The notes below the pieces were generated by a model that saw only the letters and a program-made list of their open reading frames with translations, was not told where the DNA came from and searched no databases. From Candidatus Fonsibacter sp. (GTDB lineage: Bacteria > Pseudomonadota > Alphaproteobacteria > Pelagibacterales > Pelagibacteraceae): a DNA stretch of 53,262 nt. Every line of letters starts with the position of its first letter. The stretch's first letter is position 1. Shown piece by piece: positions 1 through 53,262 of the stretch. The translations under genes and the position numbers were made by a program. The stretch is from positions 1 to 53,262 of the forward strand of contig VERQ01000001.1 of the NCBI GenBank assembly GCA_018882565.1. The letters run 5' to 3'.

Positions 1-949
1 GGATTGGCAGCACGATTGCAACGCCTACTAAAATTATAATTAAAGATTCATTTGCACTTGATGCTTGAACAATCAACATTTGATCTGGAATAATGAATGG
101 GAAGAAACTGTAACCAAGTCCAATAAAACATAAGACTGCAATGACGGCTGTTTGCGCAAAAGGCAACCAACAATATTGATCATTTTTTAAAGGAAGTTTT
201 ATTAAAATCTGTCTCATCCATAATATTAAAATTCCGGTTAAAACAGGAATAGGTAACAAAAATAAAATATTTGGATAAGCAAACCATTTGCTAAAAATTC
301 TCTCACTTGCAAGTGGTGTTCCTAGGGAAACTAAGCCGATACAAAAAACTGCGCCCGCTAGGGAATATTTAGCCCAACGAATTGATTTTTTTTGCAGTTC
401 ATCTGATGTTTTCATGATCAACCAATTTGCACCAATCAAACAATAGCCAATTGCAAGAGATACACCAACTAAACAACTGAAAACAAAAGTTTCAACGGTA
501 AACTTAAAGCCGACAATATAAAAACCTAACATGTAACCTTGTGCTAAAGCGGTAAGTAATGAGCCTGCTGAAAATGCAGTGTCCCAATGTTTTTTATAAT
601 GATCTTTTGCTTTTGCTCTAAAATCAAATGCAACGCCTCTAAAAATTAATCCAATTAACATCAAAAAAACTGGTAGATACAAATTAGTTAAAATAATTCC
701 ATGCGCTAATGGAAATGCGATCAGTAAAATTCCAACTCCTAAAACTAACCAAGTCTCATTTGCATCCCAAAAAGGTCCTATCGATGCAATCATTGTATCT
801 TTGTTTTGTTTATTTTTTTCAAAGTAAGAAAGGATTCCAACGCCTAAATCATAACCATCGAGTAGACCGTAAATTAGCATAGAGAGTCCCATTAAAAAGG
901 CAAATAGATAAGGAAGACCTGGCCCACCGTGGAAAAAATAATCCATCAT
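1..949 (-). CDS. cydB: Cytochrome bd-type quinol oxidase subunit II (partial, C-terminus off window)
   Basis: Second membrane subunit of the bd/CIO quinol:O2 oxidoreductase. The frame is open from ATG at 949 to the window edge (about 316 codons; family usually 335-380), so only the C-terminus is missing. The N-terminal part shows GLLDGYDLGVG and then GPFWDANETWLVLGVG, hallmark CydB segments, followed by several hydrophobic helices. A second ATG lies one codon downstream. The start is one base from the cydA stop, and an AGGAG lies at the end of cydA, so the two are co-translated. Family assignment is secure; the heme type of the enzyme is not readable here. Confidence 0.95.
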   Translation of the reverse strand, partial: MMDYFFHGGPGLPYLFAFLMGLSMLIYGLLDGYDLGVGILSYFEKNKQNKDTMIASIGPFWDANETWLVLGVGILLIAFPLAHGIILTNLYLPVFLMLIGLIFRGVAFDFRAKAKDHYKKHWDTAFSAGSLLTALAQGYMLGFYIVGFKFTVETFVFSCLVGVSLAIGYCLIGANWLIMKTSDELQKKSIRWAKYSLAGAVFCIGLVSLGTPLASERIFSKWFAYPNILFLLPIPVLTGILILWMRQILIKLPLKNDQYCWLPFAQTAVIAVLCFIGLGYSFFPFIIPDQMLIVQASSANESLIIILVGVAIVLPI

Positions 950-950
950 C

Positions 951-2309
951 TTAAGCTCCTATAATAATTGATCTTCGTTGACCTGTTCTTGGATCGATTT
1001 CTTCTTTCGTGAATTCTTTATCTTTATTTTTTACAGCCATATAAAAAATGGTTGTGATGAATGCTGTAAGTAATAGAGCATACACCACTAAATATAAGGA
1101 TAATGAAAAAGCAATATGCGCACTTGGGGTTGTTGTAACCGCATCTTTTGTTTTTAAAAGTCCGTAAACTAAATAAGGCTGTCTACCGATCTCAGTTACG
1201 TACCAACCTGCAATAGTTGCAACCCATCCAGAGAAAGTCATATAAAAAACAGCTTTTAAAAAAAGTTTTGGAAATTCTTTTTTTCGTAAAATGTAATAAA
1301 TGCCCGTCCAAGAAATAAAAAGCATTAAAAAACCAACTCCCACCATAATTCTAAATGAATAGAAAATAGGTTTTACCGGAGGATTATCTTTAAAACTATT
1401 TAAACCCTTCACTTCACCATCTTTAGAATGAGTTAAAATGATGCTGGTTAAATTTGGAATTTCTATGCTGTAAAGATTTTTTTTATTAGCCTCATCAGGA
1501 ATAGCAAACAAAACTAGTGGAACATTTTTTTGTGTGTTCCAAAGTCCTTCCATGGCTGCAACCTTTTGTGGCTGATGTTTTAAAGTATTTAGACCATGAA
1601 GATCGCCCATTAAAATTTGAACTGGGATTAAAAATGCGCCAGCAACTAATGCTACTCTTAACGCAGTAGTAACCGATGGACTTTTATAACCTTTTAAATA
1701 TCTAAAAGCAGAAATGCCTGCGATTAAAAATGCAGCTGTTAAACCTGATGCTAATAATTTATGTGTTAGTCGGTAAGGAAGTGATGGGTTAAATATCACC
1801 TGCATCCAATCTGTTACAATAGCTCGTCCATCGACCATAACAAAGCCAACTGGAGTTTGCATCCAGCTATTTAAAACCAAAATCCAGAAGGCAGAGAGTG
1901 TTGTGCCTGCTGCTACTAAAAAAGTTGCAAGATTATGTACCCAAGGTTTAACTTTTCTAAAACCAAATAACATCACTCCAAGAAATGTCGCCTCTAAAAA
2001 GAATGCTGTTAAAACTTCATAACCTAATAGTGGACCTGCCACGTTGCCAACCGTTGCCATAAACCCAGGCCAGTTGGTTCCAAATTGAAACGACATAGTT
2101 ATTCCGCTAACCACTCCTAATGCAAAACAAAGTGCAAATATTTTTGTCCAAAAGAAATAAATATCCATCCATTTGTAATTTTTAGTAGCGTTATAACGAA
2201 GTTTAAAAAATAATAAGAACCAACCTAAAGCAATAGTAATTGCCGGAAATAAAATATGAAAAGTAATATTGGCCGCAAACTGTATTCTTGAAAGAATTAG
2301 TGCATCCAT
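951..2309 (-). CDS. cydA: Cytochrome bd-type (CIO-like) quinol oxidase subunit I
   Basis: Quinol-oxidising, heme-carrying subunit of a terminal oxidase in the inner membrane. At 452 residues it is shorter than E. coli CydA, as expected for the short Q-loop form. Visible conserved features: an early His at residue 18, the two acidic residues in YEVLTAFFLEATF, the YRLTHK His, the Q-loop string HQPQKVAAMEGLW with its Lys and Glu, and GRQPYLVYGLLKT. The last motif matches the cyanide-insensitive (CioA) branch rather than E. coli CydA (known from the family, recalled, not searched). First gene of cydA-cydB; AGGAG lies upstream of the ATG. A second high-affinity oxidase would suit microoxic or stressed conditions (inference). 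Confidence 0.95.
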   Translation of the reverse strand: MDALILSRIQFAANITFHILFPAITIALGWFLLFFKLRYNATKNYKWMDIYFFWTKIFALCFALGVVSGITMSFQFGTNWPGFMATVGNVAGPLLGYEVLTAFFLEATFLGVMLFGFRKVKPWVHNLATFLVAAGTTLSAFWILVLNSWMQTPVGFVMVDGRAIVTDWMQVIFNPSLPYRLTHKLLASGLTAAFLIAGISAFRYLKGYKSPSVTTALRVALVAGAFLIPVQILMGDLHGLNTLKHQPQKVAAMEGLWNTQKNVPLVLFAIPDEANKKNLYSIEIPNLTSIILTHSKDGEVKGLNSFKDNPPVKPIFYSFRIMVGVGFLMLFISWTGIYYILRKKEFPKLFLKAVFYMTFSGWVATIAGWYVTEIGRQPYLVYGLLKTKDAVTTTPSAHIAFSLSLYLVVYALLLTAFITTIFYMAVKNKDKEFTKEEIDPRTGQRRSIIIGA

Positions 2310-2439
2310 AGTAATTAAACCCTACTCCTCTCAGGGCTTTAATTTAAGTAAAAAAATAATAACTGCGACATTGATGTATAAAAATATCAAATAGCCCAAC
2401 AAAAATGGGAATAATTATAACTAATTTTTGAGAATATTT

Positions 2440-3027
2440 TTAACTCACTAATTTAAATAATACTTCGTTTCTTTTTAAAAACCAAAGTGTCCAAGGAGCG
2501 TTGTAACCTGCATAAATTGCTGGCTCTTCAATCTTTAATCCTTTTTCTTTTATATAATTTCTAATCTTTGCTTCATTCTCTTTAATATTCTCATTACTAA
2601 ATAATCCTGAAAAAGTAATAACGATCACTTTAAGATCTGGATTATTTTTAATTTTGACACTTTGATTATCGGGTTGTGGCACATTTTGCAGATTAAATTT
2701 TTTAGGAACTACGAATGAAATACTCCATTTATTATTTCCTGAACTTTTCTGCATCACCGGAACAGTCATAGAGATGCTTTCTTTATTTTTATTTTCTCCA
2801 CTTATATATTTAAATAAAATTCTAAAACCTTTACCGATTGCATCATCACGCTCGCCTTCAGTTTCAACTGTTGCGGTTAGAAAATTAGTATATTGACGAA
2901 TTTCAAATTCGTTATCTTTTTTTATAATAGTATAATCGGGTTGTTCATTTGCCATAATATTTGTATTTAAAATTAATAGAACAAGTAGCGTTCTACTAAT
3001 TTGTTTAAAAAAATAATTTAAAATCAT
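2440..3027 (-). CDS. SOUL-family heme-binding-like protein, exported
   Basis: A 195-residue SOUL domain protein (HBP/SOUL superfamily). The N-terminus is a hydrophobic signal-like segment (about residues 5-26), followed by the family's YTIIKKDNEFEIRQY opening and the SISMTVPVMQ string. It ends near APWTLWFLKRNEV, also typical of the family. Most bacterial members lack a proven role; heme or tetrapyrrole binding is known for some eukaryotic ones. Its start overlaps the end of the upstream TerC gene by 23 bases, making it the last gene of a six-gene minus-strand run, so its product may work in the envelope with the TerC proteins (inference). Confidence 0.85.
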   Translation of the reverse strand: MILNYFFKQISRTLLVLLILNTNIMANEQPDYTIIKKDNEFEIRQYTNFLTATVETEGERDDAIGKGFRILFKYISGENKNKESISMTVPVMQKSSGNNKWSISFVVPKKFNLQNVPQPDNQSVKIKNNPDLKVIVITFSGLFSNENIKENEAKIRNYIKEKGLKIEEPAIYAGYNAPWTLWFLKRNEVLFKLVS

Positions 3028-3610
3028 CTCTAATTAAATCAACCGCCACCCAAAGAATGGATAAAATTCCAAGCCAACCCACCCATTTATGCTCTTTTAA
3101 ATATTTTGATATTGCATTAGCAAGAGTGATCATCATTATAATTGAAAGTGTAAGACCAAAAATAAGTAAAGTATAATTAGACTTTGCGGCACCTGCAACT
3201 GCGATGACATTATCAAAGCTAATAGTCATATCTGCAACTATAATAGTAAAAATAGCTCGCCAGTAATTTTTTTTATCGCTTTCTTTAATTAGCTGAGATT
3301 TATTTATTTTTGCTTGCTGTTTAGGATTATCTTTTAAAATATCCCCATAAAGTTTGTAAGCAATATAAAACAATAAAATTGCGCCAAAAGTTCTAACACC
3401 CTTGTATTGAAGAAAATAAGCAACCAAAACTGCAAATAGTATTCTAAATATAACTGCAAGGCTGGTTCCAATAACTAAAACTTTTTTTCTAATTTTAGGA
3501 TCAAATTGTGAGGCAACCAGACCAATAACAATTGCATTATCTGCTGATAAAATCATATCAATTAATATGATCTTTATCGTCAGCCTTAAATCATCAGCAA
3601 AAAATTCCAT
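3005..3610 (-). CDS. TerC/YjbE-family integral membrane protein (copy 1)
   Basis: A 201-residue TerC-family protein with about seven hydrophobic helices. It carries the paired acidic motifs of the family: ILSADNAIVIG near residue 20 and ADMTISFDNVIAVAG in the second half. TerC/Alx/MntY/YjbE proteins export Mn2+ or help metallate exported enzymes; specificity cannot be read from sequence. It lies 9 bases after a clearly related copy (3620-4219), so this is a tandem duplication, and overlaps the SOUL gene by 23 bases. No yybP-ykoY riboswitch is seen upstream, and there is no room for one within the cassette. Confidence 0.9.
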   Translation of the reverse strand: MEFFADDLRLTIKIILIDMILSADNAIVIGLVASQFDPKIRKKVLVIGTSLAVIFRILFAVLVAYFLQYKGVRTFGAILLFYIAYKLYGDILKDNPKQQAKINKSQLIKESDKKNYWRAIFTIIVADMTISFDNVIAVAGAAKSNYTLLIFGLTLSIIMMITLANAISKYLKEHKWVGWLGILSILWVAVDLIRDDFKLFF

Positions 3611-3619
3611 TGAGTAATT

Positions 3620-4219
3620 TTAAAGCAACAACTTAATATCGTCCCAAATTAAGTCAGCTGCAACCCAAAGGATTGATAACAATCCAAGCCATCCGATCCA
3701 TTTATATTTTTTAATATAAACAGAAATAGCATTTGCAAGTGTAACCATTAAAACAATGGCTAATGCTAGACCAAATATTAATAGCCCATAATTTGTGCCA
3801 GCAGCTCCTGCAACTGCAATCACGTTATCTAAACTTAAAGTGATATCTGCAATAATCACTGTCATTACAGCTTTTCTAAAATTACTTCTTTCAGATTCAG
3901 CAACTTGATACTTGCTAATGTCTTTTGTCTCTTCTTTTTTCTTTAAAATATCTACGTATAATTTATACGACACCCAGAGTAATAAAATTCCTCCAATTGT
4001 TCGAATGCCTTGGAACTGCATTAAATATGCAGTCATAGCTGAGAATATTATTCTAAAAAGTACAGCAAAACCTGTTCCGATGATTAAAACTTTTTTTCGA
4101 ATTGCTGGATCAAATTGCGATGCAGCCATTCCAATAATTACTGCGTTATCCGCTGATAACACAAGATCGATTAAAATAATTTGGATGGTAATCCGTATTT
4201 CTTCTGAGAAAAAATCCAT
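3620..4219 (-). CDS. TerC/YjbE-family integral membrane protein (copy 2)
   Basis: A 199-residue paralogue of the following gene. It shares the LSADNAVIIGMAASQFDP segment near residues 22-40 and DITLSLDNVIAVAGAAG in the second half, the acidic/Asn pairs thought to bind metal in TerC proteins. The least conserved part is the cytoplasmic loop between the halves (ILKKKEETKDISK here, a longer Lys/Gln-rich loop in copy 1), so the copies may have different partners or may form a heterodimer. ATG start; the upstream SUMF1-like gene ends 30 bases earlier. Substrate is unknown. Confidence 0.9.
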   Translation of the reverse strand: MDFFSEEIRITIQIILIDLVLSADNAVIIGMAASQFDPAIRKKVLIIGTGFAVLFRIIFSAMTAYLMQFQGIRTIGGILLLWVSYKLYVDILKKKEETKDISKYQVAESERSNFRKAVMTVIIADITLSLDNVIAVAGAAGTNYGLLIFGLALAIVLMVTLANAISVYIKKYKWIGWLGLLSILWVAADLIWDDIKLLL

Positions 4220-4249
4220 TAATGATGTGCTTATATAAATTAATTGTGG

Positions 4250-4933
4250 CTATTTTTCAAACGCACATCGAAAACCAACGTAAATGGCATAAAAATCTGC
4301 AGATTTAAATTGTGCTCCACTTTTAGTTGTGTTGCTTGAACTATACCACCAGGATGAACCTGCAGTTAAAGCAGAATTATCTTTTCTATCCTTTGTCCAC
4401 TCCCAAACATTTCCGCCCATTGCAACTAAACCATTAATCCCTTCTGGTAATTTTAAAACATCGTGATGTTTTCTGTAGGCAAGAAGATCTGTTGAATTCA
4501 TTTTCTCAGCTTTGTCACCACTTGGATAAGTGTAAGTTTTATTTTTCTCAAATACTTTTGAATCTAAAACTTGTGTGTAGGCTGCGGTTGACCATTCTGC
4601 AAAACTTGGCAGCCTTCCATTAATAAATTTACAATATTGCTCAGCCTCAAAATAACTAACATGAACTGCAGGTTCCGTTAAACTTTCAGGATTTTTTCCA
4701 TAAGGGGTTTTATAGTTCCAATTTTTTCTCTTCTCCCAACCTGCCCCATATTCATAACCAAAGCCTTGTTTTTCAGCCTCAGTTTTAAAATTTGTTTTAT
4801 TTGCAAAATTTGAAAATTCAGCAATAGTTACTTCATATTTTTGAATATAAAAATTATTTATTTTAACTTTAGGATTTTCAAAGGCAAAAAGGCTGGTTGG
4901 AATAATTAAAAATAGTAAAATTATTAGTCTCAT
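4250..4933 (-). CDS. SUMF1/formylglycine-generating-enzyme-like domain protein, secreted, no catalytic Cys pair
   Basis: About 227 residues if started at the ATG at 4933, which overlaps the upstream stop (TAATG) and gives a clean signal peptide; an in-frame longer start at 4993 would run through the channel gene and is rejected. The mature part has the C-type-lectin-like SUMF1 fold: YEVTIAEFSNFANKT, EPAVHVSYFEAEQYC, GRLPSFAEWSTAA, GGNVWEWTKDR and a terminal YVGFRCAFEK. In true formylglycine-generating enzymes two Cys follow the GGSW-type motif; here the corresponding stretch reads SSWWYSSSNTTKSG with none. It is therefore probably a binding or scaffolding protein, not an oxidase (inference). 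Confidence 0.85.
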   Translation of the reverse strand: MRLIILLFLIIPTSLFAFENPKVKINNFYIQKYEVTIAEFSNFANKTNFKTEAEKQGFGYEYGAGWEKRKNWNYKTPYGKNPESLTEPAVHVSYFEAEQYCKFINGRLPSFAEWSTAAYTQVLDSKVFEKNKTYTYPSGDKAEKMNSTDLLAYRKHHDVLKLPEGINGLVAMGGNVWEWTKDRKDNSALTAGSSWWYSSSNTTKSGAQFKSADFYAIYVGFRCAFEK

Positions 4934-5379
4934 TATCTTTTTTTTATCCTCCAGTATTTGCCCATTTCCATAAATAAGAAAGATGCCGACCACGTAATTA
5001 AAATAAGTCCAACCAAAGCCTCAACCCCTGTTAAGTAACGGAGATATCCGCTTGCAACTAAATCTCCGTAACCAAGTGTAGTATAAGTTACAAAAGATAA
5101 ATAAACGTAATCTAAAACAATTCCATGGTTTGCAGTTTTGCCAAATAAATTTCCTATTCCATCTAATTGCGCTGAATAATAATAGCCTAGACCAAATAAC
5201 CAAATTTCAACAACATGCGCTAAAAAAATTGTAAATACACAAATCAAAACTTTATAACTAGGAGCAATTTTTTTAGCTAAAGAAAGTCTTTTTGAAAGTT
5301 GAAAAAGCACTTCATAATGAATAACTATGGCCGCAAGAACTAGAGCAGTATTAATAATAAATACTAATAGTAAAGTCAT
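4933..5379 (-). CDS. Two-TM potassium channel (Ion_trans_2)
   Basis: A 148-residue minimal K+ channel. The selectivity filter TTLGYGD is at about residues 100-106, between a pore helix (DYVYLSFVTY) and an inner helix (GVEALVGLILITWSASFLF). Two extra hydrophobic helices occur in the N-terminal 65 residues. No cytoplasmic RCK/TrkA-N domain is attached, so gating cannot be predicted. Its start abuts the SDR stop and its stop overlaps the next start (TAATG), so it is translated as part of the 6102-2440 cassette. Kup is encoded further right in this window, so K+ handling is represented twice. Confidence 0.9.
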   Translation of the reverse strand: MTLLLVFIINTALVLAAIVIHYEVLFQLSKRLSLAKKIAPSYKVLICVFTIFLAHVVEIWLFGLGYYYSAQLDGIGNLFGKTANHGIVLDYVYLSFVTYTTLGYGDLVASGYLRYLTGVEALVGLILITWSASFLFMEMGKYWRIKKR

Positions 5380-6102
5380 TTAGGTTTCTAAATTAACTTT
5401 TCCACCATCCACATGAATAACTTGTCCAGTAATCCAACTACTATTTGAAGATAATAAAAATTTTGCAGTTTCGGCTAGATCTTCGGGCTGTCCTACTCTT
5501 TTCATTGCGTGCTTTAAAGGAATTTGTTCTGCAATTCGTGCATTATCTAAAATAGGTTTTGCCATTTTTGATTGGGCAATACTTGGTGCGATGCAATTAA
5601 CTCTAATTTTTGGAGCAAACTCTGCTGCAAGGGATGTGGTTAAACCTTGAATAGCTCCTTTTGCAGTTGAGATAACGGAGTGCATATTAAAACCTCGATC
5701 AACAGCAACTGTTGAAAATAATACAATTGCGCCATTATTTTCAGCAAGTTGTTTTTGTAATTTTTTTATAAAATGAATTGCGCCTGTTACATTTAAATTA
5801 AAGGTATTAATAAAATCTTCATGTTTCGTAGTTTGAAAAGATTTTAGAACAATAGATCCTACACAATAAGCAAAGCCAGAAACTTTATCATTTTCAACAT
5901 CTTTTAAACTTTCTTCAACGCTTTGAAAGTTTGCAACATCTGAGCATACTGAATAGCTCTGGTCATTTTCTGAAGCTAATTTTTTTAACTCTTCTTCGTT
6001 TCTGCCAATTAAATGACACTGAATACCATCTTTAGCAAAAGACCTTGCTAAAGCCGCACCTGTATAGCCTGTGGCTCCTACAATTATTATTTTTCCACTC
6101 AT
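5380..6102 (-). CDS. SDR-family oxidoreductase lacking the catalytic Tyr
   Basis: A 240-residue short-chain dehydrogenase/reductase fold protein. The N-terminus has the GATGYTGAALAR nucleotide-binding loop and the C-terminus ITGQVIHVDGGK. The catalytic Ser is present (about S130), but the usual YxxxK reads I144-S-T-A-K148, so Tyr is replaced by Ile while Lys is kept. I recall a group of alphaproteobacterial SDR homologues with the same change, so it is probably a real subfamily rather than decay. Substrate unknown. First gene of the cassette down to 2440; its stop abuts the K+ channel start. A divergent gene starts only 26 bases upstream. Confidence 0.88.
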   Translation of the reverse strand: MSGKIIIVGATGYTGAALARSFAKDGIQCHLIGRNEEELKKLASENDQSYSVCSDVANFQSVEESLKDVENDKVSGFAYCVGSIVLKSFQTTKHEDFINTFNLNVTGAIHFIKKLQKQLAENNGAIVLFSTVAVDRGFNMHSVISTAKGAIQGLTTSLAAEFAPKIRVNCIAPSIAQSKMAKPILDNARIAEQIPLKHAMKRVGQPEDLAETAKFLLSSNSSWITGQVIHVDGGKVNLET

Positions 6103-6128
6103 AAAATCAGTGTATAGATAAACACATT

Positions 6129-6500
6129 ATGTTTAAAGATTTAACTAACTGGCTTCATAACACCGCTACAGTTCTATTCGATGATACTAAAAATGATTTA
6201 CGGGCTTTGCCTAAAACTGTTCGTTTGCAAATTCTAATTGTTTTAAGTGCGCTTTGGTCTACTGCTTTTAGTATTTGGGTATTTACGGTTCCTATGTTTG
6301 TCTACGGATGGTTAGGGATGTTTTTAGGCCATTTGCTGATTATTTTTGTTGCCTATTATACGTTTAAACAATTTCAGGACATTAGAAGATTTAGAACGGA
6401 TCCTAATTACCACACGCCAACACGTTCAAGACAAAATCTTTGGATTAACGGTAAGCAAACAAAATTGCCAAAAGATGATCCGGGTGGCGAACACGAATAA
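6129..6500 (+). CDS. Small inner-membrane protein, unknown function
   Basis: 123 residues; I do not recognise a named family. An amphipathic N-terminus (about 1-35) is followed by two hydrophobic helices (about 36-58 and 63-82), then a basic, polar tail ending DDPGGEHE. The shape suggests a two-TM protein with both ends in the cytoplasm. It is divergent from the SDR gene with only 26 bases between starts and converges on the photolyase with 11 bases between stops. The ordinary ATG and normal codon use support a real gene. Confidence 0.7.
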   Translation: MFKDLTNWLHNTATVLFDDTKNDLRALPKTVRLQILIVLSALWSTAFSIWVFTVPMFVYGWLGMFLGHLLIIFVAYYTFKQFQDIRRFRTDPNYHTPTRSRQNLWINGKQTKLPKDDPGGEHE

Positions 6501-6526
6501 ATTAAAGTTTTTTAATTCGTATTTCT
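6493..6526. terminator. Weak bidirectional hairpin between convergent genes
   Basis: ACGAA and TTAAA on the left can pair with TTTAA and TTCGT on the right, with a short bulge and a T-rich loop, ending at about 6520; ATTTCTTTT follows on the plus strand. The hairpin overlaps the stop of the membrane-protein gene and the stop of the photolyase gene. AT-rich, so it could be chance. Confidence 0.4.
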
Positions 6527-8011
6527 TTTAATAAAATTATCCGCTGCAGAATAAATTCTTTTCTTTTTATCTTTATCCATTTTTTCTAAAATTTTAACCA
6601 TCATCGACAGTCTATAATTTTTACCAAAGAAAACTTTATTTTTTTCAATAAACTGCCAATACAATCCATCTAATGTATCGCACCAATCGCCTCGTTTAAA
6701 ATCACTCATTTTAAGTAAATAACTAGAAGCGCAGATATAGGGTTTAGTTGCAAAGATACCGCCATCACTAAATAAACCCATACCGTAAACATTGGGTGCC
6801 ATTACCCAATCCGATGAATCCACATACATTTCCATGAACCAACGATAAACAGATTTAGGTTCGATTCCTGAAAGATTCATAATGTTTGCAACCACCATCA
6901 AACGTTCAATGTGATGGCTCCAGCCATATTGAATACAGTTTTTAATGGTGTGATCTAAAGGATCAATTCCAGTGGTTCCTTCATACCAACTTTTAGTTAA
7001 TTTTTTATTATGTTTAAAAAAATTAGTATTTTCTAATTTGCTTTCATAATTTTGATAAATTCCGCGCATAAATTCACGCCATCCAATAATCTGTCTTAAA
7101 TATCCTTCAAGGCAATTCAATTTAACTTTATTTGTTTTTGCATAAGCTAAAGTCTCACTAACAATTTGTTCTGGGGTTAATAGTCCTAAGTTAATTAATG
7201 GACTTAACATGCTATGAAATAGAATATGAGATTTGTGCGATATAGCATCTTCAAAATCTCCAAATAAATTTAATTTATTTTTTAAAAAATCAAAATATAG
7301 ATTTAAAGTATCTTTTCGAGTGGTTGGAAAATTAAAGCTTTCAATTTCTCCTGGATGATCTAGAAAATTTTTCTCTAAAAACTTTTTTACATTTTCAGTA
7401 TGAGTTGTTTGTTTAAAGGTAATATGTTTTGGAATATTAACTTTTGGATCTAGTTTATTTCTATTATCTTCATCAAAACTCCACTTGCCTCCAAGCGGTT
7501 CATTCTTACTCTTCATTAAAATGTTAAATTTAATTCTTTGAATTTTATAAAAATTAGCCATGAATGGCTTTTTATTAGTTTGCAAATACTCTTTGAAATC
7601 TCCTCGACTTGATAAAAACATTGGAGATTTAATAAAATTAAATTGAATTTTATTTTTATTAAAAAAATTAATTAATTGCTTTTCAAAAAACTTATCTTCA
7701 ACTTCAAATAAATCTACATGCTTGGTCTTAATTTTATTTAAAAAATTTAGAATTTTATCCTCATAACTTTTCTTAAATAATTCATGCTTACAATCAAAAT
7801 AGGTTAGAGAAAAATCAGCTTTTTTTAATTCATCGGCGTAAGAGCGCATGGCTGATAAAAATAATAATATCTTCTGACGGTGATGTTTGACGTAAGTACA
7901 TAACTGATAATCTTCAGCCATCATAAAATGATGATCTTTAAAACTTTTTAAATGGATAGGTGAGAAAAGTTGGTTGCCTAAAATGATAAAGGCTTTTGCT
8001 TTATTGATCAT
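6512..8011 (-). CDS. Cryptochrome/photolyase-family protein (PhrB/FeS-BCP-like) with Fe-S ligands largely missing
   Basis: Deoxyribodipyrimidine photolyase-related protein, about 499 residues from the ATG at 8011 (the longer frame needs a TTG at 8020). The N-terminus (ILGNQLF) and the C-terminal FAD region (SHHIERLMVVANIMN, VMAPNVYGMGLFSDGGIFATKPY) match the bacterial (6-4) photolyase group. In that group four Cys bind a 4Fe-4S cluster. Aligned by eye, the first (about 15 residues before HH) is Pro, and the CxxC after KMSD is replaced by FKRGD with the following loop shortened; only Cys447 (counting from the TTG) might match the fourth. Third gene of the SOS operon, 12 bases after umuC. Likely repairs UV lesions, but light or cofactor use is inferred. 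Confidence 0.85.
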   Translation of the reverse strand: MINKAKAFIILGNQLFSPIHLKSFKDHHFMMAEDYQLCTYVKHHRQKILLFLSAMRSYADELKKADFSLTYFDCKHELFKKSYEDKILNFLNKIKTKHVDLFEVEDKFFEKQLINFFNKNKIQFNFIKSPMFLSSRGDFKEYLQTNKKPFMANFYKIQRIKFNILMKSKNEPLGGKWSFDEDNRNKLDPKVNIPKHITFKQTTHTENVKKFLEKNFLDHPGEIESFNFPTTRKDTLNLYFDFLKNKLNLFGDFEDAISHKSHILFHSMLSPLINLGLLTPEQIVSETLAYAKTNKVKLNCLEGYLRQIIGWREFMRGIYQNYESKLENTNFFKHNKKLTKSWYEGTTGIDPLDHTIKNCIQYGWSHHIERLMVVANIMNLSGIEPKSVYRWFMEMYVDSSDWVMAPNVYGMGLFSDGGIFATKPYICASSYLLKMSDFKRGDWCDTLDGLYWQFIEKNKVFFGKNYRLSMMVKILEKMDKDKKKRIYSAADNFIKRNTN

Positions 8012-8023
8012 ATGGATCAATAA

Positions 8024-9301
8024 TTAATGTGCCCTAACGGTTGGGGCAAGTTTTATAAAAGAAGTGTCGATTTTAGATGAATAACGTCTGTTCATTTTTG
8101 AGTTATTATTCAGTCTTGCAGCTGCAACGGTGACTGCGCCTCTGCCAAATTTATTATTCGTTTGATCAATGACTTTCATCAAATGATCTAAATTTAAATT
8201 CTGATCTGAAAATAAGTTTTTTTCATAATGATCTTTAGGTTTTAGGTCTCCAAAAATAACCCCAGCTTTGCTGTAAAAATAACCTTTAATATAAATATTT
8301 TCTAAAGCTTTTGCGCACACATTGGTGAGTTCTAAAGTGTTATTGGTTGCAATGGGTAAATCTATTTTTTGAACGCGTGATACGTAATCTTTTTTAAATC
8401 TACTGGTTTTAATAAATACATAAACAGATTTTACAATTAACCCCTCGGATCTAATTCGCTCTGCTGCAGTCATACAATGTTGAACGACTGCTTCTTTTAA
8501 ATCATTCAGTTCAGTAATAGTTTTGCCAAAGGATCTTGATACGCAGCAATTCTTCCTTGCAACATATTGAAAGTTTAATGGAAAACAACTGATGCCATTA
8601 AGTTCATGAATCGTCTTTAATACAACCACACTACTATTTTTTCTCACCCAATAATTATCTACATATTTTAACTGATGAGCATTATAAAAATTATTATTAT
8701 TAAAAAATTTAGAAAGTTGTCTACCAATCCCCCAAACCTCTTGTACAGGGAATGTTTTTAAAATTTCATCTACTTCAGTTTTGTCTTTGGTAATAAATTC
8801 CTCAACACCTAATTTATTTTTCTTTGCAACGTGATTTGCAATTTTTGCAAGTGTTTTAGTATTTGCAGCTCCTATTGAAACTGGAATGCCAGTCCATTGC
8901 AAAATTACTTTTCTAATGTGCAAAATATATTCTTGAACATTATCCATTTTAATATTGGTTAAATCTAAGAATGCTTCATCGATTGAATAAAATTCAATGT
9001 CAGGTGAAAAATTTTTTAATATTTTCATCACCCGTCGTGACATATCACCATACAATTCGTAATTAGATGAAAATACGGAAACTTTATATTTATCAATGAG
9101 TGGCTTTGCTTTAAAATAAGGCTCACCCATTTTAATGCCTACTTGTTTTGCCTCCGTTGATCTTGAAATAATACAACCATCATTATTGGATAAAACTACA
9201 ACAGGTTTTCTTCTCAAGTCCGGTCTAAATAATCTCTCACAAGAAACATAAAAAGAATTGCAATCAACTAAGGCAATAATTCTATTATTAATGGGCTGCA
9301 T
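8024..9301 (-). CDS. umuC: Y-family DNA polymerase V catalytic subunit UmuC
   Basis: 425 residues, close to E. coli UmuC (422). It opens with ALVDCNSFYVSCERLF (metal-binding Asp at about residue 13), then SNNDGCIISRSTEAKQVGIKMG, and has YSIDEAFLDLT with the catalytic acidic pair, a GIGRQLSKFF helix-hairpin-helix segment and the UmuC-type C-terminal domain. With processed UmuD it would perform error-prone translesion synthesis at stalled forks. It overlaps umuD by 14 bases and is followed after 12 bases by the photolyase gene, so all three should share the LexA-regulated transcript. Confidence 0.96.
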   Translation of the reverse strand: MQPINNRIIALVDCNSFYVSCERLFRPDLRRKPVVVLSNNDGCIISRSTEAKQVGIKMGEPYFKAKPLIDKYKVSVFSSNYELYGDMSRRVMKILKNFSPDIEFYSIDEAFLDLTNIKMDNVQEYILHIRKVILQWTGIPVSIGAANTKTLAKIANHVAKKNKLGVEEFITKDKTEVDEILKTFPVQEVWGIGRQLSKFFNNNNFYNAHQLKYVDNYWVRKNSSVVVLKTIHELNGISCFPLNFQYVARKNCCVSRSFGKTITELNDLKEAVVQHCMTAAERIRSEGLIVKSVYVFIKTSRFKKDYVSRVQKIDLPIATNNTLELTNVCAKALENIYIKGYFYSKAGVIFGDLKPKDHYEKNLFSDQNLNLDHLMKVIDQTNNKFGRGAVTVAAARLNNNSKMNRRYSSKIDTSFIKLAPTVRAH

Positions 9302-9665
9302 GAATAATATAAGTTACAATCCCCCAAATATTCACATCTGAGTTTTCATTAATTAAAATCTTCTCTGCTCTGTTTTTGATGTAAAAATTATTATTCTCTT
9401 TAATAATATTTTTAACGACTAATTCGTTATTAAAATTAATAATTGCAATGCAATCATTTTTTAAATTCAAACTTCGATCCACCACTAATAAATCTCCATT
9501 GATAATTTTGTGTTCAGTCATGGAGTTACCTTGCACACGAATTAGAAAAGTTGCTGGAGGATTTTTTATTAACTCACTGTTTAAATCTATTTCATCTTGA
9601 ACATAGTCTGTGGCTGGTGATGGAAAGCCCGCTGATACTTTCTGCAATATTACTGGTATTTTCAT
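9288..9665 (-). CDS. umuD: UmuD-like S24 self-cleaving protein of polymerase V
   Basis: A 125-residue LexA/UmuD-type S24 peptidase domain without an HTH. The self-cleavage site is SAG-FPSPATDYV, cut expected between Ala12 and Gly13 (E. coli UmuD has Cys-Gly). The catalytic Ser is S48 in GNSM and the Lys K85 in ELVVKN, matching Ser60/Lys97 of E. coli. RecA* would stimulate cleavage to UmuD', which joins UmuC as Pol V. Only a short N-terminal arm precedes the cleavage site, shorter than in E. coli. First gene of the operon; a LexA box lies 10-24 bases upstream of its ATG. Confidence 0.95.
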   Translation of the reverse strand: MKIPVILQKVSAGFPSPATDYVQDEIDLNSELIKNPPATFLIRVQGNSMTEHKIINGDLLVVDRSLNLKNDCIAIINFNNELVVKNIIKENNNFYIKNRAEKILINENSDVNIWGIVTYIIHAAH

Positions 9666-9674
9666 AATAAATAT

Positions 9675-9714
9675 GTTCTTGTTTCGTTCTAAAGAATAGA
9701 TATAGTGAAGTCAA
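9675..9714 (-). promoter_or_regulatory. LexA (SOS) box and candidate promoter of umuD-umuC-photolyase
   Basis: On the plus strand GTTC at 9675-9678 and GTTC at 9686-9689 are separated by exactly seven bases, the direct-repeat GTTC-N7-GTTC operator known for alphaproteobacterial LexA. On the minus strand a TTGACT (9714-9709) sits at a -35 distance, with 17 bases to TAGAAC overlapping the LexA repeat as a weak -10. LexA bound here would cover the -10. The box is 10 bases from the umuD ATG. Confidence 0.8.
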
Positions 9715-9727
9715 CGAGGTATTAAGA

Positions 9728-9913
9728 ATGAAAGTGAATGTTGGAAACATCGATCGAGTTTTAAGAATTTCTTCTGGAGTTGTCATTGTAACACTCACAG
9801 CATTAGGAATGATCAGTCCTTGGGGCTGGCTTGCAATTGGTTTAATTGTTAGCGGAGTACTTAGAAATTGTACTCTTTATTCATTACTTGGAATAAATAC
9901 TTGTAAAAGGTAA
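9728..9913 (+). CDS. DUF2892 (YgaP-type transmembrane) small membrane protein
   Basis: 61 residues with the DUF2892 pattern: an N-terminal VGNIDRVLRISSG motif, then two short hydrophobic helices and the ending LRNCTLYSLLGINTCKR. In YgaP this domain is fused to a rhodanese; here it stands alone, as in many bacteria. Function unknown. GAGG occurs about ten bases upstream of the ATG. It is divergent from umuD with 62 bases between, so the SOS region may affect it, though no second LexA repeat is seen. Confidence 0.8.
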   Translation: MKVNVGNIDRVLRISSGVVIVTLTALGMISPWGWLAIGLIVSGVLRNCTLYSLLGINTCKR

Positions 9914-9938
9914 GAGCCCGACGATTAATCGGGCCCTC
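9914..9938. terminator. GC-rich hairpin between DUF2892 gene and aceA
   Basis: GCCCGA (9916-9921) pairs with TCGGGC (9929-9934) around a seven-base loop, extended by GAG/CTC outside with a small bulge. It lies between convergent stops and stands out in AT-rich DNA. T-tracts are poor on both sides (TTAATTAA on plus, CTCTTACCTTTT on minus), so it may act in both directions or as a 3'-end stabiliser. Confidence 0.65.
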
Positions 9939-9948
9939 AGTTAATTAA

Positions 9949-11223
9949 CTAAAATTGTTCAGATTCTGTTGAACCACTCATTGCAGTGGTTGAGGTTTTC
10001 CCTGAACTGATAATTTGTGCAATGGTATCAAAGTAAGTTGTTCCAACTTCTCTTTGATGTTTAACAGCAGTGTAACCATCTTTCTCAGCCTCAAATTCTT
10101 GTTGCTGAATTTTAGAATAAGCCGCCATTCCATCTTTTTTATAATTTTGTGCAAATTTAAATACCGAGTAATTTTGCACGTGAAAACCTGCAAGAGTGAT
10201 AAATTGAAATTTATAACCCATCTCTCCTAATTTTTGTTGGAAAGTTTGCATTTCATTTTCTGATAAATATTTTTTCCAGTTAAATGAAGGTGAGCAATTA
10301 TAAGCAAGTAATTTACCTGGGTATTTTTTATGAATTGCATCAGCAAATATTTTTGCTTCCTTTAAATCCGGCTTTGCAGTTTCACACCAAATTAAATCGC
10401 AATAAGGAGCGTAAGCAAGACCTCTTGAGATCGCTTGCTCAATTCCGTCTCTAACATAATAAAAACCTTCGCTCGATCTTTCGCCTGTCAAAAACGGTTT
10501 ATCATTTTCATCACAATCGCTTGTAATTAATTTTGCAGCATTAGCATCTGTTCGTGCAAGGATAACTAAAGGCACATTCATCACTCTTGATGCAAGGCGT
10601 GCAGCTTTAAGATTTCGAATTGCGTTTTGAGTTGGGATTAAAACTTTTCCACCCATATGACCACATTTCTTTTCAGCAGCTAATTGATCTTCAAAGTGAA
10701 CACCCGCAGCTCCTGCTTTGATGAATCGTTTAGTTAATTCATAAACATTTAATGGACCACCAAATCCAGCTTCACCGTCTGCAATAATTGGCATTTGATA
10801 ATCTATGCTATTTTTAGGATCCATTTTTCCCTCTAACACTTCCATGTATTGAATCTGATCTGCGCGCATTAATGCGTTGATCATACTTTCAACTAATTTT
10901 GGAGCGCTATCGTATGGATATAAACTTTGATCAGGATACATTTCGCCCGCAGAATTTGCATCTGCAGCAACTTGCCACCCTGATAAATAAATTGCTTTCA
11001 ACCCAGCTTTTGCATGCTGAACTGCATGATTGCCAGAAAGTCCACCTAAAGTATTAATATACTTTTCAGTATTTAATAACTTCCAAAGTTTTTTAGATAA
11101 ATTTTTTGAAACAGTGTATTCAACATTAAAAGTTCCTCTTAACTTTTCAACATCCTCTTCAGAGTAATTTGCAATTACACTTTCCAATCTTTTTTTAACT
11201 AAAGTATCAGTTGTATTAGGCAT
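9949..11223 (-). CDS. aceA: Isocitrate lyase
   Basis: Cleaves isocitrate to glyoxylate and succinate, first step of the glyoxylate shunt. About 424 residues from the ATG at 11223, preceded by AGTGGA at SD distance; a GTG start 12 bases upstream is possible. The signature KKCGHMGGKVLIPT is present, with the catalytic Cys at about residue 187. Other conserved strings are SGWQVAADANSAGEMYPDQSLYP, PIIADGEAGFGG and LIWCETAKPD. It overlaps the small ORF 11216-11452 by eight bases and is divergent from a ScfR-type regulator, which probably induces it on acetate or fatty acids. Its partner malate synthase is at 51884. Confidence 0.97.
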   Translation of the reverse strand: MPNTTDTLVKKRLESVIANYSEEDVEKLRGTFNVEYTVSKNLSKKLWKLLNTEKYINTLGGLSGNHAVQHAKAGLKAIYLSGWQVAADANSAGEMYPDQSLYPYDSAPKLVESMINALMRADQIQYMEVLEGKMDPKNSIDYQMPIIADGEAGFGGPLNVYELTKRFIKAGAAGVHFEDQLAAEKKCGHMGGKVLIPTQNAIRNLKAARLASRVMNVPLVILARTDANAAKLITSDCDENDKPFLTGERSSEGFYYVRDGIEQAISRGLAYAPYCDLIWCETAKPDLKEAKIFADAIHKKYPGKLLAYNCSPSFNWKKYLSENEMQTFQQKLGEMGYKFQFITLAGFHVQNYSVFKFAQNYKKDGMAAYSKIQQQEFEAEKDGYTAVKHQREVGTTYFDTIAQIISSGKTSTTAMSGSTESEQF

Positions 11224-11452
11224 TACTTGATCCACTTTTATTATTTGGTTTAATCATTGATAGTTTTGCCTCTAAATAGTTAACAAAAGATTGACCTGTT
11301 TTATAAACAGATGAAACGGCATCGGTAAAAATTTGTTTTTCTAAAGTATTCATTGCTTTAACGTTATCTGCATAGCTATTAGTTTCATTGTAACAATCGT
11401 CGTTAAAAGAAACGCAGTTACTTTCGATTTTGTGTTTTTCTCTATGAGTCAT
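11216..11452 (-). CDS. 78-residue protein translationally coupled to isocitrate lyase, unknown function
   Basis: I recognise no family. The first 30 residues are polar with two Cys (ESNCVSFNDDCYNE); residues 33-70 look helical and amphipathic (TLEKQIFTDAVSSVYKTGQ). No signal peptide or TM helix is visible. It has a strong AAGGAG seven bases before the ATG, the best SD in the neighbourhood, and its stop overlaps the aceA ATG by eight bases, so aceA translation is probably coupled to it. It may be a leader that sets aceA expression or a small partner of the enzyme; neither is proven. Confidence 0.75.
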   Translation of the reverse strand: MTHREKHKIESNCVSFNDDCYNETNSYADNVKAMNTLEKQIFTDAVSSVYKTGQSFVNYLEAKLSMIKPNNKSGSSNA

Positions 11453-11475
11453 ATTATTTCTCCTTGGTTTATAAA

Positions 11476-11583
11476 TTTACAATATTTACATTTTGCGCTT
11501 ATTTAAATATTTATGTTGAAAATGCTTGTAAATTTGTAATAAAAATTTTAATAATGTATTTACAAATTGAAAATTTTGTAAAT
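11476..11583. promoter_or_regulatory. Repeated TTTACA/TTGTAAA half-sites between aceA operon and its regulator
   Basis: Three paired elements in about 110 bases: tandem TTTACA at 11476-11481 and 11485-11490; TTGTAAATTTGTAA at 11526-11539; and an inverted repeat ATTTACAAA (11558-11566) / TTTGTAAAT (11575-11583), the last ending five bases before the regulator ATG. RamB-type relatives bind TTTGCAA-like sequences, so the divergent ScfR-family protein is the obvious candidate ligand (inference). The inverted repeat beside its own start suggests autorepression. Confidence 0.6.
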
Positions 11584-11587
11584 TTTT

Positions 11588-13003
11588 ATGAGCAAGCAGC
11601 TTGGTTTTAAGATCAAAACAGCGCGTAGAAAGCTAAATATTAGCCAAGGTGATTTGTCAAAAAAACTTGAGATTTCGCCAAGTTATTTAAATCTAATTGA
11701 ATCTGGCAAAAGAAAAGTGAGTGCTGATTTACTTATCAAAGCCTCTGAAATCTTAAATCTTGATCTTAAAAAATTATCAACGGATGATAACCTAAACCTT
11801 GTTCATGATCTTCAAGAACTGTTAAGCGATAATTTATTTGAAGATTTGGATATTACTAATTTAGAAGTTAAAGATTTAATAGAAACCAATCCACTAGTTT
11901 CAAAAGCGCTTATTCGATTAGGCGATGTTTATAGAAAAAAGAATTCTGAAGTTTATGATAAACTTGAAGTCATCTCTGGTGAAAATGTTGCAAATCCTAA
12001 AGCAACTTTTCCAGGGGAAGTTGTTTCTGATTTTTTACAAGAATATCATAATTATTTCCCAAAATTAGAAGAGTATGCAAATAAAATTTTTAGTCAGGTA
12101 AATAGAAATTTTAGAACACGTCATGTTCTATTAGTTGAGTATTTAAAAAAACATCACAAGATTGATGTTGTCGATGTAGTTCCAAAGAATGATGAATTCT
12201 TTTTAAAGCGATATGTTCCTGAAAAAAAAACACTTTATTTATCTGATTACTTAACTCTCGATACAAAAAAAATATACTGTGCAGGACAAATTGTGCAAGC
12301 AGAAGCTTTAGATTTAATAGAAAGCTATCTTAAAGATTATAATTTTCCCTCTGAAACTGCAAAAAAACTTACAACGATTTCTTTAATTAATTATACCGCT
12401 GCTGCAATTTTAATGCCTTACAAATTATTTTATGATGAATGCAAAAAACATCGTTATGATTTAGAATTACTGCAACATACCTTTTCAGTATCCTTTGAAC
12501 AAGTTGCTCACCGCGTTACTTGTTTGCAAGATCTTAAAATGAAAGGAATTCCATTTCATATGTTAAGAACAGATATTGCAGGCAATATTTCAAAACGATT
12601 ATCATTATCAGGAATTCAAATTCCTCGTTACGGTGGAGCTTGTCCGAGATGGAATATTCACTCTGCTTTTATGTTACCTGGAAAAATCCACAGTGCATTA
12701 TCTAAAATGCCCGATGGTGAAAAATATATATGTATTGCAAGAACTATTGAAAAAGGAATAGGTCGACATGGAGTATATAGAAGTATTTTAAGTATCGGCT
12801 TAGGATGTCAGGCTAAGTATGCAAAAGATTTTATTTATGCTGACACTTTGAATATTCAAGACGAAGACTCTGCTATTGCAATTGGTGTAAATTGTAGAAC
12901 TTGTCCTAGAATGGATTGCCAGCAAAGAGCCTTTCCACCAATTAATAAAAATTTAGATATTAATTTAAATAACAGAGGGGCATCTGCCTACGTTAGTAAT
13001 TAA
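11588..13003 (+). CDS. ScfR/RamB-type short-chain fatty acyl regulator (XRE HTH + ImmA/IrrE-like + DUF2083)
   Basis: 471 residues. An XRE-type HTH occupies about residues 5-60 (KTARRKLNISQGDLSKKLEIS), followed by a central ImmA/IrrE-like domain without a clear HExxH, and a C-terminal DUF2083-type domain ending in GVNCRTCPRMDCQQRAFPP, a Cys cluster typical of this family. Known members (RamB, MccR, ScfR) sense acyl-CoA or acetate metabolism and control glyoxylate-shunt or propionate genes. Divergent from the aceA operon. No SD precedes the ATG, so the transcript may be leaderless. Its 3' end overlaps the convergent dehalogenase gene by 11 bases. Confidence 0.9.
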   Translation: MSKQLGFKIKTARRKLNISQGDLSKKLEISPSYLNLIESGKRKVSADLLIKASEILNLDLKKLSTDDNLNLVHDLQELLSDNLFEDLDITNLEVKDLIETNPLVSKALIRLGDVYRKKNSEVYDKLEVISGENVANPKATFPGEVVSDFLQEYHNYFPKLEEYANKIFSQVNRNFRTRHVLLVEYLKKHHKIDVVDVVPKNDEFFLKRYVPEKKTLYLSDYLTLDTKKIYCAGQIVQAEALDLIESYLKDYNFPSETAKKLTTISLINYTAAAILMPYKLFYDECKKHRYDLELLQHTFSVSFEQVAHRVTCLQDLKMKGIPFHMLRTDIAGNISKRLSLSGIQIPRYGGACPRWNIHSAFMLPGKIHSALSKMPDGEKYICIARTIEKGIGRHGVYRSILSIGLGCQAKYAKDFIYADTLNIQDEDSAIAIGVNCRTCPRMDCQQRAFPPINKNLDINLNNRGASAYVSN

Positions 13004-13880
13004 AATTAGAATATTTAGATAAAAATTTTACAAGTTCTTGTAAGGTTTGTTTTGGTGCTTCCTCTGCTATAAAATGCTTACAATTAAAGCCTTTTCCTTC
13101 AACTTTTTTAGTAGTGTACTTCTGCCAGACTTTTAAAGGTTTAAATTTTCTACCCACTCTTCCATTCTTGCCCCATAAAACTTGCACTGGAATATTGAGT
13201 TTTTTACTTAAATCTTTTTTATCATGAACAAGATCAATGGTTGCTCCGGCACGATAATCTTCACAACTGGAATGTATTCTTTTGTAATCTTTAAAATATT
13301 TTAAATAGTTTTTTTCAAAACCTTTAAAATTAAATCCTCCTGACCATTTTTTAAGACAGTAATTTAGCCAAGCTTTTGGATCTTTAGCGATAAAATTTTC
13401 TGGAATAAACTTAGGTTGAATTAAAAAAAACCAATGAAAATAATTAGTTGCAAAATCTTGATCTGTTGCATTGTACATATCAAGTGTTGGACAAATATCC
13501 ATTACGCATAAGGCAACAACTTTATCTCTGTAATCACGTGCTAGTCTATGTGCAACACGGCCACCACGATCATGCCCGCCAAGTAAAAATTTTTGATAAC
13601 CGATATTGCTCATTAATTGAACCATATCTTTTGCCATTTCTCTTTTTGAATAATTAAGATGTTGGCTATCACTTTGGATTACAAAACTTTGCCCATAACC
13701 TCTAAGATCTGGAAGGATGACAGTGAAATTTTTTGAAAGTTCATCTGCAATTTTATGCCACATATAATGATTTTGCGGATAACCGTGCAATAATAATACC
13801 GGTGGTCCAAAACCACCTATACGATAAAAAATTTTTCCTTTATTTACTTTTTGAAATTTTTTTTCAAAACTTTTGAACAA
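12993..13880 (-). CDS. Haloacetate (fluoroacetate) dehalogenase-like alpha/beta hydrolase
   Basis: About 295 residues from a TTG at 13880; no ATG fits before the conserved LLLHGYPQ, and GGAAA lies upstream. Compared with fluoroacetate dehalogenase from memory, every key residue is present: nucleophile D104 in GGHDRGGR, carboxylate-binding R105 and R108, acid D128, halide-binding H149, W150 and Y209, and His269 in KHFIAEEAP. Such enzymes hydrolyse haloacetates to glycolate. It is the last gene after phaB-phaA-enoyl-CoA hydratase, four bases after the previous stop. An epoxide hydrolase is the main alternative, but that family normally needs lid tyrosines rather than the HW pair. Confidence 0.85.
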   Translation of the reverse strand: MFKSFEKKFQKVNKGKIFYRIGGFGPPVLLLHGYPQNHYMWHKIADELSKNFTVILPDLRGYGQSFVIQSDSQHLNYSKREMAKDMVQLMSNIGYQKFLLGGHDRGGRVAHRLARDYRDKVVALCVMDICPTLDMYNATDQDFATNYFHWFFLIQPKFIPENFIAKDPKAWLNYCLKKWSGGFNFKGFEKNYLKYFKDYKRIHSSCEDYRAGATIDLVHDKKDLSKKLNIPVQVLWGKNGRVGRKFKPLKVWQKYTTKKVEGKGFNCKHFIAEEAPKQTLQELVKFLSKYSNFNY

Positions 13881-13884
13881 GAAA

Positions 13885-14634
13885 TTATTTCCACTCAGGT
13901 TTTATTTTTTCAAAAAAACTTTTAATACCAATATTTTTATTTTCACTATCAAGAAGTTTATAAAAAGTTTGTCTCTCATCTTTTAACGAAGCATCTTTAT
14001 TAATTAATCTTTTAATCTCAACTAAACTTGAAAGTGGTTTTTCTGAAATGGATTTTAATATTTTATTTGAACCTTCTTTAAATTCATCTGCTTTTAAAAC
14101 AACACTAACTATTCCTATATTGTGAGCTTGCCCCGCTGTAATCATCTCTCCTGTCATGCACAGATAATTTGCATTATATTTTCCAGCATATCGCTTTAAT
14201 CTTTGGGTTCCGCCAATCCCTGGAATTAATCCTAAATTTATTTCAGGTTGAGCAAACTTTGCATTTTCCGATGCAATAATAAAATCGCAAATGAGTGCAA
14301 GTTCCATTCCACCGCCTAAAGCATAACCTTCCACTAATGCAATAACTGGTTTTTTAATATTATAAATTTCATCAAAAGCATCAAATAACTTTTTCTCAGC
14401 CGCAGTATTTTTATTTAAAGATTGCAATTCTTTAATATCTGCACCTGGTGAAAATAATTTTTGATTGCCTTCAATTGCAATACATTTAATGGAACTATCT
14501 TGATCAAAGTTTGTAAGGGCTTGTAGAATTTCTTTAGATGTTTCAATATTTAAAGAATTTTTATCTACAACTCTATCAATTTGAACAAAACCTACAGCTT
14601 GTTCGCTTCTAACTTTAATATTCTTAAAGTCCAT
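13885..14634 (-). CDS. Enoyl-CoA hydratase (crotonase family)
   Basis: 249 residues. FSPGADIKEL gives the first oxyanion-hole segment, ALGGGMELALICDF has Glu111, and FAQPEINLGLIPGIGGTQRL has Glu131; both Glu are retained, so a true hydratase of short-chain enoyl-CoA is likely. It could feed fatty-acid degradation, or interconvert crotonyl-CoA and 3-hydroxybutyryl-CoA next to the PHB enzymes. It lies 8 bases after phaA and 4 before the dehalogenase gene in the same operon. No SD precedes the ATG, suggesting coupling to phaA. Confidence 0.92.
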   Translation of the reverse strand: MDFKNIKVRSEQAVGFVQIDRVVDKNSLNIETSKEILQALTNFDQDSSIKCIAIEGNQKLFSPGADIKELQSLNKNTAAEKKLFDAFDEIYNIKKPVIALVEGYALGGGMELALICDFIIASENAKFAQPEINLGLIPGIGGTQRLKRYAGKYNANYLCMTGEMITAGQAHNIGIVSVVLKADEFKEGSNKILKSISEKPLSSLVEIKRLINKDASLKDERQTFYKLLDSENKNIGIKSFFEKIKPEWK

Positions 14635-14642
14635 GAAGGAGA

Positions 14643-15839
14643 TTATTTATGATCAATAAAATTACGCTCAATACACATCGCAATTCCCATTCCACCACCA
14701 ATACAAAGGGTAGCAAGACCTCTTTTTGAATGAGTTTTGATCATTTCATGAAGCAAAGTTACTAAAATTCTAGCTCCTGATGCACCAATTGGATGACCAA
14801 TTGCAATAGCGCCACCGTTCACATTTACTTTATCAACGGTCCAGCCCATTTCTTTATTTACTGCAATGGCTTGTGCTGCAAATGCTTCGTTTGCTTCAAT
14901 TAAATCTAATTCATCTTCACCCCAGCCTGCTTTTTTAAGTGCAAGACGTGAAGCTGGAATTGGACCTGTTCCCATAATAGATGGGTCCACTCCACACACT
15001 GCCCATGAAACTATTTTTGCAAGCGGCTCAATACCAAGCGTTTTTGCAGTTTTTCCTGACATTAAACTAACCGCTGCAGCGCCATCATTTAATCCTGATG
15101 CGTTTCCAGCTGTAACTGATCCGTCTTTTTTAAATGCTGGTTTTAAAACTTCTAGTTTTTCAATGGTCGTTCCATCTTTTGGATACTCGTCTTTATCAAA
15201 CACCACGTCCTGTTTTTTAACTTTAACAGTAATTGGAATAATTTCATCTTTGAATTTTTTTCCTTTAATTGCATCAATTGCTTTTCTTTGAGAAGCTGCT
15301 GCAAATGCATCTTGATCTTTTCTTGTAATTTGAAATTTTTGTGCAACGTTTTCTGCAGTTACACCCATGTGATATTGATTGTAAACGTCCCAAAGTCCAT
15401 CCACAATCATGGAGTCTTGTAATTTACCATCACCTAATTTCACTCCATTTCTAATATTAATGAAATGGGGAGCATTGCTCATACTTTCTTGTCCACCTGC
15501 AATAACGATATTTGCATCGCCACATTTTATTGAATTATAACCAAAGGCAACTGAAGCAAGTCCTGAACCACAAAGTTGATTAATTGTTGTTGCAGTTTTT
15601 TCAACTGGTATGCCTGCGTGAATTGCAGCTTGTCGTGCAGGATTTTGACCAACGCCTGCTGCTAAAATCTGACCCATGTAAACAGTGTCAACTTGTTCAG
15701 GTTTAATTTCTGATTTTTCTAAAACTTTTTTAATTACTTCCGCTCCTAATTGCGGAGCTGTCATAGAGGATAGTGAACCACCAAAAGATCCTACCGCCGT
15801 TCGAACTGCACTTGTTATTACTACATCATTATCAGTCAT
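14643..15839 (-). CDS. phaA: Acetyl-CoA acetyltransferase (beta-ketothiolase)
   Basis: Condenses two acetyl-CoA to acetoacetyl-CoA, the first step of PHB synthesis (also reversible thiolysis). 398 residues, the usual length. Nucleophile Cys90 lies in NQLCGSGLASV; the His is in GGAIAIGHPIGASG, and the second Cys in LCIGGGMGIAM near the C-terminus. AAGGAG lies upstream of the ATG. Second gene of the operon, 36 bases after phaB; the order phaB-phaA differs from the common phaA-phaB. Confidence 0.95.
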   Translation of the reverse strand: MTDNDVVITSAVRTAVGSFGGSLSSMTAPQLGAEVIKKVLEKSEIKPEQVDTVYMGQILAAGVGQNPARQAAIHAGIPVEKTATTINQLCGSGLASVAFGYNSIKCGDANIVIAGGQESMSNAPHFINIRNGVKLGDGKLQDSMIVDGLWDVYNQYHMGVTAENVAQKFQITRKDQDAFAAASQRKAIDAIKGKKFKDEIIPITVKVKKQDVVFDKDEYPKDGTTIEKLEVLKPAFKKDGSVTAGNASGLNDGAAAVSLMSGKTAKTLGIEPLAKIVSWAVCGVDPSIMGTGPIPASRLALKKAGWGEDELDLIEANEAFAAQAIAVNKEMGWTVDKVNVNGGAIAIGHPIGASGARILVTLLHEMIKTHSKRGLATLCIGGGMGIAMCIERNFIDHK

Positions 15840-15875
15840 TTTAATTTATTTCTCCTTTTGGTTATAAATTTTTTG

Positions 15876-16598
15876 TTACTGCATGTACTGGCCACCATTT
15901 ATTGAAAAGGTAGCGCCGGTAATGAAGCCTGCTTTATCACTTACTAAATAACTTGCCAAGGCGGCAATTTCTTCAGGCTCTGCGAGTCTGCCAACAGGAA
16001 TTTGACCCACAATTCCCTTTAAAATTGTTGGATCAATTTTTTTAACCATATCTGTTCCAACATATCCTGGGGCAATTACGTTTACTGTTATTCCTTTATT
16101 TGCATTCTCTAATGCTAGTGCCTTTGAAAATCCAATAATACCCGCCTTAGCCGCCGAGTAATTTGTTTGACCCACTTGTCCTTTCAAACCATTAATAGAA
16201 CTTATTGAAACAATCCTACCAAATCCTTTTGCTCTCATTTTTTCAATCACGTTTCGGCAGATATTAAAAAGAGAATTTAAATTTGTGTTAATGACAGAAT
16301 TCCACTCTTCAGGGTTCATTTTATGTAAAAAACGATCTTTAGTAATCCCAGCATTGTTAACGACTATTTCTATGTCGCCATATTTTTTTTCAACTTCTCC
16401 AACTGCAGCTTTGCAACTTTCAAAATAGGAAACGTCTGATTTGATAACTTCAATTCCACTTTGTTTAGAATAGGCTTGGGCAGTTTCATCTTTACCAACG
16501 TAAGTAGAGACAACTTTATAACCTTCGTCTTTTAATTTTTTTGCAATTGCAGCGCCGATTCCTCTTGTGCCACCTGTAACTAAAGCAACTTTGGACAT
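15876..16598 (-). CDS. phaB: Acetoacetyl-CoA reductase
   Basis: NADPH-dependent reduction of acetoacetyl-CoA to (R)-3-hydroxybutyryl-CoA, the PHB monomer. 240 residues, SDR fold: TGGTRGIG near residue 8, NNAG at 81-84, Ser134, Tyr147 and Lys151 in NYSAAKAG, and the terminal ITGATFSINGGQYMQ typical of PhaB. GGGGGT precedes the ATG. First gene of phaB-phaA-ech-dehalogenase. FabG is the main alternative, but the C-terminus and the location next to phaA favour PhaB. Confidence 0.93.
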   Translation of the reverse strand: MSKVALVTGGTRGIGAAIAKKLKDEGYKVVSTYVGKDETAQAYSKQSGIEVIKSDVSYFESCKAAVGEVEKKYGDIEIVVNNAGITKDRFLHKMNPEEWNSVINTNLNSLFNICRNVIEKMRAKGFGRIVSISSINGLKGQVGQTNYSAAKAGIIGFSKALALENANKGITVNVIAPGYVGTDMVKKIDPTILKGIVGQIPVGRLAEPEEIAALASYLVSDKAGFITGATFSINGGQYMQ

Positions 16599-16676
16599 TA
16601 TTGACCCCCAATGAATTAAATATGAGGAAAATTATACTAAAGGGATTTTTAAAATACTAGAGAAATTCTTTAGGAT

Positions 16677-16728
16677 TTTAGAGGGGTTTGGTCTAAATAA
16701 GGGGATATTTGGAACCAAACCCTCTAAA
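16677..16728. terminator. Long hairpin downstream of the phasin gene
   Basis: TTTAGAGGGGTTTGGT (16677-16692) pairs with ACCAAACCCTCTAAA (16714-16728) with one extra G, enclosing a 21-base loop. It sits between the phasin stop and the phaB promoter region. The loop is large for a canonical terminator and the T-tract is modest, so it may instead protect the abundant phasin mRNA 3' end (inference). Confidence 0.65.
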
Positions 16729-16747
16729 TTTTCGTTAAAAACTAATA

Positions 16748-17203
16748 TTAGTTTTTAACTGAAGCTTTTTTACCTTCGTCTTCGATTACTTTTTTGATTT
16801 CTGTTAAACCTTCTAAAAGTCTTTTATTAAGAATTTCAAAAGATTCTTTTGCAGTTTTTTCTGCAATTTTAGAGAAATCAGTAGCAATATTTTGAGCTTC
16901 AACGATTGATTCTTGGATCAATTCGATAGATTTACCAGCTGATTGCTGAGGGTTTCCCTTAGCTAATTCAGAAGTAGCATCTTTAGCGCTAGAAATAGCT
17001 TTGTTAAGTACTTCTATTTGCTTTTTAGCAAGCGCATTGTAGCCTTCAAATAATACTTTAGATGCATTAGCAAATGTTTCTAAAGTTTTTTTCTGAGCAT
17101 TGATTAAATTCTCAGAATTACCATCTACTGTTGGTACTTTAAGAGCTGCTAACATCTTTTGAAAATCAAAGAATTCAAAAGGATTGTTTATGTTTGTCAT
17201 CAT
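16748..17203 (-). CDS. phaP: Phasin (PHB granule-associated protein)
   Basis: 151 residues (or 150 from the second ATG; both sit behind AAGGAG). It opens with NNPFEFFDFQKML, the amphipathic start common to phasins, followed by long Ala/Lys/Glu-rich helices (about 30-145) that form coiled coils. Phasins coat PHB granules and set their size and number. Monocistronic, divergent from phaC, with TTGCA-type palindromes between, and a strong SD, consistent with an abundant protein repressed by PhaR when no polymer is present. Confidence 0.9.
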   Translation of the reverse strand: MMTNINNPFEFFDFQKMLAALKVPTVDGNSENLINAQKKTLETFANASKVLFEGYNALAKKQIEVLNKAISSAKDATSELAKGNPQQSAGKSIELIQESIVEAQNIATDFSKIAEKTAKESFEILNKRLLEGLTEIKKVIEDEGKKASVKN

Positions 17204-17241
17204 TGTTTACTCCTTGTTTTATTTAATGAGGTATATTTATG

Positions 17242-17252
17242 TTGCACTGCAA
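17242..17252. promoter_or_regulatory. Candidate PhaR operator near phasin
   Basis: TTGCACTGCAA is a perfect palindrome around a central C, 39-49 bases upstream of the phasin ATG. Characterised PhaR proteins bind TGC/GCA-type palindromes, and phaR is encoded at 19263. Assignment is by pattern and position. Confidence 0.6.
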
Positions 17253-17300
17253 TATATTTCAAGTCTAAAAATCATAAAATAAGCTAAATTACTGTTTTTA

Positions 17301-17341
17301 TTGACTTTTTTCTTTTGCATATGCAATATATTAATATTGCA
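17301..17341 (+). promoter_or_regulatory. Candidate phaC promoter overlapped by PhaR-type palindromes
   Basis: TTGACT at 17301-17306 is a good -35; AT-rich CAATAT/TATATT hexamers lie 17-21 bases on. Two overlapping palindromes cover the -10: TTGCATATGCAA (17315-17326) and TGCAATATATTAATATTGCA (17322-17341). Occupation by PhaR would block the promoter. The phaC ATG is 60 bases downstream, with GAG just before it. Confidence 0.6.
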
Positions 17342-17400
17342 GAAGCACATAGAGGTTATTACTCTTAGGCTAATTATTAGGCTATTATTAAAGAGCAAAA

Positions 17401-19266
17401 ATGACAAAAAAAGACAAAGAAAAAGGACCAGACAAAATTAACTTTGAAGATTTAAGTACTGTCTTTGAAAATAATCTGAAAATTTATAATCAATATGTAG
17501 AGTCATTTAAAAATTTAGGTGCGGGCCAAAATAATTTTCCAACTTTTCCAATTAATAATCAAAACAGTAATAATTTTACTATCAACGATTTATCAAATTT
17601 AATTGCTCCAACCGTTACTAAAATGATGGAGTCATTTAAGAATTTTCAAACTGAAATACAACAACACCCAAATATATATTTTGATAATCTAAATAAATGG
17701 GTTTCACAAATTGCTAATTTAAATTTTTACTTTGTAACGCGCGCTTCTGGTGGAATGGCAAATCCAGTTATCTTTGAAGAAAAAACTGACAAAAGATTTT
17801 CTAATGAGGAATGGAAGACGAATTTATTTTTTGATTTCATAAAACAATTTTATTTGATCAGTGCAAATTTTATGAACAACTTAATTGAAAATGTTGAGTT
17901 TAAAAATCCTAAAGATAAACGCATTATGCAATTTTATTTAAAACAATTAAATAGCGCGCTCTCCCCATCTAACTTTGCTTTTACTAATCCAGAAGTTTTA
18001 AAAAAGACAGTAGATGAAAAAGGAAATAACTTAGCAAAAGGTTATGAAAATTATAAAAAAGATTATGAGAAACACCCAAATAAACTTTTTATACAACAAT
18101 CTAAAGCTGGTGAATTTGAAATAGGAAGAAATTTAGCAACAACAAAAGGTAAAGTTATTTTCAAAAATAATCTTTTTGAACTTATTCAATATGATTGCAC
18201 TACGGATCAACAGTATGCAAAACCTATGTTGGTGATCCCACCTTTTATTAATAAATATTATATTATGGATTTGAATGAAAAAAAATCCATGATGAAATAT
18301 TTAGTTGATAAAAAGTTTAATACTTTTTTAATTTCTTGGAAAAATCCTGATGCTAGTTCAAGAAATATTTCTTTCAAAGAGTATATTGAAGATGGTGTGT
18401 TAGAAGCATTAAGGGTTGTTTGTGAAAAAACAGGTTCTAATGCCGCAAACATAGCATCGTATTGTGTAGGTGGAACTTTAGCTTCTTTAGCACTTGCTTA
18501 TTTAAAAGTTGTTCCAAATAAATATAAAATTTCTAGCGCAACTTATTTTGCAAGTTTAATTGATTTTGAAGATCCGGGTGAACTTGGAATTTTTATTACA
18601 GAAGAGCAAATTACAAGTATTGAGCAGCAGATGAAAAAAACAGGATACTTTGATGGTAAGGATATGGCTGCTGCATTTAATTTTTTAAGACCTGGTGATT
18701 TATACTGGAATTATGTTGTTAATAATTACTTACTTGGCAATGAACCTACTGCATTTGATATGCTTCACTGGAACTCTGACTCAACGCGACTTCCTGAAAA
18801 GATGCACTCAGAATACTTGCGTTGCATGTATTTAAACAATTTAGTCGTTAAAAATAAATATAAAATTGGCGATGTAGAAATTGATTTGTCAAAAATTGAC
18901 ACTCCAATATTTTCTGTAGCAACAACAGAAGATCATATTGCTCCTTGGCGATCAGTTTATCAGGGGCTTAACGCTTACAATTCTCATGTTAATTTTGTAT
19001 TAGCAAATTCAGGTCATATTGCAGGTATTATTCAAGGGACAGAAAACAAACCTGGCAAACTTCATTTCTACACAAAGAAATTTGAAAAAGGAAAAACTCA
19101 AGATGAATGGTTTAACAGTGCTAAAAAGGTAGATGGTTCATGGTGGCCAATTTGGATTTCATGGCTTGCGGTGAATTCTGGGGAATTCAAAAAACCATCT
19201 GAACTTAATGCAAAGAACTTCGAAGTACTATATGAAGCTCCAGGTCAATACGTAAAACAATCATGA
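17401..19266 (+). CDS. phaC: Class I poly(3-hydroxyalkanoate) synthase
   Basis: Polymerises (R)-3-hydroxybutyryl-CoA to PHB. 621 residues, longer than the roughly 590 of Cupriavidus PhaC, mainly in an Asn-rich N-terminal 90 residues. Catalytic triad by position: Cys355 in ASYCVGGTLA, Asp511 in TTEDHIAPW, His539 in NSGHIAGII. The lipase-like box reads S-x-C-x-G rather than the usual G-x-C-x-G. The C-terminus has GSWWPIWISWL, standard for class I. It overlaps phaR by four bases (ATGA). Granule-bound in the cytoplasm. Confidence 0.95.
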   Translation: MTKKDKEKGPDKINFEDLSTVFENNLKIYNQYVESFKNLGAGQNNFPTFPINNQNSNNFTINDLSNLIAPTVTKMMESFKNFQTEIQQHPNIYFDNLNKWVSQIANLNFYFVTRASGGMANPVIFEEKTDKRFSNEEWKTNLFFDFIKQFYLISANFMNNLIENVEFKNPKDKRIMQFYLKQLNSALSPSNFAFTNPEVLKKTVDEKGNNLAKGYENYKKDYEKHPNKLFIQQSKAGEFEIGRNLATTKGKVIFKNNLFELIQYDCTTDQQYAKPMLVIPPFINKYYIMDLNEKKSMMKYLVDKKFNTFLISWKNPDASSRNISFKEYIEDGVLEALRVVCEKTGSNAANIASYCVGGTLASLALAYLKVVPNKYKISSATYFASLIDFEDPGELGIFITEEQITSIEQQMKKTGYFDGKDMAAAFNFLRPGDLYWNYVVNNYLLGNEPTAFDMLHWNSDSTRLPEKMHSEYLRCMYLNNLVVKNKYKIGDVEIDLSKIDTPIFSVATTEDHIAPWRSVYQGLNAYNSHVNFVLANSGHIAGIIQGTENKPGKLHFYTKKFEKGKTQDEWFNSAKKVDGSWWPIWISWLAVNSGEFKKPSELNAKNFEVLYEAPGQYVKQS

Positions 19267-19745
19267 TTGAAATTAAAAAATATTCAAACCGCAGACTCTA
19301 TAACACTGAGACGAGCGCTTATATTACCTTGGATGATATTGTAACTTTAATTAAAAAAGAATTAGATTTTAAAGTAGTGGATGTGGACACTCAAAGTGAC
19401 ATTACTTCTTCTATTTTAACACAGATAATTTTAGAAAAAGAGAATGCAGGTATTAATTTAATTCCCTCTCATATTCTTAAACAAATTATTTTATTTAATG
19501 AAAATAAAAAAAGTAACATGATGTTTGATTTTTTAACCAATTCAATGAATGCGGCAAATTCAAATAATATTTTTACAAAAGGGTTTCCAAATTTTATGGA
19601 TTTCAATTTTTTTAATTTTGGACAAAAAGCAGAAACTAAAAGTGCAACTCCAGCTACTCCTAAAGATGAAAAAAATATTGATGATTTGATGACCCAGATT
19701 GATAAATTAAAAAAAGAAGTAGAAGGAATTAAAAACCAAAAGTAA
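19263..19745 (+). CDS. phaR: PHB synthesis repressor PhaR
   Basis: 160 residues. Residues 1-65 match the PHB/PHA accumulation regulator DNA-binding domain: IEIKKYSNRRLYNTETSAYITLDDI and then DFKVVDVDTQSDITSSILTQIILEKEN. The C-terminal part is Asn/Phe-rich and then a Lys/Asp-rich helix, likely the region that senses PHB. Family members repress phaP and themselves until polymer titrates them. Co-translated with phaC (ATGA). Probable target sites are the palindromes between phaP and phaC. The convergent neighbour begins one base after the stop. Confidence 0.94.
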   Translation: MIEIKKYSNRRLYNTETSAYITLDDIVTLIKKELDFKVVDVDTQSDITSSILTQIILEKENAGINLIPSHILKQIILFNENKKSNMMFDFLTNSMNAANSNNIFTKGFPNFMDFNFFNFGQKAETKSATPATPKDEKNIDDLMTQIDKLKKEVEGIKNQK

Positions 19746-19746
19746 T

Positions 19747-20709
19747 TTAAATTAATTTTGCAAGTTGCTTAGCGTTTGCAAAAGCATTAGCTGCATTTCC
19801 ACCTGAAAACCAATCTCCACAAATCCCAAGTCTTAAATCTTTATCCCAATAACAATTAGTTGCTGCTGCTTTTTGATTATATGCATAAAGCCAACCGTGA
19901 ATATCTGAATATTGTATATTATCTTTTTTAATATCTACTTTTAATTTAGTAGAAAAACTATTTAACATTTCATCAATTAAATTTGGTTTATTATTTCTAT
20001 ACTCATAAATATTTTTAATTGAATATTTTAATGAGGACTGAATTGTCCATAATTCTAAATCTTTATTAATTAAATCTTTCTTCTTAGTATTTTCATTAGC
20101 AGCAAATCCTAAAACATCATCATTCTCAAAACTAATAGCGCTTAAATTAAGGTTTAAACTTTTATTAAAAGCCACCATCAACGTTAAGTTGGGCTGCATA
20201 GAATAATCAAATTTTGAAAAAAAACTTTCAGTAAATTGTTTTGTTAAATTATAAGCCTGTTGAAAAGGAGTTGTAATAATGACTGTTTTATAATTTTCTT
20301 GAGTATCGTCTTTAAATGTTAATTGAAAATTATCACCTTTTTTTTCAAGATTTTTTAACTCTTTATTAAGCATTACATTTTTATTCTTAAATAAATTTTT
20401 AACTAATACATTATTTCCATTTTCATGGATTATTCTCTCTTTACCCAAATCGTCTATCAGTTGATTATTTTGAAATATTTTAAAATCACCTTTCCAAACA
20501 CAATAATCTTCTAAGAATTTTTTAAACTCTTCGTCTTGGCTTTTAATATATTGCAGACCATGATCAAATAACCCAACATTATCAACTCTTCTAGTTGAGC
20601 AGCGCCCTCCAACCCCTCTAGATTTTTCATAAAAATCTAAATCTTTTTTAATAAAATAAGAAAATGATGCTGCGGAAAAACCGGTTCCAATTATTGCAAT
20701 ATCCTTCAT
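19747..20709 (-). CDS. Renalase-like FAD/NAD(P)-dependent oxidoreductase
   Basis: 320 residues. The N-terminus has the dinucleotide-binding GTGFSAASFSYF and EKSRGVGGRCSTRR, and the C-terminus GICGDWFSGGNAANAFANA, the FAD-binding end of the COG3380/renalase-like group. Renalase-like bacterial enzymes oxidise unwanted dihydropyridine isomers of NAD(P)H; whether this one does is unknown. Very Asn/Lys-rich in the middle. Divergent from the LysE gene with 25 bases between starts. Confidence 0.85.
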   Translation of the reverse strand: MKDIAIIGTGFSAASFSYFIKKDLDFYEKSRGVGGRCSTRRVDNVGLFDHGLQYIKSQDEEFKKFLEDYCVWKGDFKIFQNNQLIDDLGKERIIHENGNNVLVKNLFKNKNVMLNKELKNLEKKGDNFQLTFKDDTQENYKTVIITTPFQQAYNLTKQFTESFFSKFDYSMQPNLTLMVAFNKSLNLNLSAISFENDDVLGFAANENTKKKDLINKDLELWTIQSSLKYSIKNIYEYRNNKPNLIDEMLNSFSTKLKVDIKKDNIQYSDIHGWLYAYNQKAAATNCYWDKDLRLGICGDWFSGGNAANAFANAKQLAKLI

Positions 20710-20734
20710 GAATAATTTAGATTATTAAATTATT

Positions 20735-21343
20735 ATGGAACTTGCGACTATAATTAATTTTTTTATCATTTTATTTATATTTGCAATCATTCCAGGTCCT
20801 GCAACATTTGCAGTTTTATCAACGAGCACTCGATATAGTTTAATTGCAAGTATCTTGCTTGCAGCTGGAGTAACGGTTGGTGATTTAGTCTACACCTCTG
20901 CAGTATTATTTTCCTTTAGTTTGTTTGAAGAAATATTAACTCCTATTTTTTTATACATTAGAATTGTAGGGGCAATTTATATCGCTTATTTAGGATTAAG
21001 TTTAATTTTAAAAAAACCAACTAAATTTAAAGATCAAAAAGTTAAGAAAAATCTATGGGTTCAATTTGGTCTTGGATTTTTTCTTTGTCTTTCAAATCCA
21101 AAACCAATGGTATTTTATTTTTTAGTTTTTCCTCAATTTATTGATCTTAGCAATGTAACGTTAAAATCTAGTCTGATTATTATGGTGGTGATTACTGCAA
21201 CTGTATTTTTAACGTTAGCGATGTTTGGAATTTTGGGGCAAATAATAAAAAAATTTTTACTTAAAGAAAAATCCTTAAAATTATTTAATCGAATTAGTGG
21301 AGTTATGTTTATAATTGTAGCTTACTATTTGCTAAAATCTTAA
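20735..21343 (+). CDS. LysE/RhtB-family amino-acid exporter
   Basis: 202 residues with about six TM helices. The family signature PGPATFAVLSTSTR near residue 20 and GLGFFLCLSNPKPMVFYFLVFPQF in the middle are clear. Exports amino acids or homoserine-lactone-like compounds; substrate not predictable. Two bases separate its stop from that of the convergent ABC permease. Confidence 0.92.
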   Translation: MELATIINFFIILFIFAIIPGPATFAVLSTSTRYSLIASILLAAGVTVGDLVYTSAVLFSFSLFEEILTPIFLYIRIVGAIYIAYLGLSLILKKPTKFKDQKVKKNLWVQFGLGFFLCLSNPKPMVFYFLVFPQFIDLSNVTLKSSLIIMVVITATVFLTLAMFGILGQIIKKFLLKEKSLKLFNRISGVMFIIVAYYLLKS

Positions 21344-21345
21344 AA

Positions 21346-23862
21346 TTATTCGTTTCTAACTAATGGATAAACTTTTGGACTTAAAAATCTATAGTTGTTA
21401 AACAAAATCAACACAACTGTAAGAATTCCAATTAATAATAAAACTAACGCAGAGTTAACAATCTCTAAACTCCAGCTTAATCTAAAGATAGATTCAATTA
21501 CAAAATAAGAAACACCAACTGAAAACAGTAAAGCAATAAAAACGATTGAGAAAAATGTAATTAAAAACTCAATAACGCTCGCTGAGATTAAATTATTTTT
21601 ATTAATGCCTAAAATTTTAAAGATTAAATTTTGATAAATTCCAAGTCTTGCCTGTACAATAACTGCAGATGAAATAACCATTAATCCAATGACAACAGCA
21701 ACAGATGATATCACTGTAACTGCTATAAATATTTTATTTACAATTTCAGTAATCTTTCCAAGATAATTTGAAACTTTAATGGCTGAAATATTTTTAAAAT
21801 TTTGTAAAAAAGTTCCCTCTTTAAAATTAATGGCACTACTAAATTTTGCAGTTGCTATATATTCATGGGGAATATTCACTGCAAATTTTGGATTAATAAG
21901 AATGACAAAATTTATAGATAAATCTCGATAATCAACTTTTCTAAAGTTTACAACTTTGCCTTCAACGTCCCTTCCGTAAATTTTTAAACTCAAAATATCA
22001 TTGAGTTTAATACCTAAATCCTTTGCAACTTTAGCATCTAAAGAAATTTGCATTTCTTTTGAATTATTATCAAACCACTTACCTTCGGTAATTGGATTGT
22101 CTTTTGGCGGTGTGTCAGACCAAGATATTCTTCTATCTCTTTCTAAAACCCAATATGAATCATTAGTTGATTTAATGTAAGTTAAAGGATCTTTTTTATT
22201 TATCTTGGTTACTGATGCTGAAACAATTGGCATCATATCAATTAAAGTGTTGGGATCATTATTTTTAAGATACTTAACAAATTTATCTTTTTCGGTGTCT
22301 TGAATGCTAACGAAAAAATAATCTGGAGCAATTTCTGGTATTGATTTTTCAACTTCCTTTTTAAAATTATAACCAACTAATGTTAAGGATAATAATAAAG
22401 TCACCCCCAATCCTAAAGATAGAACTGTAATTGGAAATATTGTTTTAGGATTTGTTATATTTTTAACTGCAAGGCGAAGAGGTAAGAAATCTATAAATTT
22501 AATTTTTCTCAAATAAAAAATAATAATTCTAGATAAAGAATAAAGCGTAAAGCAGATAAGAAAAAATATAAAAAAGTATCCTATAGTATAGAGAGGTTTT
22601 TGACTGTCTAATGCAAATAAAAGAATAAGCCCAATTATTGATAAAATAATTAAAGAGATATTTTTTTTGTTAAAATAAAAATCACAAGCTTGAAATACAT
22701 TTCTAAACAAGCTGCTCGGTTTAATTTGCTGAATTGCAGAAATTGTCGGCAAACAAAAAATAACAACAACTAAAAATCCACTTAAAAATACCTTGAGAAA
22801 ATTCTTTAAAACAAACTCACTATGGACAGCTATTCCTAAGGTTTTTGATAAAAAAACATTAACGATTGGAACGCTTAAAACTGCTAATAAATATGAGAGA
22901 ATTGAGATTGAAAAAAGTACCGTAAAGATTTCAAAATAGAATATTTTTTTAATTGTGCCTGAGGTAAATCCAAGCGATTTCATAATAGCAATGCTAATAT
23001 TTTTTTGATTAATAAAAGAAATAAGTGTGTTTGAAATACCAATTCCTGCAATGAGCATTGCACTAATAGAAACCAAAGAAAGAAACTGAGAAAAATTATC
23101 AATTAACTTTTTTAAATTATTTGACGAATTTTCAGGAAAACGAATGCTATATGAGGGGTATTTTTTAGTAAGATTTGTTACCTGATCTTTAATATTTAAA
23201 GACTCATTGAACGCTTTAAGCCTATACTCATAATTTATAAAACTTCCTAAGGTATTTATGTTTAATTTTAAAAATGAATTAGTACTAACAATTGCAAAAT
23301 CTCCAAACAGAAGTGCCCTGCCAAGATCTGGCACGGTTTCAACGTAACCAACAACTTTAAATGGGGACTGCTTTATATAAACAATATCATTAGTTTTTAA
23401 ATTTAATGTCTCAAAGATTTTTTTGTTTACGACAATACTATTAGGAGTTTTTTGCAATAAACTTAAGGCATCATTTGGAAAAGATTCTACATTGCCGTAA
23501 AGTGGATATTTATCATCTACCGCTTTTAATCTGATAAAAAAGGTTTTTGCATTCTGCTTTTTAGAATCTGCAAGCATTGTGCTAAACTCAACCGTTGAAG
23601 ACACATCGCCAAGTTTTTTTAGCTGAATTAAATATTCATCATTTACTCTTTCGTTTCGAGTATTAATTTCAAGATCACCCCCCAATAATATTTTTGCATT
23701 AGAGTTAAGTTCTTTTTTTAAGGAGTATTCGAGACTGATGATGATGCTTAAAACAAATAAACTTATGAATAGTGTGAAAATAATAGTCGAAATTTTCTTA
23801 TAACTTCTTGTAAGGTCTCGAATTGAATATTTGAAATCTTGAAAATTAAATAATTTTTCCAT
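21346..23862 (-). CDS. FtsX-like ABC transporter permease (YbbP-type)
   Basis: About 838 residues from the ATG at 23862; an upstream TTG would overlap the ATPase by 53 bases. One N-terminal TM helix, a large extracytoplasmic domain, and two FtsX-type four-helix blocks (about residues 260-390 and 700-830) with a middle membrane block, the duplicated MacB-like layout of YbbP. With the ATPase at 23846 it would form an ABC machine acting on lipids or exported proteins. In E. coli ybbA-ybbP is also divergent from tesA, so the arrangement is conserved (known). Confidence 0.9.
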   Translation of the reverse strand: MEKLFNFQDFKYSIRDLTRSYKKISTIIFTLFISLFVLSIIISLEYSLKKELNSNAKILLGGDLEINTRNERVNDEYLIQLKKLGDVSSTVEFSTMLADSKKQNAKTFFIRLKAVDDKYPLYGNVESFPNDALSLLQKTPNSIVVNKKIFETLNLKTNDIVYIKQSPFKVVGYVETVPDLGRALLFGDFAIVSTNSFLKLNINTLGSFINYEYRLKAFNESLNIKDQVTNLTKKYPSYSIRFPENSSNNLKKLIDNFSQFLSLVSISAMLIAGIGISNTLISFINQKNISIAIMKSLGFTSGTIKKIFYFEIFTVLFSISILSYLLAVLSVPIVNVFLSKTLGIAVHSEFVLKNFLKVFLSGFLVVVIFCLPTISAIQQIKPSSLFRNVFQACDFYFNKKNISLIILSIIGLILLFALDSQKPLYTIGYFFIFFLICFTLYSLSRIIIFYLRKIKFIDFLPLRLAVKNITNPKTIFPITVLSLGLGVTLLLSLTLVGYNFKKEVEKSIPEIAPDYFFVSIQDTEKDKFVKYLKNNDPNTLIDMMPIVSASVTKINKKDPLTYIKSTNDSYWVLERDRRISWSDTPPKDNPITEGKWFDNNSKEMQISLDAKVAKDLGIKLNDILSLKIYGRDVEGKVVNFRKVDYRDLSINFVILINPKFAVNIPHEYIATAKFSSAINFKEGTFLQNFKNISAIKVSNYLGKITEIVNKIFIAVTVISSVAVVIGLMVISSAVIVQARLGIYQNLIFKILGINKNNLISASVIEFLITFFSIVFIALLFSVGVSYFVIESIFRLSWSLEIVNSALVLLLIGILTVVLILFNNYRFLSPKVYPLVRNE

Positions 23863-24511
23863 CTTTAATTTCAATAATTCTATCGCACTCTTTTGCAAGC
23901 ATCTGATCGTGCGTCACAAGAACAAGACTTGAGCCATTTTGTTTACAATACTTAAATAGTAAACTCATAATTAATTTTGAATTTTCACTATCTAAATTTC
24001 CGCTTGGCTCATCCGCTAAAATAAGTTTTGGGTTTAATACAATAGATCTTGCAATAGCAACTCGTTGTTGTTCACCTCCAGATAATTGACTTGGAAAATG
24101 ATTGATACGGTCTTTTAATCCAAACTGCTCTAATAATTCCATTGATTTCTTTTTCGCATCTGGAACCTTGTTAATCTCTAATACTAAAGAGACATTCTCT
24201 AATGCTGTGTAATTAGGAATTAAATAAAAAGACTGAAATACAATTCCAATTTTTCTCTTTCTAATATCTGCTAGACGATCTTCGGAATATTGGCTTATAT
24301 CTTCGCCTTCAAATATGATTTTACCGGAATTGGGTCGCTCAAGACCTGCAATTAACATAATTAAACTTGTTTTACCGGAACCACTTTTTCCAACAATAGC
24401 CACAGACTCGTTACTATTTATCTTTAAACTAACGCCTCGAATAACTTCAACTGCGGTACTTTCCGTTTTGTAATTTAAATGAATATCTTGTAACTCTAAT
24501 AAATCAGACAT
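23846..24511 (-). CDS. ABC transporter ATP-binding protein (YbbA/LolD-type)
   Basis: About 221 residues from the ATG at 24511 (MSDLLELQDI); an upstream ATG at 24553 would run into the esterase gene. Walker A GKSGSGKTSL, Q-loop VFQSFYL, signature LSGGEQQRVAIARS, Walker B LILADEPSGNLD, and H-loop VTHD are all intact. It overlaps the permease start by 17 bases. The start codon overlaps that of the divergent esterase (shared CATG), and no SD is seen on either side. Confidence 0.93.
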   Translation of the reverse strand: MSDLLELQDIHLNYKTESTAVEVIRGVSLKINSNESVAIVGKSGSGKTSLIMLIAGLERPNSGKIIFEGEDISQYSEDRLADIRKRKIGIVFQSFYLIPNYTALENVSLVLEINKVPDAKKKSMELLEQFGLKDRINHFPSQLSGGEQQRVAIARSIVLNPKLILADEPSGNLDSENSKLIMSLLFKYCKQNGSSLVLVTHDQMLAKECDRIIEIKDGKII

Positions 24512-25124
24512 GAAAAAATTTTTATCAATATTTTTTTTTCTCTTCTTCTTCATATTTAAATCTGAAGCTTTTGCAAGAATGCAAATTGTTCTATTTGGCG
24601 ATAGTTTAATGGCGGGTTATGGCATTTCTAAGCCACATCATTTGTCTGAAGTTTTAAAGTTGGAACTAAAGAATCTTAAAATTGAAAGTGAAGTTATTAA
24701 TGCAAGTGTAAGCGGAGATACAACACGAGGTGGGCTTAATCGTATTCAATGGACCTTACAGGATAAAGCAGATCTGATTGTATTGGGTTTAGGAGCTAAT
24801 GATATGTTGAGAGGAATTGAACCAAAAGAAATTAAGGAAAATTTAAATCAAATAATAAAAAGTATCAAAAATAAGAACATACCCATTGTTCTTGCTGGAT
24901 TTGTTGCACCTGACAGTTATGAGAAAAATTATAAAGAAGCTTTTGATGATATTTATCGAACACTTTCCAAAGAATATAACTTAACACTTATGCCTTTTTT
25001 ATTAGAGGGGGTCGCTCTAAATCCTAAATTAAATATTGATGATGGAAAACATCCAAATCCAGAAGGCGTAAAAATAATGGCTAAAAATCTTGCTCCTTAT
25101 ATTTTAAAGGAAATCAAAAAATAA
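24510..25124 (+). CDS. tesA: TesA-like arylesterase/lysophospholipase (SGNH hydrolase)
   Basis: 204 residues with an N-terminal signal peptide rich in Phe (about 1-22). Block I FGDSLMAGYG holds the nucleophile Ser, block III GANDMLRG the Asn, and DGKHPNPEG the Asp-His pair; the SGNH set is complete. Periplasmic hydrolysis of lysophospholipids, thioesters or aryl esters. Divergent from ybbA with overlapping start codons. Stop lies one base from the convergent selO stop. Confidence 0.9.
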   Translation: MKKFLSIFFFLFFFIFKSEAFARMQIVLFGDSLMAGYGISKPHHLSEVLKLELKNLKIESEVINASVSGDTTRGGLNRIQWTLQDKADLIVLGLGANDMLRGIEPKEIKENLNQIIKSIKNKNIPIVLAGFVAPDSYEKNYKEAFDDIYRTLSKEYNLTLMPFLLEGVALNPKLNIDDGKHPNPEGVKIMAKNLAPYILKEIKK

Positions 25125-25125
25125 T

Positions 25126-26562
25126 TTAAGTTCCGCAGAAAGTTTTATATTTTTTTTCATTATCTGGAGCCGGTTGTTGATACAGCATCAAATCTCCTCT
25201 TTCCGTATAAGGATCTTTAAGAGCATTTAAAAGGTTGTTTAGAGACAATAAATTTCCTTTATGAGCTTCTTTTAAAGACTCTTCTACTTTATGATTTCTT
25301 GGAATTACCACAGGATTATTTTTTCTCATTAATTCTAACACTTCTTGTTTATCTCTATTTTGCTTATCAACTCTAATTTTCCATTTACTATGAAAATCTT
25401 TTAAATTTTCGTTTGTAATATTTTCATTCATTAAATCTCTAAAAGTGTTTGTGTAATCTAATTTATTTTTCTCCATTGTATCTAATAACTCTTTAATCAA
25501 GACTGCATCTTCAGGTTCATCGGTAATAAAACCTAATTTTTTCTTCATCATTTCATGAAATTTTTTTTCATATTTTTCGTTAAAGCTTTCAATAATTTCT
25601 TCACCCAATTCAATTGCTTTATTCTGGTCTTCATCAAGAAGCGGCAGAATAGCATCTGCAAGTCGTGCTAAATTCCACTGTGCAATAATGGGCTGATTCC
25701 CAAATGCATATCGACCATGATGATCTATGGAACTGAAAACAGTTTTAGGATCATAATGATCCATAAATGCGCATGGTCCAAAATCAATACTTTCGCCAGA
25801 AATTGCCATGTTATCGGTATTCATAACGCCATGAATAAAACCAACTCGCATCCAATCAGTGATCAAATCTATTTGTCTTTCCATAACTAATTTTAAAAAT
25901 TCTGGCGCTTGCTTATCTAAATCTTTTATTTCAGGGTAATGACGCTCTACTGAATACTGCAAAAGTTTTTTAAGAGTTGTTAGATCTTTTTTGATTGCAA
26001 CATATTCAAAAGTACCAACACGAATATGACTTTCTGCAACCCTTGTTAAAATAGCACCTGGCAGCACCGTTTCTCGCATTACATTTTCTCCCGTTGTTGC
26101 AACGGCAAGACTTCGCGTCGTTCTAATATTTAAATGATACATAGCCTCGCTAATAATATATTCACGCAACATTGGGCCGAGAGCTGCTTTTCCATCACCT
26201 CCTCTTGAATAAGGAGTTCTGCCTGAGCCCTTAAATTGAATATCGTATCTTTGATTTGTTGGCGTGACGTGCTCGCCTAAAACAATTGCTCGACCATCTC
26301 CTAAAATAACTAAATGACCAAACTGATGACCTGCGTAAGCTTGGGCTATAGGTATTGCCCCTTCTGGCAATACATTTCCTGTGAATAATTCTGCTAGCTG
26401 TTGTGGATTAAGTGATGAAAAATTAAGTCCTAATTGTTTTGCAAGTTCATGGTTTAAAATTACAAGCTTTGGATCTTTAACTTTAGTTGGCAAAACCTTT
26501 GCCATCATCATCTCAGTTAAAGAAAAGTAACTATTATTAAAATTAAATCCTACAGATTTCAT
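25126..26562 (-). CDS. selO: Protein adenylyltransferase SelO (YdiU family)
   Basis: 478 residues, the same length as E. coli YdiU. Pseudokinase-fold enzyme that transfers AMP to Ser/Thr/Tyr of target proteins, linked to redox stress. Visible: GRAIVLGEH, IQFKGSGRTPYSRGGDGKAALG with the key Lys, GVMNTDNMAI, and IDFGPCAFMD with the metal-binding Asp. The C-terminus ends FCGT: Cys sits where eukaryotic SelO has selenocysteine. Its start overlaps the exonuclease stop (TAATG). Confidence 0.95.
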   Translation of the reverse strand: MKSVGFNFNNSYFSLTEMMMAKVLPTKVKDPKLVILNHELAKQLGLNFSSLNPQQLAELFTGNVLPEGAIPIAQAYAGHQFGHLVILGDGRAIVLGEHVTPTNQRYDIQFKGSGRTPYSRGGDGKAALGPMLREYIISEAMYHLNIRTTRSLAVATTGENVMRETVLPGAILTRVAESHIRVGTFEYVAIKKDLTTLKKLLQYSVERHYPEIKDLDKQAPEFLKLVMERQIDLITDWMRVGFIHGVMNTDNMAISGESIDFGPCAFMDHYDPKTVFSSIDHHGRYAFGNQPIIAQWNLARLADAILPLLDEDQNKAIELGEEIIESFNEKYEKKFHEMMKKKLGFITDEPEDAVLIKELLDTMEKNKLDYTNTFRDLMNENITNENLKDFHSKWKIRVDKQNRDKQEVLELMRKNNPVVIPRNHKVEESLKEAHKGNLLSLNNLLNALKDPYTERGDLMLYQQPAPDNEKKYKTFCGT

Positions 26563-27251
26563 TAATGAATTTTATTGAAGTCTTTCATTAAAATTTGAAT
26601 CTGTTTTCCTTGTTGACACAGATGTAAAATACCACCGATAGTATTAATATTTTTTTTGCCTGCTTCTTCTAATAAATGTAAAAATAATCTTGCCGTAATA
26701 ACAGAATCTCCAAGAGCTGAGTGTCGTATTTGATCTTCTGTTTGAATTTTTAAATTGTCACATAGAAATGATAATTCATAATTTTTGAAATGCGGATATA
26801 TTCCTGCCGCAAGATAAATGGTATCAATCGTTACAATATTTTTAACTCTGTGAGCGATTGTGGTATAAGGGGCGCTATTGATAATAAATTTAATATCAAA
26901 ATTAAGATTGTGTCCAACGAGCACCGTATTTTCTAAAAAATTATAAATTTTTTCATCTAATTCTTTAAGTACTGGTTTGTTTTGTACTTGCTCTTGTGTG
27001 ATGTTATGAATTTTAATTGAAGGCTCGGATATTTGTCGTTCTGGATTGACCAGCTCATCTAAAGTTTCATTTGTAATTTTAAGATTTTTTATTTTAGTTG
27101 CTGCAATAGATATAATTCGATGTCCTTCATTGACGTTTAAACCTGTAGTTTCGGTATCAAGAACTACAAATGTTGATTCTTGAGTTGTTGCTGTTTTATA
27201 TCGATTAATACTTACAAAATAGGCTTTGATATTGTTAAAAATATTCTTCAC
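26562..27251 (-). CDS. DnaQ-like 3'-5' exonuclease (DEDDh)
   Basis: 229 residues starting with GTG at 27251, which has AGGAG six bases upstream. DEDDh motifs: VVLDTETTGLN (Asp, Glu), VGHNLNFDIKF (Asp), and RHSALGDSVITA (His, Asp). About 40 N-terminal residues before the domain carry Phe/Tyr-rich sequence. It overlaps the upstream CBS-DUF294 gene by 17 bases; this pairing recurs in bacteria, and the exonuclease may act on nucleotides or RNA rather than in replication. Not the main polymerase proofreader by context. Confidence 0.9.
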   Translation of the reverse strand: MKNIFNNIKAYFVSINRYKTATTQESTFVVLDTETTGLNVNEGHRIISIAATKIKNLKITNETLDELVNPERQISEPSIKIHNITQEQVQNKPVLKELDEKIYNFLENTVLVGHNLNFDIKFIINSAPYTTIAHRVKNIVTIDTIYLAAGIYPHFKNYELSFLCDNLKIQTEDQIRHSALGDSVITARLFLHLLEEAGKKNINTIGGILHLCQQGKQIQILMKDFNKIH

Positions 27252-28701
27252 TAATATCTCCTCTCGCTCTTATCTTGAGTTCATTAATTTTCTTTAAATA
27301 CATTTTAAGCAGATCCTTTTCTCGCTCTAAAAGCTTCTTTGGATCAATAAAACTTTTAATTGGCTTTCCTTCTTTAACTGATGCCACCTGATCTTTGAGC
27401 AGAATATAGGTTAAAAATCTATGTGCATTTTGAAAGAAGTCAGCCTCATCATTTGTAAATACATTCTTCTTAGTTAACTCCTCTATCCTTGCAGCCGTTG
27501 TGTTTTTGTTAACACGATGCTTTATTGAGTAAATTCTAACGGATTCTACAAGGGGAAGCGTTCCAGCCCCTTTTAAATTTAATAATCCTTTATTTTCTTT
27601 ATCATTCTTTTCAAGTTTAAAACCGCCAAAAAATGTAAGTCCTGCACGTCTACCTTCTTCGTTTTTAAATAAGAATTTTAAAATTTTATTATTAACTAAT
27701 TTATCAAAAATAAAATCTCTTAGTTCATCTGCAAGTTCAGGTTTACCGTAAACGGATCTAAAATCATAAAGCATATCCACATAAATTAAATTTTGCTCAT
27801 TAAAATTAGTAATCCATTCTTGCACCTGTTCTTTCCATTCAGGTAAGCTTTTTCTCCACATAGGATTTGTTGCCATTAAGTTTCCCTTACAAAATGAAAT
27901 CCCTGCAGTATCTAAAGATTTTGTAAATTCTTTTGCAAGTTCCTCAAAATATAAATCTACTTTTTTTGGGTCTTCTGTTTTACTGGATTCATAAATAATT
28001 CCATTATCTTGATCAGGCTGTAGAAAACTTTCCATTCGTCCCCCAGATCCCATAACTAAAACGCTGTAATTTGGAATTTGTTTAATAATATTTTTTTGAC
28101 TTATTTTTTTTTCTGCAATTCTAATAGAGCGTCTATAAATAACGTTATTTAAGAAACTTAATAAATAGCTAATATCGTTAGATGAAATTTTTTCATTTAA
28201 TAATCTTTCTGCAAGATTAACTTGTTGTTTCTTTATTTCAATTAAACCTCGCTCATCATACTCATCGAAGGTCATCTTATCGATCTCTTGTGTAACCGCT
28301 CCAAGTTCAGCAGCTAATGCTTTATGAGCGTGAATAATTCCAACTACCTCATAGTTCATATTAATCACTGGTAAATGACGAAGATTATTTTTTCTCATTT
28401 TACCAACGGCATGAAATAGAAGATCGTCCTCGTAAACGAAGATTACGGGTGATGTCATCAAATCTGAAACTTTTTTATTTGGATCCGAAATAAAAGTTAC
28501 TTTTCGAACAATATCTTGCTCGGTAATAATACCAGCAAGCTTATTGTCTTTTTTAATTAAAATAGTTGATTTTTTTTGTTGCTGTAAATCTTTAGTAGTT
28601 TCTAAAATCGAAGAGCTAGCATCCACGTAAATATAATCTGCTGACATATAGTCAGAGATTTTTTTGACAAATAGTTCAACGCTATTAGACCGAGTTGGCA
28701 T
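27235..28701 (-). CDS. CBS-domain and DUF294 nucleotidyltransferase-like signalling protein
   Basis: 488 residues. Two CBS motifs (about 12-130) are followed by the DUF294 putative nucleotidyltransferase with VLVMGSGGRMESFLQPDQDNG near residue 220, and a C-terminal DUF294 helical domain. GlnD-like nucleotidyltransferase activity is suspected for the family; CBS pairs usually bind adenine nucleotides. Directly upstream of and overlapping the DnaQ-like exonuclease, so both likely act in one nucleotide-linked pathway (inference). No cyclic-nucleotide domain is present, unlike some relatives. Confidence 0.9.
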   Translation of the reverse strand: MPTRSNSVELFVKKISDYMSADYIYVDASSSILETTKDLQQQKKSTILIKKDNKLAGIITEQDIVRKVTFISDPNKKVSDLMTSPVIFVYEDDLLFHAVGKMRKNNLRHLPVINMNYEVVGIIHAHKALAAELGAVTQEIDKMTFDEYDERGLIEIKKQQVNLAERLLNEKISSNDISYLLSFLNNVIYRRSIRIAEKKISQKNIIKQIPNYSVLVMGSGGRMESFLQPDQDNGIIYESSKTEDPKKVDLYFEELAKEFTKSLDTAGISFCKGNLMATNPMWRKSLPEWKEQVQEWITNFNEQNLIYVDMLYDFRSVYGKPELADELRDFIFDKLVNNKILKFLFKNEEGRRAGLTFFGGFKLEKNDKENKGLLNLKGAGTLPLVESVRIYSIKHRVNKNTTAARIEELTKKNVFTNDEADFFQNAHRFLTYILLKDQVASVKEGKPIKSFIDPKKLLEREKDLLKMYLKKINELKIRARGDISEEYF

Positions 28702-28759
28702 AGACAGTTAAACGTCAGTATATCGGATTTTAAATATTTAAGAAGAAGCCTGAGTTAAA

Positions 28760-28810
28760 AGCGTTCTTTTAAGGCTTAAAAATTAAGCCTTATTTTTATT
28801 TAAGAACGCT
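28760..28810. terminator. Nested double hairpin in the 28702-28837 gap
   Basis: Outer arms AGCGTTCTT (28760-28768) and AAGAACGCT (28802-28810) pair perfectly and enclose an inner hairpin AAGGCTTAA (28771-28779) / TTAAGCCTT (28783-28791) with a three-base loop. On minus it follows the 62-residue ORF and ends in TTTTAA; on plus the inner stem is followed by ATTTTTATTT. Terminator is the simplest reading; it could also be a small structured RNA. Confidence 0.6.
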
Positions 28811-28837
28811 AATTCGTCGTTTGAATACGGAGCCATA

Positions 28838-29026
28838 TTAGTTACCAATTCCATAAGTAAGTACAAATATTGCAATCGGCAGACTTAATACTGCTGCTAC
28901 AATAGCTACTACACCTATAATCGTTACCATATCTTCAGCTGTTCGCTGAGATATAGCCAGAGTTGGAAAACTTTGGTTTCCGTTAACCAGTTTTACTCTT
29001 TGTGTTTTTGTTTTCATGGCTCTCAT
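28838..29026 (-). CDS. Small single-TM protein, unknown
   Basis: 62 residues (59 from the second ATG at 29017). A basic, polar first half is followed by one hydrophobic segment (about 33-58) ending FVLTYGIGN. No family recognised and no clear SD. It is followed by a strong nested hairpin that fits as its terminator, which supports a transcribed unit. Could be non-coding. Confidence 0.45.
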   Translation of the reverse strand: MRAMKTKTQRVKLVNGNQSFPTLAISQRTAEDMVTIIGVVAIVAAVLSLPIAIFVLTYGIGN

Positions 29027-29122
29027 ATAGAAAACAAATGTAATAAATTCATGAACTATTTGTGTCTTAATTGTGAAAAGTGTATTAAATTTTTTTTACA
29101 ATAAAAAAATATTTAATTTTAG

Positions 29123-30235
29123 ATGCGACATTCAGTACTTTTTCTATTCTTTTTTTTATTTGCAGCCCCTTTATTTGCAAACTGCAAACCTGATGAGCAA
29201 GTAGGCTTTAGAAGCTATAACTTTAGAATAGAAAACGATTATTTTAATAATGAAGATTCTAATTACACAAGTGGCGTAATTTTATCGGGTGTAACTCATG
29301 ATTTTAAAGGAGACATAAAGAATGAGTGCTTACCCGCTATAAGTCGTCTACACGGTGGTCTTCTATCGTTTATAGATGCCGGCCTTTTTAAGAAACAAGA
29401 AGGTTATTCAAAAAATATCTACTTTACGGGTTCACAATTAATGTACACGCCTGTGGATGACAAAACCCCAACGGTTGTTAAAGATGATAGACCTTATGCA
29501 GGTATTTTATCGTTAGCGGTTGGTGTGAATGAAAGACATAGAAATAAATTTGATAATACTCAGGTTCTAGATACGAAAGAATTAACCCTTGGAATTATAG
29601 GTCCTGCGTCATTTGCAAGACAAACTCAAAACTTTGTTCATGACAGATTTGATGTTTACAGAGCTCAAGGCTGGGACAATCAATTAAGTAATGAACCTGC
29701 TGTGATGTTATTGATTGAGAAAAAAATTAAATCAGATCTTCAGCAAAATAGTTACACTCCTGGAATTTCAAAAGACTTAATAAGATTTTACGGACTTAAA
29801 CTTGGAAATATTGAAACATCTTTAAATGTTGGTTTAGAGGGAAGATATGGTCTGAATATTCCAAATGATTTTGGTAGCACTCCATCTTATCCGGGTTGCG
29901 ATAACACAGCACCATCATCTGGAAGTTCTGAAGCTTGCACTGATACGGGAGAATTAATGCTTCCTATTCCACTAGGTGCACATTTATTTGCACTCGCAGA
30001 ATTAAAAGGAGTTGCTTATGATTTTTCTTTAGATGGTAATATTTTTGGCAGCAACCATCACGTGCATAAAAAACCTGTTGTAGGTTTAATTGCAGTTGGA
30101 GTGAATTCTTTAATTCCAATACCTGGAAACAAAAATTTAAAATTAACTCTTACGCAATATATTCAGTCGAAAGAATTTAAAGAGCAGAAAACTGCAGATA
30201 AATATGTTTCTTTTACTGTGGGCTTAGATTTTTAA
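29123..30235 (+). CDS. lpxR: LpxR-family outer-membrane lipid A deacylase
   Basis: 370 residues with an N-terminal signal peptide ending FANC. DUF2219/LpxR features: FRIENDYFNNEDSNYTSGV (the Asn-Asp pair and Thr of the active site), DRPYAGILSLAVG, and NFVHDRFDVYRAQGWDNQL with the catalytic-type His. Alternating beta-strand pattern and terminal Phe fit an outer-membrane barrel. LpxR removes the 3'-acyloxyacyl group from lipid A. Longer than Salmonella LpxR (about 320) through an insert near residue 250 with Cys pair. Overlaps the clpB stop by four bases. Confidence 0.88.
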   Translation: MRHSVLFLFFFLFAAPLFANCKPDEQVGFRSYNFRIENDYFNNEDSNYTSGVILSGVTHDFKGDIKNECLPAISRLHGGLLSFIDAGLFKKQEGYSKNIYFTGSQLMYTPVDDKTPTVVKDDRPYAGILSLAVGVNERHRNKFDNTQVLDTKELTLGIIGPASFARQTQNFVHDRFDVYRAQGWDNQLSNEPAVMLLIEKKIKSDLQQNSYTPGISKDLIRFYGLKLGNIETSLNVGLEGRYGLNIPNDFGSTPSYPGCDNTAPSSGSSEACTDTGELMLPIPLGAHLFALAELKGVAYDFSLDGNIFGSNHHVHKKPVVGLIAVGVNSLIPIPGNKNLKLTLTQYIQSKEFKEQKTADKYVSFTVGLDF

Positions 30236-32820
30236 TTAATAGCAAATATTTTATTATTTAAAACTAACTGATCGCCATCCACATCAATTTTAATTGCATC
30301 CAATTTTTTATCTTTCATTTCCAAAATTAAATTTGCAATTGGATTTTGAATATATTTTTGTATCGCTCTTTTTAAAGGTCTAGCGCCATATTCTTGGTCA
30401 AATCCTTTATCTACTAACCATTCTAAAGCTTTGTCGGTAATTGAAAATGTTAAGTTTTTATCTTTTAAGATATTTTTCAAATTGTTCACTTGGATCTTAA
30501 CAATTTCTTTAATCTCTTCTTTTTGAAGTCTATCGAAGACAATAATGTCATCTAATCTATTTACAAACTCAGGTCTGAAAGATTTTTTAACAACTTCCAA
30601 TACTTTTTCCTTCGTTCTTTCATCTAATTTTTCGCTTTTGTTAGCTTGGATGAATTCTGAACCAAGATTGGATGTTAAAATAATAATCGTATTTTTAAAA
30701 TCAACAACTCTACCTTGACCATCTGTTAATCTTCCATCATCTAAGATTTGAAGAAAAATATTGAATACATCTGGATGAGCTTTTTCAACTTCATCAAATA
30801 AAATCACTTGGTAAGGTCTACGTCTTACAGCTTCTGTTAAAGCTCCGCCTTGGTCATAACCCACATATCCTGGAGGCGCACCAATTAATCTGCTGACAGA
30901 GTGTTTTTCCATATACTCTGACATATCAATTCTAATCATTGCGTTTTGATCATCAAATAAGAATGATGCAAGCGCTTTACTTAATTCGGTTTTACCAACT
31001 CCTGTGGGTCCTAAGAAAAGAAATGAACCAAGCGGTCTATTTGGATCTTGAATGCCAGCTTTTGATCTTCGAACTGCATTACTTACTGAAGTAATTGCCT
31101 CTTTTTGACCAACCACTTTAGTTGAGATGACTTTCTCCATTGATAAAACTTTTTGTCTCTCACCTTCTAATAATTTATCGATTTGAATTCCTGTCCATTT
31201 AGAAACCACAGCTGCAATTTCATTTTCGCCCACTTCTTTATTTAAAGTTTTGTACTGACCAACTGCTGCTTTATCCTGTTCTTTTAATTTCTTTTCTAAT
31301 TCAGGAAGTTTGCCATACATAATTTCGCTAGCTTTTGTTAAATCTCCCTTCTTTTGATAATTATTTAATAAAACTCTATTACGTTCAATTTCTTCTTTAA
31401 TTTTTTGAACTGACTGAATTTGATTTTTTTCTTTTGCCCATACTTCTGTAAGTGAGGCTGATTTTTTATCTAATTCAGCAATTTTTTCATCCAATTCTTT
31501 TAATCTAATCTTTGAAAGTGAATCATCTTCTTTCTTTAAAGCTTCTCTTTCAATTTTAAACTGAATAGCTTTTCTATCGATCTCATCAATATTTTCTGGT
31601 TTTGAATCAATTTCCATTCGAAGCTTACTTGATGCTTCATCCATTAAATCAATTGCTTTATCTGGTAAAAACCTGTCGGTGATATAACGATTTGAAAGTA
31701 CAGCTGCTGAGACAAGGGCATTATCTGAAATATGCACTCCGTGATGCATTTCATATTTTTCTTTAAGGCCTCTTAAGATTGAAATCGTATCTTCAACAGA
31801 TGGCTGCGTTACAAACACCGGCTGAAATCTTCTAGTTAACGCTGCATCTTTTTCTACATATTTTCTATATTCTGCAAGTGTTGTTGCACCAATACAATGC
31901 AGCTCTCCTCTTGCAAGTGCCGGCTTTAACATATTCGATGCATCCATAGATCCATCACCTGCACCCGCGCCAACTAAAGTGTGCATCTCATCAATAAATA
32001 CGATCACTTCACCTTGTTGAGCTGTAATTTCTTTAAGAACTGCTTTTAATCTTTCTTCAAATTCTCCTCTAAACTTTGCACCAGCAATTAATAAACCCAA
32101 ATCTAATGCTAATAATTTTTTACCTTTTAAACTTTCAGGAACGTCATCATTAATAATTCTAAGCGCAAGTCCTTCAACGATAGCTGTTTTACCAACTCCT
32201 GGTTCACCAATTAATACTGGGTTATTTTTAGTTCTTCTTGAAAGAACTTGAATGGCACGTCTAATTTCGTCATCACGACCAATCACCGGGTCTAATTTTC
32301 CATTTCTCGCTTTTTCTGTAATATCAATTGTATATTTCTTTAAAGATTCATAATTTGCATCATCGTTTGCATTAGTTACTTTTTGACCTTTACGCATTGT
32401 CTCAAGTACAGATTTGAATTTGCTTAAATTAAATCCACTATTTTGTAATAATTTTAATAAGTTTTTATCGGTTTGCAGTATTGCTTCTAATATGTTTTCA
32501 ACCGGAACATATTCATCACCCTTTTGTTTTGAGATTTTTTTAGCCTCCTCAACAGTAACAACAAATTCTTTTGATGCGCTAATTCCAGCTGAGTTACCAG
32601 TGACTGCTGGAATTTTTTTCAATTCTTTTTCAATGGATAATTTTATAGATTTTAAATCTAATCCTGCTGGGGCAAGTAATAATGATGCAGTACCATCATC
32701 TTCGATAATACCACTTAATAAATGTACGGGTTGCAATAGCTGATGATTTTGCATCATCGCTAAAACCTGCGCCGAATTTAATATTTCTTTTGATCGTTCT
32801 GTAAATTTATTTAAATCCAT
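30232..32820 (-). CDS. clpB: ATP-dependent chaperone ClpB
   Basis: Disaggregase working with DnaK. About 862 residues from the ATG at 32820; a TTG six bases upstream is less likely. N-domain repeats (about 1-145), first AAA+ with GEPGVGKT and DEMHT, a coiled-coil middle domain (about 400-530), second AAA+ with GPTGVGKTE and FDEVEKAH, and the Clp C-terminal domain. Normal length for ClpB. Monocistronic; a sigma70-type promoter abuts the start. Confidence 0.97.
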
Positions 32821-32824
32821 ACCC

Positions 32825-32854
32825 AATATATGGTTACAATTTTCTCAATTTCAA
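32825..32854 (-). promoter_or_regulatory. Candidate clpB promoter
   Basis: On minus, TTGAAA (32854-32849), 18-base spacer, TATATT (32830-32825), only four bases before the clpB ATG. If used, the transcript would begin at or within the start codon, so it would be leaderless or the coding start is later. The TTGAAA...CCATATAT order also resembles a heat-shock sigma32 promoter; sequence alone cannot decide. Confidence 0.4.
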
Positions 32855-32895
32855 TGTCGGTTAATGAAATAAAAATTTTTATTGAGTACTTGAAA

Positions 32896-32925
32896 TTGTG
32901 TAATTTGATACACTAAGTGTATAAT
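32896..32925 (+). promoter_or_regulatory. Promoter with palindromic operator for the DUF6356-like gene
   Basis: TTGTGT (32896-32901), 18-base spacer, perfect TATAAT (32920-32925). A 7-1-7 palindrome ATACACT-A-AGTGTAT (32908-32922) covers the spacer and the first part of the -10, as expected of a repressor site. The ATG follows 17 bases after the -10. Confidence 0.55.
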
Positions 32926-32942
32926 ATGGGTATTAACTAAAT

Positions 32943-33158
32943 ATGTTCAATAAGATCAAAAGACATTTAGAGCTTGCTAACAAAGGCTATTTTGAACATA
33001 TGTTTTTTGCCATGAAAATTGGCCTTAAATGTCTATGGTCATTTATCACTGCATTCGTTCATGCCATTAATCCAGCTTGGTTTGAGTACACAACAAGCAG
33101 AAGAATTAAGCGAATGAATGATTTATTTCAAAAACCAAAAAACGATATTAAGAACTAA
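32943..33158 (+). CDS. DUF6356-like small membrane protein
   Basis: 71 residues. GYFEHMFFAMKIGLK followed by a hydrophobic stretch with AFVHAINPAWFEYTTS matches the short DUF6356 pattern (EHxxxA, then VHxxxP) as I recall it from alphaproteobacteria. Function unknown. A good promoter with a palindrome lies upstream. Converges on the MAPEG gene with two bases between stops. Confidence 0.7.
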   Translation: MFNKIKRHLELANKGYFEHMFFAMKIGLKCLWSFITAFVHAINPAWFEYTTSRRIKRMNDLFQKPKNDIKN

Positions 33159-33160
33159 AA

Positions 33161-33556
33161 TTAGTCTAATTGATTAAAATACTGGACGTATAAGTATAAT
33201 AAATAAATACAATTGAGCGCATAAATATTTAAAGTAGCCATCATACCAATTACTCTAAATAATATTTTTTCTTTTAACATACTGTAAGCATGAGAAATTC
33301 TTCCAAGCAAAAATACAATATTCACAAATAAAACGTATATTTGATTGGCATCTAAAATCTCTAATAGAAATGAAGAAATAATAAAAAAAACTGTAAATTC
33401 AAAAAAATTTGCGTGTGCTCTAATGGCTTTGATTAATTTTTTATTATTATCATCACCATAAGCAACTTTACTCGATCTTCTTTCTTTGATGGTAATGATA
33501 GTAAGTATTAAGTAAAAAATTATGAAAATAATTGTAAATAAAATTGAAATGTTCAT
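33161..33556 (-). CDS. MAPEG-family membrane protein
   Basis: 131 residues, four hydrophobic helices. The family signature RAHANFFEFTVFF is at about residues 46-58 and GRISHAYSM near residue 88. Eukaryotic MAPEG proteins use glutathione on lipid substrates; bacterial roles are mostly unknown. 92 bases separate it from the divergent DUF2061-like gene. Confidence 0.88.
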   Translation of the reverse strand: MNISILFTIIFIIFYLILTIITIKERRSSKVAYGDDNNKKLIKAIRAHANFFEFTVFFIISSFLLEILDANQIYVLFVNIVFLLGRISHAYSMLKEKILFRVIGMMATLNIYALNCIYLLYLYVQYFNQLD

Positions 33557-33648
33557 CTCATTAACTAATTATCATTTTTATTTAACTCTTAAAGCAAATA
33601 TCCTTAGTTCAGCTTGAATTTTCAAGCTATAGTTCTATATTATTTGCT

Positions 33649-33888
33649 ATGTCAGAAATTAATAAAGGATTTTTCAACGCTATCAGAAACCAATTAGTTG
33701 GGTCAAGCGTCGGTCGAGCAATCATTTATACCATAGGTCACATTATCATTGCGGCTACTTGCAATGTAATCATCACTGGATCCACACTGGAACTTGCTGC
33801 CGTTGATGCAATCATTGAACCATTAATTAATGGCGTTTGGTATTATTTTTTAGATAAATTTTGGGCCAGCACAGTTAAAAAGTCTTAA
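33649..33888 (+). CDS. DUF2061-like small membrane protein
   Basis: 79 residues. GRAIIYTIGHIIIAATCNVIITGS then an acidic ELAAVDAIIEPLINGVWYYFLDKFW fits the DUF2061 layout: a first TM helix, a TG turn, an amphipathic second helix and a terminal YY...W. Role unknown. Stops three bases before the convergent transaminase stop. Confidence 0.65.
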   Translation: MSEINKGFFNAIRNQLVGSSVGRAIIYTIGHIIIAATCNVIITGSTLELAAVDAIIEPLINGVWYYFLDKFWASTVKKS

Positions 33889-33891
33889 AAC

Positions 33892-34743
33892 TTATATGGC
33901 GCTAGCCAGTGCTTGTTTAATATATTCTGCTCTAAGCGCTGTTACAAATTTTCCAGGTTTGCCATCTCCAATTTGATTAGTATTAATTTTTACAACTGGA
34001 GTTATGAAAGCTGTCGCTGATGTAATAAAAGCTTCATGCGCTGATTGCGCATCTTGTAACGAAATATTTTTAGTCACTACCTCATAACCTAAATTTTTTG
34101 CACATTTAAAAATTGCATCTCTTGTAATTCCACTTAAAATTAAATTATCAGCATGTCTGGTCATGATAATTTTACCTTTGATTATCCAAGTATTGCTAGA
34201 GCTGCCTTCGGTAATATAACCCTGTCTAATCATCCAAGCGTCATCAAACCCTTTTTCTGTTGCTTCAGTTTTTGCCATACTTGCATACAGCAATTGCGTA
34301 GTTTTAATATCACATCGTTTCCATCTCATATCATCAAGTGTCATGACTTTAATTCCATTCTTCGCCCCTTCAGAATCTATTATTTTTTTCTCCTGCGTGA
34401 ATGCAAGAACAGTAGGTTTGATTTCATCTTTTGGCATATCAAAACTTCTATCTGCAACACCTCTAGTTACTTGCAGATAAATCATACCCTCTTTTAAATT
34501 ATTTAGTTCAATTAACTTTCGATGAAAAGCTAAAATGTCTTTGTGATTTAATAGTTTTTTAAATTTTAATTCAGTCATAGAACGATCCAGTCGTTTCATA
34601 TGATTATTAAAATCTATTAATTTTCCATCGATAACCGTTGTTACTTCGTATAACGCATCTGAAAATAAAAGACCTCTATCAAAGACTGAAACTTTTGCTT
34701 CATCTTCTTTTTTAAATTCTCCGTTTATATAAACTTCTCTCAT
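33892..34743 (-). CDS. dat: D-amino-acid transaminase (class IV, PLP)
   Basis: 283 residues, usual length. Interconverts D-Ala/D-Glu and 2-oxo acids. FDRGLLFSDALYEV near residue 21, the PLP Lys147 in RCDIKTTQLL, GYITEGSSSNTWII and LSGITRDAI are all present. RCDIK and TEGSSSN favour D-amino-acid transaminase over branched-chain transaminase, matching Bacillus Dat by eye. It may supply D-Glu or degrade D-amino acids. Not coupled to its neighbours. Confidence 0.88.
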   Translation of the reverse strand: MREVYINGEFKKEDEAKVSVFDRGLLFSDALYEVTTVIDGKLIDFNNHMKRLDRSMTELKFKKLLNHKDILAFHRKLIELNNLKEGMIYLQVTRGVADRSFDMPKDEIKPTVLAFTQEKKIIDSEGAKNGIKVMTLDDMRWKRCDIKTTQLLYASMAKTEATEKGFDDAWMIRQGYITEGSSSNTWIIKGKIIMTRHADNLILSGITRDAIFKCAKNLGYEVVTKNISLQDAQSAHEAFITSATAFITPVVKINTNQIGDGKPGKFVTALRAEYIKQALASAI

Positions 34744-34817
34744 ATTAGTTATTGTTTATAAAACAAAAGGATCTAAATAATAAAGACAAAATATAGACCT
34801 AAATTAATGAAGGTTTA

Positions 34818-35012
34818 TTAAGAAATTGAGCAGCTCATGTCTTGGCCGCAACACAATGGACTTTTAATTTTTCCATGACCATTTGGACATTCACAGATTT
34901 GAACTTTTTGTCCATTATCTAACTTTAGCGAAGCATCTTTTAGAGGTGCATCGCATTTTCCACAAGTAACATTTGCGGACATTTTACATTTTGGACATTC
35001 ATATGTTGCCAT
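34818..35012 (-). CDS. Small Cys-rich zinc-ribbon protein
   Basis: 64 residues with Cys at 6, 9, 17, 20, 40, 42, 54, 55 and 61, plus His46. The first CPKC and CGKC pairs form a likely zinc ribbon; the second half has another possible metal site (CECPNGHG, CCGQ). No enzyme domain. I do not recognise the family; a metal-binding regulatory or adaptor role is possible. Confidence 0.7.
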   Translation of the reverse strand: MATYECPKCKMSANVTCGKCDAPLKDASLKLDNGQKVQICECPNGHGKIKSPLCCGQDMSCSIS

Positions 35013-35058
35013 ACATTTATATTTTATACAGATTCGTATTAAATAATAGAAATATTAT

Positions 35059-35613
35059 TTATTTAGAATCTCCATACCACATACGTTTTAAAGTCTTATC
35101 CTTAAAAATGTAGTGATGAACAAGACTGGCAGCAACATGGATTCCTAAAACTGTAATAAATATGTAAACGGAGATTCCATGAATTTCTTTTGCAATATTT
35201 GCAACTACTGGATTATTCTCGATTAATGCAGGTGCAGTAAAAAGACCAAAAACTTCAAACGGACCTGATCTTGCTGATGAATATATCCAGCCACTAAAAA
35301 TAACGACTAATAAAATAAAATAAAAAAAATAATGAATATATTTTGATATTTTGTTTAAAGTTTTAATGTCTCCGAGTGGATTGGGAGTAGTATTTATTAA
35401 TCTCCATAACAGTCTCGGAATAAGCAATATAACTACTAAAATTCCAGTAGATTTATGAATGCCAAATAAAAAAGATCTCATTGGACCTCTTGGAAAATCA
35501 TCTAAGATTAGAGCGAGAATAAAATTAAATATAATAATCACAGCCATGATCCAGTGAAGGTGCTTGGTAACAAAGCCATAGCTGTCAGCACTATTTAAAA
35601 ATTTAAATTTCAT
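35059..35613 (-). CDS. Cytochrome b561 (YodB/CybB type)
   Basis: 184 residues, four TM helices with heme-ligand His candidates: TKHLHW near residue 20, GIHKSTG near 51, KYIHYFF near 90, and HVAASLVHH near 160. Di-heme quinol-linked electron transfer in the inner membrane; in E. coli CybB oxidises superoxide. Electron donor and acceptor here unknown. Divergent from the winged-helix gene across 233 bases holding two palindromes. Confidence 0.9.
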   Translation of the reverse strand: MKFKFLNSADSYGFVTKHLHWIMAVIIIFNFILALILDDFPRGPMRSFLFGIHKSTGILVVILLIPRLLWRLINTTPNPLGDIKTLNKISKYIHYFFYFILLVVIFSGWIYSSARSGPFEVFGLFTAPALIENNPVVANIAKEIHGISVYIFITVLGIHVAASLVHHYIFKDKTLKRMWYGDSK

Positions 35614-35695
35614 AATTTCTTATTAAAATATTTTTATCTTGATGTCTTGTAAACATTGCATTGACATCCCATGTAGTAGGCATACTGTTTACATA

Positions 35696-35708
35696 CGCAT
35701 TAAATGCG
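35696..35708. promoter_or_regulatory. Palindrome in the b561/regulator intergenic region
   Basis: CGCAT-TAA-ATGCG is a perfect 5-3-5 inverted repeat. A TTGACA (35661-35666) lies 30 bases to its left, with only a weak -10 (TACTGT at 16 bases). May be an operator for either divergent gene. Confidence 0.4.
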
Positions 35709-35788
35709 CACCTCTTAATAATAAAAACAGAAATAGAAAATTAAAAGAGCCTAAATCGCTGGCGCATAAACAATAATAAATAAATTAT

Positions 35789-35803
35789 ACACAAAAAATG
35801 TGT
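35789..35803. promoter_or_regulatory. Palindrome upstream of the winged-helix regulator
   Basis: ACACA-AAAAA-TGTGT, a perfect 5-5-5 inverted repeat 44-58 bases before the regulator ATG. Position suits autoregulation by the encoded winged-helix protein; no direct proof. Confidence 0.4.
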
Positions 35804-35846
35804 CTAATTACTGTGTTTTCAATTTATACGAATAGGCAGAAAAACT

Positions 35847-36251
35847 ATGCAAACTACAACGCTCTATATGGTAAAAACTATAACGCAAAAAAGAATTGCA
35901 GGTTATACCTCGCGCTTGCTCGAGGGTTATAATTCTATTATGGCGTATGATGATAATATTTTATCCTTTAGATTTTCAGCTTACGGGACTTTAATATTAT
36001 TTAATATCATGAATAGTTATTACAATAACAAGCCTATTACCTCTGAAGAAATTGCAAATAGCATTGATTACAAATTTGGCAGCAGAAATTCAATTTTAAA
36101 TCTTATTAAAACAGCAGAGAAAAATAAATTAATTACTCGAGCAGTGTCTAAATCAGATCAAAGACAAAAATATATTATTCCAACTAAAGCTCTAATCCAC
36201 AGTCATGAAAAAATGATTGGTTTTATTTTAAATTTAGAAAGTAAATCTTAA
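35847..36251 (+). CDS. MarR-like winged-helix transcriptional regulator
   Basis: 134 residues (an internal Met8 is an alternative start; AGGCAG precedes the first ATG). Central helices ITSEEIANSIDYKFGSRNSILNLIKTAEKNKLI read as a winged helix, followed by the wing SKSDQRQKYIIPT and a C-terminal helix. Ligand unknown; neighbours are cytochrome b561 and lrgAB. The stop overlaps lrgB by four bases on the other strand. Confidence 0.75.
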   Translation: MQTTTLYMVKTITQKRIAGYTSRLLEGYNSIMAYDDNILSFRFSAYGTLILFNIMNSYYNNKPITSEEIANSIDYKFGSRNSILNLIKTAEKNKLITRAVSKSDQRQKYIIPTKALIHSHEKMIGFILNLESKS

Positions 36252-36979
36252 AAAAGATTTAATAATTTAAATAACAACGGCACTAAAATTGAAGTTGCAA
36301 TACCATTAAGTCCAAGTGCGAGAGCTGCAAAAACGCCTGCGGTTTCGTTTCTACTCATAGCTCTTGCAGTTCCAAGTCCATGCGATGCAAGTCCGAGTCC
36401 AAAGCCACGTGCCGACATATCTTTTAGTTTTAAAAAATCTAAAGCAAAAGTTCCAAAGGATGCGCCCATAATTCCAGTTATAATTGTTATAATTGCGGTC
36501 AATGATGGAATTCCGCCAATTAAATCTGAAATACCCATAGCAATAGGTGCGGTTGCACTTCTTGGCAGCATACTAAATAAAACCTGATCATCTATTTTAA
36601 AAATTTCACACAAAACAAATGTAGAAATGATTGCAAATAAACTACCAGTAACGAGTGAAACCGAAATACTTAATGCTTCTTTTTGTATTACTTTAAATTG
36701 TTTATAAATTGGAATTGCAAGTGCAACTGTTGCAGGTCCAAGCATAAAATGAATAAATTTAGCACCGTCAAAATATCTCTCATAGGAAATATCTAAATTA
36801 ATTAATACTAGAGAAATAATTAAAATTGAGATTGCAACTGGGTTAACGAGTGGAAATAATTTAGATTTTTTATAAAGATAATCGCCAATTAAATAAGAAC
36901 CGATAGTCAGTGTTAACCAAAATAAAGGTTCTGCCTGTAAATAAACCCAGATACTGTAAAGTTTATCTTTTTGAATCAT
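36248..36979 (-). CDS. lrgB: LrgB/YohK-family membrane protein
   Basis: 243 residues, multiple TM helices; ending with GLGLASHGLGTARAMSRNETAGVFAALALGLNG, the LrgB signature. With LrgA it forms the CidAB/LrgAB system; bacterial members affect lysis or pyruvate uptake and the plant homologue PLGG1 moves glycolate/glycerate. Given the nearby glyoxylate and haloacetate genes, a two- or three-carbon acid transporter is plausible (inference). Starts within the lrgA stop (ATGA). Confidence 0.92.
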   Translation of the reverse strand: MIQKDKLYSIWVYLQAEPLFWLTLTIGSYLIGDYLYKKSKLFPLVNPVAISILIISLVLINLDISYERYFDGAKFIHFMLGPATVALAIPIYKQFKVIQKEALSISVSLVTGSLFAIISTFVLCEIFKIDDQVLFSMLPRSATAPIAMGISDLIGGIPSLTAIITIITGIMGASFGTFALDFLKLKDMSARGFGLGLASHGLGTARAMSRNETAGVFAALALGLNGIATSILVPLLFKLLNLF

Positions 36980-37347
36980 TTCTTATTAATTCGTTTATTA
37001 ATTTTCTCCATTAAAAAAGCAGTTATGCCGATGGTTAAAACTGTTGAGATAAAAACGATAATTAAAACTTTAAATAAATTATTTTCTAAATATGAAAGAT
37101 GCATCACAACCCCAACTCCTATCGGCACAAACAAAAGTGATAGATAGCTTAAAATGTAGTTTGAAGTATTCAACACATCACTTTTTAAATTGTTAATAGC
37201 TCTGGTTTTAAATCTTTTAAGAAATATCAATGTAATAAGGAGTAGAATAAGTCCTATCACTGGACCTGGTATTCTCATTTCAAAAAATTTTTTTAAAGCC
37301 TCTCCTAATAGCTGAAAAAAGAAAATAACAAATATGGCACGAAGCAT
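36976..37347 (-). CDS. lrgA: LrgA/CidA-family membrane protein
   Basis: 123 residues, four TM helices. LLGEALKKFFEMRIPGPVIGLILLL is the LrgA/CidA consensus, then LSLLFVPIGVGVVMHLSYLE. Holin-like partner of LrgB, the next gene (ATGA overlap). The pair is a stand-alone two-gene operon. Confidence 0.92.
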   Translation of the reverse strand: MLRAIFVIFFFQLLGEALKKFFEMRIPGPVIGLILLLITLIFLKRFKTRAINNLKSDVLNTSNYILSYLSLLFVPIGVGVVMHLSYLENNLFKVLIIVFISTVLTIGITAFLMEKINKRINKK

Positions 37348-37397
37348 TAGATTAAATCTTTAGGCTATCTTAAAATATTAATCAATGTCTGTGAAAG

Positions 37398-38564
37398 TTA
37401 AGCGCGTTTATTTTTGCAGGTTATAAGAATAACAAGAGCGATTATGGATGAAATAGCTGAAAATAAAAATGCAATTTGAACACCATAACTTTCATATAAA
37501 AATCCAAAAACAAATGATGCTGGAAACAACATAAAACCTGTTATCAAATTAAACCAACCAAAAGCCGTTCCACGTTGATTAACTTTTGTAAGATCCGCCA
37601 CATAAGCTCGCTCTACTCCCTCCGTTGCTGCTTTAGATAATCCATAAAATCCAAACAAAATCCAGATAGTAAAATTGAGTGAATTTGCTTGTGCCATAAA
37701 TAAATAAAACAAAATATAAGCGATCCAACCTAATGCTAAAAATTTAAGTCTTCCAAATTTGTCTGATAGAGCTGAAAATGGTGTGCTGAAAACTGCAGTA
37801 ACCAAAGAAACACCGGCCCATAAAATTGGGATTTGATAATTTTCCATTCCTAACTCTTTCACTCGAAATAACAAAAACATGTCTGATGAACATGCTAACG
37901 TGAAAAAAGCAACGGCCCATAAATATCTTTTAAAACTTTTTGGCGCTCCTTTAAGTGACCAATTAATTTTTTTAGTTTTAATGGGTTTAAATTTTTTCTC
38001 TTTAAGCATTAAAGATAAGGACACTGCTAAAATTGCAGGAACTATGGCTAATAAAAAAATATTTTGCAGCGATATGCCAATTCCAACTAATACAGCGGCC
38101 ATTAATGGACCTATAATTGCACCTGAATTATCCATGGCGCGATGAAAACCGAAAACTAAACCATAATTTTTTTTACTGGTGCTGTTTGCAAGCAATGCAT
38201 CTCTAGGTGATGATCTTAGTCCTTTGCCAACTCGATCTGCAAATCTAATAAATAGTAATGCTGGCCAAGAACTAATAAATGCAATTAATGGTCGGCTAAG
38301 TCCTGCAATTCCATAACCAAATACTAACCAAGGTTTTGCTTTTCTAGTTCTGTCAAAAATAACACCTGTAACTAATCGAAGTAGACTTGAAGTTGCCTCT
38401 GCAATTCCTTCAATAATCCCAAGGGCCTTTGGACCTGCCAGCAATACGCTTGATAAATAAAGTGGAAGCAATGGATAAACCATTTCGCTCGCGCTATCAT
38501 TAATAAGACTAATAAATCCTATCAACCAAACGGTTTTTGGAAGCGCCAAAAGTGTTTTAAACAT
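37398..38564 (-). CDS. Major facilitator superfamily transporter
   Basis: 388 residues with about 11-12 TM helices. It starts WLIGFISLINDSASEMVYPLLPLYL and has FADRVGKGLRSSPRDALLA at the first cytoplasmic loop, typical of an MFS subfamily often annotated as an efflux or resistance transporter. Substrate unknown. Its stop is near lrgA (50 bases), with azlD starting just upstream. Confidence 0.88.
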   Translation of the reverse strand: MFKTLLALPKTVWLIGFISLINDSASEMVYPLLPLYLSSVLLAGPKALGIIEGIAEATSSLLRLVTGVIFDRTRKAKPWLVFGYGIAGLSRPLIAFISSWPALLFIRFADRVGKGLRSSPRDALLANSTSKKNYGLVFGFHRAMDNSGAIIGPLMAAVLVGIGISLQNIFLLAIVPAILAVSLSLMLKEKKFKPIKTKKINWSLKGAPKSFKRYLWAVAFFTLACSSDMFLLFRVKELGMENYQIPILWAGVSLVTAVFSTPFSALSDKFGRLKFLALGWIAYILFYLFMAQANSLNFTIWILFGFYGLSKAATEGVERAYVADLTKVNQRGTAFGWFNLITGFMLFPASFVFGFLYESYGVQIAFLFSAISSIIALVILITCKNKRA

Positions 38565-38567
38565 TTA

Positions 38568-38879
38568 TTAAATAAAAAAAATCAGCAACCACAAAACCCC
38601 AAGACCTGTAAGAATGGTTGCAATCACACTTTCTGTTAAATAACCAACCAACACTGCAACCATTGCAGCTAAAACTTTTGGATTATCTAAAAATACTAAT
38701 TGTCCTGTGGAATTTAAAAATACAGCTGGAAAAATAATTGCTGGAAAAACTGCACTTGGTACATAACTTAAAACTATTTTTACTCTTGGGCTAAAATAGT
38801 CTTTCTTTAGTAATGCAATCATTGAAAAGCGAGTAAAAAAAGTAACAAGTCCAGCAAGTATTAATGTGGTCCAAATCAT
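38568..38879 (-). CDS. azlD: AzlD-family branched-chain amino acid export subunit
   Basis: About 103 residues from the ATG at 38879, one base after the azlC stop; the longer frame needs a TTG within azlC. Four TM helices; ILAGLVTFFTRFSMIALL and YVPSAVFPAIIFPAVFLN are typical of AzlD. Works with AzlC to export branched-chain amino acids or related compounds. Confidence 0.9.
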   Translation of the reverse strand: MIWTTLILAGLVTFFTRFSMIALLKKDYFSPRVKIVLSYVPSAVFPAIIFPAVFLNSTGQLVFLDNPKVLAAMVAVLVGYLTESVIATILTGLGVLWLLIFFI

Positions 38880-38880
38880 T

Positions 38881-39576
38881 TTATTTTCTATAAAGTTTTG
38901 TGTGAGATAATCCGTAAGCAACTAAAATTCCAGCGGCAGCTGCAACAATAATATAAGTTCTAAGGGGTAAGTTAAAAAAAATAATCGCAAAAACTCCAGA
39001 GGTAATTGCAACGATTAAATGATCTATTTTCTTAATATCAACAATAATTAATGAGATAAAAGTTAATGGCACTGCAAATGCTAAATTTAATTGTTTTGGA
39101 ATAACTTCACCTAGAACAATTCCAGCTATCGTAGAAAGTTGCCAAACAAACCATAATGTAAAACCAGATCCTAATAAATGATAATGCCTATCTTTGTTTT
39201 TTGGTTGTTGTTTAAAATATTTCTGTGAAACGATGAAAGCTTGGTCTGTTAGAAAATAAGACAAAACAATTTTCCAAAATAATTTTACTTTGGTTAAATA
39301 TTGAGCAATCACAGCGCTATATAAAAAGTGGCGTGAATTTACGATTGCAACAGAACTTACTATCACTGGAGTTGTTGCCTCGCCTGTGAAAAGTTGTGCA
39401 AAAGCTAGTTGGGATGAACCTGCAAAAATAATAATCGACATTAAGAAAGTCACTGTAGAACCAAGTCCAGATTCAATTCCGATAACACCAAAGATAATAC
39501 CAAATGGAACTACCGGTATAAGGAGCGGAATAACATCAAGGCATCCTTTTGAAAAAATTTTGTATTGGATATTCAT
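38881..39576 (-). CDS. azlC: AzlC-family branched-chain amino acid exporter
   Basis: 231 residues, multi-TM. PLLIPVVPFGIIFG near residue 18 and SSQLAFAQLF near 53, then VNSRHFLYSAVIAQYL are AzlC hallmarks. Pairs with azlD (next gene), followed by the MFS gene, possibly one transcript of export functions. Divergent from kup. Confidence 0.92.
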   Translation of the reverse strand: MNIQYKIFSKGCLDVIPLLIPVVPFGIIFGVIGIESGLGSTVTFLMSIIIFAGSSQLAFAQLFTGEATTPVIVSSVAIVNSRHFLYSAVIAQYLTKVKLFWKIVLSYFLTDQAFIVSQKYFKQQPKNKDRHYHLLGSGFTLWFVWQLSTIAGIVLGEVIPKQLNLAFAVPLTFISLIIVDIKKIDHLIVAITSGVFAIIFFNLPLRTYIIVAAAAGILVAYGLSHTKLYRK

Positions 39577-39649
39577 GGCTGGAAAATTATAAATTTTTAA
39601 ATTAAGTCTTCCCGTTTTAAGTGCAAATAATACAATAGTACAGTCATAT

Positions 39650-39669
39650 CCCTTATCTTTAGATAAGGG
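39650..39669. repeat. Perfect 20-base palindrome upstream of kup/azlC
   Basis: CCCTTATCT-TT-AGATAAGGG, a 9-2-9 perfect inverted repeat in the 189-base azlC/kup gap, 97 bases before the kup ATG. No T-tract follows on either strand, so an operator or an RNA hairpin in a long leader is more likely than a terminator. Confidence 0.6.
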
Positions 39670-39765
39670 CCACTCTTAAATATATATTGAATATTGGCGA
39701 ATAATGATAATTTGAGTTTTCAAAACAAATACTCTTATTTATTAAATTATATATAAAGCCCCATC

Positions 39766-41652
39766 ATGAATAATAAAAATGGTAACGGCAGAAGTTTACC
39801 TCTTTTAATTATTGCAGCGCTTGGTGTTGTCTTTGGAGATATTGGAACATCGCCACTTTACGCACTTAAGCTTTCTGTTGAGGCTACTCAAGAATCTGGC
39901 GCTGGTATTACTGCATCCGTGCTTGGAGTTTTATCATTAATTACTTGGGCATTAATTATTGTTGTCTCGATTAAATATATTTTAATTATCATGCGAGCGG
40001 ACAACCATGGTGAAGGTGGTGTCTTTGCTTTAACCGCATTGCTTCTTAGAAAAATAGAAAAAAAATCAAAAACTTCTAAAGCACGTTGGTTTGTTATTGT
40101 TCTTGGTACTTTAGGTGCCGCATTATTTTTTGGCGATAGTCTAATTACACCCGCAATTTCTGTTCTCAGCGCCGTTGAAGGTTTGAAAGTTGTCTCTCCT
40201 CAACTTGGTAAATACGTTATTTATATTTCATTAGCACTTGTCTCAATTTTATTTGCTATTGAAAAATTTGGTACAAGTAAAATTGGATCGTTTTTTGGTC
40301 CTATAATGTTGGTATGGTTTGGAACCATTGCATATTTAGGATTGCTTGAGATTATTGATAAGCCTTCAATATTAAGAGCATTGAACCCAATGTATGGCTT
40401 GAACTTTTTGTTTAATCACCAAGGTGTATCGATTGCAATCTTAGGAACTATTGTTCTTGCTATCACTGGGGGTGAGGCTTTGTATTCAGACATGGGTCAC
40501 TTTGGAAGATCCCCTATAAAATTTTCTTGGTTCTTAATCGTATTTCCAGCATTACTATTAAATTATTTTGGTCAGGGAGCTTTATTAATTGCAGATCCTA
40601 AAGCGATTGATAACCCATTTTATAGACTAGCTCCTGATTGGGCATTAATTCCGTTTATTATTTTAGCGTCCACAGCGACAATCATTGCATCGCAAGCTGT
40701 AATTTCTGGAGTTTTTTCAATTACAAGTCAGGCCGTACAACTTGGATATATTCCGAGACTACGAGTTAAACACACATCAAATAAAGAACATGGTGAAGTA
40801 TATTTGTCTAAAATAAATCTTTTTTTATTTTTAGGCGTCGTATTATTAATTTTAGGATTTAAAAATTCTGAAAATTTATCTCACGCATATGGAATTTCAG
40901 TAACAGGCGCGATGTTAGTTGATACTATTCTTGCAACTTTCTTGCTTATAACGGTTAGAAAATGGAATAAATTAATTTTCATTCCTGTATTTTTAGTTCT
41001 ACTTATTATTGATGTTGTTTTTCTTTCTTCAAATTTAGTTAAAGTTTTTGATGGGGGTTGGCTTCCTATTGTAATTGCAGCAGGATTACTAACGGTTATG
41101 TTAAGCTGGATTATTGGACGAGACCGTATGTTGGCAGCTCGTTGGCAAGGCTCAGTTAAAATTAGTCAATTCATATCTCAATTAAAGAGAAATAAAATTA
41201 AAGTTAAAAGAGTTTCTGGTACCGCAATATTCTTTGTTCCTAATCTTTCTGTTGTACCAATGGCTATGCTGCATAATCTAAAACATAATAAAATATTACA
41301 TAAACGAATTGTATGCATGCATTTAAGTTTTGAAAACTTTCCAAAACTTAGAAATGACGAGCGTTTAATTGTCAAACATTTAGGATCTAATTTTTATACC
41401 ATTGTTGTTCGTTATGGCTTTCAAGAGGAGCCTAATATTCCAAGAGTTCTCGCATTGCTTAGAGCAAATGAATTTAAATTTAATATGGAAGAAACCTCAT
41501 TCTTCGTTGGTAAAGTCAAAGTGATTGCAAAAGATCCTTCAATTGTAACAAAATTATTTATCTTCATGCATCGTATTATGATGGGCGCAACTGAATATTA
41601 TAAAATTCCAAAAGAGCGAACAGTTGAGCTCGGCGGTGTTATAGAAATCTAA
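39766..41652 (+). CDS. kup: Kup potassium uptake protein
   Basis: 628 residues, the family's usual length. Proton-coupled K+ importer with 12 TM helices and a cytoplasmic C-terminal domain. GVVFGDIGTSPLYALK near the N-terminus, RADNHGEGGVFAL and GGEALYSDMGHFGRSPIKF are the diagnostic segments. Followed by a strong terminator hairpin. Confidence 0.96.
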   Translation: MNNKNGNGRSLPLLIIAALGVVFGDIGTSPLYALKLSVEATQESGAGITASVLGVLSLITWALIIVVSIKYILIIMRADNHGEGGVFALTALLLRKIEKKSKTSKARWFVIVLGTLGAALFFGDSLITPAISVLSAVEGLKVVSPQLGKYVIYISLALVSILFAIEKFGTSKIGSFFGPIMLVWFGTIAYLGLLEIIDKPSILRALNPMYGLNFLFNHQGVSIAILGTIVLAITGGEALYSDMGHFGRSPIKFSWFLIVFPALLLNYFGQGALLIADPKAIDNPFYRLAPDWALIPFIILASTATIIASQAVISGVFSITSQAVQLGYIPRLRVKHTSNKEHGEVYLSKINLFLFLGVVLLILGFKNSENLSHAYGISVTGAMLVDTILATFLLITVRKWNKLIFIPVFLVLLIIDVVFLSSNLVKVFDGGWLPIVIAAGLLTVMLSWIIGRDRMLAARWQGSVKISQFISQLKRNKIKVKRVSGTAIFFVPNLSVVPMAMLHNLKHNKILHKRIVCMHLSFENFPKLRNDERLIVKHLGSNFYTIVVRYGFQEEPNIPRVLALLRANEFKFNMEETSFFVGKVKVIAKDPSIVTKLFIFMHRIMMGATEYYKIPKERTVELGGVIEI

Positions 41653-41673
41653 ATTATTTTTATTCTTAAGAGA

Positions 41674-41699
41674 GAGGCCCAGACTTTAATCTGGGCCTC
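41674..41699. terminator. Strong bidirectional hairpin between kup and amtB
   Basis: GAGGCCCAGA (41674-41683) and TCTGGGCCTC (41690-41699) pair perfectly over ten bases with a six-base loop CTTTAA. It lies between convergent stops in very AT-rich surroundings. T-tracts on both sides are broken, as with the 9914 hairpin. Confidence 0.75.
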
Positions 41700-41727
41700 A
41701 ATTATTATAAGGGGAAACTTATAATGT

Positions 41728-42990
41728 TTAGCTTACTTGTTCTCCATGCTGAGAAAGATCTAAACCATCTCTTTCATGAGCATCAGAAGCTCTTAATGGT
41801 GTGATTAAATTTACAACTTTTAAAATAATGAAAGTTACAACAGTTGTATAAAGCACTGTTACACCAACACCTAATAATTGTAATTTAACTTGATCAATGC
41901 CACCTTCAACTCCTCCAATTGCTTTTGTAGCAAACACACCTGTCAACACTGCACCTACAGCGCCACCAAAAGCATGAATACCAAAAACGTCTAAAGCATC
42001 ATCGTAGCCAAGTGCACTCTTTAATTTTGTGCAAGCAAGGAAACATAAAACGCCAGCAATTAATCCGATGAAAAATGCGCCCATTGGATTAACAAATCCT
42101 GCTGCTGGAGTAATAGCAACTAGACCTGCAACTGCGCCTGAACACAATCCAAGTAGACTTGGTTTTTTCTCACCTGAAAACCACTCTGCCAACATCCAAG
42201 CAATACCAGCGCTTGCTGCAGCAATTTGAGTTACAAGCATCGCCATTCCAGCGCTACCATTTGCAGCAACTGCTGAACCGGCATTAAAACCAAACCAACC
42301 CACCCAGAGCATAGAAGCTCCTATCATTGTTAGTGCAACGTTGTGTGGACGAGCTTTTGATTTTCGTTTTCCAATAACTAGTGCAGCAACTAAACCGGCA
42401 ATTCCCGAATTAATATGAACTACAGTTCCGCCAGCAAAATCTAAAACACCCATTTTAGAAAGGTAACCGCCTCCCCAAACCATGTGTCCAACTGGTGCGT
42501 AAACCAAAATGCTCCATAATATTACAAATATAAATAGAGCTCCGAAGTTTATACGCTCAACTACAGAACCACAGATCAGTGCAACTGTAATAATTGCAAA
42601 AGTTAATTGGTAACAAACAAATACCGTCTCAGGAATTGTTAAGGTTAAACCAGCAACTTCTACTCCTTTTAAGAAAGTTTTAGAAAAGTCACCAATAAAT
42701 AAATTTCCTTCTCCAAACGTAAGTGAGTATCCACAAATAAACCACAACAACGTTACAACGCATGTAATCATAAATGATTGACTAATTGTTGAGACAATAT
42801 TTTTCTTACCCACTAAACCACCATAAAAAAGAGCAAGTCCTGGAATAGTCATTAGTAGTACAAGCGCTGTACTAGTAAGCATCCACGAAGCATCTCCCGG
42901 ATTCAAAACTGGCTTAGCTTGAGCAAAAGCAAGACTTGATTGTAGTAAAATTATTAAAAACAATAAAATCTTTGACATTATTTTAATCAT
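41728..42990 (-). CDS. amtB: Ammonium transporter AmtB
   Basis: 420 residues; a short N-terminal signal-like helix, then 11 TM helices. MLTSTALVLLMTIPGLALFYGGLV, WGGGYLSKMGVLDFAGGTVVHINSG, GFNAGSAVA and FGIHAFGGAVGAV, with the pore His, are classical. The C-terminal AHERDGLDLSQHGE that contacts GlnK is intact. Its start overlaps the glnK stop (ATGA), so the two are coupled. Confidence 0.97.
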   Translation of the reverse strand: MIKIMSKILLFLIILLQSSLAFAQAKPVLNPGDASWMLTSTALVLLMTIPGLALFYGGLVGKKNIVSTISQSFMITCVVTLLWFICGYSLTFGEGNLFIGDFSKTFLKGVEVAGLTLTIPETVFVCYQLTFAIITVALICGSVVERINFGALFIFVILWSILVYAPVGHMVWGGGYLSKMGVLDFAGGTVVHINSGIAGLVAALVIGKRKSKARPHNVALTMIGASMLWVGWFGFNAGSAVAANGSAGMAMLVTQIAAASAGIAWMLAEWFSGEKKPSLLGLCSGAVAGLVAITPAAGFVNPMGAFFIGLIAGVLCFLACTKLKSALGYDDALDVFGIHAFGGAVGAVLTGVFATKAIGGVEGGIDQVKLQLLGVGVTVLYTTVVTFIILKVVNLITPLRASDAHERDGLDLSQHGEQVS

Positions 42991-43325
42991 ATTGCTTTAT
43001 CTCCTTTTTCACCTGTTCGAACACGAATAACCTGGCTCAAATTAGTTACGAAGATTTTTCCATCACCAATTTTTCCAGTTTTCGCAGTTTTAAGAATAGT
43101 CTCTAAAGCTTTTTTATATTTCTTGTTTGAGACTGCTATTTCTAGTTTTGTTTTAGGAAGAAAGGCAACTTCATATTCAGAACCTCGATAAAATTCTGTA
43201 TGACCCTTCTGCCTGCCATATCCTTTGACATCTGTCATCGTTAACCCATCAACACCAATTTTGTTAAGAGCTTTCTTAACGTTGTCGGCTTGTTCAGGTT
43301 TTATGATCGCAGTTATTAGTTTCAT
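42987..43325 (-). CDS. glnK: Nitrogen regulatory protein P-II (GlnK)
   Basis: 112 residues. The T-loop GRQKGHTEFYRGSEYEVAF carries Tyr46 and Tyr51; Tyr51 is the uridylylation site. The C-terminal GKIGDGKIFV binds ATP/2-oxoglutarate. AGGGAG lies before the ATG. Encoded with amtB, so it would plug the channel under nitrogen sufficiency. I see no sigma54 (GG-N10-GC) element in the 114 bases upstream; a LysR-type HTH protein is encoded just upstream instead. Confidence 0.96.
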   Translation of the reverse strand: MKLITAIIKPEQADNVKKALNKIGVDGLTMTDVKGYGRQKGHTEFYRGSEYEVAFLPKTKLEIAVSNKKYKKALETILKTAKTGKIGDGKIFVTNLSQVIRVRTGEKGDKAI

Positions 43326-43439
43326 AATACTCCCTGTTTCTGTTTGTTTTAATTAGTAAATGAAGTAACAAAGTTTTTTTTTAAAATGAAATGACCATTC
43401 AATGATTCAGATATGATCAGAATGCATAACCAAAAAAAA

Positions 43440-43697
43440 TTAATTCTTTCTGATATTGTTCTTAAATTGATTTAATTTATTAGAAAAATCATCAACTAAA
43501 TTTAAAAGTGTGCTGCCATGCAAAGTTGGCATGACACCTTTGCTTGTTCTATTAAAAAGTTTTTGATTTATTTCTTTCTCAAGATCCATTACCGCTCTTG
43601 AAAAAGTTGATTGGGATTTATTCTCTTGTTTTGATGCTGTTAAAAAGCTTCCAGCTTTAGCAACTTTTTTAAATACTTTTAGCTTTTCCCAATTCAT
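43440..43697 (-). CDS. LysR-type HTH-only regulator (no effector domain)
   Basis: 85 residues containing only the LysR winged HTH: FKKVAKAGSFLTASKQENKSQSTFSRAVMDLEKEINQKLFNRTSKGVMPT. A short helical tail replaces the usual 200-residue ligand domain. The downstream sequence to glnK has no frame resembling an effector domain, so a simple frameshift is not seen. It may be a stand-alone DNA-binding protein controlling glnK-amtB, or a fixed remnant. Confidence 0.75.
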   Translation of the reverse strand: MNWEKLKVFKKVAKAGSFLTASKQENKSQSTFSRAVMDLEKEINQKLFNRTSKGVMPTLHGSTLLNLVDDFSNKLNQFKNNIRKN

Positions 43698-43757
43698 TTA
43701 AAAATCTTATATCCAAAATGCATAACTAACTAATGCAATGTTGGAAAATGAGGTATG

Positions 43758-44309
43758 CTAATTAACTTTGAAGGTGCTAATCACTTTATAAGATCTATCG
43801 ACTATAACCATCTCACCTGAACTTGCAAATGTACCAGCTAGCCCTTGGATTGTTGTATGATGAGCAACAAATATATAATTTTTATTCTTATCTAATTTTT
43901 CAATAAATTCTTTGGTTTTCTTTATATATGCAGGTGTTTTACTCGAGTCTGCAAAGGTAGAATTTAATCCTGAAAAAGTTTCAAAATCTTTAAATGCGTT
44001 TCTTGCTGTATCTTTGCATCTGCAATATTCGGATGAGTAAACTTTTTCAACAGAGATATTATTTTTTCTAAAAAACTCACCTAATCTTTTTGCTTGCTCA
44101 ATACCTTCTGCTGATAAATTTCTTTGGGTTTTGCAATCATTTAAGTTAAAATGAGCAGGATCTCCTGTCCCTGGTGCTTCTGAATGACGAATAAGAATTA
44201 ACTTTCCACCCTCTTTTAAATCTTTAATAATTTTTTGCTCATTCGCAAAAGCGGGTAAGAAACTTGTTATACTTAAAAGACATACAAAAATTAAAGATCT
44301 TATTTGCAT
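43758..44309 (-). CDS. Exported histidine phosphatase family protein
   Basis: 183 residues with a signal peptide (about 1-22). The phosphohistidine motif is LILIRHSEAPG, with RHS instead of the usual RHG; the second half has VYSSEYCRCKDTARNAF and the final catalytic His in FVAHHTT. SixA/PhoE-like fold, periplasmic by prediction. Substrate unknown. Two Cys in CRCK could form a disulfide with DCKTQ. Confidence 0.88.
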   Translation of the reverse strand: MQIRSLIFVCLLSITSFLPAFANEQKIIKDLKEGGKLILIRHSEAPGTGDPAHFNLNDCKTQRNLSAEGIEQAKRLGEFFRKNNISVEKVYSSEYCRCKDTARNAFKDFETFSGLNSTFADSSKTPAYIKKTKEFIEKLDKNKNYIFVAHHTTIQGLAGTFASSGEMVIVDRSYKVISTFKVN

Positions 44310-44367
44310 TATATTAGCCTAGTAGTTGACCTCGAATAGTCATAATTAGCATTTAATTTATAAAATA

Positions 44368-44502
44368 ATGACTAAATATTTAATCACTCTAGTAGTTTTT
44401 TTAATTGCGGCAATAGTATTTCTTTATTCGCGTACTAAGAAAAAAAATCAACCTAGAATATTAAAAAAAGATCCTAAAACAGGAACTTTTACAGATATTT
44501 AA
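44368..44502 (+). CDS. 44-residue single-TM small protein
   Basis: ATG at 44368, TAA at 44500-44502. One hydrophobic helix (about residues 4-20) is followed by a basic stretch RTKKKNQPRILKK and a polar end DPKTGTFTDI. The composition (TM helix, positive-inside tail) and its place 23 bases before the DUF2721 gene on the same strand support a real gene. No family recognised. Confidence 0.55.
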   Translation: MTKYLITLVVFLIAAIVFLYSRTKKKNQPRILKKDPKTGTFTDI

Positions 44503-44525
44503 TAACTAATATTTTAAAGTATTAA

Positions 44526-44954
44526 ATGGAAAATTTTATTCTTTACCCTGCATTATTATTCCCCGCTATTCCGTTAATGATGACTAATTTTACTCATCGT
44601 TATAATAGCTGCGCTGCATTAGTTAGAAAAATTCATGCTGAAATTATTGAAAAAAAGATAGATACAAAAGATGTTATGGGCAGAAGATACATTGCTCAAA
44701 TAAAAACATTAACTTATAGAATAAAACTCATTAAACTTATCCAAACCCTTTCGGGAATTGCCTTATTTTCAAACTTATTAACTATTTTTTTTGGTTACAT
44801 TCATAAGCCTGATATTTCATTAAACTGTTTTGGAATAGCGGTTGTATTGTTTGGAATTGCTATTATTCTTTTTGTAATTGAAGTCCAGCTGTCAGCTCGT
44901 GCTTTAGAATATCATTTAACTGATCTTAAAGATAAAGAGGATAATATTTTTTAA
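44526..44954 (+). CDS. DUF2721 membrane protein
   Basis: 142 residues. PALLFPAIPLMMTNFTHRYNSCAALVRKIH matches the DUF2721 start (FPAI-L, R/NR, LVR), followed by two TM helices (about 77-95 and 101-122). Function unknown. Same strand as the 44-residue gene before it, likely co-transcribed. Confidence 0.8.
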   Translation: MENFILYPALLFPAIPLMMTNFTHRYNSCAALVRKIHAEIIEKKIDTKDVMGRRYIAQIKTLTYRIKLIKLIQTLSGIALFSNLLTIFFGYIHKPDISLNCFGIAVVLFGIAIILFVIEVQLSARALEYHLTDLKDKEDNIF

Positions 44955-45140
44955 GACTCTTTTTTTAAATGACTATTTTGTTTGAAAAAAATTAATGCGA
45001 CAAATTGAGTTTGGAGTTATTTTTCCCTTTGAAAATTAATAGCTATTCCTACTAAAATACTCAGAATTAAAGGTTGTATTTGTTTTATTAGTGTTTGACA
45101 TTAAATATGAAAATAATTAATCATACACCACTCAAAAAAA

Positions 45141-45788
45141 ATGACTGAATCACTAACACCTTATTTAAGTTCTTTTTTTATTCTTTTTAGAGAAGGATTC
45201 GAAGCTTTATTAATTTCTATTTTGGTATTCACGTATTTAGATAAAATGAATGCCAGACATCATCGACCTGCTGTTATGTGGGGATTGATTGCTGGTATAG
45301 TTGTATCTTTATTAACTGCTTTAGGTGTAAAAAAAATTGCAGCAATAACACATGCACACCAAGAATTATTTGAAGGTTCGGTAATGCTGATAGCATCAGT
45401 CATGTTAGCTTACGTTGCTTATTTTAGTCACAACGCAAAACAACATGTTGAAGGAAAAGTAGACAAAGCTATTTCTACTGGAAATCCTTTCTTTTTGTCT
45501 CTTACAGTTTTCTTTGCCATTATACGTGAGGGCTTTGAAGTGGTTTTATTTTACGCCGCTTTACTTACTTCTACAATTTACAGCACAGTGCCTGTAATTG
45601 CTGGTGCAATCAGTGGTACATTGGCTCTAGTATTTGTTTATTTTGGTCTAAATAAAATTACAAAAATAATTCCTTTGGGAACTTTCTTTAGAATTTCAAG
45701 CATTCTACTATTGTTGCTTTCGGTTTACTTTGGCTATGAAGGAGTAAAAGAATTACATGCGGGCTTACGTGAACTAAAAGTAATCTAA
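45141..45788 (+). CDS. FTR1-family iron permease
   Basis: 215 residues, about seven TM helices. Two REGFE iron-binding motifs, LFREGFEALLIS near residue 14 and IIREGFEVVLFY near 130, match the REGLE motif of Ftr1/EfeU. Imports ferric or ferrous iron; no ferroxidase is adjacent. A TTGACA at 45095-45100 may be its -35. The next gene, mbfA, follows after 31 bases. No Irr/ICE-like repeat could be identified in the 186-base upstream gap, which is otherwise empty. Confidence 0.92.
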   Translation: MTESLTPYLSSFFILFREGFEALLISILVFTYLDKMNARHHRPAVMWGLIAGIVVSLLTALGVKKIAAITHAHQELFEGSVMLIASVMLAYVAYFSHNAKQHVEGKVDKAISTGNPFFLSLTVFFAIIREGFEVVLFYAALLTSTIYSTVPVIAGAISGTLALVFVYFGLNKITKIIPLGTFFRISSILLLLLSVYFGYEGVKELHAGLRELKVI

Positions 45789-45819
45789 TTTATAAATTTA
45801 AAATTAGTAATTAATATTA

Positions 45820-46797
45820 ATGATACCTGGTTTTAGTTATAGAAGAAGATTTTCAGATCTTTCCGAAAAAGAAATATTGGCATTAGCAATTTCTTCTGAA
45901 GAAGATGATGCTTCAATTTACAGAAGCTATGCTGAAAATTTAAAGAAAGATTATCCAGATTCAGCGAAGATCTTTATAGATATGGCGAGAGTTGAAGATG
46001 GTCATAGAAAAATTCTAATTGATAAATTCCAGTCAAGATTTGGCGAGAACATTCCTCTTATCAGAAGAGAGCATGTTTCAGGTTTTTACTCGCGAAAACC
46101 AGTGTGGTTAATAAAAAATCTGAGTGTTGATAGGATTAGATTGGAATCTGAAATGATGGAAAGAGATGCTTATAATTTTTATATGAAGGCAGCTCAAGCA
46201 ACTACTGACGCTGGAACTAGAAAATTACTTGGTGATCTTGCTGCAGCTGAAGCAGGCCATACTTCTGTTGCGGATAAATTAATAGAGTCACATGCAAGTG
46301 GTGATGCAAAAGAAATTGAAGCGAGAACTTCTAAAAGACAATTTATTTTAACATGGGTTCAGCCAGGTTTAGCTGGGTTAATGGATGGCTCTGTTTCAAC
46401 TTTAGCTCCAATTTTTGCGACAGCATTTGCAACACAAAATACTTGGACAACTTTTATAGTTGGCCTTGCAGCGTCTATTGGTGCTGGAATATCTATGGGG
46501 TTAACTGAGGCAGTATCAGATGACGGTGCAATTTCTGGAAGGGGTTCTCCTCTAAAACGTGGTATTGCATCTGGAGTTATGACTGCAGTCGGTGGATTAG
46601 GACATGCGCTACCATATTTAATACCACATTTTTGGACAGCAACTATTCTTGCAATGATTGTCGTATTCTTTGAACTGTGGGCGATTGTTTGGATTCAAAA
46701 TAAATATATGGAAGCTCCATTCTTTAGAGCAGCACTTCAAGTTGTTGTTGGAGGAGCGTTAGTTCTTGCTGCTGGAATTCTTATTGGGACAGGTTAA
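45820..46797 (+). CDS. mbfA: MbfA: ferritin-like domain fused to VIT1/CCC1 iron exporter
   Basis: 325 residues. Residues 1-160 are a ferritin-like four-helix bundle with paired acidic/His motifs (SSEEDDASIYRSYA, ARVEDGHRK, ESEMMERDAYNFY, AAAEAGHTS). Residues 170-325 are the VIT1/CCC1-type membrane domain (GLAGLMDGSVSTLAPIFATAF). MbfA of rhizobia exports iron and is controlled by Irr. Same transcript as the FTR1 gene: import and export/detoxification side by side. Confidence 0.93.
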   Translation: MIPGFSYRRRFSDLSEKEILALAISSEEDDASIYRSYAENLKKDYPDSAKIFIDMARVEDGHRKILIDKFQSRFGENIPLIRREHVSGFYSRKPVWLIKNLSVDRIRLESEMMERDAYNFYMKAAQATTDAGTRKLLGDLAAAEAGHTSVADKLIESHASGDAKEIEARTSKRQFILTWVQPGLAGLMDGSVSTLAPIFATAFATQNTWTTFIVGLAASIGAGISMGLTEAVSDDGAISGRGSPLKRGIASGVMTAVGGLGHALPYLIPHFWTATILAMIVVFFELWAIVWIQNKYMEAPFFRAALQVVVGGALVLAAGILIGTG

Positions 46798-48060
46798 TTA
46801 AGATCTATAATCTGCGTTAATTGAAATATACTCAGCATTAAAATCACAAGTATAAGCAGTAAATTTTCCCTTACCTAAATTTAAATTTACATCAAAAATA
46901 ATATCATCACCAAGCATATAATTTTTAACTTTTTGCTCATCATAGCTTGGTACCTGCATTCCATATTTTGTAATTAAAGAATCTCCAATTTTAATTTCAA
47001 TTTTTTCTTTTTTTACTCTTTCATTAGTTTTACCAATTGCCATCAAAATTCTACCCCAATTTGGATCACTTCCTGCAAGTGCAGTTTTAACAAGCGGTGA
47101 ATTTGCAATAGACATTGCAACTTCTTTTGCAAATTTATCATTAGAGGCGCCTGTTACATTTATAGTAAGAAATTTTTTAGCCCCTTCTCCGTCTAAAACA
47201 ACTTGTTTTGAAAGATCCAGCATTACTTCATAAAGTGCCTTTTCGAAATCTTTTGCGACTTTAGAATTTATATCGTTAATAATTCTATTCTTAGCTTTTC
47301 TAGTTGAAAAAACTAAAACCATATCATTTGTTGAAGTGTCTCCATCAACTGTAATTGCATTAAATGTATTTTCGGTATTTCTTTTTAACATTTTGTTTAA
47401 AACATCTTGGGAAATATTCGCGTCAGTAAATATAAAGCCAAACATTGTTGCCATATTTGGCGCTATCATTCCTGAACCTTTTGCAATACCAGCTATATTT
47501 ATAAAATCTTTATTGGTTTGCACCACAGCGCAGCTCATTTTTCCAAATGTATCTGTGGTCATAATAGACAAAGCCTGCTTAATCCAAGTTAACTTTATAG
47601 GTCTTTTTAATTTTTCAATTAGATTTGGAAGAGCGTTCTTAACTTTTGCAAGCGGAAATGGTTGCCCAATAACCCCTGTGGATGCAAATAAAATTTGTTT
47701 GTTTGAAATTTTTTTCTTATCTGAAAAAAATTTTGATAATTCAATAATACTATTTAGTCCTTGCTTACCAGTATATGCGTTAGCATTTCTAGTATTAACT
47801 AATAAAGCTCTGATATCTTTTTTATTCGCTTTAACATTCCAATCAATACAAACAGATCTTGTTGAAGACTTAGTGTAAACTCCTGAAAATATTGCGCCCT
47901 CTGGAAAATAAAATAAACTCACATCGTCTCTATTTGTATTATATAAACCTGCGCTTACCGTTGAAATTTCCAGTCCATCAATACTTGGCATCTCGGGAAA
48001 ATCTTTAGTAACTCTATTCAGTTGTTTTTTCTTAAAAAAGTTTTGAAATAGCGTAGTCAT
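46798..48060 (-). CDS. argJ: Bifunctional glutamate N-acetyltransferase/ornithine acetyltransferase
   Basis: 420 residues. Transfers acetyl from N-acetylornithine to glutamate in the cyclic arginine pathway. The self-cleavage segment SGMIAPNMATMFGFIFTDA carries the nucleophile Thr; GDTSTNDMV and GSDPNWGRI, with the terminal ISINADYRS, are standard. ATG with no clear SD; divergent from secA by 82 bases and abutting the mbfA stop. Confidence 0.96.
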   Translation of the reverse strand: MTTLFQNFFKKKQLNRVTKDFPEMPSIDGLEISTVSAGLYNTNRDDVSLFYFPEGAIFSGVYTKSSTRSVCIDWNVKANKKDIRALLVNTRNANAYTGKQGLNSIIELSKFFSDKKKISNKQILFASTGVIGQPFPLAKVKNALPNLIEKLKRPIKLTWIKQALSIMTTDTFGKMSCAVVQTNKDFINIAGIAKGSGMIAPNMATMFGFIFTDANISQDVLNKMLKRNTENTFNAITVDGDTSTNDMVLVFSTRKAKNRIINDINSKVAKDFEKALYEVMLDLSKQVVLDGEGAKKFLTINVTGASNDKFAKEVAMSIANSPLVKTALAGSDPNWGRILMAIGKTNERVKKEKIEIKIGDSLITKYGMQVPSYDEQKVKNYMLGDDIIFDVNLNLGKGKFTAYTCDFNAEYISINADYRS

Positions 48061-48142
48061 GTGTATTTTATTTAGTATTTTTTCAGTTATAAGGTAGTTG
48101 CTAAATTTATACTATTTAATTTATCTGTAATAATATCTCAAA

Positions 48143-50728
48143 ATGATACCCGGTTTAAACATTTTAAAAAAAATATTCAAAACATCTAACGAGCGAAAGC
48201 TTGTTGAAATACAGCCGTTAGTTCAAAAAATTAATTCCTTAGAACCGGAAATCCAAAAACTTTCAGACCAAGAATTAAAGAACAAAACGCAAGAATTTAA
48301 AAAAAGAATTAAAAATGGAGAAAATTTAAATAAAATTTTGCCAGAAGCATTTGCTTGTGTTCGTGAAGCAAGCGTTAGAACTACAGGACAAAGACATTTT
48401 GATGTGCAATTACTAGGTGGAATTATTCTTCATCAAGGTAATATTTCAGAAATGAAAACTGGGGAAGGAAAAACATTAGTTGCAACTTTGCCTGCTTATT
48501 TAAATAGCTTAACAGAAAAAGGTGTTCATGTTGTAACGGTGAATGACTATCTTGCAAAACGTGACTCTGAGTGGATGTCAAAAATTTATAATTTTTTAGG
48601 AGTCAGTGTTGGCTGTATCGTAAATGGCATCGACGACGTTAATAGAAAAGCTCAGTACGAATGCGACATCACTTATGGAACAAACAATGAGTTTGGATTT
48701 GATTATTTAAGAGACAACATGAAATATTCCATTGCTGAGATGGTTCAACGAAAACATTATTTCTGTATTGTTGATGAAGTAGATAGTATTTTAATTGATG
48801 AGGCCAGAACTCCTTTAATTATTTCTGGACCAACAGAAGATAACTCTTCTCAATATTTTTTATGCAACAAGTTAGTTAATCAATTAAGCAAAGAGCATTA
48901 CGATACTGATGAAAAAGATCGCAGTGCCTTACTAACGGAAAAAGGCATAGATTTTGTTGAAGATAAATTAAGAAAAATTAATTTATTAAAAGGTACTAAT
49001 TTCTACGATCCGCAAAATTTATCTATCGTTCATCACATTAATCAGTCTTTAAAAGCAAATATGCTTTTTACTAAAGATAAAGATTACATAGTAAAAGATA
49101 ATCAAATTTATATTATTGATGAATTTACGGGTCGTATCATGGACGGCAGAAGATATTCTGATGGTCTGCATCAAGCAATCGAAGCAAAGGAAGGAGTTCA
49201 AATTCAAAATGAGAATCAAACTTTAGCTTCAATAACATTCCAAAATTATTTCAGATTATACGAAAAACTTTCTGGCATGACCGGAACTGCGATGACGGAG
49301 GCTGAAGAGTTTTACGAAATTTATAAATTAGATGTAGTTGAATTACCGACCAATAGACCCATGATTAGAAAAGATTTTAATGATAAAATTTTTAGAACTG
49401 AAAAAGAAAAATTTAATGCGATTATAAAACAAATTCTTGATGCTAATGAAAAAAAACAGCCTGTTTTGATTGGAACTACTAGCATTGAGAAATCTGAAAG
49501 AATTTCAAAAATTTTAAAACAAGAGTCTATAAAACATAATGTTTTAAACGCAAAATTTCATGAACAAGAAGCAAGTATCATTGCCCAAGCAGGAAGAATT
49601 GGTGCAGTTACAATTGCAACAAACATGGCGGGTAGAGGAACTGACATTCAACTTGGTGGTAATTTAGATTTAAAAATTAAAGAAGGTGGAACGAATGATA
49701 AAGTTTTAGTTGAAAAAACTAAAAAAGAACATGAAGAAGAAAAAGCAAAAGTATTAGCTAGCGGCGGGTTATTTGTTATTGGAACAGAGCGTCACGAAAG
49801 CAGAAGAATAGACAATCAATTAAGAGGTCGAACTGGGAGACAAGGCGATATGGGTGCTTCTATTTTTTATTTAAGTTTACAAGACGATCTAATGAGAATT
49901 TTTGGATCCGAAAAAATTGATTTTATGTTGCAAAAACTAGGTCTTAAAGAAGGAGAATCTATAGATCACCCATGGATTAATAAAGCCTTGGAAAAAGCGC
50001 AGCAAAGAGTTGAGGGAAGAAATTTTGATATTAGAAAAACTTTATTACAGTTTGACGATGTCATGAATGATCAACGAAAAGTAATTTTTGAACAAAGATT
50101 AGGAGTAATAAAAAATCAAAATATCTACAATGTAGTGAATGATATCTTTGATGAGATTATAGAAGATCTAATTGCTGAAATACGTAATTACAGGGATACT
50201 GCTGATGTTAACTCCAAAAAATTAATTAAAACAAAAACAGAGCGGTTAAGCGGAACTAAAATTGATGATAATGATTTTAATGCTTGGCTTTTAAAAAGCA
50301 GTTCGGAACAAAAAGAATTTTTAAAAAATCATTTTGATCAAAGACGAAACGCAAGAATTGCTACTGCAGGGGATGATATTAATAAAGATGTTGAAAAGAG
50401 AATTTTCCTACAAAATCTTGATTACGAATGGAGAGGCCACTTGCAATATCTTGAACAATTAAGACAAGTGATTGGTCTTAGAGGTTATGGTCAAAAAAAC
50501 CCATTAGATGAATATAAGAGAGAGAGTTTTAATTTATTTAAAGATCTACTTTCAAAGATTAAAGAAAATTTAATTATGTTCTTAATTAATATTCAAGTAA
50601 CAAAGGAAGATAGAGCGCCACAATCACAACAACCTGTTATTCAAGAAAAAATATCAAGAAATGCTTCTTGTAATTGTGGGTCTGGTAAAAAATATAAAAA
50701 TTGCTGCGGTGCTTTAAGTAAAGATTAA
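48143..50728 (+). CDS. secA: Preprotein translocase ATPase SecA
   Basis: 861 residues. Walker A MKTGEGKTLVATL, DEVDSILIDEARTPLI, GTTSIEKSE, ATNMAGRGTDIQLGG and GRQGD are all present. The C-terminal zinc motif CNCGSGKKYKNCCG (SecB and lipid contact) closes the protein. Drives Sec export of the signal-peptide proteins seen here. Its last 15 bases overlap the convergent accA. Confidence 0.98.
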   Translation: MIPGLNILKKIFKTSNERKLVEIQPLVQKINSLEPEIQKLSDQELKNKTQEFKKRIKNGENLNKILPEAFACVREASVRTTGQRHFDVQLLGGIILHQGNISEMKTGEGKTLVATLPAYLNSLTEKGVHVVTVNDYLAKRDSEWMSKIYNFLGVSVGCIVNGIDDVNRKAQYECDITYGTNNEFGFDYLRDNMKYSIAEMVQRKHYFCIVDEVDSILIDEARTPLIISGPTEDNSSQYFLCNKLVNQLSKEHYDTDEKDRSALLTEKGIDFVEDKLRKINLLKGTNFYDPQNLSIVHHINQSLKANMLFTKDKDYIVKDNQIYIIDEFTGRIMDGRRYSDGLHQAIEAKEGVQIQNENQTLASITFQNYFRLYEKLSGMTGTAMTEAEEFYEIYKLDVVELPTNRPMIRKDFNDKIFRTEKEKFNAIIKQILDANEKKQPVLIGTTSIEKSERISKILKQESIKHNVLNAKFHEQEASIIAQAGRIGAVTIATNMAGRGTDIQLGGNLDLKIKEGGTNDKVLVEKTKKEHEEEKAKVLASGGLFVIGTERHESRRIDNQLRGRTGRQGDMGASIFYLSLQDDLMRIFGSEKIDFMLQKLGLKEGESIDHPWINKALEKAQQRVEGRNFDIRKTLLQFDDVMNDQRKVIFEQRLGVIKNQNIYNVVNDIFDEIIEDLIAEIRNYRDTADVNSKKLIKTKTERLSGTKIDDNDFNAWLLKSSSEQKEFLKNHFDQRRNARIATAGDDINKDVEKRIFLQNLDYEWRGHLQYLEQLRQVIGLRGYGQKNPLDEYKRESFNLFKDLLSKIKENLIMFLINIQVTKEDRAPQSQQPVIQEKISRNASCNCGSGKKYKNCCGALSKD

Positions 50729-51820
50729 AGCTAAAATAAATAAAATCACGATAACAACGACTGTTGCAACTAATCTTCGATTATTCTGAAGTAATAATTT
50801 CCAATTAAACGGATTAAAAGTAACGGTATTGATATGTGTGTCTTTATAGAATTCTTCTTTAGTAATCATTACATCTCTTCCTATGCTTAAAAATCTATTT
50901 TTTCGTTGATAAATAAGCTCTTCAGGAGAAATTTGCATTAGTTCATTTAAATTTTTTTTAATACTCGAGGTAACGTTTGTAACCATTTCATCGTGATTGC
51001 GGTGTGCTCCTCCTTTTGGCTCTTTAATAATTTCATCAATAATTTTATTTTCAAATAAATCTTGTGAAGAAATTTTCATAGCTTCGGCTGCTTCTTTTGC
51101 TTTTTTAGGATCACGCCAAAGAATAGAAGCGCAGCCCTCAGGAGATATTACTGAATAGACAGAATATTCTAACATTAAAACTTTATTAGCAGTTGCAAGC
51201 GCTATGGCTCCTCCTGACCCCCCTTCTCCTATCACAACTGAAATCATTGGAACTTTTACATTAAGACAACACTCAATACATTTTGCAATAGCCTCTGCCT
51301 GACCTCGCTCTTCTGCTCCTTTTCCAGGATAAGCGCCTGGGGTATCTATAAATGTTATAATTGGAATATTTAATCTATCTGCAAGATTCATTAAACGCAT
51401 ACTCTTACGATAACCCTCTGGTCTCATCATTCCAAAATTTCTTTGGATTCTAGATTGAGTATCATTCCCTTTTTCTTGACCAATAACTAAAACGGAAATC
51501 CCATCAAGAGTTGCAAATCCTGCTAACACAGATTGGTCTTCTCCATACAATCGGTCTCCAGATAGATTTGTAAAATCTGGAAAAATCTTTTGAATATAAT
51601 GAATAGAACGTGGTCTAAATTCGTGTCTTGCAACTTTTGTTTTTTGCCAGCGATTAAGATTTGCATAGGCTCTCTCTAGTGCTTCATTTAATCTTCTTTC
51701 AGCATCAACAACTGTAGGATTTTCAATGGCAGTAATTCCCTTTGCAAGGTAAGGAGCTTTTAGTTCCTGAACTCTTTGATCTAATGCTTTAATATCGTCT
51801 TCAAAATCTAAGTAATTCAT
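50714..51820 (-). CDS. accA: Acetyl-CoA carboxylase carboxyltransferase alpha subunit with C-terminal TM anchor
   Basis: 368 residues; usual AccA is about 320. The core is normal: FPDFTNLSGDRLYGED, GMMRPEGYRKSMRLM, TPGAYPGKGAEERGQ, SVVIGEGGSGGAIAL, SPEGCASILWRD. After FLSIGRD (about 311-317), where AccA normally ends, a 50-residue extension adds a charged linker and a 21-residue hydrophobic helix (about 348-368) reaching the last residue, like a tail anchor. It would put carboxyltransferase at the membrane (inference). No frameshift is evident; the tail overlaps secA by 15 bases. Confidence 0.95.
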   Translation of the reverse strand: MNYLDFEDDIKALDQRVQELKAPYLAKGITAIENPTVVDAERRLNEALERAYANLNRWQKTKVARHEFRPRSIHYIQKIFPDFTNLSGDRLYGEDQSVLAGFATLDGISVLVIGQEKGNDTQSRIQRNFGMMRPEGYRKSMRLMNLADRLNIPIITFIDTPGAYPGKGAEERGQAEAIAKCIECCLNVKVPMISVVIGEGGSGGAIALATANKVLMLEYSVYSVISPEGCASILWRDPKKAKEAAEAMKISSQDLFENKIIDEIIKEPKGGAHRNHDEMVTNVTSSIKKNLNELMQISPEELIYQRKNRFLSIGRDVMITKEEFYKDTHINTVTFNPFNWKLLLQNNRRLVATVVVIVILFILALIFT

Positions 51821-51844
51821 TAAATAATTTTATTTTTATACATA

Positions 51845-51872
51845 TTGAGTTCGGATAAAGTTTATATATAAA
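51845..51872 (+). promoter_or_regulatory. Candidate aceB promoter
   Basis: TTGAGT (51845-51850), 16-base spacer, TATAAA (51867-51872), 11 bases before the aceB ATG, giving a leader of only about five bases. The 63-base gap to accA leaves no room for a glycine riboswitch like the one reported for SAR11 malate synthase. Confidence 0.4.
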
Positions 51873-51883
51873 TTGTGGCCTAT

Positions 51884-53262
51884 ATGAAATCTTTTCCAAA
51901 AAACACCACTATTACAGGAAAAATTTCTAAAGAATTTGAAGAAATTTTAACTTTAGATTGTTTAGAGTTTGTAGCTGATTTACAGCGAAAATTTAATTCT
52001 CGAAGACTTGAGCTGTTAAAACGTAGACAAGAAGTTCAAAAAAAAATTGATGGGGGTTGGCGTCCTAATTTCTTAGAGGAAACAAAATCTATTAGAGAAA
52101 AAGATTGGAAAATTTTAGGAGTTCCAAAAGATTTACAAGATCGTAGAGTTGAAATTACAGGTCCTACTAATCAAAAAATGATTATCAACGCTCTTAATTC
52201 TGGAGCGAGTTGTTTCATGGCGGATCTTGAAGATTCTGCAACTCCAGCATGGAATAATGTTATTGAGGGCCAAATTAATTTGAAGAATGCGATTAATAAA
52301 AAAATTAATTTCACAGATAAGACTACTGGCAAAGAATATAAGTTAAATGAAAAGCATGCAGTGCTCATTGTAAGGCCAAGAGGTTGGCACTTGGATGAGG
52401 CGCATTTCTTAGTTGATAATGAAAAATCTTCAGGTGGTATATTTGATTTTGGTATTTATTTTTATCATAACGCAAAACAACTTCTTCAAAATGGAACAGG
52501 TCCTTATTTCTATCTACCAAAAATGGAAAGCCATCTTGAAGCTAGACTTTGGAACGATGTATTTACAGAGGCACAAAAAAAATTAGGGATCAAACACGGA
52601 ACAATCAAAGCAACAGTTCTAATTGAAACAATACTTGCATCCTTTGAGATGGATGAAATTTTATTTGAGTTAAAAGATCACATCGTTGGTCTTAACTGTG
52701 GAAGATGGGATTATATTTTTAGCTACATTAAAAAATTTAAAAACTTTAAAGATTTCTTATTACCGGACCGATCTATTGTTAAAATGACTTCACATTTTTT
52801 AAGATCTTATAGTTTGTTGTTAATTAAGACATGTCATCGTAGGGGAGCTCACGCGATGGGTGGAATGGCTGCTCAAATTCCAATTAAAGATAATGAAGCT
52901 TTAAATCAAAAAGCAATGGACGCTGTAAGACAAGATAAATTAAGAGAAGCTAATGACGGCCATGATGGTACTTGGGTTGCCCACCCTGGTTTAGTAAAAA
53001 TTGCAAAAGATGTATTCGATGAAAAAATGCCACAAGCAAATCAAGTTAACAAAGTTCCTGGTGATACAAAAATTGAAGCTAAAGATTTATTGTTAGCTGA
53101 AAAAGGAGATATTACAGAAGAAGGTCTTAGAAAAAATATTTCTGTAGGAATTCAATATTTAGCTGCATGGCTTGGTGGCAATGGTTGTGTCCCTCTTTAT
53201 AATTTAATGGAAGATGCTGCTACCGCTGAAATTTCAAGAGCGCAAGTTTGGCAGTGGAACAA
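51884..53262 (+). CDS. aceB: Malate synthase A (partial, C-terminus off window)
   Basis: Condenses glyoxylate with acetyl-CoA to malate, second step of the glyoxylate shunt. The open frame covers 459 codons of the usual 530. DLEDSATPAWNN near residue 115, VRPRGWHLDE with the catalytic Arg, YLPKMESHLEARLWND, GLNCGRWDYIFS and the RGAHAMGGMAAQIP segment all match malate synthase A, not the larger GlcB form. It lacks its partner next door; isocitrate lyase is 40 kb away in the same window. Divergent from accA. Confidence 0.97.
   Translation, partial: MKSFPKNTTITGKISKEFEEILTLDCLEFVADLQRKFNSRRLELLKRRQEVQKKIDGGWRPNFLEETKSIREKDWKILGVPKDLQDRRVEITGPTNQKMIINALNSGASCFMADLEDSATPAWNNVIEGQINLKNAINKKINFTDKTTGKEYKLNEKHAVLIVRPRGWHLDEAHFLVDNEKSSGGIFDFGIYFYHNAKQLLQNGTGPYFYLPKMESHLEARLWNDVFTEAQKKLGIKHGTIKATVLIETILASFEMDEILFELKDHIVGLNCGRWDYIFSYIKKFKNFKDFLLPDRSIVKMTSHFLRSYSLLLIKTCHRRGAHAMGGMAAQIPIKDNEALNQKAMDAVRQDKLREANDGHDGTWVAHPGLVKIAKDVFDEKMPQANQVNKVPGDTKIEAKDLLLAEKGDITEEGLRKNISVGIQYLAAWLGGNGCVPLYNLMEDAATAEISRAQVWQWN

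Follow-up and report, generated by a model that had tools for sequence, protein, structure and literature searches.

The six minus-strand genes at positions 2,440 to 6,102 of the window, the 53,262-nucleotide stretch of Candidatus Fonsibacter sp. DNA analysed here, do not form a conserved system; they look like ordinary stress and metal-transport genes that have been gathered together. On balance we slightly favour the view that the locus is a recent operon restricted to one lineage of freshwater SAR11, grown by accretion beside a photorepair locus (DPRP, UmuDC). Its outlines are given by the observed gene content and order, the conservation in close relatives, the scattering of the components elsewhere and the purifying selection on the genes. 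The features of the locus and its surroundings are the following:

5380..6102, minus strand: SDR-fold protein, first gene of the unit (ORF and Pfam)
4933..5379, minus strand: K+ channel, Ion_trans_2, filter TTLGYGD (ORF and Pfam)
4250..4933, minus strand, ATG inside TAATG: SUMF1-like protein, predicted exported (ORF and Pfam)
3620..4219, minus strand: TerC1, YjbE-type TerC family membrane protein (ORF and profiles)
3005..3610, minus strand: TerC2, tandem paralogue of TerC1 (ORF and profiles)
2440..3027, minus strand: SOUL-domain protein, predicted exported (ORF and Pfam; N-terminal signal by eye)
6129..6500, plus strand: 123-residue two-TM protein, divergent from the SDR gene (ORF)
6512..8020, minus strand: DPRP, photolyase-related protein; context, outside the unit (family match)
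8024..9665, minus strand: UmuC and UmuD; context (named by eye)
1..2309, minus strand: cydAB; context, on the laterally variable flank (cydB named by eye)
39766-41652: Kup gene

All six ORFs and families named in the first-pass annotation are present, each above its Pfam cut-off. The matches are to adh_short_C2 for the SDR protein (PF13561, 153 bits; a Rossmann SDR fold by profile), Ion_trans_2 for the channel (PF07885, 38.4 bits, cut-off 22.5), FGE-sulfatase for the SUMF1-like protein (PF03781, 106.7 bits, cut-off 23.3), PF03741 for TerC1 and TerC2 (146 and 141 bits, cut-off 27.8) and PF04832 for the SOUL protein (161.8 bits). The TerC proteins also score 177 and 168 bits against the NCBIfam YjbE model TIGR03717 (cut-off 134.8). 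The junctions reported earlier are exactly reproduced, with values of 0, TAATG, 30, 9 and −23 bases from the SDR gene through the channel, SUMF1, TerC1 and TerC2 genes to the SOUL gene, the last being a 23-base overlap between the TerC2 and SOUL genes. Close packing by itself is ordinary in the window, where the 24 other same-strand gaps have a median of 6 bases and 14 of them measure 35 bases or less, and similarly tight gaps occur in most relatives' loci. The six-gene length is somewhat unusual, any other tight run of the window comprising at most three genes. These figures bear in both directions on the main rival explanation, a functionally mixed operon in which streamlined SAR11 packs unrelated genes tightly and the transcript alone is shared: the generally small gaps favour it, and a run twice as long as the longest other tight run argues against it.

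Twelve congeners of LD12/Fonsibacter type (G001-G012) were compared. The set SDR-SUMF1-TerC1-TerC2-SOUL is whole and channel-free in three of them (G001, G003 and G004), with gaps of −1, 28-30, 9-10 and −23, and in these three genomes and G012 the 123-residue protein also adjoins the SDR gene. Partial sets consist of SDR-TerC1-SOUL in G012 and TerC2-SOUL in G005, which has SUMF1 on another contig; G007 contains SOUL with no TerC alongside, and the remaining congeners, several of them less than 80% complete, gave no SUMF1 or SOUL match. The six genes had been described as one translationally linked unit; with near-identical junctions in 3/12 congeners, five of them probably do make up an operon-like unit, whereas the K+ channel is missing at the same spot in those three genomes. 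Both TerC copies are old enough for different congeners to have retained different ones. The single TerC of G012 was also considered as a recombinant, which was rejected because it tracks TerC1 nearly throughout, residues 126-150 being equally close to both copies.

Beyond the genus the picture is different. In the five one-contig genomes of other genera that contain more than one of the parts (G015, G020, G028, G032 and G036) the components are scattered, all about 17 kb apart or more, the closest pair being SOUL and a TerC in G036 (about 17 kb). In none of the other SAR11 genera searched was the full set found together, and in the genomes surveyed the same genes do not recur side by side in distant lineages. 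The proposal that all six genes constitute one functional system finds no support in this result or in the channel-free arrangement in G001, G003 and G004. Under the neighbourhood search that had been suggested as a check against random assembly, the proposal fails in its wide version, with scattered components and no TerC near SOUL in the class survey described below, and survives at the level of the genus.

The dN/dS values of the five genes, 0.05-0.15 in comparisons with G001, with G003 and, for the genes it carries, with G012, are low, and these are therefore working genes under purifying selection; DPRP and UmuC show values of 0.02-0.05. The dS values to G001 are unequal (TerC2 0.22, SOUL 0.39, SDR 0.99), from which it follows that the locus is a mosaic whose pieces were exchanged separately. 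Since gene order is generally kept among close genomes, its conservation here is poor evidence that the genes function together. Mosaic divergence and scattering in other genera favour a functionally mixed operon, as does a channel gene inserted between two unbroken coding sequences. Two features count against it: the two TerC genes are flanked by two genes for predicted exported proteins, one before and one after, and both SDR and SOUL have light or DNA-repair neighbours elsewhere. We regard the mixed operon as quite plausible, albeit short of probable.

The selectivity filter of the channel is canonical (TTLGYGD, with GYG present), and the earlier description as a two-TM K+ channel holds for family and filter and not for topology, the hydropathy profile showing three hydrophobic segments instead of two. 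The gene sits exactly between those for SDR and SUMF1, neither of which is broken, and in G001, G003 and G004, where it is absent, SDR and SUMF1 overlap directly as TAATG. It is intact at this junction in the present genome alone; the channel occurs in 4 of 61 searched genomes, and the other three carry it elsewhere. The best matches are in other Alphaproteobacteria (43% identity, 113 bits), compared with 71-73 bits for SAR11 channels, and relatives are present in 39 of 289 alphaproteobacterial genomes. GC content is uninformative as a mark of foreign origin (31.1% for the channel, 31.5% for the window). At the same spot in G012 a short stretch resembles the 5′ start of the channel gene in 18 of 24 bases, a level reached by 1 of 564 other gene starts; this stretch was looked for post hoc, once noticed. 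It gives a hint that the channel may be older than the present genome and decaying in some lineages.

A second alternative takes the channel and cydAB as recent gains of a freshwater adaptation island, tuning K+ handling and respiration independently of the other five genes. The outside affinity of the channel agrees with such an island, as does cydA, which occurs in 1 of 61 relatives and has its closest matches in other Alphaproteobacteria (61-67%). In the portion of PMC6018831 consulted, LD12 is described as lacking trkAH and using other K+ transport, and the window contains a Kup gene. The possible decayed 5′ end in G012 suggests loss as well as gain, and cydAB lies at the contig end, where misassembly is possible; we consider the island rather unlikely.

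The SUMF1-like protein contains just two cysteines, at positions 101 and 223 counted from the ATG, in the motifs YC and GFRC, which are invariant in 12/12 sequences. They form a Cys pair of a different kind, and neither lies where FGE has its catalytic pair, the catalytic stretch containing no cysteine here; the claim of a SUMF1-fold protein devoid of the catalytic Cys pair is thereby borne out. Its predicted export is based on an N-terminal hydrophobic segment seen by hydropathy. The SUMF1 fold binds divalent cations. SUMF1 was found in 12/61 searched relatives. Its neighbourhoods outside the genus comprise seven loci, with Pfam run on one locus per kind. A glutaredoxin and a DsbD/CcdA-like protein adjoin it in two (L046, L051), what is seemingly the same pair lies within ~3.5 kb in two more, and in two of the seven the SUMF1 gene overlaps a methyltransferase gene. 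A literature search found no paper combining "formylglycine-generating" with Pelagibacter, nor one combining Fonsibacter with TerC. No Rfam family, the Mn-responsive yybP-ykoY riboswitch included, was matched at its gathering score in the window, and around the unit Rfam gave no relevant RNA element at E≤1; a U4 snRNA match (E 0.12, far under the gathering score) was taken as chance.

The earlier guess of a metal or redox envelope module suits the TerC pair and the two predicted exported proteins in general terms, but the genes found next to SDR and SOUL suggest light and DNA-damage stress instead. In its strict form, a dedicated six-part module in which the K+ channel also functions, this explanation gains from the TerC pair and the predicted exported SUMF1-fold protein, from the glutaredoxin and DsbD/CcdA-like neighbours in L046 and L051, and from L038, where genes for a CobW-family protein and a regulator of the Fur family occur in the vicinity of TerC2-SOUL. 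The channel is nevertheless missing from the junction in three congeners and rare among the 61 relatives, and no TerC was found near SOUL in the wider class. We judge the strict module very improbable.

The proposed link to light stress comes from the first and last genes of the unit. The SDR protein is Tyr-less, as had been claimed: in place of the YxxxK catalytic tyrosine it has an isoleucine, and so do 15/15 SAR11 orthologues and the protein of L149. With this residue, reductase activity would not be expected. Judging by these relatives, the oddities of the SDR and SUMF1 proteins are fixed subfamily traits, not peculiarities of the present copy. At E≤1e-40 the SDR protein is found in 19 of 61 searched relatives. 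Ten of the 14 matching loci outside LD12 were fetched; DPRP lies ≤0.7 kb from the SDR orthologue in five, and a DUF3833-CMAS-DUF1365-amine-oxidase cluster adjoins it in four, the cluster names and a TspO-family neighbour being Pfam-confirmed in L055 only and named by similarity in the other loci. SOUL is present in 11/61 searched relatives, and at all three of the other SAR11 SOUL loci fetched it is divergent from adjoining UmuD-UmuC, with a GFA-domain gene downstream.

In the class survey SOUL was found in 37 of 289 alphaproteobacterial genomes, 35 of them outside the family, and all 35 loci were taken (397,449 bases, several loci being shortened by contig ends). Forty control windows, totalling 800,000 bases, were drawn from 18 of these 35 genomes. 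TerC model matches near SOUL number 0/35. A photolyase or DPRP occurs in six of the 35 SOUL windows (L127, L135, L139, L146, L149 and L150) and in none of the 40 controls (Fisher 0.008); leaving out L146 and L150, which are seeds of the photolyase model, the comparison becomes 4/33 to 0/40 (Fisher 0.04). The L128 window contains amine oxidase-DUF1365-DUF3833. A first comparison with 20 controls had given 7/35 against 1/20 (Fisher 0.13); for photolyase, DPRP and the amine-oxidase genes taken together the value with 40 controls (1/40) is Fisher 0.017, the controls having been doubled after the first comparison, so that the later p-values follow inspection of the data. We read the class-wide SOUL-photolyase link as real and confined to a minority of loci (6/35). 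No link of bacterial SOUL to photolyase was found in the literature, as far as the consulted parts of the sources go. From these neighbourhoods we infer that the SDR-fold and SOUL proteins belong to a light or oxidative-stress response. In other genomes neither TerC nor SUMF1 is associated with light genes, which counts against a light-stress reading.

With respect to regulation, a ChrR anti-sigma factor over the cut-off was found in 0/37 SAR11 genomes searched, including the present one (89% complete). Control of the Rhodobacter RpoE-ChrR kind was therefore rejected. The promoter scan is uninformative, because shuffled sequences gave more promoter-like sites (32) than the real one (23). Terminator-like sites were more numerous than in shuffles (7 versus 2.9); they were set aside, because the three that the scan placed in the cassette on the minus strand fall inside the coding sequence of TerC1 or TerC2.

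If the accretion reading is followed, the co-transcribed set would rise together upon light or oxidative stress. The TerC pair would then move Mn2+ or a similar ion outward at the Sec translocon, in the manner of the TerC proteins of Bacillus subtilis, and the exported metal would be supplied outside the membrane, where the SUMF1-fold and SOUL proteins are predicted to work. The K+ channel would have joined as a rider between SDR and SUMF1, some lineages keeping it and others losing it or letting it decay. A more ambitious version, in which the TerC pair is wired to its own exported clients, so that the SUMF1-fold protein and the histidine-free SOUL protein are metalated on export under light stress, seems to us improbable. 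If true, it would make the locus a self-contained metal-delivery operon, name exported clients for the TerC pair in a very abundant freshwater bacterium and make co-translocational metalation easy to test. If false, the locus still illustrates gene-by-gene operon assembly within one genus of streamlined genomes: a channel has been dropped between coding sequences, relatives have lost different members of the tandem TerC pair, and the downstream flank varies. In both cases, tight spacing in SAR11 should not be read as proof of shared function.

The components can be compared with several known systems. The SOUL protein resembles heme-binding protein 2/SOUL (5gqq, 4ayz) in having a SOUL domain at full length; it differs in being bacterial, in its N-terminal signal and in containing no histidine among its 195 residues. 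Vertebrate SOUL has an axial histidine; the present protein lacks any such residue and thus cannot hold a His-ligated heme. By structure the closest relative of the SUMF1-like protein is CalU17 and by profile SUMF2. It shares the fold family with the solved structures of SUMF2/pFGE and CalU17 over the whole domain; it differs in its predicted export from a bacterium and has no FGE catalytic Cys pair.

In Rhodobacter sphaeroides, RSP_1087, of the SDR family, is placed in a singlet-oxygen operon with RSP_1090/1091 by the part of PMC7074977 consulted. The marine SAR11 loci L055, L056, L059 and L060 are similar to this RSP_1087-1091 operon, with SDR beside amine-oxidase and CMAS-type genes; LD12 keeps only DPRP beside SDR, and the SAR11 genomes searched differ from Rhodobacter in giving no ChrR over the cut-off. 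Because ChrR is missing and the SDR proteins are likened by family, not orthology, the likeness is one of neighbourhood alone and not of regulon.

The nearest counterparts of the TerC pair are MeeF, MeeY and YjbE of B. subtilis, which belong to the same Pfam family, with both SAR11 proteins also above the YjbE cut-off. According to the consulted sections of PMC10550928, B. subtilis TerC proteins help to load Mn into exported enzymes, and loss of YjbE had no effect on fitness or growth under the conditions tested there. The mechanism given for MeeF, MeeY and YjbE in these sections, Mn2+ export at the Sec translocon, suits the signal-peptide neighbours of TerC1 and TerC2. Unlike the B. subtilis proteins, the SAR11 pair has no Mn riboswitch, is arranged in tandem and lies in an operon with SOUL and SUMF1. 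By analogy, TerC1 and TerC2, both of YjbE type, probably transport Mn2+ across the membrane for use by exported proteins.

The region immediately downstream of SOUL, the last gene of the cassette (2310-2440 in the window, and the equivalent positions in loci L034, L035, L037 and L041 of relatives), varies among congeners and looks like a variable spot. In the window genome this flank is occupied by cydAB:

1-2309, cydAB, adjoining the cassette

In G003 the flank carries aquaporin and LMWPc genes together with a Fur-like gene, and a set resembling these genes is found in G001; in G012 and G007 a chromate-transporter-like gene is accompanied by a 64 aa ORF. Gene names in these flanks were assigned by eye, except for aquaporin and LMWPc of L034. 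Of the 61 SAR11 relatives searched, only one has a member of the cytochrome bd subunit I family, the genome of the window itself, and the top matches of this subunit lie in other Alphaproteobacteria (61–67%). Since the contig ends at cydAB, misassembly of these genes is possible.

In G012, the gap between the SDR and TerC1 genes (L037, about 8130-8224) contains what may be a decayed 5' end of the K+ channel gene. For the SUMF1-like protein, a separate pointer comes from two SAR11 genomes (loci L046 and L051), in which its gene is followed by glutaredoxin and DsbD/CcdA-like genes, hinting at a redox role.

Elsewhere in the window, an FTR1 iron permease gene adjoins a rubrerythrin-VIT1 fusion (45141-46797), possibly forming an iron import/export pair. 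A PHA-type cluster (12993-19745) comprises PhaC and thiolase, reductase, phasin and PhaR-like ORFs, the latter four identified by eye; the terms "polyhydroxy" and "PHB" are absent from the main text of the LD12 isolate paper (PMC6018831). The window also encodes a K+ transporter:

39766-41652, Kup-type K+ transporter

Its presence agrees with the absence of trkAH from LD12, as described in the same paper (PMC6018831).
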